From the NCBI RefSeq assembly GCF_946892675.1, contig NZ_CAMPOV010000001.1, positions 718,033-782,032 of the forward strand: 64,000 bases of DNA, written 5' to 3'. The notes under the pieces were generated by a model. The model saw nothing but the letters and a program-made list of their open reading frames with translations, ran no database searches and was not told the origin of the DNA. Below, one piece after another: positions 1-64,000 of this stretch; the first letter of the stretch is position 1; each line of letters begins with the position of its first letter. The position numbers were made by a program, and so were the translations under genes. Source of the DNA: Arthrobacter sp. Marseille-P9274. Its GTDB lineage: Bacteria; Actinomycetota; Actinomycetes; Actinomycetales; Micrococcaceae.

Positions 1-95
1 TCCTGCAGGAAACGCTGTGCCATGGCGAAGCCGATGCCGCTGGCGCCGCCGGTGACAACGGCCGTCCGTCCGGCGAAGTCGCTGATGCCGGCCAT
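1..95 (-). CDS. Short-chain dehydrogenase/reductase, N-terminal part (cut by window edge)
   Basis: Only the first 31 codons are in the window, starting from the ATG at 95. They encode the first beta strand and glycine-rich loop of a Rossmann fold, with the classical SDR cofactor motif TGGASGIG, so an NAD(P)-dependent oxidoreductase is very likely. The start lies two bases beyond the TAA stop of the FAD monooxygenase, so the gene is probably translationally coupled and is the last visible member of the P450 operon. In that setting it would oxidise a hydroxylated intermediate, but the catalytic YxxxK and substrate region lie outside the window. Confidence 0.85.
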   Translation of the reverse strand, partial: MAGISDFAGRTAVVTGGASGIGFAMAQRFLQ

Positions 96-97
96 AA

Positions 98-1306
98 TTA
101 CCACGCTCCGATCAGGGAAGGCGTTTCCAGGGACTTCGGGAAGAGCAGGCGCTTGACCACGGCTTCCTCGTCCGTGCGGAGCCGGCGGAGTGCCGCCAGG
201 TCTTCCTCCAGCCGCTCGGGATCCGACGAATGGTAGACCATCCGCTTGTTGTTGCTGGCGGTCGGGTTGACGATCTCGGTGAAGACCCGGCGGCGTTCAC
301 GGGCGTACTCATCCAGCACGGCGTCGTCGGCCTCGCCCCGGATAACCGCGGCCAGCGCCTCGGCAAGCACGTAGGTATCGAAGAGGCCGCTGGTCAGCCC
401 GAGCCCGCCAGTCGGGTTGGTCGCGTGGGCCGCGTCTCCGGCCAGCAGCACCCGTCCGGAGCGGAACGAGGTAGCAGCCCGCTGGTGCATGCTGTAGGGC
501 GAGAAGGCCTCGACGACCACGTTCTCCGGGTCCTTGACGATGGAGGCGAAGAAGCCGGGCATGCGCTCCGCGACCTGTTCTTCCGGCAGGGACGCGTCTT
601 CGCAGTAGGTGTAGCGCCACAGCCCCGTCTCGCCGCTGTTATCGATCTTGGTGATGATCGCGCCGTACTGGTCGTCGATGAGCATGGTGGTCTGACTGTA
701 GCCCGCAGCTTCGAAGGGATAGCGGATGTTGGTAGCCACGAAGCGCTCGGGCCAGGTGATGCCGTCGAAGTCGATGCCCTGGCTTTGGCGGACCCGGCTC
801 CGCGCTCCGTCGGCACCGATCAGCCAGGAACCTGACGCCGTGACCGTGCCCTTCGCCGTTTCGAAGCTGGCAGTCACCGAGTCCGCGTCCTGCTCCAGCC
901 CGACGAACTTGTGGTTCCAGAAGACCTCGGCGTTCGGGTAGCGGGACAGATGTTCAAGGGCGATCTCGACGAGGACGTTCTGGCCGAGGTGCAGGTTGTA
1001 CGGATGCTTGACGTGTCCTTCGAGGGACTTGAGCCCGTAGTGGATCTCCTCGCCGGTCTTGTGCACCTTGTAGGTGTAGTCCTGCTTGAGGAAGCCCCTC
1101 GCGGTAGCATCCTCGAACAGGCCCAGGCGCTCCAGCCCGTCCAGGACGGACCAGTGGTACACCATGGCCCGCGGCGACTGCACAACCTCGGCCGCCCGCT
1201 CGAAAACCGCCACCGGAACGCCGGCCCGGGCCAAGCCCAAAGCGTTGAGGATGCCAACGGGTCCGGCTCCGATGATGAGGACGGGCTGCTGCTGCTCGTT
1301 GTTCAT
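98..1306 (-). CDS. FAD-dependent aromatic-ring monooxygenase (PHBH / MhpA-type)
   Basis: This 402-residue protein has the class A flavoprotein monooxygenase layout. An N-terminal GxGxxG dinucleotide fold (IIGAGPVGILNALGLARAG, about residues 10-28) is followed by a GADGARSRVR segment (DG motif) near 165-174 and the second FAD motif GDAAHATNPTGGLGL near 290-304. Family members use NAD(P)H and O2 to hydroxylate phenolic rings; length is normal for the ~400-residue PHBH-like group and shorter than MhpA, which carries an extra C-terminal domain. The ATG at 1306 follows an AGGGA site ten bases upstream. It sits between the P450 reductase and an SDR in one leftward operon, suggesting ring hydroxylation after P450 attack. 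The substrate cannot be read from the sequence. Confidence 0.85.
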   Translation of the reverse strand: MNNEQQQPVLIIGAGPVGILNALGLARAGVPVAVFERAAEVVQSPRAMVYHWSVLDGLERLGLFEDATARGFLKQDYTYKVHKTGEEIHYGLKSLEGHVKHPYNLHLGQNVLVEIALEHLSRYPNAEVFWNHKFVGLEQDADSVTASFETAKGTVTASGSWLIGADGARSRVRQSQGIDFDGITWPERFVATNIRYPFEAAGYSQTTMLIDDQYGAIITKIDNSGETGLWRYTYCEDASLPEEQVAERMPGFFASIVKDPENVVVEAFSPYSMHQRAATSFRSGRVLLAGDAAHATNPTGGLGLTSGLFDTYVLAEALAAVIRGEADDAVLDEYARERRRVFTEIVNPTASNNKRMVYHSSDPERLEEDLAALRRLRTDEEAVVKRLLFPKSLETPSLIGAW

Positions 1307-1327
1307 GCTGTGATGTCCCTGCCTGAT

Positions 1328-2311
1328 CTAGAGTTCGAGTTCGATGACGTCGGACTTGGCCCGGGAGACACAGATCATCATCATCTCGTTGGAAGCCTTT
1401 TCCTCGTCGCTGAGGATGGAATCGCGGTGGTCGGCCTCGCCGCACAGGATGCGGGTCTCACAGGTTCCGCAGGTTCCTTCCATGCAGGAGAAAATCACGG
1501 GCGCCCCCGCTTCCTCGGCGACCTCGACGATATTACGGTCCGCGGGCACCTCGATTTCCAGTCCGCTCAGGGCGAGCCTGACCGTGAACGACGACGTTGC
1601 GGCCGTCAGCGCCTCAGCGTCCTTGGGCGCGAAGCGCTCCAGGTGCAATGTCCCGGCGGGCCAATCCGCCGTCGTGCTTTCCAACGCCCGCAGCAGCCCC
1701 TCGGGACCGCAGGCATAGATCTTGTAGTCCTCGCGGGGAGTCCCCAAAAGGGCGGCCAGGTCCGGGAAGCCGAACTCATCATCCGGGCGGATCTCGACTT
1801 TGCCGGGGTACGCGTCCGCGAGTTCCTTCCAGAAGCCCATCGAAGAGCGTGAGCGTCCCATGAAGGTCATCTTCCAGTCCGCGCCCTGCCGCTCTGCCGC
1901 CTCGATCATGGGCATCATCGGGGTGACGCCCACGCCTGCCGCGATGAAGTGGTAGGCAGGGGATTCCACCAGCGGGAAATTGTTCCGGGGGCCGGACACC
2001 TCGACGATATCGCCCTCGCGCAGTTCCTCGTGGATGTACCGGGAACCGCCCCGGCCCGCAGGCTCGTTCAGGATGCCCAGGCGGTAGGATCCGCTGGCCT
2101 CCGGCGCGCTGCACAGCGAGTACTGGCGGCTAAGCCCCGAGGGCAGATGGACCTCGATGTGTGCGCCCGGCTCCCATACCGGAAGATCAGTTCCCTCCGG
2201 GTGGACCAGTTCCAGTTCGGCGACACAGTCGGAGGCACTGCGCTTGGTCCGGAGCTGCAAGGGGGTGCGGTCCAGCACGGTCAGGGGCCGCTGCAAAGTT
2301 TCGGCAGTCAT
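1328..2311 (-). CDS. PDR-type oxidoreductase with C-terminal [2Fe-2S] ferredoxin domain (P450 reductase)
   Basis: This 327-residue protein has the phthalate dioxygenase reductase order: a flavin-binding barrel (RQYSLCS near 67-73, then GRGGSRYIHE), an NAD(P)H-binding fold (AAGVGVTPMMPM near 125-136; YACGPEGLL near 198-206) and a plant-type ferredoxin domain at the C-terminus with the cluster cysteines in SCMEGTCGTC and a later cysteine in ILCGEADHRDS. It should pass electrons from NADH through flavin and [2Fe-2S] to the P450 encoded 12 bp upstream. The ATG at 2311 is preceded by AAGGAG. Its reductase domain resembles the C-terminal half of the nearby P450 fusion, including DHRDSIL followed by T/SDEEK-like residues. 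Confidence 0.9.
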   Translation of the reverse strand: MTAETLQRPLTVLDRTPLQLRTKRSASDCVAELELVHPEGTDLPVWEPGAHIEVHLPSGLSRQYSLCSAPEASGSYRLGILNEPAGRGGSRYIHEELREGDIVEVSGPRNNFPLVESPAYHFIAAGVGVTPMMPMIEAAERQGADWKMTFMGRSRSSMGFWKELADAYPGKVEIRPDDEFGFPDLAALLGTPREDYKIYACGPEGLLRALESTTADWPAGTLHLERFAPKDAEALTAATSSFTVRLALSGLEIEVPADRNIVEVAEEAGAPVIFSCMEGTCGTCETRILCGEADHRDSILSDEEKASNEMMMICVSRAKSDVIELEL

Positions 2312-2323
2312 GTCGTCTTCTCC

Positions 2324-3502
2324 TTACTTCTCGAAACGAACGCGGACGTGGCTCCACCCGGTCCGGAGCGGCCGGCCGTTGGACACCGGTTCGGCGGCCA
2401 GTTCGAAGTTGCTGGTCTTGGCCAGGATTTGCGCCAGCATCGTCTGCAGCTCTGCCCGGGCAATGGGCGCGCCCATGCACTGGTGCGGCCCGTGGCCGAA
2501 GGTCAGGTGCGGGTTCGGGGAACGGTCCGCGCGGTATTCGTTCCCCTGCTCAAACTTGTCCTCGTCGCGGTTGGCGGAGTACACGTTCAGCCCCACCTTC
2601 GAGCCCTGCGGAATCGTGATGCCGTAGGCCTCGACGTCCTTGGTGGCCTTGCGGCCCGTGTGGTGCAGCGGCGGCGCCAGCCGCAGCAGCTCTTCTACGG
2701 CTGACTCAATGAGCTCCGGCTTGCGGCGCAGCTCGTCCTGCGCCTCCGGATGGCTGCCGAGGTAGGACATGATGGAACCGATGGCCGCGGTCGTCGTGTC
2801 GGCTCCGGCGGAAAAGATCTGCACGCCGATGGCGACCGCCTCTTCGTGCGTCACCGGCCGGCCCTCGGGCTCCAGCTCCAGCACGCCGGTCATGATGTCG
2901 ATGGCAGGGTCCTGCGGGTTGGCGCGGCGGTCCTCGATGAGCGCCTCGACCGTCGGATTCCACAGGTTCTTGTTGACCTCGCGCAGGGCCTCGACGTCGT
3001 GCCGGACGGCGTCCGCCTTCGCAAGGCTGGCGGCCATGGTCTTCCAGGCATCGTCGGGCAGGAGCATGAACTTGGCCAACACCTGCTGCGGCACGATCGT
3101 TCCGAATTCCTCGATCATGTCGCCCCCTCCCGCTTCGATCAGGGGATCAAGGCTGCGGGCCACGATATCTTCGATGTCGGGCACAAGCATGGCCACCCGC
3201 TGCGGGGTGAAGTACTGCGCCAGGAACTTGCGGAAGAACGTGTGGGTCGGCGGGTTCTCCTGGATTGGGATGGACCGCATGAACTCCGGAAACTCCAGGA
3301 ACGGCTGCCCGCTCGCGTAGGTCCGCCAGTCGCGGGAGCCCTTCTGCACGTCCGCGTAGCGCGTGAAGTCGTAGAAGCCGTCGTAGTCGCTGGTGAAAGC
3401 CAGCGGACGCTCCGCCCGCAGCCGGTCGTATTCGGAGGGGTAGTCGGTCACCTCAATCGGGTTCCAGTCGTCCTGAATCCGGGGGTTGGCTTCGATGGTC
3501 AC
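2324..3502 (-). CDS. Cytochrome P450
   Basis: A 392-residue soluble bacterial P450. Visible signatures are the I-helix oxygen-activation motif (SAGADTTTAAIGS, about 230-243), the K-helix ExxR in EELLR (about 270), and the heme loop FGHGPHQCMG with the proximal cysteine near residue 342. I place the start at the GTG at 3502 because AAGGAGG lies about seven bases upstream; a more upstream ATG at 3541 would put that ribosome site inside the coding region. It heads an operon with a dedicated [2Fe-2S] reductase, a FAD hydroxylase and an SDR, divergent from a LysR gene. O-dealkylation or hydroxylation of an aromatic or alicyclic compound is plausible but not shown. Confidence 0.92.
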   Translation of the reverse strand: MTIEANPRIQDDWNPIEVTDYPSEYDRLRAERPLAFTSDYDGFYDFTRYADVQKGSRDWRTYASGQPFLEFPEFMRSIPIQENPPTHTFFRKFLAQYFTPQRVAMLVPDIEDIVARSLDPLIEAGGGDMIEEFGTIVPQQVLAKFMLLPDDAWKTMAASLAKADAVRHDVEALREVNKNLWNPTVEALIEDRRANPQDPAIDIMTGVLELEPEGRPVTHEEAVAIGVQIFSAGADTTTAAIGSIMSYLGSHPEAQDELRRKPELIESAVEELLRLAPPLHHTGRKATKDVEAYGITIPQGSKVGLNVYSANRDEDKFEQGNEYRADRSPNPHLTFGHGPHQCMGAPIARAELQTMLAQILAKTSNFELAAEPVSNGRPLRTGWSHVRVRFEK

Positions 3503-3579
3503 GATGCAGCCTCCTTGCTCTTGTCGTGTGATAGCTGTCACTGATTTGAGACCACCCTAAGGTGACGCAGGCGACACAG

Positions 3580-3629
3580 CCATACTTTTACAACAAACCG
3601 AGCGGGTTAGACATACACTCAAAGTATGG
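3580..3629. promoter_or_regulatory. Divergent regulatory region with LysR-type box ATAC-N7-GTAT
   Basis: Between the P450 operon and the LysR gene there is a perfect 9-bp inverted repeat, CCATACTTT (3580-3588) and AAAGTATGG (3621-3629). Nested in its right part is ATAC-ACTCAAA-GTAT at 3613-3627, which matches the ATAC-N7-GTAT recognition site known for BenM/CatM/CbnR-type LysR regulators. TACACT at 3614-3619 is a plausible -10 element placed six bases before the LysR ATG, implying a leaderless, self-repressed regulator mRNA. The assignment is by pattern only. Confidence 0.6.
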
Positions 3630-4543
3630 ATATTCGCCACATTCGCTACTTCCTGGAGATCAGCCGCCAAGGGTCGATCTCGAAGGCGGCCAAGGTGCTG
3701 CAAATGACACAGCCGCCCTTGAGCGCAGCGCTCAAGAACCTGGAGGATGAACTGGGCGTCAAGCTGCTCGAGCGCACGGCGCGAGGCATCGTCCCGACCA
3801 GGGCGGGCGAACTGCTGCTGCAGAAGGGCACCCGGCTGGTCGACGAGACGGACCAGCTTGCGCGGGAACTGAGCCGACAGGGCAAAGGGCTGAGCGGCAG
3901 CCTTCACCTCGCCGTCATCCTGCCGTTTGCCTGGGCGTATCTGCCCCGAGTCCTGGCGCGCTTCGGCGACCTCTCCCCCAATGCCGATGTCACCCTCACC
4001 GACGTCCAGTCGGCGACCGTCATCGAAGGCATCCGTTCGGGGAGCCTCGATATCGCCATCGTCGCAACCGGAGCCCCCGCCAAGCTGCGCACGATGTACC
4101 AGGAGGACATGGTGATCGAGCCCATCTCGAAGCTCTCGCTGTCCGCCGTGCTGCCGAACCGGTTCAAGGACTCCCCCAAATCCGTAGGCCTCGCGGACCT
4201 GATGGAGGAGACCTGGCTTCTGCCCGCGCCGACCATCCGGGTGCCGGGCATCACCGAACTGATGGTCGACTACTGGCTGGAGCAGGGGCTGTCCCTGCCC
4301 CGCATGAAGTCGGTGACGAGCCTGCAGACGACGTTGCCGCTGGTGGCTGCGGACATGGGCATCAGCATCATGCCGCCCGAAATCCAGCAGATCGCCAAGA
4401 CCACAGTCGTCACCCGGCACGTCGACCCGCCCCTGCCGCCGCTGCACGTCGTTGCAATGTGGAGCTCGCAGCGGGCGCTGACCGAGGTGGCATCCAAGTT
4501 CGTCGAGGTCCTGCTCGGTCCCCGAGCGAAGCGGTCGCCCTAG
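3626..4543 (+). CDS. LysR-type transcriptional regulator
   Basis: A 305-residue LTTR: an N-terminal winged helix-turn-helix (MDIRHIRYFLEI, then GSISKAAKVLQMTQPPLSAALKNLE, about residues 1-60) and a periplasmic-binding-like effector domain from about 90 to the end. It is transcribed divergently from the P450 operon and convergently with the P450-fusion set, so it most likely controls one or both in response to a pathway compound. The ATG at 3626 has no ribosome site upstream but sits six bases after a TACACT -10-like element, which fits leaderless translation. The ATAC-N7-GTAT box overlaps its own start codon. Confidence 0.9.
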   Translation: MDIRHIRYFLEISRQGSISKAAKVLQMTQPPLSAALKNLEDELGVKLLERTARGIVPTRAGELLLQKGTRLVDETDQLARELSRQGKGLSGSLHLAVILPFAWAYLPRVLARFGDLSPNADVTLTDVQSATVIEGIRSGSLDIAIVATGAPAKLRTMYQEDMVIEPISKLSLSAVLPNRFKDSPKSVGLADLMEETWLLPAPTIRVPGITELMVDYWLEQGLSLPRMKSVTSLQTTLPLVAADMGISIMPPEIQQIAKTTVVTRHVDPPLPPLHVVAMWSSQRALTEVASKFVEVLLGPRAKRSP

Positions 4544-4587
4544 CCCGGGAGAGCCGAAGCGACCGCCTGCCTCAGGCATAAATGCCT
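4531..4587. terminator. Bidirectional hairpins between convergent LysR and P450-fusion genes
   Basis: Two inverted repeats occupy the 42-bp convergent gap and its edges: GCGGTCGC (4531-4538) with GCGACCGC (4559-4566), and AGGCAT-AA-ATGCCT (4574-4587), which overlaps the stop codon of the P450 fusion. There is no long T tract. The position between converging genes suggests transcription termination in both directions. Confidence 0.45.
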
Positions 4588-6826
4588 AGAGAGCGAGCTT
4601 CAGCGGGCAGCCGCCCTGGGAGCGCGAGACGCAGATGAACATGCTTTCGCTGCTCTCCTTCTCGTCGTCCGTCAGGATGGAGTCGCGGTGGTCGGGCCGG
4701 CCGGAAATGACCGGGGTCTCGCAGGTCCCGCACGTTCCCTCGTTGCAGGAGGAGAGCGCCGGCAGTCCTGCGGCCTCGGCGACTTCGAGGATGGACTTGT
4801 CCGCCGGTACGGTCAGCGTGACGCCGCTGTCTACGAACTCGACCTCGAACGCCACGTCCCCGGTCGTGTCGATGTCCTTCGCGACGAAGCGCTCCACATG
4901 GAGGCTCCCGGACGGCCAGTGGGAGGACGCCTTTTCCACGACGTTCAGCAGCGGTTCGGGACCGCAGCAGTAGATCAGCGTGTCCGGCCGCACCTCGGCC
5001 AGGTAGGCGCCGAAGTCAACGCGTCCGTCCGTGTCCTCGGGGACGAAGCGCACCCGGTCCCCGTAGCCTTCGAGCTCGTCGAGGAAGGCCATCGTGGAAC
5101 GGGACCGGCCGCCGTAGACCAAGGTCCACTCCGCGCCCTCGCGCTCCGCCTGCTCGACCATGGCCAGGATCGGCGTAATCCCGATACCGCCGGCGATGAA
5201 GACGTACCGCCCCGCGGGCTGGAGGACGAAGTTGTTCCGCGGCTGGCTGACCGTCACCGTCCCGCCAGCGCGGACAGTCTCGTGGATGGCCCGCGAACCG
5301 CCGCGGCCGGCCTCTTCCTTCAGCACGCCGACGCGCCAGGCCTCCTGGTTCCCGCCCGGGGTGCACAGCGAGTACTGCCGGACGAAGCCACCGACATGGA
5401 CGTCGATGTGCGACCCGGGAGTCCACGCGGGCAGCGGCGCCCCGGCCGGGTCCTCGAGGGTCAGGGAAAGCACGCCCTCGGATTCCTGCCGGCATTCGCT
5501 GACCCGAAGCTCCAGCGTCGCCGCGGGATCGGCGGGGAGTTCGACGGCGTGCTGCGGCGCTGCGGCCGCGACATCCCACTCCACGTCCAGGCTGCGGCGC
5601 ACCGGCAGCAGCGCCATCCGGATGAAGTCGAGTCCCCAGTCCTTCGCCGGGCGCAGGCTCGGCAGGCGCTCGTACAGGACGTGCAGTCCGGTCGACCCCT
5701 GCACCCGGGCCAGCGGCTGGCCGAGGCAGGTGTGCCGTCCCTTGGTAAAGGCCAGGTGGTCGCGCGGGTCCTCGCGGTGGATATCGAACTCGAAGGGCCG
5801 GTCGTAGTACTCGGGGTCGGTGTTTACCGCGGACAGCGCGATCCAGATCATGTCGCCGGCCTTGATGTCGGCCCCGCCGATGGTCACGTCCACGTTGGCG
5901 CGGCGGGAGGCGAAGGTGGAGGACGGCCGGCGGCGGACGGTCTCGTCGAAGACCCGCTGCCACAGCCCGTCAGCCTTGGCATTCTCAAGCACCGCGGGGT
6001 TCTCGGTCAGGAAGATCACGGCGTTGGCCATGGCCTGGGCCGTGGTGTCCGTGCCTGCCGCGGAGAACTCGCCCAGGTGCAGGGCGATCTGTGCCTCGGA
6101 GAGCGAGTAGTTGCCGTCCCGGCCCTTGTCGCGGGCCATGACGGAGATCAGGTCGTCGGCCGCGCTCTCCCGCCGTTCGCGCACAATGTCCCGCAGCACC
6201 AGCTGGGCGGCGACGTAGCGGTCCCACACCTCGGTGCGGCGCGGTTCCGGCAGCGGCTCCTGCGCACTGGCCAGCACCTGGAAGAAGTCGTCGCGCAGCT
6301 GGCGCATCATCGGTTCCAGCTCGGCCGACAGATCCATCAGCGCCATCAGTGTCTGGGTGGTCAGCTCCAGGCAGTAGGCGTCCATCAGGTTCCCGCCGCC
6401 GTCGGCCTCGATGCGGTCGATGATCCGGTGGGCGCGGGCCTCGATCTCGGGCTGCAGTGCATCCATCCGGGGCTGCAGGAACGCCTTCTGCGCCACGCGC
6501 CGGGCAATCGTGTGCCCCTGCGGATCCGAGCCGACCAGGATCCGCGAAATCAGCTCCGCGGGCATGGTCTCGGCATGCTTCTCCGGCACGGTGATCAGGC
6601 CGGCGTTGGAGGCGCTCGAGAACTTCTGCCAGTCCGGCAGGATCATCTCGGCGTCGGCCCGCCGGGTAACGATCCAGGCGTTCAGGTACGGGAAGAAGAA
6701 GGTGGGCGAGTCGCCGCGCACGTCGGCGAAGTGGCGTGCCGGGTCGCGGTAGTAGTCGTCGCCCATCGGGTCGAAGTCGGGGGCCAGCGGGCCGCGTTCG
6801 CGGACCTGGGTGGTCTCGGTGCTCAT
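4586..6826 (-). CDS. Self-sufficient cytochrome P450 fused to PDR-type reductase (CYP116B-like)
   Basis: A 746-residue single-chain monooxygenase. Residues about 1-420 are a P450 domain with I-helix motif SAAGTDTTAQAMA and heme loop FTKGRHTCLGQP (cysteine near 366). Residues about 430-746 form a phthalate dioxygenase reductase: flavin domain (RQYSLCTP), NAD(P)H fold (AGGIGITPILAM; YCCGPEPLL) and a C-terminal [2Fe-2S] domain with SCNEGTCGTC. This is the CYP116B layout, known for catalysis without partner proteins. The ATG at 6826 follows GGAACCCTC. It lies 11 bp downstream of an esterase-like gene in a leftward set with an SDR. Substrate unknown; the standalone P450 plus reductase across the LysR gene is a split version of the same system. 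Confidence 0.93.
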   Translation of the reverse strand: MSTETTQVRERGPLAPDFDPMGDDYYRDPARHFADVRGDSPTFFFPYLNAWIVTRRADAEMILPDWQKFSSASNAGLITVPEKHAETMPAELISRILVGSDPQGHTIARRVAQKAFLQPRMDALQPEIEARAHRIIDRIEADGGGNLMDAYCLELTTQTLMALMDLSAELEPMMRQLRDDFFQVLASAQEPLPEPRRTEVWDRYVAAQLVLRDIVRERRESAADDLISVMARDKGRDGNYSLSEAQIALHLGEFSAAGTDTTAQAMANAVIFLTENPAVLENAKADGLWQRVFDETVRRRPSSTFASRRANVDVTIGGADIKAGDMIWIALSAVNTDPEYYDRPFEFDIHREDPRDHLAFTKGRHTCLGQPLARVQGSTGLHVLYERLPSLRPAKDWGLDFIRMALLPVRRSLDVEWDVAAAAPQHAVELPADPAATLELRVSECRQESEGVLSLTLEDPAGAPLPAWTPGSHIDVHVGGFVRQYSLCTPGGNQEAWRVGVLKEEAGRGGSRAIHETVRAGGTVTVSQPRNNFVLQPAGRYVFIAGGIGITPILAMVEQAEREGAEWTLVYGGRSRSTMAFLDELEGYGDRVRFVPEDTDGRVDFGAYLAEVRPDTLIYCCGPEPLLNVVEKASSHWPSGSLHVERFVAKDIDTTGDVAFEVEFVDSGVTLTVPADKSILEVAEAAGLPALSSCNEGTCGTCETPVISGRPDHRDSILTDDEKESSESMFICVSRSQGGCPLKLAL

Positions 6827-6837
6827 GAGGGTTCCAA

Positions 6838-7995
6838 TCAGAGGGCCGCGGAGGCGGCGATGGTGGAAAGCTTCTGGAAGCGCAGGACGTTGTCGCCCTC
6901 GTCCATGACGCCGGCGGTGAGGCAGACGAAGGTCATGTCCCGCTCCGGGTCGATCCAGAACAGGGTGGATCCGGCGCCGTAGTTACCGTGGGTCCGGGGG
7001 CTGGTGAACGGGCCGAAGAAGGACGCGTGCGTGCCGGTGCCGCTGAGCGAGAAGCCCAGGCCGAAGTTGCCCTTGGGCTCCTCCCAGCCTCGGGCACGGG
7101 CGATCATGGCGTACAGGTCATTGGTCATGTCGCCGGTCTGCAGCGTGGTGGCCGCGTCCAGGACCGCCGGCGCGATCAGCTGCCGGCCGCCGGACTCGCC
7201 CTTGCGCCGGATCATCTCCGCAAAGGCGAAGACGTCGGCCGCGGTGCTGACCGAACCGACCCACGGCATCTCGGCTTCCTCGTCCACCACCTCGTTGAGG
7301 ATCTCGACGTCCCGGGCGGAGAGCCAGCCGCTGTCCGGAATGTACGCCTTGAGCGGCACGATCCGCTCCTGCCACTCCTCCAGCGGGCCGAAGCGGGTGT
7401 CCTTCAGCCCGAGCGGTCCGAACAGGTTCTTCTCGGCCAGGTCCCGGAACGAGTCCGCCCCGTAGACGCGGCGCAGCATTTCGCCCATCAGCGCGTGGTT
7501 GACGGCCGGCGAGTAGGTCAGGTTGGAGCCGGGCTCGTGGATGACGTCCAGGTTGCAGATCGCCTCGATCGTCTTGGCGAGGTTGCCCAGTTCTTCGGTG
7601 GGCAGCGGCTCGGGCGTGGCCGGCATGCCGGAGCGGTGCGTCAGCAGGTGCGCCAGGTTGACCCGGTCCTTGCGCAGGGCGCGGAAGCGCGAGGGGCCGA
7701 AGAACTCCGGGATGACGTCCACAACCCGGGTGCTCAGGGCCAGCTTTCCCTCGCCGAGGGCCTGGTAGACCAGCGCATTGGTGAACGCCTTGGTCAGGGA
7801 CAGCACCCGGAAGATGCTGTCTTCGCGCATTTCGCGCTGCCCCGCCCGGTCCGCCCAACCGAGCGTGGCGTCCAGCGCCACTTCGCCGTGCCGGGCGACG
7901 ATGACGCGCGCGCCGTCGTAGTCTCCGGCGCCGATGTCGTTGCGGATGGTGGTCTCGAGCAGTTCGAGGGTCTCGGGATTCAAGTCGTGGCTCAT
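6838..7995 (-). CDS. Serine hydrolase of the beta-lactamase fold (family VIII esterase-like)
   Basis: This 385-residue protein has the SxxK nucleophile motif (SLTKAF, about residue 67-72), a tyrosine segment YSPAVNH near 165 that takes the place of the class C YxN motif, and a C-terminal HGNYGAGSTLFW region where beta-lactamases carry KTG. Cytoplasmic proteins of this type are usually esterases (EstB family) rather than antibiotic-resistance enzymes, and there is no signal peptide here. The ATG at 7995 is preceded by AGGAG eight bases upstream. Lying directly ahead of the P450 fusion, it could cleave an ester or lactone in the same pathway. Confidence 0.82.
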   Translation of the reverse strand: MSHDLNPETLELLETTIRNDIGAGDYDGARVIVARHGEVALDATLGWADRAGQREMREDSIFRVLSLTKAFTNALVYQALGEGKLALSTRVVDVIPEFFGPSRFRALRKDRVNLAHLLTHRSGMPATPEPLPTEELGNLAKTIEAICNLDVIHEPGSNLTYSPAVNHALMGEMLRRVYGADSFRDLAEKNLFGPLGLKDTRFGPLEEWQERIVPLKAYIPDSGWLSARDVEILNEVVDEEAEMPWVGSVSTAADVFAFAEMIRRKGESGGRQLIAPAVLDAATTLQTGDMTNDLYAMIARARGWEEPKGNFGLGFSLSGTGTHASFFGPFTSPRTHGNYGAGSTLFWIDPERDMTFVCLTAGVMDEGDNVLRFQKLSTIAASAAL

Positions 7996-8043
7996 GGAGT
8001 CTTCTCCTGTGGGTCGCGGAAGTCTGGGGTGGGGGAAGGCGGG

Positions 8044-8078
8044 ACGTACGACGGCGGTGCGCCGCCGCCGTCGTACGT
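8044..8078. terminator. Strong GC hairpin between SDR and esterase genes
   Basis: A perfect 14-bp inverted repeat, ACGTACGACGGCGG (8044-8057) and CCGCCGTCGTACGT (8065-8078), with a 7-base loop. It lies in the 119-bp gap between the SDR stop and the esterase start, so it could stop or attenuate leftward transcription inside this gene set. The stem core TACGACGGCGG recurs in the hairpin at 32020-32050. Confidence 0.7.
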
Positions 8079-8114
8079 TGCAGTGGCGCAGAGGTGCTTT
8101 GGGGCGCAGGCCTA

Positions 8115-8924
8115 CTACATGTGCAGGCCGCCCGAGGGCTCGAGGGTCTGGCCGGTGTAGTAGGCGCCGGAGTCGCTGGCCAGGAAGAGCAGTGTTTCGG
8201 CGATTTCCTCCGGCCTTGCGGGGCGCTTGATCGGCTGCATGCCGATCAGCATGCCGGTGATCTCCTCCGGCTGCTGGCGGAAGAGCGGGGTGTCCACTGC
8301 GCCCGGGGCGATCGCGTTGACGCGGATGTTGAACGGGGCGAGCTCGGCGGCCGCGCCGCGGGTCATGCCCAGCACGCCGGCCTTCGACGCCGGGTAATAC
8401 AGCGGCATCGGAACGCCGATCAGGGCCGCGGAGCTGGACACATTGACGATCGCGCCGCCGCCGGTGCGCTTGAGCAGCGGAGCCGCGGCCCGCATGACGT
8501 AGAAGGGGCCGAAGAGGTTGATCTCAAGCACGCGGCGGAAGTCCTCATCGGAGATGTCGCCTAGGAAGTCCGGGAAATACTCCTCGCCGGACTGCGCCGC
8601 CCGGAAGGAACGCACGTTGGACTCCACCAGCTTGTCGTTAGCCGCTTTATTCGGCGCGTTGACCCCTGCTGCGTTGATCACGGCATCGAGGCGGCCGAAC
8701 TCGGCGTCCAGCTTCGCGAAGGCGTCATTGACGGCGGCGCTGTCGGTGACGTCCAGCGCGACGGGGAGGGAGCCTTCAATGGCGGCGAACTCCTTGGCCA
8801 GCGAAGCCTCGGAGAGATCCGCGCCGGCTACCCGTGCTCCGGCAGCGGCGAAGGCCCGGGCGGTGGCCAGGCCGATTCCGGATGCTGCGCCGGTAATGAA
8901 CGCCACTTTGCCTTCGAGATTCAT
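8115..8924 (-). CDS. Short-chain dehydrogenase/reductase
   Basis: A 269-residue classical SDR: cofactor motif ITGAASGIGLATARAFAAAG near residues 11-30, NxAG as NAAGVN near 85, catalytic serine in VSSSAALIG and catalytic YYPASK near 176-181, then a C-terminal GGLHM. An acidic residue after the second strand (GADLS) favours NAD. It is the first gene of the leftward set with the esterase and P450 fusion; the ATG at 8924 follows AAGGA. It probably oxidises an alcohol or diol produced by the monooxygenases. A region near residues 90-125 (KAANDKLVESNVRSFRAAQ) is longer than in the smallest SDRs. Confidence 0.88.
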   Translation of the reverse strand: MNLEGKVAFITGAASGIGLATARAFAAAGARVAGADLSEASLAKEFAAIEGSLPVALDVTDSAAVNDAFAKLDAEFGRLDAVINAAGVNAPNKAANDKLVESNVRSFRAAQSGEEYFPDFLGDISDEDFRRVLEINLFGPFYVMRAAAPLLKRTGGGAIVNVSSSAALIGVPMPLYYPASKAGVLGMTRGAAAELAPFNIRVNAIAPGAVDTPLFRQQPEEITGMLIGMQPIKRPARPEEIAETLLFLASDSGAYYTGQTLEPSGGLHM

Positions 8925-9233
8925 AGCCTGTCCTTCTTGTTGGCCGCCCTACGGAGCGGGCTTGGGTTGTGATCGTGGACACTAGTGTTGCAGTTCACAA
9001 GACATGTGTCTAGTCAAAACCCGGACCCATAGTTAAAAAGAATGCGGCTGTCCTATTGCCAGACGTATGTCCAGCGATATGCTGTTCTCGCTTCAGCTCC
9101 TTATGAGGCGCGTCACACCCTTTTCCGTGTTAGTCCTGTTTGCTTTCCATGCCGGCACCCCTGCCCGATCAGCGCAGCCGCTTCCCGCGCCGGCATCTTC
9201 GCGGCCCTGCGGGGCCATTCCTGTAGGAGAACC
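8925..9233. promoter_or_regulatory. Divergent promoter region with 10-bp palindrome (candidate TetR operator)
   Basis: This 309-bp region separates the leftward SDR set from the rightward MFS gene. It contains the perfect palindrome ACACTAGTGT at 8979-8988 and, 14 bases further, GACATGTGTCTAGTC, which repeats pieces of the same motif. No gene is convincing here: an in-frame upstream extension of the MFS gene from 9042 lacks a ribosome site and membrane-protein character. The likely regulator is the TetR protein at 10868-11533. Confidence 0.45.
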
Positions 9234-10706
9234 ATGACTGCTCCCTTCACTCCGAGCGCCACGGCGGACCTGCCGCTGACCCGGGGCACCCTGCCCTGGA
9301 AGCGTGCGGGCATGCTGATGGCCATCACCTTTTCCGGCCTGCAGATGCTCAACGAGATCGGCGCCATGATGGCGATTCCGCTCTACCAGTCGATGAGCCT
9401 GGAACTGGGGCTGACTCCCGCCCAGGTTTCCTGGGCGCTGCTGTCCACGCTGCTGATGGGAGCGGCGTCGATTCCGCTGCTCTCCAAGGCGGGTGACCTG
9501 TTCGGCCACCGCAAGGTGATGATCCTCTGCATCCTCGGCATCCTGGCGGGCTACGTTATTTCCGCCGTTGCCTCCACCTTTGCCGTCCTGGTCATCGGGC
9601 GCGCGCTCACGGGCATCATGGCCGGACAGGCGCTAGTTGTCGGCATCATGAACGACAGGCTCAGCAACTTCGACCGCAAGAAGGCGATCGGCATCATCGC
9701 TGGCGGCCAGGCCATCGGCGTGACCTTCGGCTTCGGCCTGGGCGGGCTCATGGTCGTCCTGGGCGCCACATGGCGCACCACCTTCTGGATCGGCGCCGTC
9801 CTGACCGTCCTCAGCCTCGTCGGCATGCTGCTCTGGGGCTCCGACTCGGACGCCGTCCTGCGCAACCGCGGCCGTCAGCAGCGCCTGGACGTGACCGGCG
9901 TCGTCCTCCTTGGCTTCGCGCTCACCGCCATCTGCATCGGCATCAGCCAGAGCTCCGCCTGGGGCCTCTTCTCCGCCGCAACCCTGACCTGGGTCATCGC
10001 CGGTGTTGCCGGACTGGTGCTGGCGCTGATCGCCGAGTCCCGGAGCAAGCAGCCGCTGGTCGACATCAGCCTCCTGCTGAGCACCCGCCTGCTGCCGGCC
10101 TACCTGGTCTTCATCTCGCTGGGCATCGCCGGCATCATGCTGTTTAACTTCGTCATGGGCCTGGCCATGACCCCGCCGCAGCTGGCCGGCTACGGCTTCG
10201 GCCTGAACCCGCTGACGGCCGGGTTCCTGTTCATCCCGATGACCGTCGCGGGCATCGTCGTCTCGGTCTTCATCCCCCGCCTGCTGCACCAGGTCCCGCC
10301 GCGCGCACCGCTGGCCGCCGGCGCCTTCCTGCTGATGCTCTCCTTCATCTGGCTGTACTTCATGCACACCCAGCTGTGGGCCGTCATCGTCGGCATCCTG
10401 TTCTACGGCGTCGCCTACACCACGGTGCTGACCATCGCTATCTCGATCATCGCCGCGGAAGCCCCGGAGGGTAAGGGCGCGGGCACCGCCTCCATCTACG
10501 TCGGGATCGCGCTGTCCGCATCCTCCATCGGAACGGCCATCTACGCCGCGATCATCAGCCTGAACACAACGCCCGCGGCGCCGCTGCCGCCAGCCGGGAA
10601 CTACAGCCTCGGCTTCCTCACCGCGGCGATCGTCTGCGTCATCGCCATTGCCGCGGCGTTCTCCCTCTCCAAGAGCGTGCGCCTGACCGAGGTAGCGAGC
10701 CACTGA
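9234..10706 (+). CDS. MFS transporter, DHA2-like drug/compound exporter
   Basis: A 490-residue integral membrane protein with about fourteen hydrophobic segments. The cytoplasmic loop after the second helix carries the MFS signature-like GDLFGHRKVM near residue 85. I place the start at the ATG at 9234 (MTAPFTPSATADLP) because AGGAG is at 9225-9229. Fourteen-helix MFS exporters pump out hydrophobic or aromatic compounds using the proton gradient. The gene diverges from the SDR/esterase/P450-fusion set and converges on a TetR gene, so it may export a substrate or toxic intermediate. The substrate cannot be named. Confidence 0.88.
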   Translation: MTAPFTPSATADLPLTRGTLPWKRAGMLMAITFSGLQMLNEIGAMMAIPLYQSMSLELGLTPAQVSWALLSTLLMGAASIPLLSKAGDLFGHRKVMILCILGILAGYVISAVASTFAVLVIGRALTGIMAGQALVVGIMNDRLSNFDRKKAIGIIAGGQAIGVTFGFGLGGLMVVLGATWRTTFWIGAVLTVLSLVGMLLWGSDSDAVLRNRGRQQRLDVTGVVLLGFALTAICIGISQSSAWGLFSAATLTWVIAGVAGLVLALIAESRSKQPLVDISLLLSTRLLPAYLVFISLGIAGIMLFNFVMGLAMTPPQLAGYGFGLNPLTAGFLFIPMTVAGIVVSVFIPRLLHQVPPRAPLAAGAFLLMLSFIWLYFMHTQLWAVIVGILFYGVAYTTVLTIAISIIAAEAPEGKGAGTASIYVGIALSASSIGTAIYAAIISLNTTPAAPLPPAGNYSLGFLTAAIVCVIAIAAAFSLSKSVRLTEVASH

Positions 10707-10759
10707 CCAGCCGCTGACTAACCACAAACCAGCCGCTGACCGGCGCCGGGAAGGCACGT

Positions 10760-10791
10760 AGGCCGGGAGCCCCTCCAGGGACTCCCGGCCT
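10760..10791. terminator. Bidirectional terminator hairpin between MFS and TetR genes
   Basis: AGGCCGGGAG (10760-10769) and CTCCCGGCCT (10782-10791) form a perfect 10-bp stem around a 12-base loop that can itself pair CCCT with AGGG. It lies between convergent genes. Just before it, the 13-mer ACCAGCCGCTGAC occurs twice (10706-10718 and 10728-10740). Confidence 0.7.
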
Positions 10792-10867
10792 TGGCGCGGC
10801 TCCCGGCTTGGGTTCCTTCCGGACGCCATATGTCCGGGAGGAATTCCTCGGCCCGGATCTTCTCCTG

Positions 10868-11533
10868 CTACGTGCCGCGGCGGACAAACTCCAGCCACTG
10901 GGCCGCGAGCACTTCCTTGAGGATCTTCATATCGACGGGCCGCTGGCGGATGACGGCGAAGAAGAGTGTGCGATCCAGCGCCATCTGCAGCGTGAGCAAA
11001 TGGAGCCGGGCATGTTCATGCTCGTCGGGATCCGGAAACCGCGAAAAAATCCTCGGCATGACTTTGTAGCTGTTGCCCAGCACCTTGATCCAGGTCTCGG
11101 TAACGAGCTCGTCGTTGGCCAGAGCCTGCTCCATGGTGTTGAAATCGCTGGCCCGCTCCCGCCACAGCTCGATGGTGCCGTCCAGCCAGTCCATGATCGC
11201 GCCCAGGTCCGGATCCTCAAGGGCATCCAGGCTCCGGTACGCGGCCAGGACGCCTTCCTCGCCACGCAGCATGAGCTCGGCAACCACCTCGGCCTTGCTC
11301 CGGAAGTACACGTAGAACGTGGCCCTGCTCGCGCCGGCGGCCTTGGCGATGTTCTCAGCGGTCGTCTCGTTGTAGCCGCGGCTGCGGAATTCCTCCTGCG
11401 CCGCCTCGATCAGCCGTTCGCGCGTCAGCTGCTTCTGGACTTCGCGGAGGGACTGGCGCGGCGCCTTCCCCCGGAGGCTCCGGCCGTCCGTTCCCTCGGA
11501 ACCTCGCTGGTCCAGTATTCCGGAATCGCTCAC
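10868..11533 (-). CDS. TetR/AcrR family transcriptional regulator
   Basis: A 221-residue regulator starting at the GTG at 11533, which overlaps the TGA stop of the upstream repair gene (GTGA). An N-terminal extension of about 35 residues precedes the TetR helix-turn-helix (RERLIEAAQEEFRSRGYNETT, then GASRATFYVYFRSKAEV, about residues 38-85); the rest is an all-helical ligand-binding domain. It converges with the MFS exporter gene, a usual arrangement for TetR-controlled efflux, and the ACACTAGTGT palindrome at 8979 is a plausible target. A longer reading frame continues upstream in a different frame through the HhH-GPD gene and is not the start. Confidence 0.88.
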   Translation of the reverse strand: MSDSGILDQRGSEGTDGRSLRGKAPRQSLREVQKQLTRERLIEAAQEEFRSRGYNETTAENIAKAAGASRATFYVYFRSKAEVVAELMLRGEEGVLAAYRSLDALEDPDLGAIMDWLDGTIELWRERASDFNTMEQALANDELVTETWIKVLGNSYKVMPRIFSRFPDPDEHEHARLHLLTLQMALDRTLFFAVIRQRPVDMKILKEVLAAQWLEFVRRGT

Positions 11534-12099
11534 TGCTTCTTCTTGGCCTTCTGCTCCTGCTTGTACGCGCGCACGGCCAGCAGCGAGTCGGAATCCCTGA
11601 CGTCGGCGATGGACATGGTGACGCCCTCGCGCCCGTAATCCCCCGCGGCCTCCCGCCAGCCGGCGGCTTGGAGTCCGAACTGCTTGCCCAGCAGCGCGAG
11701 GAAGATCTTGGCCTTCTGCTCGCCGAAGCCGGGCAGCGCCTTCAGGCGCGTGAGGACCTCGGCCCCGTCCGGGTCCCCCGTGGTCCAGATCCGGGACGTG
11801 TCGCCGTCGTAATCGTGGACGATGGCGCGCGCGAGGTCCTGCACGCGGCCGGCCATGGACTTGGGGAACCGGTGCACGGCGGGCTTCTGCCGGAACGCCT
11901 CGAGGAACTCCTCGGGATCCATGTCGGCGACCCGCTGCGGGTCCAGCCCGCCGAGCCGCTCGGCCAGCTTGGCCGGACCGCTGAAGGCCGCTTCCATCGG
12001 GATCTGCTGGTCGAGCAGCATCCCGGTCAGCAGCGCGAACGGATTGGTCCCCAGCAGTTCGTCGGCCGCCGGTTCTCCGGCCAGGTGCAGGTCTGCCAT
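11530..12099 (-). CDS. HhH-GPD-type base-excision repair protein
   Basis: A 189-residue protein of the small actinobacterial HhH-GPD group. The helix-hairpin-helix is visible as LKALPGFGEQKAKIFLALL, about residues 128-146, preceded by an N-terminal helical domain starting ADLHLAGEPAADELLG. Family members resemble endonuclease III/AlkA glycosylases and act on damaged bases. I see no [4Fe-4S] cysteine cluster, and the catalytic aspartate is not unambiguous, so the exact activity is open. The C-terminus is very basic (KQEQKAKKKQ). It overlaps the TetR start by four bases and is probably cotranscribed with it. Confidence 0.85.
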   Translation of the reverse strand: MADLHLAGEPAADELLGTNPFALLTGMLLDQQIPMEAAFSGPAKLAERLGGLDPQRVADMDPEEFLEAFRQKPAVHRFPKSMAGRVQDLARAIVHDYDGDTSRIWTTGDPDGAEVLTRLKALPGFGEQKAKIFLALLGKQFGLQAAGWREAAGDYGREGVTMSIADVRDSDSLLAVRAYKQEQKAKKKQ

Positions 12100-12216
12100 G
12101 GTTCAACCCCTTGCTTCGGCTCTTTCGCTCCTGCCAAAGCTACCATCGACGCACCGCCCCCAAAGCGGCCGCCCGCGGCATGAACCGGCCGCTCGCTCCG
12201 ACGGGGACGGGCCCTG

Positions 12217-12657
12217 CTAGCCTGCGGCCAACGCCTGCTTCACCAGGCCGGGGGCGGGATTGGTCAGCACCTCTCCGGCGAGGATGACGGTCGGCACGGT
12301 CTCGTTGCCGCCATTGCGCCGGCGGACGAATTCCGCGGCGGCGGCATCCCGCCAGATGTTGACCCATCTGGCCTTACGCCCCGAGGGCCCCAGCACAGCC
12401 ATCATCCGCAGGCAGTACATGCAGCCCGGCCGCCAGAAGATCACCACCCCGCCGGTCCGGGCCGCTTCCTCCCGCAGCCTGGACCACGGCGTGTGCGGAC
12501 CGCGGAAGGCCGGGCTGACCGCCCACGCGCCAGCCAGCAGCACTGCGGCGGTCAAGATCGTTGGCAACCACGCCTCGCCCGGTTCACGCAGCAGCAGGGC
12601 CAGGACGGCGATGGCGGCAAGCGCCGCAGCGGCGGCCCAACGGCTCAGGGGGTTCAT
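12217..12657 (-). CDS. Membrane-anchored glutaredoxin-like (mycoredoxin-type) protein
   Basis: This protein of about 146 residues begins with two hydrophobic stretches (AAAALAAIAVLALLL and ILTAAVLLAGAWAV), predicted to form a membrane anchor, followed by a thioredoxin fold with the active site WRPGCMYC, about residues 82-89, and the cis-proline segment GNETVPTV. This matches the actinobacterial glutaredoxin-like family related to mycoredoxin, which reduces mixed disulfides with mycothiol. Two starts are possible, the ATG at 12657 or one at 12681; neither has a strong ribosome site, and I chose the one that starts next to the first hydrophobic helix. Confidence 0.8.
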   Translation of the reverse strand: MNPLSRWAAAAALAAIAVLALLLREPGEAWLPTILTAAVLLAGAWAVSPAFRGPHTPWSRLREEAARTGGVVIFWRPGCMYCLRMMAVLGPSGRKARWVNIWRDAAAAEFVRRRNGGNETVPTVILAGEVLTNPAPGLVKQALAAG

Positions 12658-12715
12658 CTGCCCAATGTACGACGGCGGCATCCGCCTTCGCTCCGGATCC
12701 CGCCTAACGTTCGCA

Positions 12716-13330
12716 TCACTTCTTCGGCCTGTCCTTCGATGCGGGCTGCTTGGCGCGGTCGCCGTCCGGGCCGTGCAGGTGGGCGCGGTCGCCGTCGTGG
12801 TCGAAGATGGTCAGGATCTCGACGGGGCCGGCGTGCGCACCGATGCCGTGCGGGACCATCGTGGAGAATTCGGCGGCCTGGCCGGGCTCGACCAGGATGG
12901 TCCGCTCCCCCAGCTGCAGGCGGACGGTGCCCGAGAGTACGGTGAACCACTCGCGGCCGGGATGGACCTGCGGCTGCTCGGTCTCGCGGTCCGGCGTGAT
13001 GCGCATCTTCGCCACGGTGATGCCGTTCAGCGCGCCCTCGCGGGACAGGAGCCAGGTGGTCAGCCCCTTCGCATGCTCGGGCTCGGGCCGGATGACGACG
13101 TCCTCGTCCTCGGCGGACTCGACGAGCGCATCGAGCGTGGTGCCCAAGGCGCGGGCGATTGGCACCAGCTGGTCGAGCGCGATCCGGCGGTGCCCGGTCT
13201 CGATCCGGCTGAGCGAGGACGGGCTGATGAAGCAGCGGGCCGCCAGCGAGTCCAGCGACCAGCCCCGGGCCAGGCGCAGGCCGCGGATCCGCTGGCGGAT
13301 CACGGCATCCAGGTCAAGTTCTTGCGTCAT
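12716..13330 (-). CDS. XRE-family regulator with C-terminal cupin domain
   Basis: A 204-residue repressor-type protein. Residues about 8-65 form a Cro/CI helix-turn-helix (RIRGLRLARGWSLDSLAARC, then SPSSLSRIETGHR), and residues about 110-185 form a cupin beta-barrel (HPGREWFTVLSGTVRLQLGE). Such HTH-cupin proteins sense a small ligand and control a neighbouring gene. The start is the ATG at 13330. It is divergent from the methyltransferase/flavoprotein pair with a 47-bp gap, so it is likely to regulate that pair. The tail is rich in D/H/K (HDGDRAHLHGPDGD). Longer upstream readings in this frame run into the opposite-strand methyltransferase and are not real. Confidence 0.9.
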   Translation of the reverse strand: MTQELDLDAVIRQRIRGLRLARGWSLDSLAARCFISPSSLSRIETGHRRIALDQLVPIARALGTTLDALVESAEDEDVVIRPEPEHAKGLTTWLLSREGALNGITVAKMRITPDRETEQPQVHPGREWFTVLSGTVRLQLGERTILVEPGQAAEFSTMVPHGIGAHAGPVEILTIFDHDGDRAHLHGPDGDRAKQPASKDRPKK

Positions 13331-13377
13331 GAGCAAGATTGTATGCCAAAGGAGCAGGAGCGGCCTACGGTAGAACC

Positions 13378-14250
13378 ATGACGACGCAGCATCATCACCT
13401 TTCCGGGCAGGATCAACACGGGCACCGGCACGATCACAGTCACGAGGACTACGGCGGCAAGGCCGGCGTGGCGGAGCTGCTGGAACTCGAGGCGGCGGCC
13501 CTGGGGACCTACTCGGACGAGATCGCGGCCTGGGCCGCAGAGCTCGTCGCGGCAGCCCCGCGGACCATCGTCGATCTGGGCTGCGGCACCGGGGCCGGCA
13601 GCATCGCGTTGGCGCGGCGCTTCCCGTCGGCCGAGGTGACCGCCGTCGACAATTCCCCGCACATGCTCGAGCGCGTCCGGGAAGCCGCCGCCCGCCACAG
13701 GCTCGCCAGCCGCATCCGCACGGTGCCGGCGGACCTGGACGAGGAGTGGCCGGGCATCCGGGAAGCCGACCTGGTCTGGGCCGCGTCGTCGCTGCATGAA
13801 GTCGCGCGGCCGGACCGGATTCTGGCAGACGCCTTTTCCTCGCTGGCGTCGAATGGTTTGCTGGTGGCCATCGAAATGGACACCCTGCCCCGCTTCCTGC
13901 CCCACGACGTCGGACTCGGCGCACCCGGGCTGGAGCTCCGCTGCCACGAGGCCCTCGCCCGTGCCGGTTGGAACGCGCACCCGGATTGGCGGCTTCCGCT
14001 GGAGCGGGCGGGCTTCCGGATCGCGGCGCAGCGCAGCTTCACCCCCGAGGCGCGGCCGGGCGAGGCAGCCGGCCGCTACGCCGATGCCTTCCTGGCCCGC
14101 GTCCGGCGGGCCCTGGACGGCGAACTCTCCGCCGCCGACCGCCGGACCCTCGACCATCTCCTGGACGCCGACAATCCGGACGCCCTGCTCAACCGCAACG
14201 ACCTGGCGGTCCGCGTTAGCAGCACCGCCTGGGCCGCCCGCCGTCCCTGA
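13378..14250 (+). CDS. SAM-dependent methyltransferase with His-rich N-terminus
   Basis: A 290-residue class I methyltransferase: motif I VDLGCGTGAGSIALA near residues 62-76, the acidic residue of motif II in TAVDNS near 88, and motif IV/V in LVWAASSLHEV near 130. The first 22 residues hold eight histidines (HHH, then HGHRHDHSH), which suggests binding of a transition metal. The start is the ATG at 13378; an upstream in-frame ATG at 13339 would overlap the divergent promoter. It lies 43 bp before a thioredoxin-reductase-like gene and divergent from an XRE-cupin regulator. The substrate is not evident; metal or metalloid handling is speculative. Confidence 0.85.
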   Translation: MTTQHHHLSGQDQHGHRHDHSHEDYGGKAGVAELLELEAAALGTYSDEIAAWAAELVAAAPRTIVDLGCGTGAGSIALARRFPSAEVTAVDNSPHMLERVREAAARHRLASRIRTVPADLDEEWPGIREADLVWAASSLHEVARPDRILADAFSSLASNGLLVAIEMDTLPRFLPHDVGLGAPGLELRCHEALARAGWNAHPDWRLPLERAGFRIAAQRSFTPEARPGEAAGRYADAFLARVRRALDGELSAADRRTLDHLLDADNPDALLNRNDLAVRVSSTAWAARRP

Positions 14251-14293
14251 ACACGACTTGCCCCGAAAAACCATCTGAGCCAAGGAGCCCACC

Positions 14294-15256
14294 ATGAGCA
14301 CTGATTTCACCCACGACGTCGCCGTCATCGGCGGCGGCGCAGCCGGCCTCAGCGCGGCAGTCGCCCTCGGACGCTCGCTGCGTTCCGTCGTCGTTATCGA
14401 TGCGGGCGAGCCGCGCAACGCACCCTCGCACGCCGCGCACAACGTCCTCGGCCGGGAAGGCATCTCCCCGCTGGAGCTGGCCGCAACCGGTCGGCGCGAG
14501 GCCGAGCAGTACGGGGCGGAGTTCCGCGAGGGGCGGGCCGTCGCCGCGCGCCGCGTGGACGGCGGATTCGAGGTGGAGTACGACGGCGGTGCCTCCGTCC
14601 GCGTGCGGCGGCTGCTGCTTGCCACGGGACTGATCGACGAACTGCCGGATGTGCCGGGCGTGCGGGAGCACTGGGGAAGCAGCGTGCTGCACTGCCCGTA
14701 CTGCCACGGCTACGAAGTGCGCGGCCGGCGGATCGGCGTGCTCGGGACCAGCGACCACAACATCCATCAGGCGCTCCTGTTCCGGCAGCTCAGCGACGAC
14801 GTCACACTCTTCCTGAACACGATGCCCGAGCCGGAGGACGCCGCGTGGGAGCAGCTGGCCGCGCTGGACATCAACGTGGTGCGCGGGAAGGTCGAGCGGC
14901 TGCGCAGCGAGGACGACGCCCTGCGCGCCGTTGTGCTCGAGGACGGGAACGAGTACCAGCTGGACGCCGTCGTCGTCGCGCCCTGCTTCGTGGCGCAGGC
15001 CGACCTGTACGAGCAGCTCGGCGGCAGCCTGGCGGAGATGCCCCTGGGGCGGTTCATCGAGGCCGGCCCGATGGGCGAGACGAAGATCCCCGGCGTCTGG
15101 GCCGCCGGCAATGTCAGCAACCTCGGCTCCATGGTCGCCTCGGCGGCCGGAGCCGGTGTCCTGGCCGGCGCCGCCGTCAACGCCGACCTCGTCAACGACG
15201 ACACCCGGGCCGCGGTCCGGGCACGCGCCGATGCCGCCGTCGGCACCCAAGGCTGA
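14294..15256 (+). CDS. Thioredoxin-reductase-like NAD(P)/FAD-dependent oxidoreductase
   Basis: A 320-residue flavoprotein with the low-molecular-weight thioredoxin reductase layout: N-terminal FAD motif VIGGGAAGLSAAVALGRS near 10-27, redox pair CPYC near residue 136-139 and the C-terminal FAD motif GVWAAGNVSN near 272. The loop that should bind NADPH reads GVLGTSDHNIHQ instead of GxGxxA/G, so NADPH use is doubtful; similar sequences act as oxidases or unusual disulfide reductases. AAGGAG sits six bases before the ATG. It follows the His-rich methyltransferase in one unit and converges with the alcohol dehydrogenase gene. Confidence 0.85.
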   Translation: MSTDFTHDVAVIGGGAAGLSAAVALGRSLRSVVVIDAGEPRNAPSHAAHNVLGREGISPLELAATGRREAEQYGAEFREGRAVAARRVDGGFEVEYDGGASVRVRRLLLATGLIDELPDVPGVREHWGSSVLHCPYCHGYEVRGRRIGVLGTSDHNIHQALLFRQLSDDVTLFLNTMPEPEDAAWEQLAALDINVVRGKVERLRSEDDALRAVVLEDGNEYQLDAVVVAPCFVAQADLYEQLGGSLAEMPLGRFIEAGPMGETKIPGVWAAGNVSNLGSMVASAAGAGVLAGAAVNADLVNDDTRAAVRARADAAVGTQG

Positions 15257-15305
15257 TCCGCCGTCGTCAATGTCCGCGCCGGGAAGCCATGGTGCGACCG
15301 GCTGC

Positions 15306-16466
15306 TCAGCTGTAGATCTGTGCGTACAGCTTCTCGATCTCCTCTGCAGTCGGGATGACCGGGTTGTTTCCCGGGGACCCGGAGGCGAGCGCCTGCTGCG
15401 CCATCAGCGGGGCCAGCTCCTGCCACCTGGCCTGCTCGATGCCCAGGGTTTGCGGGGTCGGGACGTCCAGGTCCTTGCACAGGACCGCGAGCGCCTCGAC
15501 CAGCCTGCCGGCGGCCAAGGCATCCGAATCGGCTTCGCCGGCCACGCCGTAGGACCGGGCACATTCGGCGTACCGGGCTTCGGCACCGCCGACGGAAAAG
15601 GCCGTGACCGCCGGGAACAGCATAGCGTTGGACAGCCCGTGCGCCAGGTGGAAGTGCGCGCCGATGGGACGGCTCATGCCGTGTACCAAAGCGACGCTGG
15701 AGTTCGAAAACGCGATGCCAGCCTGGGTGGCGGCGAACATCATCGCCTCCCGGGCCTGCCGATCCTCGCCGTTCTCATAGACCCTGCGGATATTGCGGCT
15801 GATGGTGCTGATTGCGGTCAGCGCCAGCCCGTCGGAAAAGGCGTTCGCCTTCCGGCTGACAAATGCTTCCACAGCGTGGGTCAGGGCGTCGACGCCGGTG
15901 TCCGCCGTCAGCCGCGGGGGCATGGACACCGTCAGTTCGTAATCGACGATCGCCGCGGCCGGCAGGAAGGCCTGGCCGGTGCAGAGCATTTTCTCGTCGG
16001 AGGCGCTGTCGGTGATGATGGTGAACTGGGTTGCCTCCGAGCCGCTGCCGGCGGTGGTTGGAATTGCGACCACCGGAAGGGCGGGACCGCGGTTGTCCCG
16101 GGGAGCCTTGTAGTCGCGCATTTCTCCGCCCTGGACGGCGAGCAGCGCGAGCGCCTTGGCTGTATCCATCGGGCTACCGCCGCCGAGGCCGACCAGGCAA
16201 TCGGCCCGGTGGGCCTGGACCGCCTGTACGCCGGCAACCAACGAGTCGGTGGTGGGATCCGGAACAGTCCCGGCGAACAGCCCTGCGTCCAGGCCCGCGT
16301 TCCTTAGTCCGGCCAGCAGCCTTTCGGCGAGACCTGTGCCGACGAGGAAGGAATCCGTAACCAGCAGGGGCCTGGCGGCGCCCAGACGGGTCAGAACGTC
16401 AGGCAGTTCTTCGATGGCGCCTCCGCCCACGCGCAGGTTGCGGGGCAGCATGAGGGATGTAACCAC
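15306..16466 (-). CDS. Iron-containing (group III) alcohol dehydrogenase
   Basis: A 386-residue enzyme of the Fe-ADH family. The nucleotide-binding GGGSPMDTAKA segment is near residue 90, TTAGSGSE near 130 and the metal ligands lie in DTGVDALTHAVEAF (D and H) and HGMSRPIGAHFHLAHG (two H). Family members interconvert alcohols and aldehydes with NAD(P), and some are maleylacetate reductases; this sequence looks closer to the FucO/1,3-propanediol dehydrogenase side. The start is the GTG at 16466 with AAAGGAA upstream; the longer ATG alternative at 16508 lacks a site. It diverges from an AraC regulator and may oxidise an alcohol released in the aromatic pathway. Confidence 0.9.
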   Translation of the reverse strand: MVTSLMLPRNLRVGGGAIEELPDVLTRLGAARPLLVTDSFLVGTGLAERLLAGLRNAGLDAGLFAGTVPDPTTDSLVAGVQAVQAHRADCLVGLGGGSPMDTAKALALLAVQGGEMRDYKAPRDNRGPALPVVAIPTTAGSGSEATQFTIITDSASDEKMLCTGQAFLPAAAIVDYELTVSMPPRLTADTGVDALTHAVEAFVSRKANAFSDGLALTAISTISRNIRRVYENGEDRQAREAMMFAATQAGIAFSNSSVALVHGMSRPIGAHFHLAHGLSNAMLFPAVTAFSVGGAEARYAECARSYGVAGEADSDALAAGRLVEALAVLCKDLDVPTPQTLGIEQARWQELAPLMAQQALASGSPGNNPVIPTAEEIEKLYAQIYS

Positions 16467-16660
16467 GCTTGATTCCTTTCTACCGGTCTGCCGGGATATG
16501 GCTTGCACACTCAGAGCCTACAAGTGGCATGCGTCACTGCGATCCTTACAGCCTGCAGAACGCTGTCGAATGCGCGCACTGCCCGCCAGGCGCTGCTGCC
16601 CCAAGCCCGCGCCCACGGCAATGGACGTACATTTTGTGATGTCCGGCACAGGAGACGCGC

Positions 16661-16666
16661 TAGAAT
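16661..16666 (+). promoter_or_regulatory. Candidate -10 element (TAGAAT) for the AraC gene
   Basis: TAGAAT lies 75 bp upstream of the AraC start in the 275-bp divergent region shared with the alcohol dehydrogenase. The same hexamer precedes the GntR gene at 22469. A good -35 at standard spacing is not obvious, as expected for an activator-dependent promoter. Confidence 0.35.
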
Positions 16667-16741
16667 GCATCAACCCGCCGGCGTCGCGGCCCCGCGGGAC
16701 TGCACGAGGTTTCAACCAGGCATTCCAGGGAGGGAGTGTGC

Positions 16742-17725
16742 GTGGCTCAAGCCAACTCAGCAGGACCCGTGTCGCGCGGTCCTGCACTGGACCAGCCCGT
16801 GTCGTCCGTCGGCTGGCGGGACACGGTCGCCCGATCCCTGCTGCACTTCGATTTCGATTTCGACGAGCCGAAGTCCTTCACCGGAGCGGTGAGCAGCAGG
16901 CCGTTCGCGGACCTTGAGTTCATCAATATGGCGTGCGGCCGGCACGCGGCCTACCGGGACGCCTCGAAAATCAACCAGAGTCAGCGCCCGGAATACCTGC
17001 TGACGCTGCAGCTCTCCGGCGAGTTCCGCCTCACCCAGGATGACCGGACGGCCATCCTCAAGCCGGGCCAGTTCGCGTTCTACGACTCCAGCAAGCCGGC
17101 GTCGGTTTCCAGCAGCGACGACTACCGGTCGCTCTGCTTGAAGTTTCCGAAGAAACTCGTGGCAGCCTCGGGCGAGGCACTGGACGAGCTCACTGCCACA
17201 CGCCTCGACGCCGATTCAGGCCTGGCTCCCTCGGTGTGGGCTTTGCTGAGCACACTCAGCGAGACCGTCGATTCGGTTTCCAACGTCAACCGTTATTCGA
17301 CCGTCAGCAGTGTCATGAACCTGGTCGGAGCGATGCTTGCCAGCCAGGCCGGCGCTCCCGCACCAGTACGCCCCGAAGAGACCCGCGTGTCCCTGCTGCG
17401 ACGTATCCACGAGTACATCGACGAGCATTTGGGCGACCCGGAACTCGGTCCGCAGGAAGTCGCCGGCGCGCATTTCATATCGGTGCGGTACCTCCACAGC
17501 CTCTTCCAGGAGAGCGGGACCAGCGTCGCGGCATCGATCCGGGACCGAAGGGTGGAGCGCTGCCGCATCGACCTGGCCGACCCGGCACTCACCCACGTGC
17601 CGGCCGCCGCGATCGCCCGCCGCTGGGGCTTCAAGGGCGCCTCGCACTTCGGCCAGATCTTCAAGGCCGCAACCGGGCTGACACCGGCTGAATTCCGGCA
17701 CCGCGCCGGCGCAGGAATCCGCTGA
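16742..17725 (+). CDS. AraC-family transcriptional regulator
   Basis: A 327-residue regulator. The N-terminal ~200 residues form a cupin-like sensor of the AraC-binding-like type (LLTLQLSGEFRLTQDDR, then LKPGQFAFYDSSKP), and residues about 225-322 are the two-helix-turn-helix DNA-binding domain (GPQEVAGAHFISVRYLHSLF; AAIARRWGFKGASHFGQIFK). I take the GTG at 16742 as start because AGGGAGG is correctly spaced; the GTG at 16736 would be too close. It lies between an Fe-ADH gene (divergent) and the ring-cleavage operon (downstream, same strand), so it probably activates one or both in the presence of an aromatic inducer. Confidence 0.9.
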   Translation: MAQANSAGPVSRGPALDQPVSSVGWRDTVARSLLHFDFDFDEPKSFTGAVSSRPFADLEFINMACGRHAAYRDASKINQSQRPEYLLTLQLSGEFRLTQDDRTAILKPGQFAFYDSSKPASVSSSDDYRSLCLKFPKKLVAASGEALDELTATRLDADSGLAPSVWALLSTLSETVDSVSNVNRYSTVSSVMNLVGAMLASQAGAPAPVRPEETRVSLLRRIHEYIDEHLGDPELGPQEVAGAHFISVRYLHSLFQESGTSVAASIRDRRVERCRIDLADPALTHVPAAAIARRWGFKGASHFGQIFKAATGLTPAEFRHRAGAGIR

Positions 17726-17985
17726 TCCCGCCCCTCTCCTGACGACGTCCAACCGGCCGCCGACTCCATTCCCCTGCCCAGGGCGCCCGGCCGCACCATC
17801 CACCGGCCGTCCGCCAGCCTGCCTCTTTCCCCACGCGCCGTCCCGCGCCCTGTGCTCCGCCAACGCTGCACGCATTCGACATTGCAGCTCACTCTCACGT
17901 GATTTCAGTGGCACGGATCACAACTACGGTTGGTGCCAAGCCCGTCAGCAAGACCCGGGTTCAGAACATGTCGAAGGAGACAACC

Positions 17986-18939
17986 ATGACTTACATCGAA
18001 GGCTCGCACCACGTGACGCTGTCAGTCGGAGGCGCGCAGGAGGACGTGGACTTCCACGTCAAGACCCTGGGCATGCGCTTCATCAAGCGGACGGTGCTCT
18101 TCGACGGCTCCAAGCCGATCTACCACCTGTACTACTCCAATGCCAACGGAGATCCCTCGTCGGTCGTCACCACCTTCCCGTGGGCCCAGGCCGGCCTCCA
18201 CGGCAAACGCGGCACGAACCAGGCCCGCGAAGTACTTCTCTCCGTACCCGAAGGCTCGCTGGACTTCTGGCAGAAGCGCCTGACCGAGCACAAGGTCGAG
18301 GTCGAGAACATCGAGCGGTTCGACCAGCGGCGCCTGGCCTTCCGCCACCCCTCGGGCATCGAATACGTCTTTGTCCCCACCGTCGGCGACGAGCGCGAAG
18401 GCTTCGCCGGCAACGGCGTCCCGACCGAACACGCCATCCACGGCATCCACGGCGTCGGCATCCATGTCACCACCCCGGAGCGCATGGTGGATTTCGCCAA
18501 TGACACCTTCTTCTCCCAGGGCAACCTCTCCGAAGAAGGCGACCTCGCCCGGTTCCAGGTGGGCAACGCCAAGTACGGCAACCACGTCGAACTGACCGCG
18601 AACATCAGCGAGGACCAGGGCACCTGGCACTACGGCTCCGGCACCTACCACCACTTCGCCTGGAACCTGGACACCCTCAAGAACCAGGACGAGGTCAAGT
18701 TCGGGATCGAGGGCGCCGGCTATACCGACATCTCCGAGCTCAAGGACCGCAAGTACTTCAAGTCCGTCTACGTCCGCACCCCGGGCGGCGCCCTCTTCGA
18801 ACTGGCCGTCACCCACGAGGACGGCGGCTGGACCTGCGACGAGTCCCCGCAGGAACTGGGCAGCGCCTTCCAGCTTCCGGAACAGTTCGAGCACCGCCGC
18901 GGCGAAATCTTCGAACAGCTCGAGCACATCGACGTCTAG
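17986..18939 (+). CDS. Ring-cleaving dioxygenase, VOC superfamily (MhqO/MhqA-like)
   Basis: A 317-residue two-module vicinal-oxygen-chelate protein. Metal ligands are recognisable as the histidine in GSHHVTLSV (about residue 7-8), the histidine in HGVGIHVTT near 157, and a glutamate in ALFELAVTHEDGG near 270. Relatives such as MhqO cleave hydroquinone-type rings with Fe(II) and O2. The start is the ATG at 17986 with AAGGAG upstream. It leads an operon with a flavin monooxygenase, a flavin reductase and two hydrolases, which together would hydroxylate, cleave and hydrolyse an aromatic compound. Confidence 0.87.
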   Translation: MTYIEGSHHVTLSVGGAQEDVDFHVKTLGMRFIKRTVLFDGSKPIYHLYYSNANGDPSSVVTTFPWAQAGLHGKRGTNQAREVLLSVPEGSLDFWQKRLTEHKVEVENIERFDQRRLAFRHPSGIEYVFVPTVGDEREGFAGNGVPTEHAIHGIHGVGIHVTTPERMVDFANDTFFSQGNLSEEGDLARFQVGNAKYGNHVELTANISEDQGTWHYGSGTYHHFAWNLDTLKNQDEVKFGIEGAGYTDISELKDRKYFKSVYVRTPGGALFELAVTHEDGGWTCDESPQELGSAFQLPEQFEHRRGEIFEQLEHIDV

Positions 18940-18965
18940 GCACCCGTCAGACCAAGGAGAACACC

Positions 18966-20156
18966 ATGACTGAACAGACCCTCGCCACGTCGCGGCTGCA
19001 TGTCAGCGACGAGTTCGATGCCCTGATGGAGCGCCTCGACGCCATCACACCGTTGCTCAAGGCGAACGCCGACGCGAACGAAGCCGGCGGCCGCCTCACC
19101 CCCGAGGTGGAAGCCGCGCTGAAGGAATCCGGCGCCTACAAGGTCGGCATCCCCCGCAGCCTGGGCGGCTACGAATTCTCGCCCCGACAGGTGATCCAGG
19201 CCATCGAGAAAATTTCCTACGCCGATGCCTCCGCCGGCTGGGTCTTCATGGCCCTGCAGATGATCACCGGCACCACCGCGGCGTGGCTGCCCGAAGAAGC
19301 CACCGCCGAGCTGTTCCCGGGGGGCGACGAATACGCCCTCATCGCGGGTCAGGGCACCCGCCTGGGCAAGGCGGTGAAGGCCGACGGCGGCTACCGGCTT
19401 TCCGGGTCGTGGTCCTTCGCCTCGGGCATGCACCAGGCCACGCACATCCACACCGCGGCCTTCTGCGAAGAGACCGGGCAGGCGCTGGTGTTCACCCTGC
19501 CCAAGGAGCAGGCGACCCTGATCGACAACTGGGACGTAATGGGCCTGAGGGCCACCGGCTCGATCGACTACGTCATCGAGGACGTGTTCGTGCCGGAGAG
19601 CTACGTCTACGAGGTGTCCACCATGGATGCCCTGAACGGCGGCGCGATCTACCACCTGGGCCTGGCCAACATGTCCGGCATCTGCCATACCGGCTGGGCG
19701 CTCGGCGTCGCACGCCGCGTCCTGGACGAGATGAAGGACCTCGCGCAGAAGAAGTCGGGTGCTCCCGGCGCCTCGGTGGACACCGACCAGTTCCACGCGG
19801 CCTTCGCGCAGGCCGAAGCCAAACTCCGCTCGGCGCGTGCCCTGGTCATGGAAACCTGGGCGGACAACGAGGCGACCCTGGACGAGGGCGAGCTGCTCTC
19901 TACCGAGCAGGAAACCCTGACCCGGCTGACGCTGAACAACACCACCTGGTCCGCCCACGACGTCGTTATGACGGTCTACAAGTGGGCCGCCACCGCGGCG
20001 CTGCGTTCCGGCGACCTGCAGCGCTTCTTCCGCGACATGCATGCCGGCACCCAGCACGTCACCTCCGGGCCGGTGGTCCTGCAGAACTGCGGCCGCCACC
20101 TGGCCGGGCTGGCACCCAACGCCCACTGGGTCTTCCTCGAGCTGAAGGACCAGTAG
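18966..20156 (+). CDS. Acyl-CoA-dehydrogenase-fold flavin-dependent monooxygenase (oxygenase component)
   Basis: A 396-residue protein of the acyl-CoA dehydrogenase/HpaB-like group D family: an N-terminal helical domain, a central beta domain (YRLSGSWSFASGMHQATH near residue 142-159; GLRATGSIDYVIEDVFVPE near 193-211) and a C-terminal four-helix bundle. The flavin reductase gene just downstream indicates a two-component monooxygenase using supplied reduced flavin (as HsaA, DszC or similar) rather than a true acyl-CoA dehydrogenase. It follows the ring-cleaving dioxygenase by 26 bp and starts after CAAGGAG. The likely role is hydroxylation to a dihydroxylated ring; substrate unknown. Confidence 0.85.
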   Translation: MTEQTLATSRLHVSDEFDALMERLDAITPLLKANADANEAGGRLTPEVEAALKESGAYKVGIPRSLGGYEFSPRQVIQAIEKISYADASAGWVFMALQMITGTTAAWLPEEATAELFPGGDEYALIAGQGTRLGKAVKADGGYRLSGSWSFASGMHQATHIHTAAFCEETGQALVFTLPKEQATLIDNWDVMGLRATGSIDYVIEDVFVPESYVYEVSTMDALNGGAIYHLGLANMSGICHTGWALGVARRVLDEMKDLAQKKSGAPGASVDTDQFHAAFAQAEAKLRSARALVMETWADNEATLDEGELLSTEQETLTRLTLNNTTWSAHDVVMTVYKWAATAALRSGDLQRFFRDMHAGTQHVTSGPVVLQNCGRHLAGLAPNAHWVFLELKDQ

Positions 20157-20168
20157 GCATTCACCCAC

Positions 20169-20201
20169 GGCGTGCCGGCCGGCGCCTTCGGCCGGCACGC
20201 C
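20169..20201. terminator. Intra-operon GC hairpin
   Basis: A perfect 13-bp stem, GGCGTGCCGGCCG (20169-20181) with CGGCCGGCACGCC (20189-20201), 7-base loop, in the gap between the oxygenase and flavin reductase genes. There is no T-run. It may attenuate transcription or protect the upstream mRNA so that oxygenase is made in excess over reductase. Confidence 0.6.
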
Positions 20202-20235
20202 TTCGATCATCTCTGGCGACCTCAAGGAGCCCCTC

Positions 20236-20802
20236 ATGCCCAGCACCTCCACCCAGGCCGCGGACCGCCCGGCCGCACACTTCGACCAGCTGCTCGCGGC
20301 GGACGACTTCAAGGCGGCCTTCCGCAACCACCCGGCCGGCGTCTCCATCGTCACCGCGGACCCCGGGGACGGCCCCGTCGGCCTCACTGCCACCTCGGTC
20401 TTCTCCGTCTCCGCCAATCCCCCGCTGCTCGTGTTCTCGCTCTCCGGGCATTCCTCCTCGGCGCCGGCCCTGAGGAGGGCGGAAACCGTCGTCGTGCACT
20501 TGCTTGGCGCGGACCAGCTGGATCTGGCGAAGACGTTCTCCACCAGCGGGATCGACCGCTTCGCGGACGCCGGCAGCTGGACCCGGCTGGTCACCGGCGA
20601 ACCGGTCCTTCCCTCGGCCAACGCGTGGCTGCGCGGGAAGATCGTGAACCAGATGGACGCCGGCGATTCGACCGTCGTCGCCGTCCAGGTGCTCCAGGTC
20701 AAGGTGCCCGACGACCAGGCCCGGGCCGCCGGGCAGTCGCACCCGCTGGTCTACCACAACCGCACCTGGCACCACCTCGGCGACCATTCGGCCCTCTCAT
20801 GA
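20236..20802 (+). CDS. Flavin reductase (reductase component of two-component monooxygenase)
   Basis: A 188-residue flavin reductase-like protein with the family core FRNHPAGVSIVTA near residue 32-44, GLTATSVFSVSANPPLLVFSL near 53-73 and a C-terminal segment ending YHNRTWHHLG. These enzymes use NAD(P)H to reduce FMN or FAD, which diffuses to the oxygenase. It lies 79 bp after the oxygenase gene and overlaps the next gene by four bases (ATGA). GGAG lies about eight bases before the start. Confidence 0.9.
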   Translation: MPSTSTQAADRPAAHFDQLLAADDFKAAFRNHPAGVSIVTADPGDGPVGLTATSVFSVSANPPLLVFSLSGHSSSAPALRRAETVVVHLLGADQLDLAKTFSTSGIDRFADAGSWTRLVTGEPVLPSANAWLRGKIVNQMDAGDSTVVAVQVLQVKVPDDQARAAGQSHPLVYHNRTWHHLGDHSALS

Positions 20803-21449
20803 CGCCCAACCCGCACCTCGAACCGGAACCGGTGCTCCACGGGGCCGCGCTGGACGATGCCGACTTCGCCGTCCTCGCGGTCCACGGCCGCGGCCAGTCC
20901 CCCGCCTTCATGCAGGATCTGGCGGACCGGATCGGGCTGCCCGGCTTCGGCTACTTGTTGCCCGCAGCGTCGGGCAGCACCTGGTACCCCGGCGGCTTCA
21001 TGCAGCCGATCCAAGACAACCAGCCGCACCTCGACCACGCACTGGAAGCCATCGGCACCCATCTCGACGGTCTGCGTGCCCGGGGCTTCGGCCCGGAGCG
21101 GACCGTGCTGCTGGGTTTCTCGCAGGGCGCATGCCTGCTCTCCGAGTACCTGCTGCGCCACCAGGACCGCTACGCCGCCGCCGTCCTGCACACCGGCGGC
21201 TACCTCGGTCCGGTGGAGCACGGCTGGCCAGAGGAGGGAGCGCTCGACGGCGTGCCCGTCCTCCTCGCCTCTGCCGCGGAGGACGCCTGGGTACCGCTGC
21301 CGCGGATCGAGGCCACCGCCGTCGCACTCTCCAAGGCGGGCGCCGCCGTCGAACTCACCACCTATGACGACCCCGAACACCACATCAATGTCGACGCCGT
21401 CATCCTTATGCGCCGCCTGCTGCGCGCGCTCACCACGAAGGAGTCCTGA
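20799..21449 (+). CDS. Phospholipase/carboxylesterase-type alpha/beta hydrolase (MhqD-like)
   Basis: A 216-residue small alpha/beta hydrolase: oxyanion segment LAVHGRGQSP near residue 25, nucleophile elbow GFSQGA near 106, a later acidic residue in AAEDAWVP near 163 and the histidine in DPEHH near 190. This family hydrolyses esters or thioesters; MhqD of the Bacillus quinone-response system is a relative encoded beside a ring-cleaving dioxygenase, as here. The start is the ATG at 20799 overlapping the reductase stop. A longer in-frame reading upstream to 20172 has no start signal and overlaps the reductase gene. Confidence 0.85.
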   Translation: MTPNPHLEPEPVLHGAALDDADFAVLAVHGRGQSPAFMQDLADRIGLPGFGYLLPAASGSTWYPGGFMQPIQDNQPHLDHALEAIGTHLDGLRARGFGPERTVLLGFSQGACLLSEYLLRHQDRYAAAVLHTGGYLGPVEHGWPEEGALDGVPVLLASAAEDAWVPLPRIEATAVALSKAGAAVELTTYDDPEHHINVDAVILMRRLLRALTTKES

Positions 21450-22454
21450 ATGTCCACCGCACCCCACCTTGCAGATACACCTTTGGTCACCTCGCGCCGC
21501 GGACAGTTCTGGGTGCCCGGGGAGAGAGTGGCGACGCCGGGAGGCACCGTCCAGCGCGGGCCCATGTTCGTCATGTGGGAGGCACCTGAGACCGTCACCC
21601 GGCCCTACCCGCTCGTGCTGGTGCACGGCGGCGGCGGCCAGGGCACCGACTGGACCGGGACGCCGGACGGACGGCCGGGCTGGGCCCAGCGGTTCGTCGA
21701 GGCCGGCTTCGCCGTCTACATCGTTGACCGTCCGGCGCACGGCCGCTCGCCGTACCACCCTGACGTCGTCGGACCGATGGGCGGCGCGTTCCCGTACGAG
21801 GCCGCCGGAGGGCTGTTCCTGCCCGAGGACGCTGCCGGCGCGCAGACCCAGTGGGGCTACGACCGCGAGGTCGGCTCCTGGCATCTGGACCAGCTGACGG
21901 CGTCAATGGGGCCGCTGCCGGCCGACCTCGCCGAATCGCAGGCCATGGATGCGGACCGCCTCGCCGCGCTGCTCGACCTCATCGGGCCCGCCGTCCTGGT
22001 CACGCATTCCGCCGGCGGCCCCGCCGGCTGGCTGGCAGCTGACGCCAGGCCGGACCTGGTCAAGGGGATCGCCGCCGTCGAGCCCGTCGGCCCGCCCTTC
22101 GCGGAGCTGCCGGGCATGGGCACCCTCTCGTGGGGGCTGACCTCCGCGCCGATCGGCTACCGCCAGGAATTCGCCACCGCCGAGGAAGCGCGGGAGGCGG
22201 ATCCCGACACCCTCGCTATTGACGGCCTGGAGGGCAAGCCGGTGGCCGTCGTCGTCGGAAGCGCCTCGCCCTTCGCCGGCTTCGAACCGGACGTCGTCTC
22301 CTTCCTGCAGGCAGCCGGGGCGGACGCCGAGCTGCTGCATCTGAAGGAACACGGCATCGAGGGCAACGGCCACGGCCTGATCTTCGAATCCAACTCCGAC
22401 GAGACGGTCAAGCCCGTCATCGCGTGGATCGAGGCGCGCTGCCAGGCGGGGTAA
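21450..22454 (+). CDS. Alpha/beta hydrolase
   Basis: A 334-residue hydrolase starting immediately after the TGA of the previous gene. It shows the oxyanion region VLVHGGGGQGTDW near residue 54, DRPAHGRSPY near 91, and a nucleophile elbow THSAGGPAG near 187; this departs slightly from GxSxG by having T in the first position. A histidine near the C-terminus is in EGNGHGLIFE. It ends the ring-cleavage operon and could hydrolyse the ring-fission product or an ester substrate entering the pathway. The exact reaction is unknown. Confidence 0.82.
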   Translation: MSTAPHLADTPLVTSRRGQFWVPGERVATPGGTVQRGPMFVMWEAPETVTRPYPLVLVHGGGGQGTDWTGTPDGRPGWAQRFVEAGFAVYIVDRPAHGRSPYHPDVVGPMGGAFPYEAAGGLFLPEDAAGAQTQWGYDREVGSWHLDQLTASMGPLPADLAESQAMDADRLAALLDLIGPAVLVTHSAGGPAGWLAADARPDLVKGIAAVEPVGPPFAELPGMGTLSWGLTSAPIGYRQEFATAEEAREADPDTLAIDGLEGKPVAVVVGSASPFAGFEPDVVSFLQAAGADAELLHLKEHGIEGNGHGLIFESNSDETVKPVIAWIEARCQAG

Positions 22455-22468
22455 CGCGAGCGCCCACA

Positions 22469-22494
22469 TAGAATGAGCGGGTGACATTTACCCG
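22469..22494 (+). promoter_or_regulatory. GntR-gene promoter with overlapping inverted repeat
   Basis: A TAGAAT -10-like element (22469-22474) is followed by CGGGT-N7-ACCCG (22478-22494), which would span the transcription start about 10-25 bp before the GntR ATG. This is a natural position for an autoregulatory operator. Pattern only. Confidence 0.4.
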
Positions 22495-22503
22495 GGGGAC
22501 GGC

Positions 22504-23217
22504 ATGAGTTCGCGGCTGCATAGCCTGGTCATCGAGACGCTCGGCCGGCGCATCGTCTCCGGGGAGCTCGCTCCGGGCGCCACCATGTTCTCGGAACGGC
22601 TGGAAGAGGAGCTCGGCGTCTCCCGCTCCGTGGCCCGCGAGGCGGTGCGGGTGCTGCAGTCGCTCGGGCTGGTGGAGACGGTCAAGCGCGTGGGCATCCG
22701 CGTGCTGCCGCGGGAACGCTGGAATGTCTTCGACCCGTCGGTGATCCGCTGGCGGCTGGCCGACGCGGGCAAGGGCGCGCAGCTGCGGTCGCTGACCGAG
22801 CTGCGCGCCGCCGTCGAACCCGCGGCCGCGGAGCTGGCGGCGCAGCACTCCCCCGAGGACATCGCGGCGGAACTGCTCGCGGTGGCCGCCCGGATGCGGA
22901 AGCTGGGCCGGGCCGGAGACCTGCAGGGATTCCTTGAGCTGGACATCCATTTCCACGCACTGGTCCTCGCCGCCTCCGGCAACGAGATGTTCACGCAGAT
23001 GGAGTCGATGATCGCCGAGGTGCTGCGCGGCCGCACTGACTACGGCCTGATGCCTACCCATCCGCACGAGGAGGCGCTGCAGCTGCACGTCGACGTCGCC
23101 AACGCCATCCAGAGCGGGCAGCCCGAGGCGGCCCGCGAGGCGATGGACAAGATCATGCGGCGGACCGTGGCCGAGGTCGAGAGCGTCTGGCGGGACGAGC
23201 CGCGCGTCTTCGGCTGA
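22504..23217 (+). CDS. GntR-family regulator, FadR subfamily
   Basis: A 237-residue regulator: winged helix N-terminus (LGRRIVSGELAPGATMFSER, then GVSRSVAREAVRVLQSLGLV, about residues 12-60) and an all-helical FCD ligand-binding domain with metal-ligand-like positions (DIHFHALVLAASGNEMF near 149; HPHEEALQLHVDVANAI near 184). FCD regulators commonly sense sugar acids or organic acids. It lies 49 bp after the hydrolase and about 5 kb from the start of the idonate operon, so it could serve either; D-gluconate-type effectors are common for its family. GGGGGA precedes the ATG. Confidence 0.9.
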   Translation: MSSRLHSLVIETLGRRIVSGELAPGATMFSERLEEELGVSRSVAREAVRVLQSLGLVETVKRVGIRVLPRERWNVFDPSVIRWRLADAGKGAQLRSLTELRAAVEPAAAELAAQHSPEDIAAELLAVAARMRKLGRAGDLQGFLELDIHFHALVLAASGNEMFTQMESMIAEVLRGRTDYGLMPTHPHEEALQLHVDVANAIQSGQPEAAREAMDKIMRRTVAEVESVWRDEPRVFG

Positions 23218-23289
23218 AGCTGCCACGTCCAGGCATCAAACCCCGCGGAGAGCGGTGCCAGCCGGGGAAGTTTGAGGCAGACTGGTCGC

Positions 23290-24363
23290 GTGAGCGGAAT
23301 CCCGTGGGTGCTGCACGTCGACCTCGACCAGTTCATCGCGGCGGTCGAGGTGCTCCGGCGGCCGGAACTTGCGGGCAGGCCGATCATTGTCGGCGGGCGG
23401 GGCGACCCCACGGAACGGGCCGTGGTGTCGACCGCATCCTACGAGGCCAGGGCGTTCGGCGTGGGCTCCGGAATGCCCCTGCGCATCGCGGCCCGGAAAG
23501 TCCCCGACGCCGTCATCCTGCCCGTCGACCACGAGGCCTACCTCGCGGCGTCCGAAACGGTGATGGCCACCCTGCGCGAACAGCCCCGAGCCACCGTGCA
23601 GGTGCTGGGCTGGGACGAAGCCTTCGTCGGGACCGAGACGGAGAACCCGGAGGCCTACGCCCGGCAAATACAGTCCTCCGTCCTGGAGCGGACGCGGCTG
23701 CACTGCAGCGTGGGCATCGGCGACACCCTTGTCCGGGCCAAGGTCGCCACCGGATTCGGCAAGCCGGCCGGCGTCTTCCGCCTCACCGCCGCGAACTGGC
23801 TCGACGTCATGGGCAGCCGTCCCACCAAGGACCTGTGGGGCGTCGGCACCAAGGTGTCGGGCCGGCTTGCCAAACTCGGCATCAACACCGTCGCCGAGCT
23901 CGCCGCGGCCGACCCCCAGGACCTGGTCCCGGAGTTCGGCCCCCGGATGGGCCCCTGGTACGCGGAGCTCGGACGCGGGGACGGCGCCAGCGTCGTAGAC
24001 GACACCCCGTGGGTTGCCCGCGGGCATAGCCGGGAAACCACCTTCCAGCGCGACCTGACCGAGCCCGCCCAGGTGGACGACGCCGTGAGGGAGCTTGCCA
24101 AGCATGTCCTGGAGGATGTTGCGGCCGAAGGACGGCCCGTCGTCGGGCTGACCCTGAAGGTCCGGTACGCGCCGTTCTTCACCAAGACCCACGCGAAGAA
24201 GATTCCAGAGACGTTCGATCGGAACGAAGTCCTCGCGCGGGCCCTGGACCTGGCAACCGCGATCGAAGCAGGCCGTCCCATCCGGCTCCTGGGCCTGCGG
24301 GCCGAAATGGCCATGCCCGACGATGCCCGCAAGGGGCACACACCGACGCGCGGCGGCTGGTGA
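23290..24363 (+). CDS. dinB: DNA polymerase IV-type Y-family translesion polymerase
   Basis: A 357-residue Y-family polymerase. Catalytic acidic residues are visible in HVDLDQFIAAVE near residue 8-18 and GWDEAFVGTE near 101-110, with the TASYEARAFGV segment near 48 and helix-hairpin-helix regions near 180-215 (GVGTKVSGRLAKLGI). The little-finger domain is present (RETTFQRDL), but I see no QxxLF-type beta-clamp motif at the end (DARKGHTPTRGGW), as in the shorter mycobacterial DinB paralogues. I prefer the GTG at 23290 over the TTG at 23272, which has no usable ribosome site. It converges with idnD. Confidence 0.9.
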   Translation: MSGIPWVLHVDLDQFIAAVEVLRRPELAGRPIIVGGRGDPTERAVVSTASYEARAFGVGSGMPLRIAARKVPDAVILPVDHEAYLAASETVMATLREQPRATVQVLGWDEAFVGTETENPEAYARQIQSSVLERTRLHCSVGIGDTLVRAKVATGFGKPAGVFRLTAANWLDVMGSRPTKDLWGVGTKVSGRLAKLGINTVAELAAADPQDLVPEFGPRMGPWYAELGRGDGASVVDDTPWVARGHSRETTFQRDLTEPAQVDDAVRELAKHVLEDVAAEGRPVVGLTLKVRYAPFFTKTHAKKIPETFDRNEVLARALDLATAIEAGRPIRLLGLRAEMAMPDDARKGHTPTRGGW

Positions 24364-24374
24364 CACCGCCGCGC
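24348..24374. terminator. Hairpin shared by convergent dinB and idnD
   Basis: GCGCGGCGG (24348-24356) pairs with CCGCCGCGC (24366-24374) around a 9-base loop that contains the dinB stop codon. Being between converging genes it can terminate both dinB and the idonate operon. Confidence 0.55.
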
Positions 24375-24410
24375 CGGATCGTACGTGCCCCGCTACTCGG
24401 TTTCCGCCTA

Positions 24411-25466
24411 CTAGTCCGCGTCGCCGAAGCGCAGCAGCACCTTGCCGCTGCTGGCCGAGTCGCGCGCCGTCCCGAAGGCCGCGAGCGCATCCTCCGCGCC
24501 GTACTCGTGCGTGATCACCGGGTCCGCCTGCAGGCTGCCCTCGGCCAGCGCCGCGATCACGTCGTCGATCTCGTCGTTGAACCGGAAGGAGCCGACCAGC
24601 TCCAGCTCGCGGGTGATGGCGAGCGAGATCAGGGCGGGCTGTTCGCCGGAGGGCAGCAGGCCGACCATGACCACGCGCCCGCCGCGGGTCGCGCCGCGGA
24701 CGGCGGAGGCCAGGCCGTGGTGGTTGCCGGAGGACTCGAAGCAGACATCGGCGTCGACGGCGGCAATCGCCTCCGCGTCCGTGGCGTGCAGCGTTCGGGT
24801 GGCGCCGACCTCGCGGGCGATCTCCAGCGGCTTGTCGTGCATGTCGACGGCGATGATCTCCGCCGCGCCGGCCCTCCGCAGCACGGCGACGATGAGGGCG
24901 CCGATCGGCCCGGCACCGATCACCAGGACGCGCTTGCCCTTGACCTCGCCGGCCCGCGAGACGGCATGCCAGGCGACGCTGGCCGGCTCCACCAGGGCGG
25001 CCCGGCGCAGCGGCAGCCCGGCCGGCAGCTCGCGCAGCATCCGCGCGGGCAGGTTGATGTAGCGGGCGAACGCCCCCTCGGTGTGCGGGAAACGCGCGGC
25101 GCTGCCCAGGTAGGTGCAGCCCGGGGACAGGTTGGGCCGGTCCTCCGGGTAGCGCGTGCCGTCGCCGGGTCCCGGGGTCGCCGGGTGGACCGCGACGGCG
25201 GTGCCCGCCTGGGGCCCGCTTCCGTCAGCAGCCGCCGCGGCAACCCGTCCGACGACCTCGTGGCCCAGCAGCATCGGCGCCTTGAGGATGGACTCCCCCG
25301 CCGCGCCGTGCTGCCAGTAGTGCAGGTCGGAGCCGCAGATCCCGCCGTAGACGACCTCGACGACGGCCTCGTCCGGCTTCGGTTCGGGCCGTTCGAAGGG
25401 CTCGACGCGGAGGTCGCCGGCGCTGTGTGCGACGACGCCCAGGGCCCGGGTGGGAAGTTCAGTCAT
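24411..25466 (-). CDS. idnD: L-idonate 5-dehydrogenase (zinc-type MDR)
   Basis: A 351-residue medium-chain dehydrogenase resembling E. coli IdnD. Shared features are GGICGSDLHYWQHG with the catalytic zinc cysteine near residue 38, LGHEVVGRV near 64, the FGS-like LGSAARFPHTEGAFARY segment near 127, the Rossmann motif IGAGPIGALIV near 167, and LVGSFRF near 282. It should oxidise L-idonate to 5-keto-D-gluconate. The lobe that usually binds a structural zinc through four cysteines retains only one cysteine here. The ATG at 25466 has AAGGAG eight bases upstream; the longer reading to 25502 does not. It is the last gene of the idonate/gluconate operon. Confidence 0.85.
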   Translation of the reverse strand: MTELPTRALGVVAHSAGDLRVEPFERPEPKPDEAVVEVVYGGICGSDLHYWQHGAAGESILKAPMLLGHEVVGRVAAAAADGSGPQAGTAVAVHPATPGPGDGTRYPEDRPNLSPGCTYLGSAARFPHTEGAFARYINLPARMLRELPAGLPLRRAALVEPASVAWHAVSRAGEVKGKRVLVIGAGPIGALIVAVLRRAGAAEIIAVDMHDKPLEIAREVGATRTLHATDAEAIAAVDADVCFESSGNHHGLASAVRGATRGGRVVMVGLLPSGEQPALISLAITRELELVGSFRFNDEIDDVIAALAEGSLQADPVITHEYGAEDALAAFGTARDSASSGKVLLRFGDAD

Positions 25467-25494
25467 CTCGGACGCTCCTTGTGGTTCTGCTGGG

Positions 25495-26268
25495 TCAGAC
25501 AACGGTGGTCATGCCGCCGTCGATAAAGACGACCTGCCCGTTGACGAAGTTGGCGGCATCGGAGGCCAGCCACAGGGCCGGGCCGATGATGTCCTCGACC
25601 GTGCCCCAGCGGTGGGCCGGCGTGCGGCCGAGGATCCAGTTGTTGAACGCCTCGTCGTCGACCAGGTTCTGCGTCATCTCGGTGTGGATGTACCCGGGCG
25701 CGATCGCGTTGATCTGCAGGCCGGAGGCGGCCCACTCGGCTGTCATGGCCCGGGTCAGGTTCCGGATGCCGCCCTTGGACGCGGTGTACGGGGCGATGGT
25801 CGGCCGCGCCAGGTCCGTCTGCACAGAGGCGATGTTGATGATCTTGCCCTCGCCGCGCGGAATCATGTGCCGGGCCGCCTCGCGCCCGACCAGGAAGGCG
25901 CTGGTCAGGTTGGTCCGCAGCACCCGGTCCCAGTCCGCCACGTCCAGGTCCAGCATCGGCACGCGGTGCTGGACTCCCGCGTTGTTGACGAGGATCCGCA
26001 GCGGTCCGACTTCGCGCTCGACCCAGGCAACGCCGTCGGCCGTGGCCTCCGCGTCGGTGACGTCGAAGGCCTTGGCAAAGATCCGCTCCCCGCCGAACTC
26101 CGCCGCCAGCTTCGCGCGGGCGCCCTCCAGCCGGGCCGGGTCCAGCCCGTTGAGTACCACCGTGGCGCCGGCGGCGGCCAGGCCCCGGGCGATCGCGTTG
26201 CCGATGCCGCGGCTGGAGCCGGTCACCAGGGCGACGCGGCCGGAGATGTCGAACATGTTCACAGGCAT
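25495..26268 (-). CDS. idnO: Gluconate 5-dehydrogenase, SDR family
   Basis: A 257-residue SDR very like IdnO: VTGSSRGIGNAIARGLAAAG near 15-34, LVNNAGVQHR near 90, catalytic serine in NIASVQTDLARPT near 143 and YTASKGG near 158-164, followed by APGYIHTEMTQ and RTPAHRWG near 215. It would reduce 5-keto-D-gluconate to D-gluconate with NAD(P)H, linking IdnD to gluconokinase. AGGG precedes the ATG at 26268. It lies 69 bp downstream of the permease gene and 28 bp before idnD. Confidence 0.88.
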   Translation of the reverse strand: MPVNMFDISGRVALVTGSSRGIGNAIARGLAAAGATVVLNGLDPARLEGARAKLAAEFGGERIFAKAFDVTDAEATADGVAWVEREVGPLRILVNNAGVQHRVPMLDLDVADWDRVLRTNLTSAFLVGREAARHMIPRGEGKIINIASVQTDLARPTIAPYTASKGGIRNLTRAMTAEWAASGLQINAIAPGYIHTEMTQNLVDDEAFNNWILGRTPAHRWGTVEDIIGPALWLASDAANFVNGQVVFIDGGMTTVV

Positions 26269-26337
26269 AGTGTTCCCTTGCGGAGCGGGGACGACGGCGC
26301 CGTCCCCGCTCCCGGTGCTAGAGGTGCTGGAGGGGTG

Positions 26338-27741
26338 CTAGAAGGATGTGGCGATCAGGAAGATGGCCAGCGCCAGGATGAAGCCGATCACGGCGATGAG
26401 CGCCTGGCCCACCGTCCACGTCTTCAGGGTGGTCTTGGTGTCCATGCCGAAGAAGCGGCTGACCAGCCAGAACCCGGAGTCGTTGACGTGGCCCGCGAAC
26501 ACCGAGCCGGCGGCCAGGGCCAGCACGATCGCCGCGAGTTCCACCGGGTTGTAGCTGGGGTTGCCGGCCACCACCGGCTGGACCAGCGCCGCGGCCGTGG
26601 TCAGCGCGACCGTGGCCGAACCCTGGGCCACGCGGACGATCGCGGCGATCAGGAAGCCGGCCACGATGACCGGCAGGCCGATCGCGTCCAGCGACTCCGC
26701 CAGCGCGTTGCCGATGCCGCTGGCGCGCAGCACGCCGCCGAACATTCCGCCGGCGCCGGTGATCAGGATGATCGAGCAGACCGGGCCGAGCGCGCTGTCC
26801 ACCACGGTTTCGGTGAGGCTGTGCGGCTTGCCCTGCCGGTGGCCGAGCATCCACATCGCCATGAAGACGGTGATCAGCAGCGCCACCGGAGTCTCGCCGA
26901 GCGTGCGCAGGATCTGGACCCAGGTGTCCTCCAGCGAGACAACGCCCGCGGTGGCCAGCATGTTCAGGCCGGTGTTGAGGAAGATCAGCACCAGCGGCAG
27001 CAGCAGGAGGAACAGGATGGTGCCCAGCTTCGGCGAGGACTTGAACTCGGACTCGGCCGAGCCCTGCGGCGCGTCAAGGATGGTCGGCACCGGGATCTGG
27101 ATCCGGCGGCCCAGGAACGTACCGAACAGGTAGCCGACGATGTACCAGGTCGGCAGCGCGATGGCCAGGCCGAGGACCAGCACCAGCCCGACGTCGGCGC
27201 CCAGCAGGCCGGTCGCGGCCACGGGGCCCGGGTGCGGCGGCACGAAGATGTGCATCACCGAGAACGCGGTCGCCGCCGGGAACGCGTAGAGCAGCAGCGA
27301 ACCGCCCAGCCGGCGGGCCACGGTGAAGATGATCGGCAGCATGACCACCAGGCCGGCGTCGAAGAAGATCGGGAAGCCGAACAGCAGCGACGCCACGGAC
27401 AGCGCCAGCGGGGCACGCTTTTCGCCGAACCGGCGGATCAGCGCGTTGGTCAGCACGTCCGCGCCGCCGGAGACTTCCAGCATGCGCCCGAGCATCGCGC
27501 CCAGGCCCACTAGCAACGCCACGCTGCCCAGCGTCGTGCCGAAGCCGAGCAGCAGCGTCGGCACAATGTCGGCGGCACCGATTCCGGTGGCGACGGCGGT
27601 CAGCAGGCTGACCAGGATCAGCGCGAGGAACGCGTGCACGCGGAAGCGGATAATCAGCACCAGCAGCGCGGCGATCGCCGCGGCGGCAACGCCCAGCAGG
27701 GCCGGCGTACTCAACGTCCAGTTGAGTTCGAGGTCGGTCAT
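26338..27741 (-). CDS. gntP: GntP-family gluconate/idonate permease
   Basis: A 467-residue polytopic membrane protein of the gluconate:H+ symporter family. Many hydrophobic helices are evident, with family-typical segments GLGAMLGRMLEVSGGAD near residue 80, HPGPVAATGLLGADVG near 163 and ITGAGGMFGGVL near 325. GntP/IdnT members import D-gluconate, L-idonate or 5-ketogluconate; its place between gluconokinase and idnO fits. Two ATGs are adjacent (27744 and 27741); AGGA spacing favours 27741. Confidence 0.9.
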   Translation of the reverse strand: MTDLELNWTLSTPALLGVAAAAIAALLVLIIRFRVHAFLALILVSLLTAVATGIGAADIVPTLLLGFGTTLGSVALLVGLGAMLGRMLEVSGGADVLTNALIRRFGEKRAPLALSVASLLFGFPIFFDAGLVVMLPIIFTVARRLGGSLLLYAFPAATAFSVMHIFVPPHPGPVAATGLLGADVGLVLVLGLAIALPTWYIVGYLFGTFLGRRIQIPVPTILDAPQGSAESEFKSSPKLGTILFLLLLPLVLIFLNTGLNMLATAGVVSLEDTWVQILRTLGETPVALLITVFMAMWMLGHRQGKPHSLTETVVDSALGPVCSIILITGAGGMFGGVLRASGIGNALAESLDAIGLPVIVAGFLIAAIVRVAQGSATVALTTAAALVQPVVAGNPSYNPVELAAIVLALAAGSVFAGHVNDSGFWLVSRFFGMDTKTTLKTWTVGQALIAVIGFILALAIFLIATSF

Positions 27742-27777
27742 CATTGTCCTATCAGGGGTGGGGGAACTGCCGGCGCC

Positions 27778-28296
27778 TTAGCGGCCGCCGGCGAGCGCGT
27801 CGGCCACGGCCTCGGCGATGTCATGTGGGGAAAGCGTGATGTCCAGCCGAAGACCGGCCTCGTCGGCCTCCAGCGGCTCCAGCGCCTGGAACTGCGAGTC
27901 CAGCAGCGCCGGCGGCATGTACTCATGGTTGCGCCCGGTGAGCCGGCCCGCGATCAGGTCCTGCTCGCCCGCGAGGTGGACAAAGCGGACCGTCGGCGCG
28001 AAGGAACGGATCTGGTCGCGGTAACGGCGCTTGAGCGCGGAGCAGGCGATCACCCGCGCTTCCCCGTGCCGGAGCCCCTCGGCCAGGCTGCGGCCGATAA
28101 TGGCCAGCCACGGCTCGCGGTCCTCGTCGGTCAGCGGATTCCCGGCGGCCATCTTCTGCTTGTTGGCCAACGGATGCAGGTCGTCGCCGTCGATGAAAGG
28201 CAGGCCCAGGCGTTCGCCGATGGCCCGGCCGGCCGTCGACTTCCCGGATCCTTGAACACCCATCACAACAATCGGGGGCAGGTTCTGATCTGCCAT
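27778..28296 (-). CDS. gntK: Gluconokinase
   Basis: A 172-residue P-loop kinase: Walker A VMGVQGSGKSTAGR near residues 10-23, DGDDLHPLANKQKMAAGNPL near 38-57, ACSALKRRYRD near 88-98 and HLAGEQDLIAGRL near 112. It phosphorylates D-gluconate to 6-phosphogluconate. The ATG at 28296 follows GAGGAG; longer upstream readings pass through the promoter region. It is the first gene of the leftward operon gntK-gntP-idnO-idnD, giving a complete route from L-idonate or gluconate to the pentose-phosphate pathway. Confidence 0.93.
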   Translation of the reverse strand: MADQNLPPIVVMGVQGSGKSTAGRAIGERLGLPFIDGDDLHPLANKQKMAAGNPLTDEDREPWLAIIGRSLAEGLRHGEARVIACSALKRRYRDQIRSFAPTVRFVHLAGEQDLIAGRLTGRNHEYMPPALLDSQFQALEPLEADEAGLRLDITLSPHDIAEAVADALAGGR

Positions 28297-28597
28297 GGGA
28301 AACTCCTCAGACGCCTCTTTACATCTGATTTCGAGTGGCCTAGCCGACAATAAATCAGATTTATCTGGACTAAGATAGCACAGCGAATAGTGGTCCCGCG
28401 CACATGGAGAACAACGACGGCGGACGCCGCCTGAGGCGCGCCGAAACCCGTGTGCACTGGCGGCGCTTTTCCGTCCAGCTCCGCCATGCCACACACGCTA
28501 CCGACGGATTCCGCATCTGTGCGGGCCGGTGCCAGATCCGGCATGCAGGACTACGCTTAATCTCATCCCTCACCTAACGCCGCCCCTGGAGGCAGTC
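28297..28597. promoter_or_regulatory. Divergent region with idonate-operon operator candidates
   Basis: This 301-bp stretch separates gntK from the rightward UPF0158 gene. It has a perfect 9-bp inverted repeat, ATCTGATTT (28323-28331) and AAATCAGAT (28352-28360), and an overlapping tighter palindrome CAGAT-TT-ATCTG (28356-28367). These lie 27-71 bp upstream of the gntK start, where a repressor would cover the promoter. No gene is seen here. Confidence 0.55.
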
Positions 28598-29044
28598 ATG
28601 CTCAGCATCGACGCCATCGACATGGACCTGCTGATTACGGCCATGGAAATCAGCGACACCTTCGAAGCCCAATGGTGGCTGGATCCGAGCACCGGACAAG
28701 TAGAAATGACCAGCGAGGACGCCGGCAATTCCCTCCCCGCCTGGGATCTCGACGACCACGGCGCCGTCCCCATCCCCCCGGACGACCCCCAGCGCGGCTA
28801 CCGCGACATGCGCGACTTCATCGCCACCCTCGACGACGAGCAGGCCCGCGCCACCCTGCACCACGCCATCGAAGGGAAGCGGCCCTACCGCCGCTTCAAG
28901 GACGCCGTTTACCACTACCCCAAGATCCGCGACGACTGGTACGCCTTCCACCAGAGGCGCATGCGCCAGCACGCCATCACCTGGCTCGTCGCCGAAGAGC
29001 TCGTCGACCCCGCCGAAGCCCAGCAGGCCATGGCCCAGGCCTGA
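28598..29044 (+). CDS. UPF0158 family protein
   Basis: A 148-residue acidic protein of the UPF0158 family, whose function is unknown. Recognisable features are AMEISDTFEAQWWLD near residue 13, the PDDPQRGYRDMRDFI segment near 66, and the C-terminal RRFKDAVYHYPKIRDDWYAF near 102-121, typical of the family. The ATG at 28598 is preceded by TGGAGG. It is monocistronic, flanked by the idonate operon promoter on one side and a small tandem repeat on the other. Confidence 0.85.
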   Translation: MLSIDAIDMDLLITAMEISDTFEAQWWLDPSTGQVEMTSEDAGNSLPAWDLDDHGAVPIPPDDPQRGYRDMRDFIATLDDEQARATLHHAIEGKRPYRRFKDAVYHYPKIRDDWYAFHQRRMRQHAITWLVAEELVDPAEAQQAMAQA

Positions 29045-29070
29045 CCCTCACGCGAAGCCGGCCCCACGAA

Positions 29071-29154
29071 ACCAGCCCGGCTCAACAGCCAGCCCGGCTC
29101 AACAGCCAGCCCCGCTTCGCAGCCAGCCCCGCTCAACAGCCAGCCCGACCTCCA
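29071..29154. repeat. Imperfect 17-bp tandem repeat, about five copies
   Basis: Units of consensus AGCCAGCCCGGCTCAAC begin at 29087, 29104, 29121 and 29138, with a partial first unit at 29071. Units 2 and 4 are nearly identical; the last diverges. The array is non-coding and directly follows the UPF0158 stop codon. A 7-bp inverted repeat ATTGGCC (29176-29182) / GGCCAAT (29221-29227) lies between it and the amidase stop. Confidence 0.8.
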
Positions 29155-29249
29155 CGAAAGCAGCCAGGCTTAACGATTGGCCGGAAATGGCTGGATACGG
29201 CGTCTAAACAGGTCGTTTCGGGCCAATGAATGCCGAATCCGGGCAGGAA

Positions 29250-30665
29250 CTACAGCGGCGGCGTCATGCCGGCCCAAGGCCTGATCTTCTCGACGGCGGC
29301 GCCGATGCGGAAGACGGTGTGGTCGTCGAAGGGGTGCCCGACGATCTGCACGCCGGTGGGGATGCCGACATCGGCCAGGCCGCTGGGGACAGCCAGCACC
29401 GGGCAACGGTTGTTGATGTTGAAGGGCGCGGTCATGTGCGCCTCCCAATAGTGCTCGAGCTTCACTCCCCCGACGTCGATCCCGTCCAGGTAGTCCTCGT
29501 CCGCCTTGAGCGCGGAGACTGCCGAGGCCGGACAGATGAGCGCGTCGAAGCCGACCATGGCATCGGCGAGCTGCGCCTGGATCCGCGCCTCGGCCGTCAG
29601 CCCGTCCAGCAGTGTATGGCGCGACGCGGCCGCGCGCGCATCTGCCATGAAGCGGCGGGTGTACGCGGCGAGCCTGTCCTCGTTGCCGGCAGTGGCCCTC
29701 TCCATCGCAGGCCCGAGGATGTGGCCGAAGTGCGTGAAGATGGTCTCGCTGATCCCGCGGCTTGTCCACGGCAGCTCGATCTCCTCGACGACCGCGCCGG
29801 CCGCCTCGAGCGCGGCGGCGACGGCACGCGTGTTGGCCTCCACGTCGGACATCACCGGGTAGTCGCCGAGCCGGATGCACAGCGCGATCCGCATCCCCTC
29901 AACGCCCTCGAACTCCAGAGGCAGCGGCGCCGCCGGGCCCACCGAGGTGTGGTCCAACGGGTGCGGGCCCGCCATCACGTTCGCCAGCAGCGCCGTGTCC
30001 GCCACGGTCCGCGCCATCGGCCCGTCGCCGCGGTACCAGTCCGCGGAGAGCGGCGGCATCCCGGGGATCCGGCCGTACGGCGCCTTGTAGCCCACGTTTC
30101 CGGTGAACGACGCCGGAAGCCGGGTCGATCCCGCAATATCCGATGCGGTGGCCAAGGTAGTCATGCCGGCGGCAAGCGCGGCCCCGGCTCCACCCGACGA
30201 ACCGCCCGGCGAGTAGTCCGGGTTCCACGGGTTCCGCGTGACGCCCCACATCGGGCTGTGCGTGACGGTCGCGCAGCTGAATTCGGGCGACGTGGTCCGC
30301 GCGTGGATGATCCCGCCGGCCGTCTTGATCCGCTCCACCACCGGGTGGTCGACGGCGGCGACGTCCTCCGCACAGGCCAGCAGCCCCTGGCTGAAGCTCC
30401 GCCCGGCAATCGCGTGCTTCTCCTTCGTCGCGACCGGCAGCCCCAGCAGAGCCGAGCCGTCGTACTCCCCCGCCAGATACCACCGCTCGGCGAGGCGGGC
30501 CGCGGCCATCGCCTCGTCCTGCAGCTGCTCCGTGAAGGCGTTGACCGTCCCGTTCACCTCGGCCGCCCGCTCGATCACGGCCTCCATCAGCTCGACCGGC
30601 GACAGTTCGCGGGAACGGAACAGGCCCAGCGCCTCGACCGCGGACAGGTAATGCAGCTTGGTCAT
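29250..30665 (-). CDS. Amidase-signature family amidase
   Basis: A 471-residue amidase-signature enzyme with the Ser-cisSer-Lys triad: lysine in PVATKEKHAI near residue 80, cis-serine in PGGSSGGAGAALAAG near 152-166 and nucleophile serine in SDIAGSTR near 174-181. It would hydrolyse a carboxamide. The ATG overlaps the stop of the upstream M20 hydrolase by four bases (ATGA), so the two are made together. With an N-carbamoyl-type M20 hydrolase and a transporter, the locus likely uses an amide or ureide compound as a nitrogen source. Confidence 0.9.
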   Translation of the reverse strand: MTKLHYLSAVEALGLFRSRELSPVELMEAVIERAAEVNGTVNAFTEQLQDEAMAAARLAERWYLAGEYDGSALLGLPVATKEKHAIAGRSFSQGLLACAEDVAAVDHPVVERIKTAGGIIHARTTSPEFSCATVTHSPMWGVTRNPWNPDYSPGGSSGGAGAALAAGMTTLATASDIAGSTRLPASFTGNVGYKAPYGRIPGMPPLSADWYRGDGPMARTVADTALLANVMAGPHPLDHTSVGPAAPLPLEFEGVEGMRIALCIRLGDYPVMSDVEANTRAVAAALEAAGAVVEEIELPWTSRGISETIFTHFGHILGPAMERATAGNEDRLAAYTRRFMADARAAASRHTLLDGLTAEARIQAQLADAMVGFDALICPASAVSALKADEDYLDGIDVGGVKLEHYWEAHMTAPFNINNRCPVLAVPSGLADVGIPTGVQIVGHPFDDHTVFRIGAAVEKIRPWAGMTPPL

Positions 30666-31939
30666 CGCGCACCCGCCCCGGCAGCAGCGGCCGACGACGC
30701 GTCCTCCTCCACCAGCGCCCCGAACACCAGCTCCCGCGCCACGGCGGTCAGTGCCTCCACGCCGGCCACCATGTCCTCGTCCGTGCTGAACTCCCGCTCG
30801 CAGTGGCTGACCCCGTCCACCGACGGAATGAACATCATCACCGACGGCACAATCCGGTTCATCGCCACCGAGTCGTGTCCGGCCATCGTCTGCATCCGGC
30901 GCACGCCCAGGCCCAGGTTCGCGGCCAGCTTCTCGGTCAGCTCCACGCCGGACTCCGGGTAGTACTGGTTGCTCCGGATGTCGAAGTCCTTCACGTTGAT
31001 CCGGATGTCGTGCTCCTCGGCCAGCGCCGCGATGTCCCGCAGCAGCGAATCCCGCGCCGCCTGCACAATCGACTTCGCGTTGGAGCGCAGGTCCGCTACG
31101 AGGTGCACCCGGCGCGGCACCACGATCGGCGAGTTCGGCTCCAGCGTCAGCTGCCCCACCGAGGACACCAGCGCCTCCTCCTCGAAGTCGCCGGTCACGT
31201 CGTGCACCATCAGCACGATCTTCGACGCCGCCACCAGCGCATCGTGCCGGTCCGCCATCGCCGTCGCCCCCGTGTGGGACTGCTCGCCGAGCACCTCGAT
31301 GTCCAGCTTCTGCGTGTACCAGCTCGAATCCACGGCGCCGAGCTGCAGCCCCTCGCGCTCCAGGATGCGGCCCTGCTCGATGTGGATCTCCGCGTAGCTG
31401 ACCGGTTCCGGCCCGGCGTCGGTCCCCAGGTACCCGATCGAGCCGAGCGACTCCCGCACGGACACGCCCTGCAGGTCCCGCACCTCGAGCATCGTCGAGC
31501 GGTCCATGATTCCGGCGAACACCGAGCTGCCCATGATGGACGGCGCGAACCGCCCGCCCTCCTCGTTGAACCAGTTGACCACCGCCAGATTGAACGGCGG
31601 CAGCTCCCCGCCGGCCCGCACCTGCTCCTCGAGCCGCGCCGCCGCGTGCAGTCCGGCGATCACGCCGTACGCCCCGTCGAACCGTCCGCCCAGCGGCTGG
31701 CTATCCAGGTGCGAGCCGACCAGCACGAACTTCGCCCCGGGCCGGAACTCGAGCAGCGCGAACATGTTGCCGATCCCGTCCACCCGGACCTCCCAGCCGC
31801 GCTCGGCGGCGAACCCGGCGAACCAGTCGCGGGTCCGGCGGTCCTCCTCGGTCGCCGCCTGCCGGTCCACGCCGTTGTTGGGCGTGGCGCCGATCGTGGC
31901 GACGTGGTGGAAATCCTTCAGGAAGGCATCAGCGGACAT
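30662..31939 (-). CDS. M20-family N-carbamoyl amino-acid / ureide amidohydrolase
   Basis: A 425-residue dinuclear metal hydrolase of the HyuC/AllC group. Metal and catalytic residues are in GSHLDSQPLGGRFDGAYGV near residue 76-94, NEEGGRFAPS near 128, YAEIHIEQGRILE near 193 and the C-terminal MAGHDSVAMN near 352, so the set looks intact. Relatives cleave N-carbamoyl-L-amino acids, allantoate or ureidoglycolate. The ATG at 31939 follows AGGAG nine bases upstream. A strong hairpin separates it from the transporter gene, so it may have its own promoter or be expressed by read-through. Confidence 0.88.
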   Translation of the reverse strand: MSADAFLKDFHHVATIGATPNNGVDRQAATEEDRRTRDWFAGFAAERGWEVRVDGIGNMFALLEFRPGAKFVLVGSHLDSQPLGGRFDGAYGVIAGLHAAARLEEQVRAGGELPPFNLAVVNWFNEEGGRFAPSIMGSSVFAGIMDRSTMLEVRDLQGVSVRESLGSIGYLGTDAGPEPVSYAEIHIEQGRILEREGLQLGAVDSSWYTQKLDIEVLGEQSHTGATAMADRHDALVAASKIVLMVHDVTGDFEEEALVSSVGQLTLEPNSPIVVPRRVHLVADLRSNAKSIVQAARDSLLRDIAALAEEHDIRINVKDFDIRSNQYYPESGVELTEKLAANLGLGVRRMQTMAGHDSVAMNRIVPSVMMFIPSVDGVSHCEREFSTDEDMVAGVEALTAVARELVFGALVEEDASSAAAAGAGAR

Positions 31940-32019
31940 GGCGAAGTACTCCTAGTTCAAAGTGAAGTGCAGCGCCGGCATGAGGGGCCGGCGGAAGTCA
32001 GTGAAAACGGAAGGAAAGT

Positions 32020-32050
32020 ACGACGGCGGAAGCCGGGCTCCCGCCGTCGT
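32020..32050. terminator. Hairpin between MHS transporter and M20 hydrolase
   Basis: ACGACGGCGG (32020-32029) and CCGCCGTCGT (32041-32050) form a perfect 10-bp stem with an 11-base loop. In the leftward transcript it is followed by a T-rich stretch (ACTTTCCTTCCGTTTTC), fitting an intrinsic terminator. The stem is nearly the same sequence as that at 8044-8078. Confidence 0.7.
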
Positions 32051-32056
32051 CCTCCT

Positions 32057-33397
32057 TTAGCCGATGCGGCCGCGGGTCTCCGGCACCTTGGTCAGCGTCA
32101 GCAGCAGGAACACGATCACCGCCGCGCCGCAGAGCCAGTAGGCCGGCGAGTACGAGACTCCGGTGGCGTTGACCAGCGCGGTGCCGATGAACGGAGCGGT
32201 GCCGCCGAAGAGCGCGTAGCCCACGTTGTAGCTGACCGCCGCCGACGTGAAGCGGGTCTTGGTGCTGAAGATCTCGACGAAGAAGGTGTAGCAGCCGCCG
32301 CCGTAGATGCACAGCGGCACCACGAAGAGCAGCTGGCCGAGCATCGCCAGGCCCAGCGAGCCGCTGGTCACCAGCATGAAGCACGGGAACGCGAGCAGCG
32401 CGATCGCGGCCGAGCCGGCAATCAGCATCGGCTTGCGGCCCACCTTGTCGCCGATGATTCCGCCGATCGGCAGCAGCAGCGCGTAGAACAGCATCGCCAC
32501 GGCGTTAGCCAGCAGGGACGACTCGCGGCTGAGGTTGCCGGTGGTCTGCACGTAGCCCACGAAGTAGCCGGAGAGGAAGTAGAAGCCCATCGCGGTCATG
32601 CCCATCACGAAGATGACCTGGACCATCCGCAGCTTGTTCTCGCGGAACGCCTCGCGGATCGGGCTGTACTCCTTCTGCTCGGCCTTCGCAGCGACCTGCT
32701 TGAACGCCTCGGACTCCTCCGTCTTGGAGCGGATCCACACGCCGAACAGGGACAGCGGCAGCGCCAGCAGGAACGGAATCCGCCAGCCCCAGGCGAAGAA
32801 CGCCTCGTCGGACAAGCTCTGGCTGAGGATCAGGATCATCGCACCCGCGACGACGGACGGCAGCGCGGTGGCCGCCAGCGTGATGTTCAGCCAGAAGCCG
32901 CGGCGGTGCACCGGGGCGTGCTCGAACACGAACGCCGGGGCGCCCACCGACTCGCCGCCGGCCGAGAAGCCCTGCAGCAGCCGGCACAGCACCAGCAGCG
33001 CCGGCGCGAGCGCACCGATCGCCGCGTACGGCGGCAGCAGGCCGATCAGCGCCGTCGCCCCGCCAATCGTCACCAGCGTGATGTAGAGGACCTTGCGCCG
33101 GCCGATCCGGTCACCCAGCTGGCCGAAGAACAGGCCGCCGATCGGACGCGCCACGAACGCGACGCCGAACGTCGCGAACGTCGCCAGCAGGCCGATCAGG
33201 GCGTTCTCGCCGGGGAAGAACAGCTGCGAGAGCGTCACGGCGGAGAGGCCGTAGAGCGCGAAATCGTAGAACTCGATGAACTGGCCCACGCTGCCGCCGG
33301 CGAGGACGCGCTTCTGCATCCCGCTGGTCTTGGTGGACTGCGCGAAGGCCTCAGCGCTGGCGGCTCCCGGCCGCATCCGGGTTTCGTTGGTCGTCAT
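32057..33397 (-). CDS. MHS-family MFS transporter
   Basis: A ~446-residue twelve-helix transporter of the metabolite:H+ symporter group, which carries small organic acids, betaine-like compounds or ureides. Characteristic sequences are GQFIEFYDFALYGLSA near residue 36, the GQLGDRIGRRKVL loop near 91-103, and GFSAGGESVGAPAFVFEHAP near 140. The start is the ATG at 33397, or a GTG three codons upstream; neither has an ideal ribosome site. It lies between a LysR gene and the M20/amidase pair and most likely imports their substrate. Confidence 0.9.
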   Translation of the reverse strand: MTTNETRMRPGAASAEAFAQSTKTSGMQKRVLAGGSVGQFIEFYDFALYGLSAVTLSQLFFPGENALIGLLATFATFGVAFVARPIGGLFFGQLGDRIGRRKVLYITLVTIGGATALIGLLPPYAAIGALAPALLVLCRLLQGFSAGGESVGAPAFVFEHAPVHRRGFWLNITLAATALPSVVAGAMILILSQSLSDEAFFAWGWRIPFLLALPLSLFGVWIRSKTEESEAFKQVAAKAEQKEYSPIREAFRENKLRMVQVIFVMGMTAMGFYFLSGYFVGYVQTTGNLSRESSLLANAVAMLFYALLLPIGGIIGDKVGRKPMLIAGSAAIALLAFPCFMLVTSGSLGLAMLGQLLFVVPLCIYGGGCYTFFVEIFSTKTRFTSAAVSYNVGYALFGGTAPFIGTALVNATGVSYSPAYWLCGAAVIVFLLLTLTKVPETRGRIG

Positions 33398-33754
33398 GAC
33401 TCCCACCGTACGGAGGCGGAATTGCGGTTCAGTTGCCCGACGTTACGGCGCTGTAAAGCGTTCGGGCGGGAAAAGTTTCGCGCCGGGGCCGGCTCAGCGG
33501 GTCCCCCGGCAATCGAACGGAAACATGGCAGGTTCTGTCGCAATGCAGTTCCTCCTGGTTGCGTTGGCCGAGCCGCGGCCGCTCCCCCGTATCTTCACGG
33601 GGAACAACTCCATCGCCGCCGGCTCGACCTCTTCGGAATGCACACCAGTCTCTGTGATACCCCTCACAGCTGTCCAATTCATAATTTCCACAGTCTCCAT
33701 CGATTCCATCAATGCGAGAACGACGGCGGCGTCGGTCTTGCGCAGTCATCTCCT
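33398..33754. promoter_or_regulatory. Intergenic region with CRP/GlxR-like site
   Basis: The 357 bp between the LysR gene and the transporter hold no convincing gene. At 33652-33669 is CTGTGA-TACCCC-TCACAG, a perfect inverted repeat containing the TGTGA-N6-TCACA core recognised by CRP-family regulators (GlxR in corynebacteria). It lies about 255 bp before the transporter start, so direct control of that promoter is possible but the distance is long. Confidence 0.5.
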
Positions 33755-34669
33755 CTACCGGTCCGCGCCGTACAGCTTCTTGCAAATCTCCTCGAAGGCC
33801 AAGGCCCGCCTGGTCGGCCGCAGTCCCGCCGGCCGAGCGATGACGACCTCGATCCCCGGCAGCTCGTCCACCAGCCGCAGCGGCACCACCTTGCCGCCCG
33901 AATACGTCAGGTCATGATGCAGCCGCTGGTTCAGCACTGAGTAGCCGTGTCCGCGCGCCACGAATGACCTGACAGTCTCGTAGCCCGACACCCGGTGCCG
34001 GATGTTCGGCGTGATGCCGGCGATCTGGAACAGCTGCAAGTAGTACTCGCGCGTATGGGGAAGGTCGAGCAGGATCATCGGCTCGTCCTGAAGCTCCCGC
34101 AGCGCCACTTCCCCGTCCGGATCCGCCGCCAGCGGATGCCCCTCGTGCACCAGCACATGCGGCGGCACCCGCTCCACCAACTGAGTGCTCACGCCGTCCA
34201 GCAGCCCCAGCGTGTACATCAGCGACACCTCGCAGCGCCCCTCGAGCAGCGACCGGCGCAGGAACTCTTGGTCACCCTCCAGGAAGGAAACCCGCACATC
34301 CGGATAGCGCTGTTCGAACGCCTGCAGGATCACCGGCGCCCGGAACGGAGCCAGCGGCGCGAACAACCCCACCTTGAGATCGCCAGTCAGGTTCTCCGAC
34401 ATTCCCCGCGCCGACTCATACAGCGAATCCGCATGCTCTAGGAACGCCGGCAGCTCCTTCGCGAACTCCCGCCCGGCAGGGCTCAGCTTCAACCCCCGCT
34501 GCGGCAGCCGGATGAACAGCTGCACCTCCAACTCCTGCTCCAGCTGCGAAATCGCATTCGATAACGCCGACTGGGTAATGCGCAGCCGCCGCGCCGCCGT
34601 CGTCATATTCTCCGTCTCCGCCACCACCGCGAAGTACCGCAGCTGGATCAGAGTAAAAGGCCTCGCCAT
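33755..34669 (-). CDS. LysR-type transcriptional regulator
   Basis: A 304-residue LTTR with an N-terminal helix-turn-helix (FTLIQLRYFAVVAETENMTTAARRLRITQSALSNAISQLE, split here over residues 5-44) and an effector domain resembling CynR/CysB types (LKVGLFAPLAPFRAPVI near 95). It is upstream of, and on the same strand as, the transporter/M20/amidase genes and probably regulates them. It is the last gene of the high-GC metabolic part; the compositional change begins about 70 bp before its start. Confidence 0.9.
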   Translation of the reverse strand: MARPFTLIQLRYFAVVAETENMTTAARRLRITQSALSNAISQLEQELEVQLFIRLPQRGLKLSPAGREFAKELPAFLEHADSLYESARGMSENLTGDLKVGLFAPLAPFRAPVILQAFEQRYPDVRVSFLEGDQEFLRRSLLEGRCEVSLMYTLGLLDGVSTQLVERVPPHVLVHEGHPLAADPDGEVALRELQDEPMILLDLPHTREYYLQLFQIAGITPNIRHRVSGYETVRSFVARGHGYSVLNQRLHHDLTYSGGKVVPLRLVDELPGIEVVIARPAGLRPTRRALAFEEICKKLYGADR

Positions 34670-34738
34670 GGTGTCATTCTGGCAGTGAATCGCTCAATTG
34701 TCGGATCAGCGCTGCTGTCCACAATGGCCTCAGTGTGG

Positions 34739-35449
34739 CTATTTGACGATGTCGCCCAATCCGAGACCGACGGTTGCGCTGATGCTCCGCGAGTTGCCTT
34801 TGAATAGCTTGTAGAGATCGGTTGGCCGGCTATCGCGCCGATAAAGCATGCCATCATCATTCAGGACCAGTTCAGGTCGTCCATCTTTTCGGCGCAGCAT
34901 CCAATGCCTGGCGATAGACCCATCAAGGTAAGAAGAGTCGCTTCTCTCAGTGTCCAGCTCGATTCCTGGAAACTGGGTAACGAACTTCTTCTTTCCCTCG
35001 TCATCGCAAAACGCTTCTTCGAGGCAATGAGCGTCCCAAGGCTTCCTGGCGTTCATACTTTGGAGCAGGATATTTGTTATGACGCGGTAACAAAGCAAGC
35101 GAGCTGTTGTTGTTGACGTGCTATTGGGCGCCTTCAAACCCATCAGATCTTCAAGGTGTTCGATGAACTCGAACGAATCACGGGAAAACGCCTCAGCCCA
35201 ACCAAAACTTCCGGGACGCGCCCCATGACCCACATGAATGCTGCCGTTGCGGTTGAGATGTACGGCAGTCACGTTCACACGGTCATCGTGCAGCCCGAGG
35301 CAGTCGTACATGCCTCCTCCCGGATGAGTTTCGACGATGCGAAACTGCGGATGCCGTCTGCAGAGCTCAGTGGCAATCCACCAGGACTGCGGCCTGATTA
35401 GCCTGTGGCTGAACGAAAGCCCTTCAACCATGCTGGTCATAGTTGTCAT
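34739..35449 (-). CDS. Putative TY-Chap2-like peptide-binding chaperone
   Basis: A 236-residue soluble protein. The N-terminal part (SWWIATELCRRHPQFR, then ETHPGGGMYDCLGL, residues about 22-53) resembles the TY-Chap2 family, a YbjN/CesT-like fold annotated as a putative peptide chaperone and often seen near conflict systems; this is from memory of the family and needs a profile search. The C-terminal half (MLRRKDGRPELVLNDDGMLYRR) has no feature I recognise. It starts 38 bp after the HelD-like gene and is the last member of the leftward four-gene set. AGGTG precedes the ATG at 35449. Confidence 0.55.
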   Translation of the reverse strand: MTTMTSMVEGLSFSHRLIRPQSWWIATELCRRHPQFRIVETHPGGGMYDCLGLHDDRVNVTAVHLNRNGSIHVGHGARPGSFGWAEAFSRDSFEFIEHLEDLMGLKAPNSTSTTTARLLCYRVITNILLQSMNARKPWDAHCLEEAFCDDEGKKKFVTQFPGIELDTERSDSSYLDGSIARHWMLRRKDGRPELVLNDDGMLYRRDSRPTDLYKLFKGNSRSISATVGLGLGDIVK

Positions 35450-35487
35450 ATCTACACCTGTCGATAGTGGCTGGCCGCCCGAATCTG

Positions 35488-37821
35488 CTACTTGTGATCC
35501 TGCATGATGCGCTCCAACTCCGCGATAACGGCATCGAAAAGCTTCGGTTGCACACTCGACAAAATTTGTTCAGCCAGAAGCTGCGCAGCGCCTTCAGCAA
35601 TCTTCTGTTCCAGAGGTTCCAGCTTCACGACAGTTCGCTCGGTCCGACTCTGGATCGGTGTCTCCCACAGCCTCGTAGGCTCCGGCTCACCTTCGTCTTT
35701 TTTGACGGCCTCCGCTTCTTCATCCGCCAGTCCTTTGTCCTGGTTCGATTCATCTCCAGCAGAGTCAGGTGTCTCCGATTCTTTGTCACCGGCAACTGGT
35801 GCTCCGCTCAGCAACCGAGGAAGCCGGCCCTCGGGGTAAACGATGTCGAGCCTAGTAGTAGTTCGAGTCAAAGCGATGTAGAGCATTCGATCGCCGTGAT
35901 GCATATCCAATATTGCTTGCGGATCGACGACAATGACAGCGTCGAACTCCAGACCTTTAGAGTCTTCAGGAGTAACTAGGTTTATAGCATTGCTTAGGTC
36001 ACCTGAAGTCGATTCACTCCACTGAATGTCCTGGCTGGAAAAGGCTTTCCGGATTACCTCCCACTGTTCCGCGACAGCGATAACTCCGACAAAGCGACCT
36101 TTACCACTGTGATGAGTAACAATTTTTGCGACTTCGGTGGGAAGGTCCTCGGTATCGATACCGGTGAATTCTGGATCGGCACCAGCCGAGCGTACGATTT
36201 CCGGCGCGCTCACGGTTGGTGCCGCCACTTCAAGGACAGGCCGAGCAACTTCAAATACTTCTGCGGGAACACGATACCCGTGTTCGAGTTCCACCAATTC
36301 CGTCGGGAGGTTCGATTTAAGCAGAGTCTTCGCACTGTCCCAAGAATCGGTCGCGTAAGGACCGGTGGATTGAGCGATATCACCGACGACTGTCATGGAC
36401 CCATCGCGGGACCTACGGCGAATGGCCATTAGCTGCATCTCGGATAAATCCTGCGCCTCATCGACGACAATGTGGGAGTAGATCTCTGACTCTCCACGAA
36501 GGAGTTCCGTGGCCTCGTCCATCAGCGCCAGGTCAGCCAACGTCCACGGCTCATCCGCGATTCGTCTTGCCATCGGCCTATGAAGCATTCCGACCTCCGA
36601 AGCCCGAAGCAGGTCGCCTGCGGCCTTGATGAGACGGTCCTTCGACCCCAGCAACTCGCGGACAAATTGCGGAGCATTGAGCTGCGGCCACATCGTATTG
36701 ACTGCGTCATTCAGGGAAACAGGATCCAAAAGATCCGCAGCAGCTTGCATTCCGCGTACGGGCAATTCTTGCCGCGCCATTTCAGTCAATGACTGGCGAA
36801 GTTTCGCACGGCCCTCAAGGTAAATCTCGCTCTTCAGTTCCTTGATTCGCTTAGCGAGTGGTTCGGCCGGAATCGACACATACAAACCGCTGTCACGTCG
36901 CTGGACTCTTACTGGCTCCTTCGGTTCCTTAATTCGGTCATCCAGAGCCGCCGCCAACACGTCGGCCATGACAGCTGATCCCTTCAGCGCTGCAACGTCA
37001 TCTGTTTCCATCGCAGACGAAGTAATGCCAGGCGCCAACAGGTCCTGTAGGGAGCGCTGAACTACGTCGTTGTCGCCCAAGTCTGGCAGGACACGGCGAA
37101 TGTAGCGTGTGAATGTCGGGTTGGGGCCAACGACCAATACATCCTCCGGATCCAGCTCTTCCTGATAATTGAAGAGGAGCCAGGACACGCGGTGCAGTGC
37201 TACGGCCGTTTTACCTGTACCGGGGCCGCCCTGCACGATCAACAGCCGGTCCTTTTCCGCTCGGACGATTTTGTCCTGGGCGGCTTGAATTGTCTTGACG
37301 ATGTCTGTCATTGAGCCGCTTCGCTTGCGGCTCAACGCTTTCAGAAGTTCGTCGTCCGGCTCGTCCCACCCCTCGAGCTCTGCGACAGCCGCTGCAAGCT
37401 CTTTGAATACTGTGTCTTCGAAATCCTGAATGCGGTTCTTAGGAGCATCAAACTTGCGCCGCCGGACCAAACCTTTTGGGTCCTTGGCTGTTGCTTGGTT
37501 ATAAGCAGCTGCGATTGGCGCCTGCCAGTTTACGACCAGAAGGTTTTTTTCGACGTCGAAAATGGGCGCCTTGCCAACGTAATAGGTCTCACCGTCTTCG
37601 AGATCGATGCGGCCGAAAGCCACCTCATCGTCCGAGGAGAAGGTTTGTTTTTTCTCCACGGCCCGTTTGAAGGCTCGGCGCTCAACCGCGGTTCCCGCAG
37701 ACCATTTATCCGCGCTCCATCCGTCCGTAGCGTGGTCTCGAGCGGCCTGCGCAGCGTCGAAATACTCCTGTTCCCGCCTGAGTTCTTCAATCTTGCTGCT
37801 TGCTATTTCCCCAACCGACAC
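35488..37821 (-). CDS. HelD-like UvrD-family SF1 helicase
   Basis: A 777-residue SF1A helicase related to HelD. An N-terminal coiled segment (SSKIEELRREQEYFDAAQAA) is followed by the HelD-type region FGRIDLEDGETYYVGKAPIF and NWQAPIAAAYNQAT, Walker A GGPGTGKTAVALHR near residue 199, Walker B VVDEAQDLSEMQ near 454, TPEDSKGLEFDAVIVVD near 645 and motif VI YIALTRTTTRLD near 670. HelD proteins normally free stalled RNA polymerase, and HelR relatives protect against rifamycins. Here the gene is embedded among defence genes, so a defence role is possible. I choose the GTG at 37821 because AGGGGAG lies five bases upstream; the earlier in-frame start at 37857 lacks one. Confidence 0.85.
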   Translation of the reverse strand: MSVGEIASSKIEELRREQEYFDAAQAARDHATDGWSADKWSAGTAVERRAFKRAVEKKQTFSSDDEVAFGRIDLEDGETYYVGKAPIFDVEKNLLVVNWQAPIAAAYNQATAKDPKGLVRRRKFDAPKNRIQDFEDTVFKELAAAVAELEGWDEPDDELLKALSRKRSGSMTDIVKTIQAAQDKIVRAEKDRLLIVQGGPGTGKTAVALHRVSWLLFNYQEELDPEDVLVVGPNPTFTRYIRRVLPDLGDNDVVQRSLQDLLAPGITSSAMETDDVAALKGSAVMADVLAAALDDRIKEPKEPVRVQRRDSGLYVSIPAEPLAKRIKELKSEIYLEGRAKLRQSLTEMARQELPVRGMQAAADLLDPVSLNDAVNTMWPQLNAPQFVRELLGSKDRLIKAAGDLLRASEVGMLHRPMARRIADEPWTLADLALMDEATELLRGESEIYSHIVVDEAQDLSEMQLMAIRRRSRDGSMTVVGDIAQSTGPYATDSWDSAKTLLKSNLPTELVELEHGYRVPAEVFEVARPVLEVAAPTVSAPEIVRSAGADPEFTGIDTEDLPTEVAKIVTHHSGKGRFVGVIAVAEQWEVIRKAFSSQDIQWSESTSGDLSNAINLVTPEDSKGLEFDAVIVVDPQAILDMHHGDRMLYIALTRTTTRLDIVYPEGRLPRLLSGAPVAGDKESETPDSAGDESNQDKGLADEEAEAVKKDEGEPEPTRLWETPIQSRTERTVVKLEPLEQKIAEGAAQLLAEQILSSVQPKLFDAVIAELERIMQDHK

Positions 37822-37919
37822 TGAAACTCCCCTAACTAACCGCGCCGATGCAGCCATGAGCTGCGTTTTAAACAGTAGCGGCGACCGCCGACATTATTCC
37901 GAGACTGACCGGTGACGGT

Positions 37920-40900
37920 TCAGGCTACAAAGTAGTTGCCGCTGTCGTCTTTGACGCACCGGCGGTTTTTCACGACTTTGAACAGTGCTTTTTGGACCGC
38001 AGTTTGGATATCGTTTCCCGAACGGTTCCAGCCGAAAATACCCCGAACGGTCTGCTTGATCTGTTCCTCATTGGCGAAGACAGCATCAGCAACCACTCTC
38101 ACGACGGCTTCTTCGATCTCTTCCGGTGGAATGAGGTTCACTTTGCGGATGTCACCGTCGTCATCTGGTGTACGAACCGGTGTTGATTCATCTCCCGGAA
38201 CCCTAACAAATCCGTCTGCATAGACCTTCGCCCTAGAACCGTTGACGCGCGCCATCCCTAGAGCTTGACGCACGTTCTTCTGAATCTGCGATCCCGCACG
38301 GCCGACGCCCCAGTCTGCCTTCACTCGTTCCAGCACGGTATCCACATGCACAGGGGCCTCGACAGAGAGCACAGCGGAGCAGTAAGAGATCAGATCAGGG
38401 AGTGCATCTACCTTACCGGGCTCGTATCTATACGACTCATCGCGCTGACTGTACTTTCGATAGGGCACGGTCCATTCGGGAGCAGCCTCTAAGTCTACTT
38501 CTTGGTATTCAAGCTGTTCCATCGGCTCGACCTTGGCCGTTTTTGGCTGGGTTTTCGGCTGATCGGCAGCTCGAATGGCCTGCTGGATAGCCGCCTTCAA
38601 CCGTTCCTCCTGCGTCGCCCTGTCGCGGTACCAGCTGATTCCCCAGATCCTGTGGATTTCCCAGCCGAGTCCCCGAAGCACCGACTCCCGCAAACGATCT
38701 CGGTCGCGGGCAGTCTTAGCGGAATGGTAGGCAGCGCCGTCGCATTCCACGCCGAGCACGAAGCGGCCTGGCTGGTCTGGATGAGGTACCCCGATATCGA
38801 TGCGGTAACCAGCCGAGCCCACCTGAGAAACCGCACCATAGCCCCAGGACCGAATGGTTCGAACGACTTCCTCCTCAAACGGACTCTCAACATCGCCCAC
38901 GCTTCCTGACATATCCTCAGCGAGAGCGGAATGGCCTCGTTCAGCGAAATCCAAGTAGTTCTTCAGATGCCTGTTTCCGTCCGAGCCTGTCTCCTGCATG
39001 TCGCTCGAGCGGAAGGAACTGACAATCTCGACGCGCCGGCGGGCACGAGTTATGGCAACGTTGAGTCGACGTTCGCCGCCCTTCTTAGTCAACGGACCAA
39101 ACATCATCGTGAATTTTCCATGCTCATCAGGGCCGTAGCCAATGCTGAAGATGATGATGTCGCGCTCGTCGCCCTGAACGGATTCGAGGTTTTTGACGAA
39201 GAAACCGTGCAAGCGGTCGTGGTCCTCCATCAGACCACGCAACAACGGTTCAGTGTCCACACGCCGCTCAATGGCGTCGGAGACTGCATCTGCCTGCGCT
39301 GTCGAGAAGGTGACTACACCGAGCGAAAGGTCGCTGTTGTTTCGCCGGTGCTCGACGATCCGGTCAACTACCCTCTCTGCTTCGATGGGGTTGGAACGGT
39401 CGCCACCGCGCCGATAGACTCCGTCGGCTACATATTCGTGATGAACGCCTAGGTCGCCGGCCTCATGCGTCGCCCCGGGGAAGGTGCTTAGTTTTCCCTC
39501 ATAGAACCTATAGTTCGAGTAAGTGATCAAGTCCTCGTGCCGGCTCCGGTAGTGCCAGGTCAATGGCAGCGAAGGCAGTGAGCCTGATGCCTTGCAGAGG
39601 TCAAGAACACTGTCGAAGTCGTCCGGCGCCTCTTCGTCTTCACTCTCCGCGTCAGCGGAGGCGAAGAAACGAGTTGGCGGCAGCTGCTTCTGGTCGCCGG
39701 CCACCATCAGCTGTCGTCCGCGATAGATGCAGTTCACGGCGTCCGCCGGCATTACCTGGGAAGCCTCGTCAAAGATAACGACGTCGAACTTAAGCTCTGA
39801 AGGCAGGTACTGTGAGACCGAGAGCGGACTCATCATAAAGCAGGGCTTCAAGGCCTGTGCGAGTCCCGCGGTTTCTGCCAGTAACCTCCGAATTGGCTTA
39901 TGCCTCGTCTTCTTATTGGCCTCGTGGGCTATGACTGCGGCCGGACCTGCGTTCGAACGCGGCCGTCGTGCTGCGCAGGCAGTGACAACAGCGCTGAAGG
40001 CTTCTTGCACGAGTCGGTTGTCGAGTTCTTGAAATGAGCCAACTAGCTGATCTCGGTTATCGGCACGGTGGGACTTGAGTCGTTCGTCGACCCCGATGAC
40101 GGATTCGGCCCATGGCTCCAATGCAGCGCGTTCGACGGCGTCGCAAACTTCGGCTGCGGGTGCGGCTTTAGCCTCTAACGCCGGAATGACGTCCGACATG
40201 CCTTCCCTGGCCATGACGTTGGTAAGGCGGCTGAATTCGAACCAGACGTCGATGTCCGTGGCTGCGCTGTCCGCCATCTCCTCGAGCAACGCATCTGCAG
40301 AGGACAACGACTCGTTAAGCGTGTTCTCGAGTTCAGTCCGTTGAACCGGCGCGAAAAAATCCAGCAGATTTTCCCTCGCGGCCCGCCATGTGTCCACAAG
40401 TCCAACCAAGGAATGGTCCTCCGGACGGAATTCTTCCAAAAAGGGCACCGCTGTGGCGTCCAGCGGCGCCTTCACGACGTCGCGTACTTCGCGGCACCAT
40501 TTCCGGTCGGCGTCGGTCTCGTCCCAGTCTGTCTCGAACCGCTGGTAGCGGGAGCCGATAAGCTCCGCATCATCCGTAGCGGCAGCCTCAACTGCTGCTT
40601 CCAGTTCATGCAGCATGCCGATCTTGCCGATTCCCTCGACACAAGCATGCAGTGTAAGACCTGAACCGCCCATCGCTTCCAACCGCTCGCGTTCCGCTGA
40701 GGAGTTGGACAAGCGCTCCGCCACCTGTCCTAGAAGGGTCAGGACCTCGGGCAGCGGCAGAGTGTAGAGCGCACTCCCGTACTCGGAATGCAGAAGTGAC
40801 CGGACTTCTTCACGGACGCTGCTCAGTTGCTCTTCAGCACGGTCCGCGGTGGGGATGAGGTCGAACTCAGGCTCAGTGCCCCTGGCGATTTGAGAAGCCA

Positions 40901-43415
40901 GAGCGCCTGGCGCAATGTCTTGGCCAGCCAACCGGATAGCTTCCCGTGCAACTTCGAGGGCGGCGCTAAGCCGGCCGAAGTCCGTACTGGTCCCGTGATA
41001 ATACTCGCCTAGACGTGGCGAATACTCCGTTTCACCACTGCTCAAATCCCGTTGTGCCTGCTGCCAGGCCAAGGCTTCATCCAACCTCGCAATGATTTCC
41101 TTGCCGGCGCCGCCGCTCTGCGTCACTCCCCGCAGCGTCTTCTTGTCCTCCCGCGCTTGTTTGCTCCAAACCTTGAAGCCCTTGCGCTCGGCGAAGCGGA
41201 CCTTCAGACCTACCAAGTCGAGGTCCAATACTTCCGGCTTGAAAACGGAATTCAGAGTCTCTTCGCGTTCGCGCACCATGGCGGTCAAATTGTCGAGGAC
41301 TCGGGCGCTCTCATCCAGCGCTCCCTGCACACTCGGGTTCAACCAGTTGGCCTCCGGCAGATTCCCCGACTGGGACAACCGTGCCAGGGCGATCAAAGCT
41401 TGCAGTCTGCCCATCGAAACAGTGTCAGGATCGACCTTGAACAGCTTGCCGAGCTTTCCTGCTATCTCGGCCAGCTGACCAAAATTCTGAATGAGCCCGC
41501 GGAGGTTGCCTGCGGCTTCTTTGATATCGACGACTGTCATGTCGCCCAATGCTTCGGGGAATACATTTGGGTCCGCGGCCATCGCGTTTCCCAGAGCATC
41601 GAAAAGTTGACGGTCCTCTGACCTCCAAGCAGCCCCGAAATTCGCGGCAATCTCTTCGATCGCAGTTAGCCGTTCATTGGTGATCCGGCGCAGCTCGATG
41701 ACCCGACGGTCCAACTCATCGAGTTGATCAATGGTCCACCAAGAAGCAGGAACGAAACGTCCTACGCCATAGACCTTGAGCACTTCGAGGCGTTGCCGAA
41801 GTCCGTCGTCATTCAGATCGAAGTCCCTGAACGGCAGAGACGAGTCGAAAAACTGTGCGGCGTCTACCACACCGCTGACGGCCTTTGCGGCCGCCAGAGC
41901 AGCATCCTCGGCATTCTTGCGGTCGCTCATCGACATCAATTCGCCTCGCAGTCCGCGCCATAGGAAGGCATCGCCATCTTCGGCGGGTCGCCAAACGCCC
42001 GCAAGCTGAATCGCATGTTCCAAGAGCATGGCAAGCTGCTCAGCGCTCAGCTCGGAGAACGTATCTTTATCACCTGTGGGATAGTTCTCGACGCCGGTGA
42101 GCTGGGACAGTCGGCCGAGTACGTCATGCAGAGATCTTCCCAGCGGTCGACGAACCTCGTTCATGGCCTGCGCGTATGCACTCAACTCTGAACGCGTCTG
42201 CCCGAGCCGTTTCTGCTCCACGGCTCCGAACGATTCGCGAGCAACGGGTTTTTTGAGTAGTTCCGCGTGTAAGGTCTGCACGACCTGTTTGCGGGTTGCC
42301 TTGTGACTGTGCAGCTCGAGCAGGAAGGGATCCAGGTTTCGGGCTGCAAGGCGGTCACGCACCACGTCAAGGGCCGCTGCTTTCTCGGATACGAACAGCA
42401 CGCTCTTTCCGGTAGCCATTAGCTCAGCAATGATGTTGGCGATTGTCTGGCTCTTACCCGTACCAGGAGGACCATCCATGACAAAGCTACTGCCGTCGCG
42501 TGCTGCAATCACACAACGACGCTGGCTGCCGTCTGCGTCCAGGATACTGTGGAGATTCTCCGGCGCGATGACAGTATCGAGCTGCTCGTCAGACGGTGGC
42601 TCATAGGCGAAGGAACCGGCGCTCGGCGCCTCGGGACCGAGAGAGAGCAGCTGGATGAGGTCGCTGCTGATAATCGTGTCTTCGTTCTGCTCCAGGTCCT
42701 TATACATCGCCTCTTTGTGGAAGCTGAAGGGCATAAGGATGGCCCGCGAATCCACTGTCCATGTCGGCTGGCCGCTCGTGGCCTGTAAGACACGCTCGGC
42801 TACGTCGACGATCGAAACGTCGTCGTCGTCAAAGTCCGGCAGCTCAATTCCGAAGTCCCGGCTCATCTTCAACGACAGAGCGGTATTGAGGAAGGGCTCG
42901 TCGTCCGTGCGCCCAAGGACATACACCTGCCCGGCCTTGGTGAGGCGGACGGGCACCATCAGGAGTGGGCTACTGACCTTCTTTTTGTCGGCTGGATCAA
43001 CCCAGGTAAGCATGCCGAGTCCCAGATAAAGAACCCAGATGCCTTTGTCTGCGTACTCCTGTTCCGACCGTTGGTGCAGCCGCTTACACGTCGACACGAT
43101 CTGCTGGTTTGTCTTGCTTCGGACACGAAAGACCCGGTTTTCGTCGATCGCTGGGAGTCCGAGGTCGACTGCAGTGTCGCCTTCGCCCTCTTCTGACTCC
43201 TCTGCACGCAAATGGACGGTACCAGTGCGGACCAACTGTTCAATGCCCACCATGCCCGGCTCAATGATTTCGAAAGACCCGCTCTTGGGGTGTGAAAAGT
43301 AGACGAGCTTCTGACGCCTGTCGATTGACAGCAAGTCCTCCCGCCATGCCCGCATTTGGGCAAGAAGCTTTTTGCGAGCATCGGTGCTCAATCGGGCACT
43401 TGGCGCTGACCCCAC
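37920..43415 (-). CDS. Giant DUF4011 / SF1 helicase / Vsr-like nuclease protein
   Basis: An 1831-residue protein. The N-terminal ~300 residues correspond to DUF4011 (WREDLLSIDRRQKLVYF). An Upf1-like SF1 helicase follows, with Walker A GPPGTGKSQTIAN near residue 313, a roughly 850-residue helical insertion, motif II IFDEASQVMPADA near 1208, motif V-like QGDERDIIIFS and motif VI NVAITRARRRVEI near 1430. Residues about 1500-1610 are a PD-(D/E)xK nuclease of the Vsr/MTES_1575 type (SPFEEEVVRTI, RIDIGVPHP, GVECDGAAYH). The tail has two DUF3320-like helical repeats (IQKNVRQALGM; IQTAVQKALFKV). The start is the GTG at 43415 with GGGGGA upstream. Proteins of this architecture are associated with defence against foreign DNA. 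It is the core of the leftward set. Confidence 0.85.
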   Translation of the reverse strand: MGSAPSARLSTDARKKLLAQMRAWREDLLSIDRRQKLVYFSHPKSGSFEIIEPGMVGIEQLVRTGTVHLRAEESEEGEGDTAVDLGLPAIDENRVFRVRSKTNQQIVSTCKRLHQRSEQEYADKGIWVLYLGLGMLTWVDPADKKKVSSPLLMVPVRLTKAGQVYVLGRTDDEPFLNTALSLKMSRDFGIELPDFDDDDVSIVDVAERVLQATSGQPTWTVDSRAILMPFSFHKEAMYKDLEQNEDTIISSDLIQLLSLGPEAPSAGSFAYEPPSDEQLDTVIAPENLHSILDADGSQRRCVIAARDGSSFVMDGPPGTGKSQTIANIIAELMATGKSVLFVSEKAAALDVVRDRLAARNLDPFLLELHSHKATRKQVVQTLHAELLKKPVARESFGAVEQKRLGQTRSELSAYAQAMNEVRRPLGRSLHDVLGRLSQLTGVENYPTGDKDTFSELSAEQLAMLLEHAIQLAGVWRPAEDGDAFLWRGLRGELMSMSDRKNAEDAALAAAKAVSGVVDAAQFFDSSLPFRDFDLNDDGLRQRLEVLKVYGVGRFVPASWWTIDQLDELDRRVIELRRITNERLTAIEEIAANFGAAWRSEDRQLFDALGNAMAADPNVFPEALGDMTVVDIKEAAGNLRGLIQNFGQLAEIAGKLGKLFKVDPDTVSMGRLQALIALARLSQSGNLPEANWLNPSVQGALDESARVLDNLTAMVREREETLNSVFKPEVLDLDLVGLKVRFAERKGFKVWSKQAREDKKTLRGVTQSGGAGKEIIARLDEALAWQQAQRDLSSGETEYSPRLGEYYHGTSTDFGRLSAALEVAREAIRLAGQDIAPGALASQIARGTEPEFDLIPTADRAEEQLSSVREEVRSLLHSEYGSALYTLPLPEVLTLLGQVAERLSNSSAERERLEAMGGSGLTLHACVEGIGKIGMLHELEAAVEAAATDDAELIGSRYQRFETDWDETDADRKWCREVRDVVKAPLDATAVPFLEEFRPEDHSLVGLVDTWRAARENLLDFFAPVQRTELENTLNESLSSADALLEEMADSAATDIDVWFEFSRLTNVMAREGMSDVIPALEAKAAPAAEVCDAVERAALEPWAESVIGVDERLKSHRADNRDQLVGSFQELDNRLVQEAFSAVVTACAARRPRSNAGPAAVIAHEANKKTRHKPIRRLLAETAGLAQALKPCFMMSPLSVSQYLPSELKFDVVIFDEASQVMPADAVNCIYRGRQLMVAGDQKQLPPTRFFASADAESEDEEAPDDFDSVLDLCKASGSLPSLPLTWHYRSRHEDLITYSNYRFYEGKLSTFPGATHEAGDLGVHHEYVADGVYRRGGDRSNPIEAERVVDRIVEHRRNNSDLSLGVVTFSTAQADAVSDAIERRVDTEPLLRGLMEDHDRLHGFFVKNLESVQGDERDIIIFSIGYGPDEHGKFTMMFGPLTKKGGERRLNVAITRARRRVEIVSSFRSSDMQETGSDGNRHLKNYLDFAERGHSALAEDMSGSVGDVESPFEEEVVRTIRSWGYGAVSQVGSAGYRIDIGVPHPDQPGRFVLGVECDGAAYHSAKTARDRDRLRESVLRGLGWEIHRIWGISWYRDRATQEERLKAAIQQAIRAADQPKTQPKTAKVEPMEQLEYQEVDLEAAPEWTVPYRKYSQRDESYRYEPGKVDALPDLISYCSAVLSVEAPVHVDTVLERVKADWGVGRAGSQIQKNVRQALGMARVNGSRAKVYADGFVRVPGDESTPVRTPDDDGDIRKVNLIPPEEIEEAVVRVVADAVFANEEQIKQTVRGIFGWNRSGNDIQTAVQKALFKVVKNRRCVKDDSGNYFVA

Positions 43416-43512
43416 GAAATTCCCCCAACAGCTATAAAATAGTCTGTCAAATTCTACCTCGACTCTACCTAAACGTTTAAGTCCCAAAGGCGATCAATTG
43501 TGCGGCGATCCC

Positions 43513-44115
43513 CTAAGTGGAAACGCCCCAATCCTTGTCCAAAGATGCGAGTTCCGCGCGGACCTCGTATAGACCTTGGAGATGTTCCTCAATCCCCTCA
43601 GACATCGCATAACCCACCGCAAGTTTTTCCGCCGAGCGCACCCAATGACGAAGATCATTTGCAGATTGCAGCTGCATCTCTCGGGATACCTCCAGCACGG
43701 CTTTCAACCGCCCAGTTTCATCCGACCGCTCGAAGACCCGACCGATAGCTTCCAGCGCCCCCTCCTCGTCCTCTCCCAGATCCAGAGAATCGAATGCCAG
43801 GACCATGCGTTCCCCAACTGGCATCGCAAAAGCAACAGCCTGAGCCAGTTCCGGTGTCACCGTTACGAACCGGGCCAATCGCTGTCCTGCCTCAATGGCG
43901 TGGATTTCACGCTCGAGTTCGTCTCGCGTGCGCGCTGCTTTCGCCCTCACGTCATCAGCTTTGCGGACTAGTCGACGCAAGTCATTGGGCTCGAGCTCCA
44001 TCTCCACAGCGATATCGCGAACAGCTTCGTAGAAACTGGCTCCCTGTGCCTCGAGAGACTTGACAAGTCTGTACGCAAGAAGCGCGGGCTCCTCGACGTC
44101 TGAATACTTACTGAT
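43513..44115 (-). CDS. Orphan alpha-helical protein, apparent non-canonical ATC start
   Basis: About 200 residues of unknown family, almost entirely helical and highly charged (RRLVRKADDVRAKAARTRDE near 48-67), acidic overall. ATG/GTG/TTG starts in frame first occur at 44007, with no ribosome site. However, the frame stays open upstream to a TAA, and a good Shine-Dalgarno, TAAGGAG, sits five bases before an in-frame ATC at 44115. The extra 36 residues (SKYSDVEEPALLAYRLVKSL...) look like genuine amphipathic protein sequence continuous with the rest. I therefore annotate from 44115 and flag the start. It is the first gene of the leftward defence set. Confidence 0.65.
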   Translation of the reverse strand: MSKYSDVEEPALLAYRLVKSLEAQGASFYEAVRDIAVEMELEPNDLRRLVRKADDVRAKAARTRDELEREIHAIEAGQRLARFVTVTPELAQAVAFAMPVGERMVLAFDSLDLGEDEEGALEAIGRVFERSDETGRLKAVLEVSREMQLQSANDLRHWVRSAEKLAVGYAMSEGIEEHLQGLYEVRAELASLDKDWGVST

Positions 44116-44267
44116 CGGGACTCCTTAGAGTGACCGCGGGAACTGACGCCAGCGGTGGATGAAGCACGGACGTGCGAAAGGAACTTGATCGTACGGCACG
44201 AGCTCTTACACGCACGGCATTGTCTTTGGTTCCGCAGCATTGTGTTTCGAATTCGTATGATGGACTG
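44116..44267. promoter_or_regulatory. Divergent promoter region between the two defence blocks
   Basis: This 152-bp region drives the DUF4011 set leftward and the GmrSD/BREX set rightward. The rightward side has a clear TATGAT -10 at 44256-44261, six bases before the ATG at 44268, implying a leaderless mRNA. Directly abutting the -10 is the perfect palindrome CGAATTCG (44248-44255), a candidate operator. On the leftward side only the TAAGGAG ribosome site near 44121-44127 is certain; TACGAT is a weak -10 candidate. Confidence 0.55.
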
Positions 44268-44591
44268 ATGCAAGAAGCTGACAATTCCCTTTTTGATCTC
44301 CCCTCTGCCGAACCTCATGATGCCGGCGTCTCTGCAGAGCGCCCCATCTCAAGAGAGCAGATCTCAGCAGTCCGTTCCGCCTTTGAGCGCGCAGGCGTCA
44401 CAAGCCAGGAGAAACGCCAGCAGATTGTTATTAGCTGCACCATCCGACATGTAGATTCCCTCAGAGACCTTTACGCCAGGGACGTCCGCCCGATTCTGCG
44501 CCGTCTCGATGCTTATTCGCAGAGAGCCGGGGACACAACCGGCAGCGCTTGGGATAACCGCGAAGAAGACACATGGATCGATAAGCTCTGA
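44268..44591 (+). CDS. Orphan 107-residue protein upstream of GmrSD-like gene
   Basis: A 107-residue acidic protein I do not recognise. It is mostly helical: a disordered N-terminus (MQEADNSLFDLPSAEPHD), then helices around SREQISAVRSAFERAG and SLRDLYARDVRPILRRLD, and a polar tail ending DTWIDKL. No catalytic motif is evident. The ATG at 44268 sits exactly six bases after a TATGAT -10 and has no ribosome site, so translation is probably leaderless; a longer in-frame reading from 44172 would run through the promoter. The DUF262 gene starts 40 bp downstream in the same direction, so it may be an accessory, specificity or antidote subunit. Confidence 0.7.
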   Translation: MQEADNSLFDLPSAEPHDAGVSAERPISREQISAVRSAFERAGVTSQEKRQQIVISCTIRHVDSLRDLYARDVRPILRRLDAYSQRAGDTTGSAWDNREEDTWIDKL

Positions 44592-44631
44592 TTTGAGCTA
44601 AGTCAATGAACCGCACGGGGGGCAGCAACAA

Positions 44632-46344
44632 GTGGATGCACGTAACAGGTCACTGGACGACTGGTTTGCTCGGATCAGGACGGGACAGTTGCGACTACCA
44701 CGGTTTCAAAGATTCGAGGCCTGGAGCCACAATGAAGTAGCTGGCCTCGTCGAGACTGTTCTGCGGGGGCTCCCCTCAGGCGCGACCCTGATTCTCGAAG
44801 TCGGCGACCGAGAGCCGTTCGTCAGCAGGCCCTTGGAAAGCGCTCCAGTCCCTAGAGAACGAGTCACTGAGCATCTACTTGACGGACAGCAGCGGCTGAC
44901 AGCTTTGTGGCGCTCACTCCATGACAATTATCCGGACCGCAAGTATCTTCTTCGATTCGAGGAGGATGAGGAACACGGCGGAAGAGTCCCCGTCGTACTC
45001 GCTCAGAAACGCTGGACATGGCGTGGCACTACTTACCCGGTTTGGTGCGACAATCCTGCTGACACTTGGGACCGCGGATACATCCCCCTCCAACTGCTCA
45101 ACGAAGATTCTTCAAAGGCTCGTGCGTGGGCACGGCAAGCGTGCGACGACGACGCCGATATGGTCTGGGAGATTAGCGACAAGATAGCGAAACTGTCGGC
45201 AAGCGTGAAGTCATACAACGTGCCGTTCCTCAGCCTGCCGGTGACAACGCCAAAGGACGTTGCACTGGATGTCTTCATCAAGATGAACACCTCGTCCGTC
45301 CGTCTCAGTGCCTTCGACATCGTAGTAGCACAGCTGGAAGAGGCGATGGGCCAGTCACTGCACGACCTCGTGGATGATCTTCGGGCCCAGGTTCCTTCGC
45401 TGCATCGCTACGCAGACGCCGGCAATCTCGCCCTCGATGTGGCTGCCCTGCGATCAGACCGAGCTGCGGTCCAGCAAAGCTACCAAAAGCTCAATCTCAA
45501 GGAGGTCGGCGAGCAATGGGACGACATGGTAGCCGGCATCAAGTGGGCCATCGAATTCCTTGAGTCCGAGCGCGTCTTCGATGCGCAGCGGCTGCCTTCC
45601 ATCGTCGTGCTGCCCGTCCTTGCGGCAATCCACCAGCACTTGCCGCAGGCCTTGGATGCAGCTGGAAATGCCAGGCAGCTTATCCGGGCCTACATGTGGC
45701 GCGCGTTTCTTACCAGACGCTACGACCAGGCAGCTGGATCCCGTGCTCTCCAGGACTACCGTGGACTCAAGATGCTCTTGACAGGTGTCAGGGAATCACG
45801 CCCGGCCGCTGCCCCCATCTTCGACGAAGAAGTCACGCCGCTCCCCATCACTCAGGATTTGGTTGCCGCAGGATGGCCTAAAGGACGTGAAATTCTCGCG
45901 CGGGGAATCCTCGCAGTGTCTCTTCGGGCTGGAGCGCGCGATATAGCAGACGACCAGACTGTCACGGCGGCGCACCTGCAGTCCCGGGAGTACCACCACC
46001 TCTTTCCGGATGCCCTGCTTACGAAGATCGGCAACCTGGAGCCAAGCAAGTCGATGAGAGCACTCAACTGCGCTCTCATTACTTGGAGCACCAATCGAAC
46101 CATCTCGAGCAAGCCGCCGCTTGAATACCTCCAAGACCGGACAAGCAAGGCGGAGCTGGGCGAGACGGAGATCCAGTCACGCCTCGCCTCACATGTCATT
46201 CCCTACAACGACCTGGCAGTGGCAGGACCTTATAGCGAGTACGACGGCGACCAGGTCGCCAAGGATTATGAGCGGTTCCTGATTGCTCGAGCGGAGCTGA
46301 TGTTCCCGGTCATCCAGATCCTGTGCGCCGGCGGTCAGCCGTAG
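44632..46344 (+). CDS. GmrSD-type DUF262 / HNH endonuclease-like protein
   Basis: A 570-residue single-chain protein. The N-terminal DUF262 (GmrS-like, ParB-fold NTPase) domain shows LPRFQRFEAWSHNEVAGLVE near residue 23-42 and the signature HLLDGQQRLTALW near 81-93. The C-terminal part carries a DUF1524-like HNH core, REYHHLFPDALL near 452-463, followed by LNCALITWSTNRTI with the conserved asparagine. GmrSD enzymes are type IV restriction systems that cut modified phage DNA using nucleotide hydrolysis. The start is the GTG at 44632, about nine bases after GGGGGG. It lies 113 bp upstream of pglW in the same orientation, comparable to BrxU, the GmrSD-family partner of an Escherichia BREX locus. 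Confidence 0.82.
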   Translation: MDARNRSLDDWFARIRTGQLRLPRFQRFEAWSHNEVAGLVETVLRGLPSGATLILEVGDREPFVSRPLESAPVPRERVTEHLLDGQQRLTALWRSLHDNYPDRKYLLRFEEDEEHGGRVPVVLAQKRWTWRGTTYPVWCDNPADTWDRGYIPLQLLNEDSSKARAWARQACDDDADMVWEISDKIAKLSASVKSYNVPFLSLPVTTPKDVALDVFIKMNTSSVRLSAFDIVVAQLEEAMGQSLHDLVDDLRAQVPSLHRYADAGNLALDVAALRSDRAAVQQSYQKLNLKEVGEQWDDMVAGIKWAIEFLESERVFDAQRLPSIVVLPVLAAIHQHLPQALDAAGNARQLIRAYMWRAFLTRRYDQAAGSRALQDYRGLKMLLTGVRESRPAAAPIFDEEVTPLPITQDLVAAGWPKGREILARGILAVSLRAGARDIADDQTVTAAHLQSREYHHLFPDALLTKIGNLEPSKSMRALNCALITWSTNRTISSKPPLEYLQDRTSKAELGETEIQSRLASHVIPYNDLAVAGPYSEYDGDQVAKDYERFLIARAELMFPVIQILCAGGQP

Positions 46345-46420
46345 CAGAACGGCGGCATCAATCTTCGTTCAACATCGTTTAAGCTAGATGCCGTGGCTCA
46401 TAGTGCTCGAAGCAAGGAGC

Positions 46421-46435
46421 ATTGCGATCCGCAAT
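46421..46435. promoter_or_regulatory. Inverted repeat just upstream of pglW
   Basis: ATTGCG-ATC-CGCAAT is a perfect 6-bp-arm inverted repeat ending 22 bases before the pglW ATG and just ahead of its strong ribosome site (GGGAGGGGG). It could be an operator for the BREX operon or a small 5' hairpin. No dedicated BREX regulator gene (such as a WYL-type BrxR) is present in the window. Confidence 0.4.
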
Positions 46436-46457
46436 CTAAGAATAGGGAGGGGGACCT

Positions 46458-49400
46458 ATGAAAGCTGGTTCAAATCATTGGATCGAGATGGGTCCAGCGG
46501 CGACGCCGGCAGAGCAGTTGGCACTTGACCGGTTTCGTGAGCTCCTTCCGGACGACGGCGTAACCTACGCGTGGCCCAACGTCACATTCCTCAGCCAGGA
46601 CGGCCGTACCAATGAAGTAGACGTCCTCCTGCTGACCAAGCAGGGTCTGTTCGTCGTCGAGCTCAAGGGCTGGCATGGAACGATTTCCGGGAACCAGCAG
46701 AACTGGCAGCACATTGCGCCCAACGGTGTCCGCCGTTACGAACGCAATCCCTACATCCTTACCGAGGCCAAGGCCAAGAGGCTCGCAGGGCTGCTCAAAA
46801 TGAAGGCGCCCTCGAGTGCACAGAAGACAGTCCCGTTCGTCAAAGCCCTAGTTGTGTTCCACGGACAGGATTCCCAGATAAAGCTGGATGAACTAGGCCA
46901 AACCGGCGTCTTTGCCTTGGATGGCTACAGCGTCAAAGGACTTCACGGGAAATCGTTCTCTGATTTCCTCAAGGCACCTGTCCTCGACGAAAAGGCGCTC
47001 GTTGACTTGCAACGGTGTAAGCAAATCCGCGCGCTCCTTGAAGCCTCAGGGCTCAAACCGACTCCCAAGACAAGATTTGTCGGTCAGTATTCAATCGACA
47101 AGGCCGACCCCCTAGGCGAGGGGCCCAGCTGGCAGGACCTAAAGGCCGGCCACCCGGATTTGCCCGGCGTATACCGGCGTATCCGCCTGTTTGACATCGC
47201 GCCAGGTTCATCAGCTGCAGCACGGGCAGAAATCGAACAGTCTGCGCGCCGCGAGGTCAAAATGACCCAGGGCATTGTGCATGAGGGCATCGTAACTCCG
47301 ATGGAATTCCTCAATGACGCTGCCGGGCCAGCTCTGGTGTTTTCTTACGACGACGGCGAGCAGTCCCTGGAGGACTTCCTCGTCTCGGACGGTGCCTCTC
47401 TCGGTTTCGATGATCGGCTGAATCTCATCCGAAACATCGGCGAGACCCTGAGATTTGCCCACCGGCGCCACCTGCGCCACCGCACGCTGACCCCCAAACA
47501 GGTCTTTGTCCGCCGGGGCGGGACCTCTCTCCGTACGAAAATCCGGGACTGGTACACCGGATCCAAGTCACGCAGCACCGCCACAGCCACTGCGACCTAC
47601 ACGATGACGTCCATGGGAACCCAGGCACCCAAAGACCTCATCAGCCAGGGCTCCTGGACCTATCTGGCTCCCGAAACTTTGCGCGGGGGTCAGGACCTGC
47701 CAGACGTACCCCTCGACGTCTACGGCCTGGGTGCGCTTGCATATCTCATCCTCGGCAGTAAGGCGCCCGCTGCCACAATGGCCGAGCTGGAGAAAACGCT
47801 CAGCGAACAGGGCGGCTTGAGTCTGGCCAGCCACAACGACATTGCGGAGCCGTTCGTCGACGTCGTATACAACGCAACCCGGGCCGTCGAAAGTGATCGA
47901 ACGGCTAGCATCGATATCTTCTTGCAGCAGCTTGACGAAGCGATCGAGAAATTCACGGCTCCCGAACCCGGCGAAAAGCCGGTGGCCCCCAATCCACTCG
48001 ATGCAGGCCGCGGCAGCATCATTGGCGACCGGTTCGAAGTCAAGGCCCGACGCGGCAGCGGTTCCACAGGTGTCGCCTTCGAAGTGGATGACTATGCGAC
48101 AGAACGCGAAGGCGTCATCCTCAAGGTAGCCAAGGATGATTCGGCAGCATCCCGACTCCGCGTCGAAGCCGAAGTCATCCAAGCTCTTGACAGCCCGCGG
48201 ATCGTTAAGCTGATCGAAGGGCCCATTCATGTAGATGGCAAGACGGCTTTGATCTTGAGCGACGCAGGGGCTGAAACCCTGGCCTCTCGGATCGAGGCCG
48301 AGGGTCGCGCAACCATCGAGCAGCTGGAATCCTATGCTTCCGATCTGTTCGATGCGGTGGCCCACCTTGACGCGGCCGGGATCTTCCATCGGGATATCAA
48401 GCCTTCCAACCTCGGCATCAAACGCGACTCCAAAACCCGCAAGCCCAGGCTCGTCCTGTTTGACCTCTCGCTGGCGCGCGAACCTCTGACTGCCATCGAT
48501 TCGGGTACGCGGGGTTATCTCGATCCGTTCCTGGGGCAAGGCCGGAGGCGCCAGTACGATAAAGCCGCCGAGCTTTATTCGGTTGCGGTCACGCTGTTTG
48601 AAATGGCAACGGCGACCATGCCGTGGTGGTCGGAGGGTGACGCCTCGCCGGCGTCTGCCACAGACACCGTCGTCGTGGCAGACAGCCTATTCGAAGCCTC
48701 GGTGGCCAAGAATCTCGGGCAGTTCTTCACGAAGGCCCTGAACCCGGATTCGTTAAAGCGATTCCCGGATCTCGAATCACTGGCCCTCGCTTGGAGGGAG
48801 AACTTCAAAAACCTGGCAGGACCAAGTGGCGAGGAGGAGCCAGACAATCCGTCGTTGGACCGCCTTGCAGAGGCGGCGACACTCGACACTCCTCTCCCCC
48901 AATCGGGCCTCTCGGCTCGGGCGCTCTCCGCGGCCTCTAGGCTGGACGTCAGTACAGTCGGCGAACTACTCGGCACCTCACCGATGATCATTAACTCGAT
49001 CAGGGGCCAGGGCGAGCAAACGAGAAAAGAAATTCAGCGCCGTATCCGTGCCTGGAGATCACGCCTATTGTCTGCTGGAACAACTGGCCATCAGCACAGG
49101 CAACCCGCAGGTGAAGACCGGAGCATCGAAACCCTGCTGCAGTCGCTCGTTCCTACACCAACCAAGGTCAACGCGGCAGATGTCTTTACCCAACGGTTGT
49201 TGCTCGGCATTCCGACTGCTCGGCCCTCTGGAGCCTTGGATGATTTGGTAGTCACCGACACGCATTGGCCGACGGTCAAGGACCTGGCGAATGAGGTCGG
49301 AGTTACAAGCAGCCGTATTTCCCAGTTGGTGGACGGAGCAGCCAAACGCTGGTCTGGACGCAAAGACCTGCCTGCTGTCGTTGACGAAATATCCGAAATC

Positions 49401-50687
49401 ATTTCCGCTGAAGGCGGTGTGGCAGAACTTTCAGAGGTTGCCGCTGCACTGTTGGCTCGACACGGTTCGTCCGCGATCGGTTCAGGCCGTGCGCGCTTGG
49501 CTGCCGGGCTGGTCCGCGCTGCCTATGAAACTGATCTTCGCTCCACCGATCCACAGCTTTACATCAGGCGGGATCGGCAAACCGGCCGGGTCGTGGTGGC
49601 TGCTATGGCGGCAGTGGAAAAGTTCCGGCTGGACCCTGATCACCTCCTCGACTATGCCCAGCAGCTCGGCTCCAAAGCGGATGAACTCGTAATGGTGGTC
49701 AAAGACGCAGAAATCCCGCTTGTCGCGGGGGCAACGGCACGATCCGCTCTGCGTTCCATCGAAGACCACGGCCTCTCGCTGACTGACGAGCGAATCATTC
49801 GGCTGGCCGTCGCAGCCTCGAGCCGCACCGCGCTGTCCGGCCGAGGTGAGCTGTATGAGGTCAGCCTTCCTGCCGAGGAGGCAGTAGTCATTGCACTGCG
49901 GGAAGCAGTGGTGCGGGAGCTCTCCGAGCCCGGCCTGAGACGACGGGTCACCTCAAGGTTCCCCCTCATCACGGAAATCCCCAAACGGCCCGGGCTGGAT
50001 AAGTTGGTCCAACGTGCCTTGCCGGATATGCGATGGGACCAGAACCGCTATACCGTCGTTGACAAGCACGGCCAGACTTCGGTCGCAGGCTCCTCCACCT
50101 ACACCTTCATTGCTTCAGGATCGGTTTCCGAACTGGAGCGGAGGTTGCGGGACTCGCTGGACCGGAAGTCTGCATTGACACTCGCTGCACATCCGCGGGA
50201 CTACCTCAAAGCTGCTTCCACGCTCGCCCAGCGCTTTGGGGTGAAACGGATCGATATTGCCGCAGAGGTGCTCCGCGTAATCAAATCCACTGCCAGGCAA
50301 GCAGATGTCAGCTGGGAACTGGTGCTCCGCTCTGACTCCGAGCCGAAGTCATCGGGCGACTTTACCAACCTCACCCGATTGGCGCAGGCAGCAATCCGCC
50401 CGATGTGGGGTGAGATGATGCAGGTACCCGGTCCGGTGCTCTTGACCAATATTGGTCCATTGATCCGCTATGGCTTCGGTCCCGACGTCTCCAAACTTTT
50501 GGATCTCTCGCACCAACGCCCTGCGGCCCGTTGGATTCTAGCCCACCGGCGAGGGTACGACGAGACACCCAAGGTAGATGGCAAGCCGGTACCCATGGGC
50601 CCGGACGGGTGGATCGACATGCCGCGTAATCTTTCTGATCTGCTCACAACCAACGACCTCAACTCATCACGGAAGGAAACCGCATGA
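46458..50687 (+). CDS. pglW: BREX type 2 protein kinase PglW
   Basis: A 1409-residue protein. Residues about 15-180 form a NERD nuclease-like domain (NEVDVLLLTKQGLFVVELKG). A first kinase-like domain (about 230-500) is degenerate, with HRTLTPKQV near 340 in place of HRDLKPxN. A second kinase domain (about 520-790) keeps HRDIKPSN near 643 and LFDLS in place of DFG. Then come a helix-hairpin-helix region resembling the RNA polymerase alpha C-terminal fold (ARALSAASRLDVSTVGELLG near 820) and a long C-terminal region with winged-helix-like parts. In Streptomyces the Pgl system needs PglW kinase activity for phage resistance. The ATG follows GGGAGGGGG; pglX overlaps its stop by four bases. Confidence 0.92.
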   Translation: MKAGSNHWIEMGPAATPAEQLALDRFRELLPDDGVTYAWPNVTFLSQDGRTNEVDVLLLTKQGLFVVELKGWHGTISGNQQNWQHIAPNGVRRYERNPYILTEAKAKRLAGLLKMKAPSSAQKTVPFVKALVVFHGQDSQIKLDELGQTGVFALDGYSVKGLHGKSFSDFLKAPVLDEKALVDLQRCKQIRALLEASGLKPTPKTRFVGQYSIDKADPLGEGPSWQDLKAGHPDLPGVYRRIRLFDIAPGSSAAARAEIEQSARREVKMTQGIVHEGIVTPMEFLNDAAGPALVFSYDDGEQSLEDFLVSDGASLGFDDRLNLIRNIGETLRFAHRRHLRHRTLTPKQVFVRRGGTSLRTKIRDWYTGSKSRSTATATATYTMTSMGTQAPKDLISQGSWTYLAPETLRGGQDLPDVPLDVYGLGALAYLILGSKAPAATMAELEKTLSEQGGLSLASHNDIAEPFVDVVYNATRAVESDRTASIDIFLQQLDEAIEKFTAPEPGEKPVAPNPLDAGRGSIIGDRFEVKARRGSGSTGVAFEVDDYATEREGVILKVAKDDSAASRLRVEAEVIQALDSPRIVKLIEGPIHVDGKTALILSDAGAETLASRIEAEGRATIEQLESYASDLFDAVAHLDAAGIFHRDIKPSNLGIKRDSKTRKPRLVLFDLSLAREPLTAIDSGTRGYLDPFLGQGRRRQYDKAAELYSVAVTLFEMATATMPWWSEGDASPASATDTVVVADSLFEASVAKNLGQFFTKALNPDSLKRFPDLESLALAWRENFKNLAGPSGEEEPDNPSLDRLAEAATLDTPLPQSGLSARALSAASRLDVSTVGELLGTSPMIINSIRGQGEQTRKEIQRRIRAWRSRLLSAGTTGHQHRQPAGEDRSIETLLQSLVPTPTKVNAADVFTQRLLLGIPTARPSGALDDLVVTDTHWPTVKDLANEVGVTSSRISQLVDGAAKRWSGRKDLPAVVDEISEIISAEGGVAELSEVAAALLARHGSSAIGSGRARLAAGLVRAAYETDLRSTDPQLYIRRDRQTGRVVVAAMAAVEKFRLDPDHLLDYAQQLGSKADELVMVVKDAEIPLVAGATARSALRSIEDHGLSLTDERIIRLAVAASSRTALSGRGELYEVSLPAEEAVVIALREAVVRELSEPGLRRRVTSRFPLITEIPKRPGLDKLVQRALPDMRWDQNRYTVVDKHGQTSVAGSSTYTFIASGSVSELERRLRDSLDRKSALTLAAHPRDYLKAASTLAQRFGVKRIDIAAEVLRVIKSTARQADVSWELVLRSDSEPKSSGDFTNLTRLAQAAIRPMWGEMMQVPGPVLLTNIGPLIRYGFGPDVSKLLDLSHQRPAARWILAHRRGYDETPKVDGKPVPMGPDGWIDMPRNLSDLLTTNDLNSSRKETA

Positions 50688-53600
50688 TCGACTCCAAGCT
50701 TTTGCTGGCCGATTTGAAGAAACAGCTCAAGCTTCTGGAGGCGGACTTGCGAGCCGAGGCGACTCGTCCGTCCGGCGAGGAGTCGCTGCTCTGGTCAGAT
50801 GCACTGAAGAACCAGCACGCGGAAGCCACGCGAAAGGGTCGCACGGCACGGACATTCTCGGACTGGCTGGAAGGCGAAGTTTCGCAGGCTTCAGTTGCCT
50901 GGATCGTTGCCTCGACCTTTATCCGTTTCTGTGAAGACAACAGGTTGCTGCCCTCCCATTGGATAGCAGGAAATGACACGGCCCTGAACCGTGCGGTCGA
51001 GGCTGAAACGGCGTTCTTCGTGGAACATCCAACCTCGAATGCCCGTGATTGGCTCCGCGAGGCCTTCGGCGTCCTGGCTGATCTGCCGGCCGGACGAGCT
51101 CTAGTTGACCGGCGGCACAATGCAGTCTGGAATGCGCCTATCAGTTCCGAAGCGGCCAGAAACCTTCTGAATTTCTGGCGGGCAACCCACGACGACGGCC
51201 GGCTGGTCCACGACTTCCGTGATCCGGACTTGGAAACGCGGTTCCTCGGGGATCTCTATCAAGATCTGTCCGAGTATGCGAAGAAGACATTCGCCCTGCT
51301 TCAGACCCCGGATTTTGTGGAGGAGTTCATCCTCGACCAAACGTTGACTCCGGCCATCGCGGAGTTCGGGTTGGACGGGCTCAAACTCATCGACCCGACC
51401 TGCGGCAGCGGCCACTTTCTCCTCGGCGCGTTTGAGCGCCTCAACAGGGAATGGACGGAATTCGCTCCCGGCATCGGTCAGCGTGAACGCGTACAGAAGG
51501 CCCTCGATTCCATTCACGGGATCGACCTCAACCCCTTCGCCGTCGCCATTTCAAGGTTCCGCTTGACAGTTGCCGCGCTGAAGACCATCGGAGAGAAAAC
51601 CCTGACCAGCGCACCTGCCTTTGGCTACCATCTGGCCGTCGGCGATTCGCTGATTGGCGCGCAGGGCCGGCAGGGAGACCTGTTTGCCGAAGATTCCGAG
51701 TTCTCCTATGCGGCAGAAGATGTCAGCGAGTACGGGGATATTCTGCGGCCGGATCAGTACCACGTCGTCGTCGGAAACCCTCCCTACATCACGGTGAAGG
51801 ACAAGGCCCTCAACGAGTGGTACAGGGCAGCGTACGAGACGTGCGCAGGTAAGTACGCCCTGTCTGTCCCGTTCATGGAGCTGTTCTTCCGACTGGCCAT
51901 CCGTGGTACGGCAGAGTCAGCAGCAGGGTATGTTGGCCAGATTACGTCGAACTCGTTTATGAAGCGCGAATTTGGCAAGAAGGTCATTCAGGATCTGTTG
52001 TCCGGAAAGTCAATTTCAAACCCCGTCGATCTGACTGCGATTATTGATACCTCGGGCGCGTACATTCCCGGTCACGGAACGCCTACCGTCATCCTCGTTG
52101 GCCGACGACGCCATCCTGTGGCTGATACTGTCCGTGCCGTTCTGGGTGTCCGTGGTGAACCGGGCCAGCCAGCGAATCCCGCTAAAGGGTTGGTCTGGTC
52201 AGAAATTGTCGAAAACATCGGAGCTACGCAACACAATGGATCTTACGTCACTGTAGCAACGCCCCCACGGGAAGTCTTTGCCACACATCCTTGGTCACTT
52301 TCGGGAGGTGGAGCTGGCGACCTAAAGCAGGCTCTTGATGCATTTGGCAAAATGAGGCTTGCTTCCGAAGGTGTGGACATTGGTCTCACGGATCTAACCG
52401 GCGAAGACGACGCCTTTACTGTCCCTCAACGAGTTGCAAGACGGCTTGGATGGATCGCTCATGCCCCAGTTTTCGTTGAAGGCGACCGCGTTCGAGACTA
52501 CAGAATCGATACCGAAGAACGGACGCTACTTCCAGTCACTATTACTGGTACCCCACTAGAACCTACTTCTGAGCTAGCGCAATGGTTCTGGCCTCTTCGC
52601 TCACAGCTGGCCAAGAGAATCTATTTTGGACAGACTCCCGAACAACGAGGGCTCCGCTGGTTCGACCACGCAATGTATTTCGCTAAACGTCATGTCCAAC
52701 CGATGTCAATTACGTTTGCTTTCGTTGCCACCCACAATCACTTCGTGCTCGACCGCGGTGGGAAGGTGTTTAACCGTTCCGCCCCCGTCATCAAGCTGCC
52801 GGCCGACGCTACTGAGGAGGATCATCTGAAGCTTCTCGGGGTCCTCAACTCCTCCACGGCCTGCTTCTGGCTCAAGCAGGTTTGCCATAACAAGGGCAGC
52901 ACGGTTGACACGAAGGGCGCTCGGCAGACCCAGGTTCCATGGGAAGACTTCTATGAGTTTACCGGCACCAAGCTCCAAAGTTTTCCTTTGCCCAGCGTTT
53001 TGAATGCCAACCTACCTGAGCAAATAGACGGAGCTTCTACTGCCCTGACCAATGCTCTCCCGGGTGCTATCGTCAAGGCCTTTGGAGATGGAACGGTCAC
53101 AGACACCCTGGCCATTCTGCTCGCAGAGGGCAGAGAACTTTCGGAAAAATTGCGTGCCCGAATGGTCTTCCTACAGGAAGAGCTGGATTGGAAAGTTTAC
53201 AAGTCGTACGGGTTGGTAGAGGAGGACCTCACTTATCACGGCCAAAGTCTTGCTGAGCTGAACCTGGGCGAACGGGCCTTCGAAATTCATCTGGCCCGGA
53301 ACATGGCGAAAGGTCAGGAAGAATCAGCCTGGTTTGACCGCCACAGCTCTTCGCCTCGCACCGATATTCCGGCTGAGTGGCCGGAGGACTACCATGTGCT
53401 GGTTCAAAAGCGTCTGGATCTGATCGGAAGCAACCCCGATATTGCCTTGCTGGAACGGCCCGAATTCAAGCGCCGCTGGGCAAGTGTCCCGTGGGAAGCA
53501 CAGCAGCGTGACGCGCTAACGGACTTTGTTCGAGATCGACTGGAAGACCCCAAGTACTGGCAAGACGGCCAAGGTCCTGTTCACCGCACCGTGGCTCAGC

Positions 53601-54289
53601 TGGCTGATGCCGTCAAGGGCGACGCCAAACTAACACAGGCCCTGCAGGTCCTCACCGGAACAGCGGACATCGATCTGGTGCCCGCGCTAACGTCGCTCAT
53701 AACCGATGAAGCGGTGCCGTTCGTCGCGCAATTCCGGTACAAAGAATCGGGACTGACAAAGTTCCGCGACTGGCAGCATGTCTGGGCTCTCCAACGCCGC
53801 GAGGACGCCGGGGACAAAGTCGAGATTCCGGTGCCGCCAAAGTACAAGCCAACGGATTTCCTGAAGACGACATATTGGCAGGCCCGTGGAAAACTGGATG
53901 TGCCTAAGGAACGCTTCATCAGCTATCCAAATGTCCACCGGCCGGGAGACGGCTCACAAATTTTCGGCTGGGCCGGTTGGAACCATGCGGAAGCTGCACT
54001 GGCGCTCGCCCGGACGCTGACTGAGCAGGATGCCAGCGGCGCATCAAAAGATGACATGGTCCCGCTCCTGGCTGGCTTGGAGGAACTCGAATCCTGGGTT
54101 GCTCAGTGGCATGCCGAGATGGACCCAGCTATCGGCGGGAGCCCAGCTGCCGCTATCTCAGGACTATTGGATCAGTACCTGCTGCGACTCGGGCTGACGC
54201 GTGAAGACCTCAAGTCATGGAGGGCGCCAGCAACCGCGACGGGACGCCGCCGCAAGAGTGCACAGGTGAAGGAAGGGGAAAACGCATGA
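50684..54289 (+). CDS. pglX: BREX adenine-specific DNA methyltransferase PglX
   Basis: A 1201-residue N6-adenine methyltransferase, normal length for type 2 PglX. The SAM motif [15 protein letters not shown] is near residue 236 and the catalytic NPPY motif ([13 protein letters not shown]) near 365. Residues about 500-900 contain the target-recognition region. PglX methylates a non-palindromic site on host DNA and supplies the specificity of BREX. It starts by ATGA overlap with pglW and ends the same way on pglY. Coding composition dips to about 50% G+C at 52501-52740 (counted by hand) against 63% in sampled rows on both sides, as expected for a swapped recognition domain. The frame is intact. 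Confidence 0.94.
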
Positions 54290-57200
54290 ACGGGGTAGAC
54301 GCAATGATGCTTAAAGATGCATTGGACATCCCGGAACGCGTAGACGCCTCGGACTTTGTCCTGCAGCTCCACAACGGCGTTGAGGCAGCAGACCGGACGA
54401 TCGGCGAATATGTCATTACGGATTCGCTCGCACGCTCCTTTGACGAGGCCCTTGGTTTGGTAGGTCGGACTCTGGCCGACGGGAGAAGCAAGGGCGCTTT
54501 CGTCCATGGTTCGTTCGGTTCGGGTAAGAGCCATTTCATGGCCGTTCTTCATCTGCTGCTGGCAGGGAACACAAGAGCTCGTCAGCTCAAGAATCTGCAG
54601 GCGGCCGTCGCCAAGCATGAGGCAACGTTGCAGAAGAAGCTCCTGGCTGTTGACTACCACTTGCTGGGAGCCGAAAGCTTCGAGAGTGCGCTTTTCAAGG
54701 GCTATCTGGACACGGTTGCTCGAGAGCGTCCCGATGCTGCTCCCGCCGTTCTTCACCAAAGCAGCCGCCTATTTGAAGACGCTGTTGAGACCCGGGAAAT
54801 CCTGGGCGATGATGCGTTCTTCAAAAAGCTCAATGAGGCCAGCAGCTCATCCTCGGGCTGGGGAGCCTTTGCCGCAGCGTGGGATTCAGCCACCTTTGAC
54901 GCAGCGATCCGGGAACCTGTCGCCGGCGGTGAAAGAACACGTCTTGTCCAGGCGTTGACGTCCACGATGTTCCGCAGCTACACCAAGACCGGCGACTGGC
55001 TGGACATCACTGACGGACTCCAGGCCATGACCCTGCACGCTCAGGGTCTTGGGTACGAGGGCGTCATACTCTTCCTGGACGAACTGGTCCTCTGGCTCGC
55101 CCAACACCTCGGCGACACCTCGTTTATCCAGTCCGAGACCTCCAAGGTTGCCAAGCTGGTGGAGACCGGCGCGAGTTCATTAGCTCTGCCACTAGTGTCG
55201 TTCGTCGCCAGGCAGCGTGACCTGAAGGACTTCTTGGGCGGCACGGCAATTGGCGCCGAACGCGAAGCCATCGGCCAAAGCTTCCAGTGGTGGGAAGACC
55301 GGTTTGAGGCTATTACCCTCGAAGCTGCTGATCTGCCTCGCATTGTGCATCAGCGGTTGTTGCAGCCAAAGACTGATGACGGACGGCAGGCTCTAAGTGC
55401 AGCTACCGCTTCGGTGAAAAGCAACCCGGGCGCCATGCGGCATCTTTTGGCCGACGAAGCAGGCTCCAACGAAACCGATTTCGAACTCGTGTACCCGTTT
55501 TCGCCTGCCCTGATTGATGCACTTGTGGCGCTCTCTGCGATCATGCAGCGGGAGCGGACCGCGCTGAAAATCCTGGGTGAACTGCTCAGCGCCGGCCGCG
55601 ACGAGCTGCGGGTGACTGACGTTGTGCCTGTTGGGGATGTTTTCGAGCTCATCGTGCTAGGGCAGGCCAAGCCCCTGACCTCAGACATGAAGAAGCGTTT
55701 CGAGATTGCGGCGACTTTCTACATGCAGAAGATGCGCCCCTACCTGCTTAGAAAACACGGGCTGGAGGAGTCTTCAACACACGGGCTGTCACGGGACCAC
55801 GTCTTCCGTACCGAGGACCGACTCGCCCGTACCCTGCTGGTTGCCGAGATTGCCCCCGGCGCCGTTTCCCTGCAAAACCTCACCGCCGCCAAACTCGCGG
55901 CGCTCAACTTCGGCACCATCAGGTCATTTATCCCGGGCCAGGAAAGCCAGACCGTCCTGCAACACGTGCGTGACTGGGCTAAAGAGTTCGGCGAAGTCAC
56001 GTTGGAAGGTTCGACGGCCGATCCCGTCATTAGCGTCAGCCTGACCGGCGTGGATTCTGATGCCATCGTCGAGCGGGTCCAAGGCGAAGACACGCCAAAT
56101 GCCCGCCGCACCCTGATCCGTTCCTTGATCAGCGCCTCCCTGGGCATTCCCGAGGCCGTGGGACTCATGTCCCACCGGGAACATACCTTAGTGTGGCGGG
56201 GCCAAAAAATCACCGTTGACGTGATTTTTGGCAACATCCGGGACACTGCCGAGGTGCCGGACGACGCCCTCAGGGCTGACGGAAATCGCTGGAAGGTGGT
56301 CATCGATTATCCCTTTGATTCCGAGGACCATGGCGCCCAAGAAGACCTGAACAGACTGGCAAAACTCCGCGACGGTGGCCTGGATAGCAAGACGCTGGCC
56401 TGGGTTCCGCACTTCCTGACCGCAGCGCGGATGAACGATGTCGGACAGTTGGTTCTGCTGGAGCATCTGCTAAAAGGCTCGGGCGAACAGTTCGAACAGA
56501 ACGCGACAGGACTAGCACCCGCCGACCGTCCCCTGGCGCGCCGGCAACTGGAAAGTCAAAGGACCAATTTGCGTTCCAGACTGCAGGAAGCACTTCGGCA
56601 GGCCTACGGCGTCGATACGGCGAAAAAGGATGACGTAGACGTTGTCATCCAGGTGAACGAAGTCTTTTCCACCCTGGTCCCCGGGCTGAACATCCATCCG
56701 CCGGTGGCTGCAGACCTGAAAAACGCCCTGAACAAAGCGCTGGCGCAAGGGCAGGACGAGTTGTATCCCAAGCACCCCAAGTTTGAGCCAAGTGAAACAG
56801 AAGTCCGGAAAGCAGACCTGGCCACAGTCGTCGACCTGGCCGAAAAGGCCATCAGCGCTGGTGGTCGCATTGAGGGAATCGACCGGAGCAAGGCCGCCGT
56901 CCTGCATCGGGTAGCCGCTCCGCTGCAACTCGGAGAGCCGCGCGAAAGCGTCTACTCGTTGAGCGCAGCCAACTTTGGCTGGAGGGAAGGCTTCACCCGC
57001 TGGACGGCAGGTGCCACAAGCGACGTCTATATCCGGGATCTCCGCGATGAGCTTGAAGTCTTCGGTATGACCCGCGAAGTCGAGGACGTTCTAATTCTCG
57101 TGTGGTCCATGCTGGAGGACAGGCAGTGGCTGCGTGCATCGGCGCCCCTCGTCGCGGTGCCCGCAGTCGGCTCTCTAACTGACGACATGGCCCTTCGCGT

Positions 57201-57975
57201 TCCTGAGCTGCCCGCCGAGGAAGACTGGGCTATTGCTTCTAAACGAGCCCAATCGCTTTTCGGCGTGCAGGGCGAACCTCGCCTAAGCACCCAAAGCGTC
57301 TTACGGACGGCGCGGGCAGTCCGGGAAAAAGCCCGGACATTGATGGACCCTTCGAAGCGGCTTGTTGGTGCTTTGCATCTACACAAAGAGATATTGGGAA
57401 TTCCCGACGATTCATCTCGTTTCGTGACTGCCAAGCGCGCAGCGGAGTTGGCTGGCGCTCTTTCTGCGGAAGCGGACGACGCTCTGCTAATTACGGTTCT
57501 GGCTGAGTTCGACCTTCCGCAGGAGCCCGAAGCCTTCGTGAAATCTCTCGTGACTTCGTCGCAAGTTCTGGCTGCGCTGGAAGGTGCAGATTGGAACGTC
57601 CTGGAAAAGCTGCACAGCATGGAGTCCTCCAGTGCAGCAAACGTTCGACAGACGTTGGCCGAAGGCGCCAAGGCAGAAGAGCTACACATTCAGTTGGCCC
57701 CCCGACTCAAAAAAGCAAAAGAGGACGCCTTATCGCTCATCCTCGGAACGTCGAGGCGCCCCCAGCCTCCTAAACAACCAGACACTGGCGGGCAGGAACC
57801 ATTGGGGCCCACCCCTCCTGTCGATGGGTACGGCGCAGAGACCGTAGATGAGATCGAGTTGACGATTGATGTCGATAATCTGCAATCAGATTTTCAAGCG
57901 CTGCAAAATCGGGTGCAGCAAACCCTAACGAACAACCCCGGCAAGAAGCTTCGCATAAAGTGGTGGCTCGAATGA
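54286..57975 (+). CDS. pglY: BREX type 2 P-loop ATPase PglY
   Basis: A 1229-residue ATPase, the type 2 counterpart of BrxC. It begins MLKDALDIPERVDASDFVLQ; Walker A is HGSFGSGKSHFMA near residue 73-85 and Walker B ILFLDELVLWLAQ near 259-271. A long helical middle follows and the protein ends with a conserved-looking ELTIDVDN ... IKWWLE tail. PglY is required for resistance in Streptomyces and is thought to power DNA engagement by the complex. I start it at the ATG at 54286 (ATGA overlap with pglX); an upstream in-frame reading to 54217 lies inside pglX. Confidence 0.93.
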   Translation: MNGVDAMMLKDALDIPERVDASDFVLQLHNGVEAADRTIGEYVITDSLARSFDEALGLVGRTLADGRSKGAFVHGSFGSGKSHFMAVLHLLLAGNTRARQLKNLQAAVAKHEATLQKKLLAVDYHLLGAESFESALFKGYLDTVARERPDAAPAVLHQSSRLFEDAVETREILGDDAFFKKLNEASSSSSGWGAFAAAWDSATFDAAIREPVAGGERTRLVQALTSTMFRSYTKTGDWLDITDGLQAMTLHAQGLGYEGVILFLDELVLWLAQHLGDTSFIQSETSKVAKLVETGASSLALPLVSFVARQRDLKDFLGGTAIGAEREAIGQSFQWWEDRFEAITLEAADLPRIVHQRLLQPKTDDGRQALSAATASVKSNPGAMRHLLADEAGSNETDFELVYPFSPALIDALVALSAIMQRERTALKILGELLSAGRDELRVTDVVPVGDVFELIVLGQAKPLTSDMKKRFEIAATFYMQKMRPYLLRKHGLEESSTHGLSRDHVFRTEDRLARTLLVAEIAPGAVSLQNLTAAKLAALNFGTIRSFIPGQESQTVLQHVRDWAKEFGEVTLEGSTADPVISVSLTGVDSDAIVERVQGEDTPNARRTLIRSLISASLGIPEAVGLMSHREHTLVWRGQKITVDVIFGNIRDTAEVPDDALRADGNRWKVVIDYPFDSEDHGAQEDLNRLAKLRDGGLDSKTLAWVPHFLTAARMNDVGQLVLLEHLLKGSGEQFEQNATGLAPADRPLARRQLESQRTNLRSRLQEALRQAYGVDTAKKDDVDVVIQVNEVFSTLVPGLNIHPPVAADLKNALNKALAQGQDELYPKHPKFEPSETEVRKADLATVVDLAEKAISAGGRIEGIDRSKAAVLHRVAAPLQLGEPRESVYSLSAANFGWREGFTRWTAGATSDVYIRDLRDELEVFGMTREVEDVLILVWSMLEDRQWLRASAPLVAVPAVGSLTDDMALRVPELPAEEDWAIASKRAQSLFGVQGEPRLSTQSVLRTARAVREKARTLMDPSKRLVGALHLHKEILGIPDDSSRFVTAKRAAELAGALSAEADDALLITVLAEFDLPQEPEAFVKSLVTSSQVLAALEGADWNVLEKLHSMESSSAANVRQTLAEGAKAEELHIQLAPRLKKAKEDALSLILGTSRRPQPPKQPDTGGQEPLGPTPPVDGYGAETVDEIELTIDVDNLQSDFQALQNRVQQTLTNNPGKKLRIKWWLE

Positions 57976-60659
57976 TGGAATCGACGATGCTGCCGACGGC
58001 GTCCACGGCTCTGGTTCGTGAATATGCCAAACGGTTGGTGGAGCAGAAGTCGGCGCGACTTCAGGTCCTCCAGGCCCTGCCGCGGTGGGAGGGCGAACCG
58101 GTTATGGACGTTGGAGGAACTGCCGTCCATGTTCAGCCGGTGAGCTCCCAGCTCGCCGCCATTGAAGCCATCGTGGACGTATCAGAGGACGAGTTTCTGA
58201 TCCTCCTGACGGACATGTCTGCAGCCGATCTCGGCGACGCAGTTATGGTGCATACGCGTAACCAGTCAGTGGAAATTCTGGACCAGTGGAGCGCAGTACC
58301 GTCCCTGTTTGGGGCGACCGCCTTGGACCGGAGTCTGACCCAACGTGGGAACTGGGTGCCCGCGGCGCTTCTCGAAAGAAGACCTGCTTCGGGATGGCCT
58401 CAGGTGCCAAACGGCTCGCTCACCGGCGACGTCGTGCTGTTTGCTCTTCTGTCCTCGGTCCTTGGAAGTACCGGGCCTGATCTGGACGAAGTGCGGCTTC
58501 TTGAAATTCTAGATAACCCATCCTCAAGGTCTGCCTGGCGAAACGCTCCTCTCGAACTCAGGCAGGAATTGATTGCATGGACCTCGGATGTACTCGGTAC
58601 CGCTGCGAGCTTGGCGTTGACTCTTGCCTCAGAGTCGCCCATTTCCACATTGGCGTTCGGGCTTGCCTTCGATGTCCTATGGCCTGATATTTCTGGTTCT
58701 GCCGAGCCTAACCAAGTGGCCGCCCGGACCCGGGTAGAAAGATTCGGAAACGGTCCGATAAACGCAGGCGCGGCCCGACGACTAGCCGACTCAGCTATCG
58801 CAATGGTGCTCCGAAGGGGTTTGAACGATACACCGCAGCTCATGCAGGTCTTGACCCAGGCCGAGGAACTGCTGAACGACCTGGGCTGGGCCGAAGGCGC
58901 AGAGCGTTCTTCAATCCTGCCGCAAGGCCTCGCCGCGCGTCTCCGTATGCTGGGGCAAGCTCTGGATACTGACAACGTACGCACCGAAAATGTCCTCGCC
59001 GCCGAAGGAGCTCTTCGGGAGATTCTTGGACATCACAAGGCCGAACCAACTAATCCCGAGATTGTGGCTGCCCAGATGGCCGTCCGCGTAGGCCGGTGGC
59101 TTACACGGGTTGAGAAGCCGACTGCATCTCTGGAGGAGTCGCTATCCCTTCAAATGACGGATGGCGCCTGGATAGACCGTGCCCGGTCGGCAGTTTGGTC
59201 CGGTTCGGTTCATGAGTCCATTTCGGTCTCGTATAACAAGCTCGCCGATCAGGCGGCGGCCCGGCGCGCATCCCGAGATGGAGTAGCTGCTGCCCAGGCT
59301 TCAAAGTGGACCCAGGCCGGCGCCGGTACATCCATGCAGTCGGTTCCCTGCATCGAATCGGTACTTGAGGACGTAGTGCGTCCCCTGAAGTCGCGTTCGC
59401 TGCTGATAGTCCTGGACGGTATGAGTGCGTCAAATGCCACGGAAATAGCAGAGGGTGCGGCCGCCCGAGGATGGCAAGAACAGGTCCGGGTTGCTAATGG
59501 GGGCGCCGCTCAACGAATGGCGGCCCTCGCAGTATTTCCTACCGTGACGACATACTCGCGAACTTCACTCTTCGCCGGGTACCTGAAGGCTGGTCAGCAA
59601 TCCGACGAAAAGGCCCTTTTCAATGGACCGCTATTCCACAAGAACGACCTCCGGGCGCCGGCCGGCCAGCGGCTTTCGACCGAACTGAGTGCTGCGCTAG
59701 CAGATCAGCACCAGCCCTTGGTCGCCGTCGTTCTTAATACCATTGACGATACTCTCGCCAAGCATGACCCGGGCGGCACTCAGTGGAGACTTGAAAACAT
59801 TCAGTATCTGCGTGAGCTATTTGATTCGGCCTTGGAGCATGGCCGGACAGTGATCCTCACCTCCGATCATGGCCATGTCGTGGAGCGTGGAAGTACATCG
59901 AGGCCGGTGCCCGGTGCAGGCACGCGCTGGCGTCCGGAGACGTCCGGGCCTCCCTCAGACGGAGAGATACTCTTCGAAGGCCTCCGGGTTCTAGCCCCCG
60001 GAGGGAAAGCGGTACTGCCTTGGCTGGAAGACATACGCTATGGAAACCTGCAGGCGGGCTACCACGGTGGTGCAAGTCTGGCAGAGATGGCGATTCCACT
60101 ACTGGTGTTCAGCAGGCCTGGCTGGCCCAGCCCCGCGGGATGGGCCCCTGCACCGCCACAGGCTCCCGTTTGGTGGAACGAACGCGTCATCGCCGCCGAG
60201 CCAGTGCCTGGTGGCCGGAGGGAACAGAAGTCCGCGCGCAAGAAGAAGCAGACGGCTAGTCCAAGCCTTGAACAAATGCCGGATACTCTGTTTGAGCTGG
60301 AACACCCGCCGGCAGTTCGAGCACCTGTTGGTGCAGAAATGTCCATTGCGGAATCTGTTCTGGCCAGTACCATCTACCATGAGCAAAGCGAACGCGCCGG
60401 CCGGCGCGCGTTGACCCCGGGTCGGGTGCAGGCAATCCTTCAAGTGCTGGTCGAGTATCGGGGTCGTGTCCACAAAGACACCCTGGCACAAGCCTCAAGT
60501 GTCAGCTCTGCACAGATGAATTCAGAACTCGCCGCTTTGAAGCGACTGCTGAACGTGGAAGGGTACCCGGTGCTTTCGCAGGACAGCGACGGCGTGACTG
60601 TTCTTCTTGATCTGAAACTGCTGTCCGAGCAGTTTGAACTGGACCACCAAAGTGCTTGA
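57972..60659 (+). CDS. pglZ: BREX type 2 phosphatase-like protein PglZ
   Basis: An 895-residue protein of the PglZ family. The alkaline-phosphatase-superfamily core is recognisable as LLIVLDGMSASNA near residue 476 and VILTSDHGHVVERGS near 627-641, which carry metal-ligand aspartates and histidines. PglZ is the hallmark BREX protein; nuclease or phosphatase activity has been proposed for the family. Two tandem ATGs (57972 and 57975) follow the pglY coding end, the first overlapping its stop. The C-terminal ~150 residues contain a basic linker (RREQKSARKKKQ) and a winged-helix-like tail. The frame is intact. Confidence 0.94.
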   Translation: MMESTMLPTASTALVREYAKRLVEQKSARLQVLQALPRWEGEPVMDVGGTAVHVQPVSSQLAAIEAIVDVSEDEFLILLTDMSAADLGDAVMVHTRNQSVEILDQWSAVPSLFGATALDRSLTQRGNWVPAALLERRPASGWPQVPNGSLTGDVVLFALLSSVLGSTGPDLDEVRLLEILDNPSSRSAWRNAPLELRQELIAWTSDVLGTAASLALTLASESPISTLAFGLAFDVLWPDISGSAEPNQVAARTRVERFGNGPINAGAARRLADSAIAMVLRRGLNDTPQLMQVLTQAEELLNDLGWAEGAERSSILPQGLAARLRMLGQALDTDNVRTENVLAAEGALREILGHHKAEPTNPEIVAAQMAVRVGRWLTRVEKPTASLEESLSLQMTDGAWIDRARSAVWSGSVHESISVSYNKLADQAAARRASRDGVAAAQASKWTQAGAGTSMQSVPCIESVLEDVVRPLKSRSLLIVLDGMSASNATEIAEGAAARGWQEQVRVANGGAAQRMAALAVFPTVTTYSRTSLFAGYLKAGQQSDEKALFNGPLFHKNDLRAPAGQRLSTELSAALADQHQPLVAVVLNTIDDTLAKHDPGGTQWRLENIQYLRELFDSALEHGRTVILTSDHGHVVERGSTSRPVPGAGTRWRPETSGPPSDGEILFEGLRVLAPGGKAVLPWLEDIRYGNLQAGYHGGASLAEMAIPLLVFSRPGWPSPAGWAPAPPQAPVWWNERVIAAEPVPGGRREQKSARKKKQTASPSLEQMPDTLFELEHPPAVRAPVGAEMSIAESVLASTIYHEQSERAGRRALTPGRVQAILQVLVEYRGRVHKDTLAQASSVSSAQMNSELAALKRLLNVEGYPVLSQDSDGVTVLLDLKLLSEQFELDHQSA

Positions 60660-61989
60660 AATCAGTGGGCGCCGCCGCCGTGAAGTCGTGGATGCCCTCC
60701 GTCGGGGCACAGTCCCTCAGCAAGGTCTGGATGTCCTTGCCGTCGGCCTGGGGCGTTTCGAGGAAGCCACAGCAGACGAACTCGGCATGGTCGCTTCGGG
60801 AGGAAGCGTCTTCAAAGCGGTTCGGGGCGAGTACGGGTCAGGTAAGACTTTTTTCTCGCGCTGGCTCATAGAAAAAGGAAAGAAACTGGGTTTCGCCTCC
60901 GCCGAGGTCCAGATTTCGGAGACCGAAACACCTCTGCACCGGCTTGAAACCATCTACCGCAGAGTCACGGAGAATCTCGCGACATCCGAATTCGCTCCTA
61001 GTGCCCTGCGCGACGTCGTCGATGGGTGGTTCTTCACCTTGGAACAGGATGTTGAAGCTTCCGGCGGTGATCGTGCTAATCATTCGGCCTTTAACGCAGC
61101 GGTGCTCACTCTCATGGAACGCAGGCTCGACTCCGTTGTACGTACCGCACCGGCATTCGCCACGGTTCTTCGTGGATACCACCAGGCCATGCTTGACGGG
61201 GATCAGCTGCAGGCGGAAGGACTTCTCGCCTGGCTCGGCGGCCAGCCCCATGTTGCGGCTTCAGTCCGGCGAGCTGCGGGCATACGTGGAGAACTGGATC
61301 ATTTCGGAGCACTCGGTTCTCTGCAGGGCCTGCTGACAATCCTGCGGGATAGCGAGTACAAGGGCTTGATCTTGGTCTTGGATGAGGTGGAAACCCTTCA
61401 AAGGGTCCGCTCTGATGTACGGGAAAAATCCCTCAACGCTCTCCGCCAGCTTGTTGATGAGATCGATGCCGGAAAATTTCCCGGGCTGTATCTGGTCATC
61501 ACTGGCACCCCCGCATTCTTCGATGGTTCCCAGGGCATGCAGCGGCTGCCGCCCCTAGCTCAGCGGCTCGCCGTGGATTTCTCCACTGATGCACGCTTTG
61601 ACAACCCTCGTGCTCCACAGATTCGGCTTCCAGGGTTCAATCTCGACTCCCTCACAGGGCTTGGGATCAAAGTTAGAGACATCTATGCGTCCGGATCCGG
61701 AACCTCACCGCGCATCTCCGCGATTGTGGATGACAAGTACATCTCTGACCTATCGCGAGCGGTTGCCGGTGAACTGGGTGGCAAAGCCGGCGTGGCACCA
61801 CGCCTGTTCGTCAAAAAACTTGTGGCAGACGTACTGGACAGAGTTGATCAATTTGCGGATTTCGATCCTAGGAAAGACTACTCGCTCACAGTGTCTTCTC
61901 GAGAGCTGACGGATGAGGAAGCGGCCGTAACTAGGCTTGGAAATACGCTGTCTCCTGGTTCCGTGGATGACGTGGAGTTGAATCTGTAG
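60652..61989 (+). CDS. brxD: BREX type 2 ATP-binding protein BrxD
   Basis: A 445-residue P-loop protein of the BrxD family: N-terminus SGRRRREVVDALRRGTVPQQ, Walker A VRGEYGSGKTFFSRW near residue 58-72, and Walker B LILVLDEVETLQ near 237-248. Its exact role in BREX is unsettled; it is present in type 2 and related loci together with BrxHI. I take the GTG at 60652, inside the last codons of pglZ (8-bp overlap), because the alternative at 60634 adds residues not typical for the family. The downstream helicase starts at its stop codon. Confidence 0.92.
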   Translation: MLEISGRRRREVVDALRRGTVPQQGLDVLAVGLGRFEEATADELGMVASGGSVFKAVRGEYGSGKTFFSRWLIEKGKKLGFASAEVQISETETPLHRLETIYRRVTENLATSEFAPSALRDVVDGWFFTLEQDVEASGGDRANHSAFNAAVLTLMERRLDSVVRTAPAFATVLRGYHQAMLDGDQLQAEGLLAWLGGQPHVAASVRRAAGIRGELDHFGALGSLQGLLTILRDSEYKGLILVLDEVETLQRVRSDVREKSLNALRQLVDEIDAGKFPGLYLVITGTPAFFDGSQGMQRLPPLAQRLAVDFSTDARFDNPRAPQIRLPGFNLDSLTGLGIKVRDIYASGSGTSPRISAIVDDKYISDLSRAVAGELGGKAGVAPRLFVKKLVADVLDRVDQFADFDPRKDYSLTVSSRELTDEEAAVTRLGNTLSPGSVDDVELNL

Positions 61990-64000
61990 TGTCAGGAACC
62001 GGCCTAAACGAAGCCGTCGAGTACCACGTTGTCAATTCGCTCGGATGGCCGGCGCTGAGGCCTCTCCAACAGGCTGCCGTCGAGCCGATACGCTCAGGCG
62101 ATGACTGCTTGCTCCTGGCTCCTACCGCCGGCGGCAAGACCGAGGCCGCGTTCTTTCCGTTGTTGTCCCAAGTGGTCGAGGAAAGCTGGCGCGGGCTTTG
62201 CATTCTTTACATCACGCCGTTGCGTGCACTGCTAAACAATCTTCATCCGCGGCTTGAGGCCTACGCTGCCTGGACCGGGCACCGCGTCGGCTTGTGGCAC
62301 GGCGACGTCGGGCCTACCCTACGCCGCCGGATGCTCAATGACCCGCCTGAGGTCCTTCTGACTACTCCTGAGTCGCTCGAAGCCATGCTGGTGTCGCGGA
62401 GGGTGGATCACCGAGCCCTGTTCTCGAACTTACGGGCCGTCGTCATCGACGAAGTCCATGCGTTCGCCGGAGATGACCGTGGTTGGCATCTGCTCGCCGT
62501 CCTGGAGCGTATTCAGCGCCTCGCTGACAAACCACTTCAGCGTATTGGCCTTTCCGCAACGCTCGGCAATCCGGACAGCATCCTTCGCTGGCTGCAAGGA
62601 TCCGGCGTTGACAACGGCCGGCCGTCGAGAGTTATCGTCGAGGATCCAATCGCGAGTGCCCTGATGCCGGAAATAGTCCTTGACTATGTCGGTACGCTCG
62701 ACAATGCAGCTGAAGTAATCTCCAGACTGCACCGGGGTGAAAAGCGTCTTGCGTTCTGCTCCTCGCGTTCAGATGCAGAAGAACTCGCTTATGCACTCCG
62801 GCAGCGGAACGTCACAACATTCGTATCTCATGCATCCCTATCGGCGGATGAACGCAGGATCAGTGAAAGCGCCTTTGCCGAGTCGAGGGATTGTGTCATC
62901 GTGTCTACTTCAACGATGGAACTGGGAATCGATGTGGGTGATCTGGACCGGGTCATTCAGATCGATTCGACGTGGACAGTATCTTCGTTCCTGCAACGTT
63001 TGGGACGGACAGGCCGTAGAACGGGCACCACACGCAACACGCTGTTCCTGACAACCACCCATGAGTCACTGTTGCGTGCTGCTGCCATTCTGCATCTGTG
63101 GTCGCAAGGCTTTGTTGAACCGGTTCTCCCCCCGCCGTCGCCCAACCATATAGCTGCTCAGCAACTGCTGGCCTTAGCCCTTCAGGAAAGCCAGGTTGGC
63201 GCTAATCGCTGGGCCCAGTGGTGGGGATCCTTACCGGTCATGGAGCAAGCCACAGAGATCCTGGAGTACCTCCGAAGTGCGGGATACCTGGAAACCGACG
63301 GGGGGATGTTGTTCATAGGTCCTGAAGCGGAGAAGAAATTCGGCCGGCGGCACTTTATGGACGTCCTCAGCGCGTTCACTGCCGCTCCTGAGCTCCGAGT
63401 CATCGCCGGTCAACGGGAGATTGGGTCTGTCTCTCCCCTGACGCTGGCACAGCGCAATACCAACGGCGAAGGCCTAAAGCTCCTCCTGTCAGGCCGGTCG
63501 TGGTGTGTGGAGGCCGTCGAGTGGGATAAGCACATCGTCCGTGTCAGTGAATTGAAGGAGAAAGGCCGCTCGAAGTGGGAAAGCGACCCGGTCCCTCAGT
63601 CGTTCGAACTGATGCAAGCTATGCGTAAGGTCCTGTTGGGCGCCACGCCGGATATCCAGCTCTCGAAGCGGGCCGTTCAACACCTGGCAGAAATCAGGGA
63701 CGAAGGCAGCAATTCCGTTGATGAGGCCGGGATAGTTGTTGAAAGAGGCGATAAGGAGCAGCGCGTCTGGACTTGGGCAGGTCTAAAGGCAAATCTCACA
63801 ATTCTCGCCGCACTAAACATCGAAGACTGCAAAGCCGATAACAGCAAGATCCGCCTGCCCTCCTGGGTACCACTGGATCAGGTGCGCGCGGCATCAAGTC
63901 GCGTGCACGACGCCTTCCCTGCGATAGCGCCTGACGCCGTTGAAGGTCTCAAGTTCTCTGCAGCGTTGCCTCTAGATCTTGCTGTCAGAACCTTGTCGAT
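61989..64000 (+). CDS. brxHI: BREX type 2 Lhr-like SF2 helicase BrxHI (C-terminus outside window)
   Basis: The reading frame begins at the GTG at 61989 (TAGTG, one-base overlap with brxD) and stays open to the window end, giving about 670 residues. Motifs in order: Walker A APTAGGKTEAAFF near residue 45, TPLRALLNNL near 75, DEVH box VVIDEVHAFAGDDRG near 151-165, SATLGNP near 195, STSTMELGIDVGDLDRV near 308 and FLQRLGRTGRR near 335-345. This is the Lhr-type DEVH helicase that completes type 2 BREX. It probably unwinds phage DNA or RNA-DNA hybrids; its role is not established. The stop codon and any downstream genes are not visible. Confidence 0.93.
   Translation, partial: MSGTGLNEAVEYHVVNSLGWPALRPLQQAAVEPIRSGDDCLLLAPTAGGKTEAAFFPLLSQVVEESWRGLCILYITPLRALLNNLHPRLEAYAAWTGHRVGLWHGDVGPTLRRRMLNDPPEVLLTTPESLEAMLVSRRVDHRALFSNLRAVVIDEVHAFAGDDRGWHLLAVLERIQRLADKPLQRIGLSATLGNPDSILRWLQGSGVDNGRPSRVIVEDPIASALMPEIVLDYVGTLDNAAEVISRLHRGEKRLAFCSSRSDAEELAYALRQRNVTTFVSHASLSADERRISESAFAESRDCVIVSTSTMELGIDVGDLDRVIQIDSTWTVSSFLQRLGRTGRRTGTTRNTLFLTTTHESLLRAAAILHLWSQGFVEPVLPPPSPNHIAAQQLLALALQESQVGANRWAQWWGSLPVMEQATEILEYLRSAGYLETDGGMLFIGPEAEKKFGRRHFMDVLSAFTAAPELRVIAGQREIGSVSPLTLAQRNTNGEGLKLLLSGRSWCVEAVEWDKHIVRVSELKEKGRSKWESDPVPQSFELMQAMRKVLLGATPDIQLSKRAVQHLAEIRDEGSNSVDEAGIVVERGDKEQRVWTWAGLKANLTILAALNIEDCKADNSKIRLPSWVPLDQVRAASSRVHDAFPAIAPDAVEGLKFSAALPLDLAVRTLS

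Follow-up and report, generated by a model that had tools for sequence, protein, structure and literature searches.

The part of PMC8655204 available to us describes the DWR motif as absolutely conserved in HelD proteins, and reports up to five helD genes per organism in actinobacteria. TY-Chap2 has been described in the literature as part of ARG-centred conflict systems (available part of PMC9503650), in which ARG is found with an NrtR/WYL regulator, a phosphatase, ARPP and a chaperone in one neighbourhood. BREX-2 consists of PglW, PglX, PglY, PglZ, BrxD and BrxHI in that order. The ProA model (NF058533) and the PADLOC model PDC-S37 have in common the order DUF4011, SF1 helicase, MTES_1575 nuclease and DUF3320; a limited literature collection yielded no paper on ProA. 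Relatives of all of these meet in or directly beside the window, the whole 64,000-nucleotide stretch of Arthrobacter sp. Marseille-P9274 that was analysed, which contains the following features.

33755..34669, minus strand: LysR gene, the left boundary, whose orthologue likewise borders the BAB-32 and G303 islands
34739..35449, minus strand: TY-Chap2 protein (PF22553; 236 aa), in ARG-centred systems a predicted peptide-binding chaperone, with a 70% orthologue in BAB-32
35488..37857, minus strand: HelD-like SF1 translocase, 789 aa; its clade lacks PCh-loop and DWR and carries a C-terminal tail; best solved relative 6yxu
37920..43415, minus strand: ProA-like protein of 1831 aa from GTG, with the order DUF4011 - SF1 helicase - MTES_1575 nuclease - DUF3320 (PADLOC PDC-S37, NF058533, Pfam)
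43513..44115, minus strand: orphan helical ORF, outside the recurring set; 200 aa if read from ATC, 164 aa (43513-44007) if read from GTG at 44007
44172..44591, plus strand: small ORF before GmrSD, of doubtful coding status (coding score 0.023)
44632..46344, plus strand: GmrSD-family (DUF262) gene (PF03235, 68.1 bits)
46458..63998, plus strand: BREX-2 operon PglW-PglX-PglY-PglZ-BrxD-BrxHI, the last frame ending just beyond the window

The original prediction described four consecutive genes on one strand, separated by short gaps (38-98 bp) and neighboured by GmrSD and BREX-2. ORF analysis agrees: TY-Chap2, HelD-like, ProA-like and helical ORFs follow one another by coordinate, all leftward, with gaps of 38, 62 and 97 bp. 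The domains named there were all recovered by profiles (HelD-like, TY-Chap2, and DUF4011/SF1 with a Vsr-like nuclease that corresponds to the MTES_1575 REase), GmrSD_N was found, and the BREX-2 genes were confirmed. The ProA-like frame is open upstream to a TTG at 43487, which gives 1855 aa; a start at the GTG at 43415 gives 1831 aa. The 44115 end of the helical ORF requires a non-standard ATC start, which is preceded by a TAAGGAG-like site; the 36 extra codons score 0.214 per codon against 0.191 for the remainder, the best of 46 shadow ORFs reaching 0.175 per codon. Pfam, PADLOC and NCBIfam scans, at the limits applied, returned nothing for the small ORF at 44172..44591.

The four genes lie in a low-GC block of ~29.4 kb, bounded by LysR on one side and, on the other, by an ARG-ARPP-NrtR locus whose GC is host-like. 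Named genes of the block have a GC content of 53.7-59.9%, versus 65.7-70.9% in five flanking genes on both sides, so that the compositionally distinct, defence-rich island that had been proposed is borne out. The block is foreign and probably constitutes a composite defence island. In three congeners this chromosomal site is occupied by BREX-2, type 1 BREX or DISARM-type genes, and two of the three contain the ProA-HelD-TYChap2 arm. tRNA scans were negative for the window and for eight flanking loci, and promoter and terminator scans gave chance-level hits only.

The BREX-2 genes are present in the full canonical order. PglW matches NF033442 with 1203.7 bits, PglX, PglY, PglZ and BrxD are confirmed by plasmid BREX-2 relatives, and BrxHI is an Lhr-like helicase with a 692-aa frame in the genome; solved-structure searches with PglX and PglZ returned no match. 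The GmrSD-family protein weakly matches the DUF262 structure 7p9k. Three annotated BREX-2 plasmid loci (of 6 found; 35-40 kb, tblastn 1e-3) contain neither any of the four leftward genes nor GmrSD.

The ProA-like protein gives long matches to both models, with 1270.6 bits for PDC-S37 and 1188.2 bits for NF058533. The latter score falls under the curated equivalog cut-off of 1500, and the protein is not assigned to ProA proper; the PDC-S37 architecture is complete. Judged by these profiles, it is kin of a catalogued anti-phage helicase-nuclease. Two ProA relatives (L003 and L006, 5.8-10 kb available on either side) occur without HelD-like or TY-Chap2 genes. Viral contigs, searched for close relatives only, held nothing of use for this protein, and plasmid matches to ProA-like, HelD-like and TY-Chap2 were all below 60% identity among the matches listed.

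The HelD-like protein is closest to M. smegmatis HelD (Class II; 6yxu, E 4e-86) among solved structures, and aligns with it from residue 37 through the clamp-opening domain. Both have the UvrD-like motor, in which Walker A, DEAQ and motif VI are intact; here these read GGPGTGKT, VVDEAQDL and LYIALTRT. The PCh-loop (448-503 in M. smegmatis HelD), however, is absent, DWR is replaced by NWQ, and 123 residues follow motif VI, compared with ~20 in HelD. Scores against the NCBIfam HelD/HelR models are 371 bits (HelR, cut-off 1100), 337, 297 and 176 bits (cut-offs 1051, 750 and 419), all under threshold. In the tree the protein belongs to a clade of 17 Micrococcales proteins with support of 100/100. 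DWR is found in 0/17 clade rows, in 14/15 other rows (G338 excepted) and in 15/15 control rows; the PCh-loop is missing from 17/17 clade rows and present in 6/6 canonical and 15/15 control rows; and 89-614 residues follow motif VI in the clade, versus 17-41 in the 14 DWR-bearing rows. Loss of the PCh-loop as the sole clade marker was rejected, as the loop is likewise absent from G338 and from 8 short HelD rows that have DWR. By its residues, then, this is an unusual HelD branch with clean markers (no DWR, no PCh-loop, a long tail), for which the accessible portions of the HelD literature contain no description. Clade members were matched in 16/396 genomes of the order, own included.

The neighbourhoods of this clade were compared with those of canonical HelD. 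Defence genes adjoin 5/17 clade loci, the window being one of the five, versus 0/15 canonical loci (p=0.046), or 6/17 when G776 is counted (p=0.019); enrichment beside defence genes is thus marginal, and 11 or 12 of the 17 loci have no clear defence partner. The five partner types are mutually unrelated: ProA/BREX, Wadjet, Hma, Zac and a helicase-kinase pair. Same-strand neighbours include UvrD-PDDEXK and Wadjet JetD/JetC-like genes. At the Hma locus the order is HmaB-Orf5-HmaC-612 aa-HelD, with a final gap of 96 bp; at the Zac locus, ZacA-ZacB-ZacC-HelD, with zero gap; and at another same-strand locus HelD is followed, after 467 bp, by a UvrD-type helicase and then a Mad6/PglW-like kinase. 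The 94 neighbours at the 15 control loci (16 less L143, whose HelD was not recovered by the gene caller) yielded a single family, GlgB-type, in 2 members; controls yield fewer neighbours than the clade (94 per 15 versus 124 per 16 loci), partly through contig ends, and neighbours below 60 aa were excluded. Genes in fetched stretches were called by a simple codon-score caller that misses some, among them the BAB-32 TY-Chap2 and the own-genome ARPP, both recovered by genome search. The other HelD-clade loci (16/16; 12.9-20 kb fetched) are all without ProA and TY-Chap2.

TY-Chap2 is a clear family member (PF22553, 170 bits versus a cut-off of 27); its single-sequence AlphaFold model (pLDDT 39) is too poor for use. 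ARG with its phosphatase, ARPP and NrtR lie directly beyond the window end, and NrtR, ARPP-1, ARG with phosphatase and TY-Chap2 thereby share one island, as in the ARG-centred conflict systems of the available part of PMC9503650. Here, unlike in those systems, TY-Chap2 stands 29 kb from the ARG core, which is outside the window, with the BREX-2 operon in between. TY-Chap2 is found in 6/99 relatives, own included, all 6 of which have ARG+NrtR: within 0.5 kb in G002, G304 and G371, at 16 kb in G346, and in BAB-32 on separate contigs tied by the split ProA and HelD genes. Among the relatives, ARPP is present in 5/6 TY-Chap2 genomes versus 4/93 others (p=1e-5). A phylum-wide rule was rejected: of 396 genomes, 10 have TY-Chap2, 41 ARPP and 2 both (p=0.28). 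TY-Chap2 genes without ProA or HelD also exist in the stretches read.

Arthrobacter crystallopoietes BAB-32 is the only relative found with ProA, HelD and TY-Chap2 in order. Its trio occupies the same LysR/MFS site beside type 1 BREX (BrxA-BrxB-BrxC-PglX-PglZ-BrxL, then ProA, HelD, TY-Chap2, a NOV_C gene, LysR and MFS); GmrSD is absent, and so is the helical gene, including between BrxL and ProA. Amino acid identity is 94-98% for ProA, 95/84% for HelD and 70% for TY-Chap2, and nucleotide identity is similarly uneven along the arm (95%; 88.7 and 82.8%; 75.8%). The trio keeps its order and short gaps in two species, which speaks against a composite of separate modules and would allow a three-gene unit. 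The helical gene was found only in its own genome (1/99 relatives, 1/296 genomes), and no plasmid match and, on viral contigs searched for close relatives only, no viral relative was found. The 164-aa form reaches no family cut-off in profile scans, and the single-sequence AlphaFold model of the ORF is helical with low confidence (pLDDT 47).

The original prediction was right in that no named system with the exact gene set turned up in PADLOC and NCBIfam scans or literature searches, and that HelD-like and TY-Chap2 are not ordinary core genes, given the genome counts above. Its claim of a unit is wrong or unsupported: in the genomes searched, the four do not co-occur in order, a single other species has the trio, at an orthologous site, and ProA-like, HelD-like and TY-Chap2 are each seen apart. 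Such independent occurrence is what the original prediction itself had named as refuting it. A single four-gene system, suggested by short gaps, one strand and common composition, was rejected because the helical gene is found only in its own genome; its absence from BAB-32 agrees, and the idea is now highly improbable. A three-gene system, in which the helicase-nuclease would attack DNA, the HelD-like protein clear polymerase and the chaperone sense or stabilise a partner, with the helical gene as accessory or regulator, gains from the equal order, orientation and gaps in window and BAB-32 despite the BREX swap. It is nonetheless unlikely in view of the single orthologous site, the ProA relatives and HelD-clade loci that lack the other members, and the unequal divergence along the trio.

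The leftward set probably forms the left arm of a composite island, assembled from separate modules with different histories. Observed gene content, boundaries, the BREX-type swap, independent occurrence and HelD-clade features underlie this reading; all biochemical roles, and any cooperation, are proposed. The ProA-like module, from its domains and family, probably translocates along invading DNA and cleaves it. The second module would be a HelD-like SF1 motor whose clade may have entered defence loci on more than one occasion; judged by its ancestry, it probably targets RNA polymerase or transcription complexes, and might clear these off attacked or rescued DNA, or deny phage the polymerase. 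Contact with polymerase would have to differ from that of HelD because the active-site-entering loop and the DWR cage motif are missing. TY-Chap2 would pair, as a chaperone, with the ARG/NrtR side of the island, and the helical gene would be a strain-specific fourth module.

For the HelD-like protein itself, a rather doubtful option is that it is an ordinary HelD/HelR paralogue, serving RNA polymerase recycling and possibly rifamycin protection, and a chance passenger in the island. Homology over most of its length and the multiple actinobacterial helD genes (PMC8655204, part available) fit this; the low HelR score, the missing loop and DWR, and the marginal enrichment beside defence genes do not. 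Only tentatively, the branch may instead serve as an accessory that defence systems of unrelated kinds have in common (BREX/ProA, Hma, Zac, Wadjet and the UvrD-helicase with Mad6/PglW-like kinase) that acts on RNA polymerase during phage attack. Such an accessory would mean that defence operates via the transcription machinery and not through DNA alone. The supposed four-gene system gives way to a patchwork island, and, should the role of the HelD branch be borne out, several defence systems together would have RNA polymerase as their target or helper.

Four open reading frames were recovered in the window at the positions of the original prediction:

34739–35449, leftward, TY-Chap2
35488–37857, leftward, HelD-like protein
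37920–43415, leftward, ProA-like protein
43513–44115, leftward, helical protein

With the GTG at 43415 as the ProA-like start, the intergenic distances are 38, 62 and 97 bp. The helical frame attains 44115 from an ATC start only; this ATC is preceded by a TAAGGAG-like site, the 36 codons it adds are coding by score, and it is the likely start codon. Together with a GmrSD gene and a BREX-2 operon (PglW to BrxHI), the frames lie in a compositionally distinct island, as proposed, the named genes having 53.7–59.9% GC versus 65.7–70.9% in the flanks (five genes measured, spread over both sides). Because of this contrast, the block is delimited from TY-Chap2 through the end of BrxHI, ~29.4 kb of the genome.

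TY-Chap2 matches PF22553 at 170 bits (Pfam), and the best relative of the HelD-like protein among solved structures is Mycobacterium smegmatis HelD. The ProA-like protein consists of DUF4011, SF1 helicase, MTES_1575 nuclease and DUF3320 domains (Pfam), matches PDC-S37 at 1270.6 bits (PADLOC), and scores under the cut-off of the NCBIfam model NF058533. The 164-residue form of the helical protein matches no family above cut-off in Pfam, PADLOC or NCBIfam, and no relative was found among 98 other related genomes, 295 other genomes of the class, 72,556 plasmid records, or viral contigs (a search detecting close relatives only).

Queried with the ProA-like protein in a scan sensitive to close relatives only, genome contigs yielded five loci: two contigs of Arthrobacter crystallopoietes BAB-32, Arthrobacter sp. 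HY1533, and two MAGs. In the fetched stretches of HY1533 and a Brooklawnia MAG, ProA is accompanied by neither a HelD-like nor a TY-Chap2 gene; a third locus (L005) is truncated on the downstream side and carries no information on this point. Since ProA is found elsewhere without these two genes and no relative of the helical gene was seen in the collections searched, the gene set is not the new four-gene system that had been proposed.

BAB-32 carries a type 1 BREX (BrxA, BrxB, BrxC, PglX, PglZ, BrxL) followed by ProA, HelD, TY-Chap2, a NOV_C gene, LysR and MFS, spread over three contigs. Its PglZ (L064:5686–8012) is in two overlapping pieces, from a frameshift or a sequencing error. Because its LysR and MFS proteins share 94% and 96% identity with their counterparts here, the BAB-32 island represents the same site with a different BREX. 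Nucleotide identity to BAB-32 along 34739–43415 is 95% in ProA, 89% then 83% in HelD, and 76% in TY-Chap2; beyond this arm it is 88% in LysR and 94% in MFS. The drop along the arm may reflect exchange in patches or a fast-evolving TY-Chap2. In another genome (G303, locus L079, C1:392997–406056), the same LysR gene borders DrmA, DrmB and a methyltransferase, a DISARM-type locus; the shared boundary marks a defence hotspot in the genus.

The HelD-like protein passes from residue 447 to 520 of M. smegmatis HelD with three residues in between, a span covering the PCh-loop (448–503 in excerpts of PMC7749160). In a 32-protein alignment this segment has 94–104 residues in six canonical rows and 35–37 in the other 26. 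The DWR motif, termed absolutely conserved in HelD in excerpts of PMC8655204, is NWQ in the window's protein, and is present in 0 of 17 HelD-clade rows versus 14 of the 15 remaining ones. These 17 Micrococcales proteins form one side of a single branch (support 100/100). The protein of genome G338, on a long branch outside the clade, also lacks DWR and PCh-loop; its gene (L057) lies near BrxD-like, BrxHI-like, TerB_C, RNase T-TerD and RmuC genes and near a gene of 1510 aa that weakly matches ProA (DUF4011-type). One clade protein (G832, L135) has 1277 residues, ~614 of them past motif VI. Bacillus subtilis HelD also lacks the PCh-loop, though its N-terminal arm is longer (PMC7749160, excerpts), so a missing loop does not by itself have to abolish function.

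Several clade members adjoin defence genes. UvrD-PDDEXK, JetD and an SbcC-like gene lie upstream on the HelD strand in G310, with a NERD helicase on the opposite strand. The order is HmaB, Orf5, HmaC, a 612-aa gene and HelD in G1005 (last gap 96 bp), and ZacA, ZacB, ZacC and HelD in G851 (zero gap before HelD); in G783, HelD is followed after 467 bp by a UvrD-type helicase and then a Mad6/PglW-like kinase. The remaining 12 loci, including G776 with a possible defence gene on the opposite strand, gave 26 PADLOC families among 94 neighbours (1e-20). The 25 families listed are chiefly Snf2-type models (DpdE, ZorD, DrmD; one member each); mad3 matched two members, and WYL, HEAT-ARM_XIII, PDC-S02 and PDC-S43 each matched a single one. 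Only PDC-S02 was placed by locus (G776), so defence loci in the clade may be undercounted. The 15 canonical control loci, all with PCh-loop and DWR, gave one family among 94 neighbours (GlgB-type, two members); clade and control neighbours came from separate scans with different numbers. Defence-adjoining loci number 5/17 versus 0/15 (p = 0.046; p = 0.019 with G776 counted), a test biased towards the hypothesis because the five include the window's own locus, which raised the question.

Immediately to the right of the window (C1:782109–785336), the gene for the regulator NrtR diverges from ARPP-1 and from ARG fused with a phosphatase, at host-like GC; NERD/UvrD helicase and AddAB-like genes lie beyond. 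The ARG-centred systems predicted in PMC9503650 (section 3.8) combine a Nudix or WYL regulator with a phosphatase, ARPP and TY-Chap1/2/3 chaperones, occasionally joined by nucleases and helicases. TY-Chap2 occurs in 6 and ARPP in 9 of 99 relatives, five having both (p = 1e-5, from akin genomes and hence non-independent draws); in the sixth (G371), ARG, NrtR and a 123-aa gene lie between two TY-Chap2 matches. The TY-Chap2–ARPP link shows no excess over chance in a phylum genome sample. Given the ARG, NrtR and ARPP associations, TY-Chap2 is best read as ARG-side island equipment rather than a proven HelD partner. At L060:9438–11435 it is the C-terminal domain of a 665-aa protein adjoined by NrtR and a NOV_C gene; a NOV_C gene adjoins TY-Chap2 in BAB-32 as well.

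A recent survey of genes found next to BREX (PMC12839542, seen in part) describes many auxiliary nucleases, GmrSD among them; its main text has no mention of HelD, TY-Chap or Vsr, nor does PMC8655204 mention 'phage' or 'operon'. No description of a DWR-less HelD branch adjoining defence genes was found in the literature searched, most subscription papers lying outside its coverage. As judged from gene content, ProA would most likely travel along DNA and cut it, the HelD-like motor would work on transcription complexes, and TY-Chap2 would take care of modified or misfolded ARG-pathway proteins, with BREX-2 and GmrSD most likely operating in parallel. The DWR-less HelD branch may represent a functional class.
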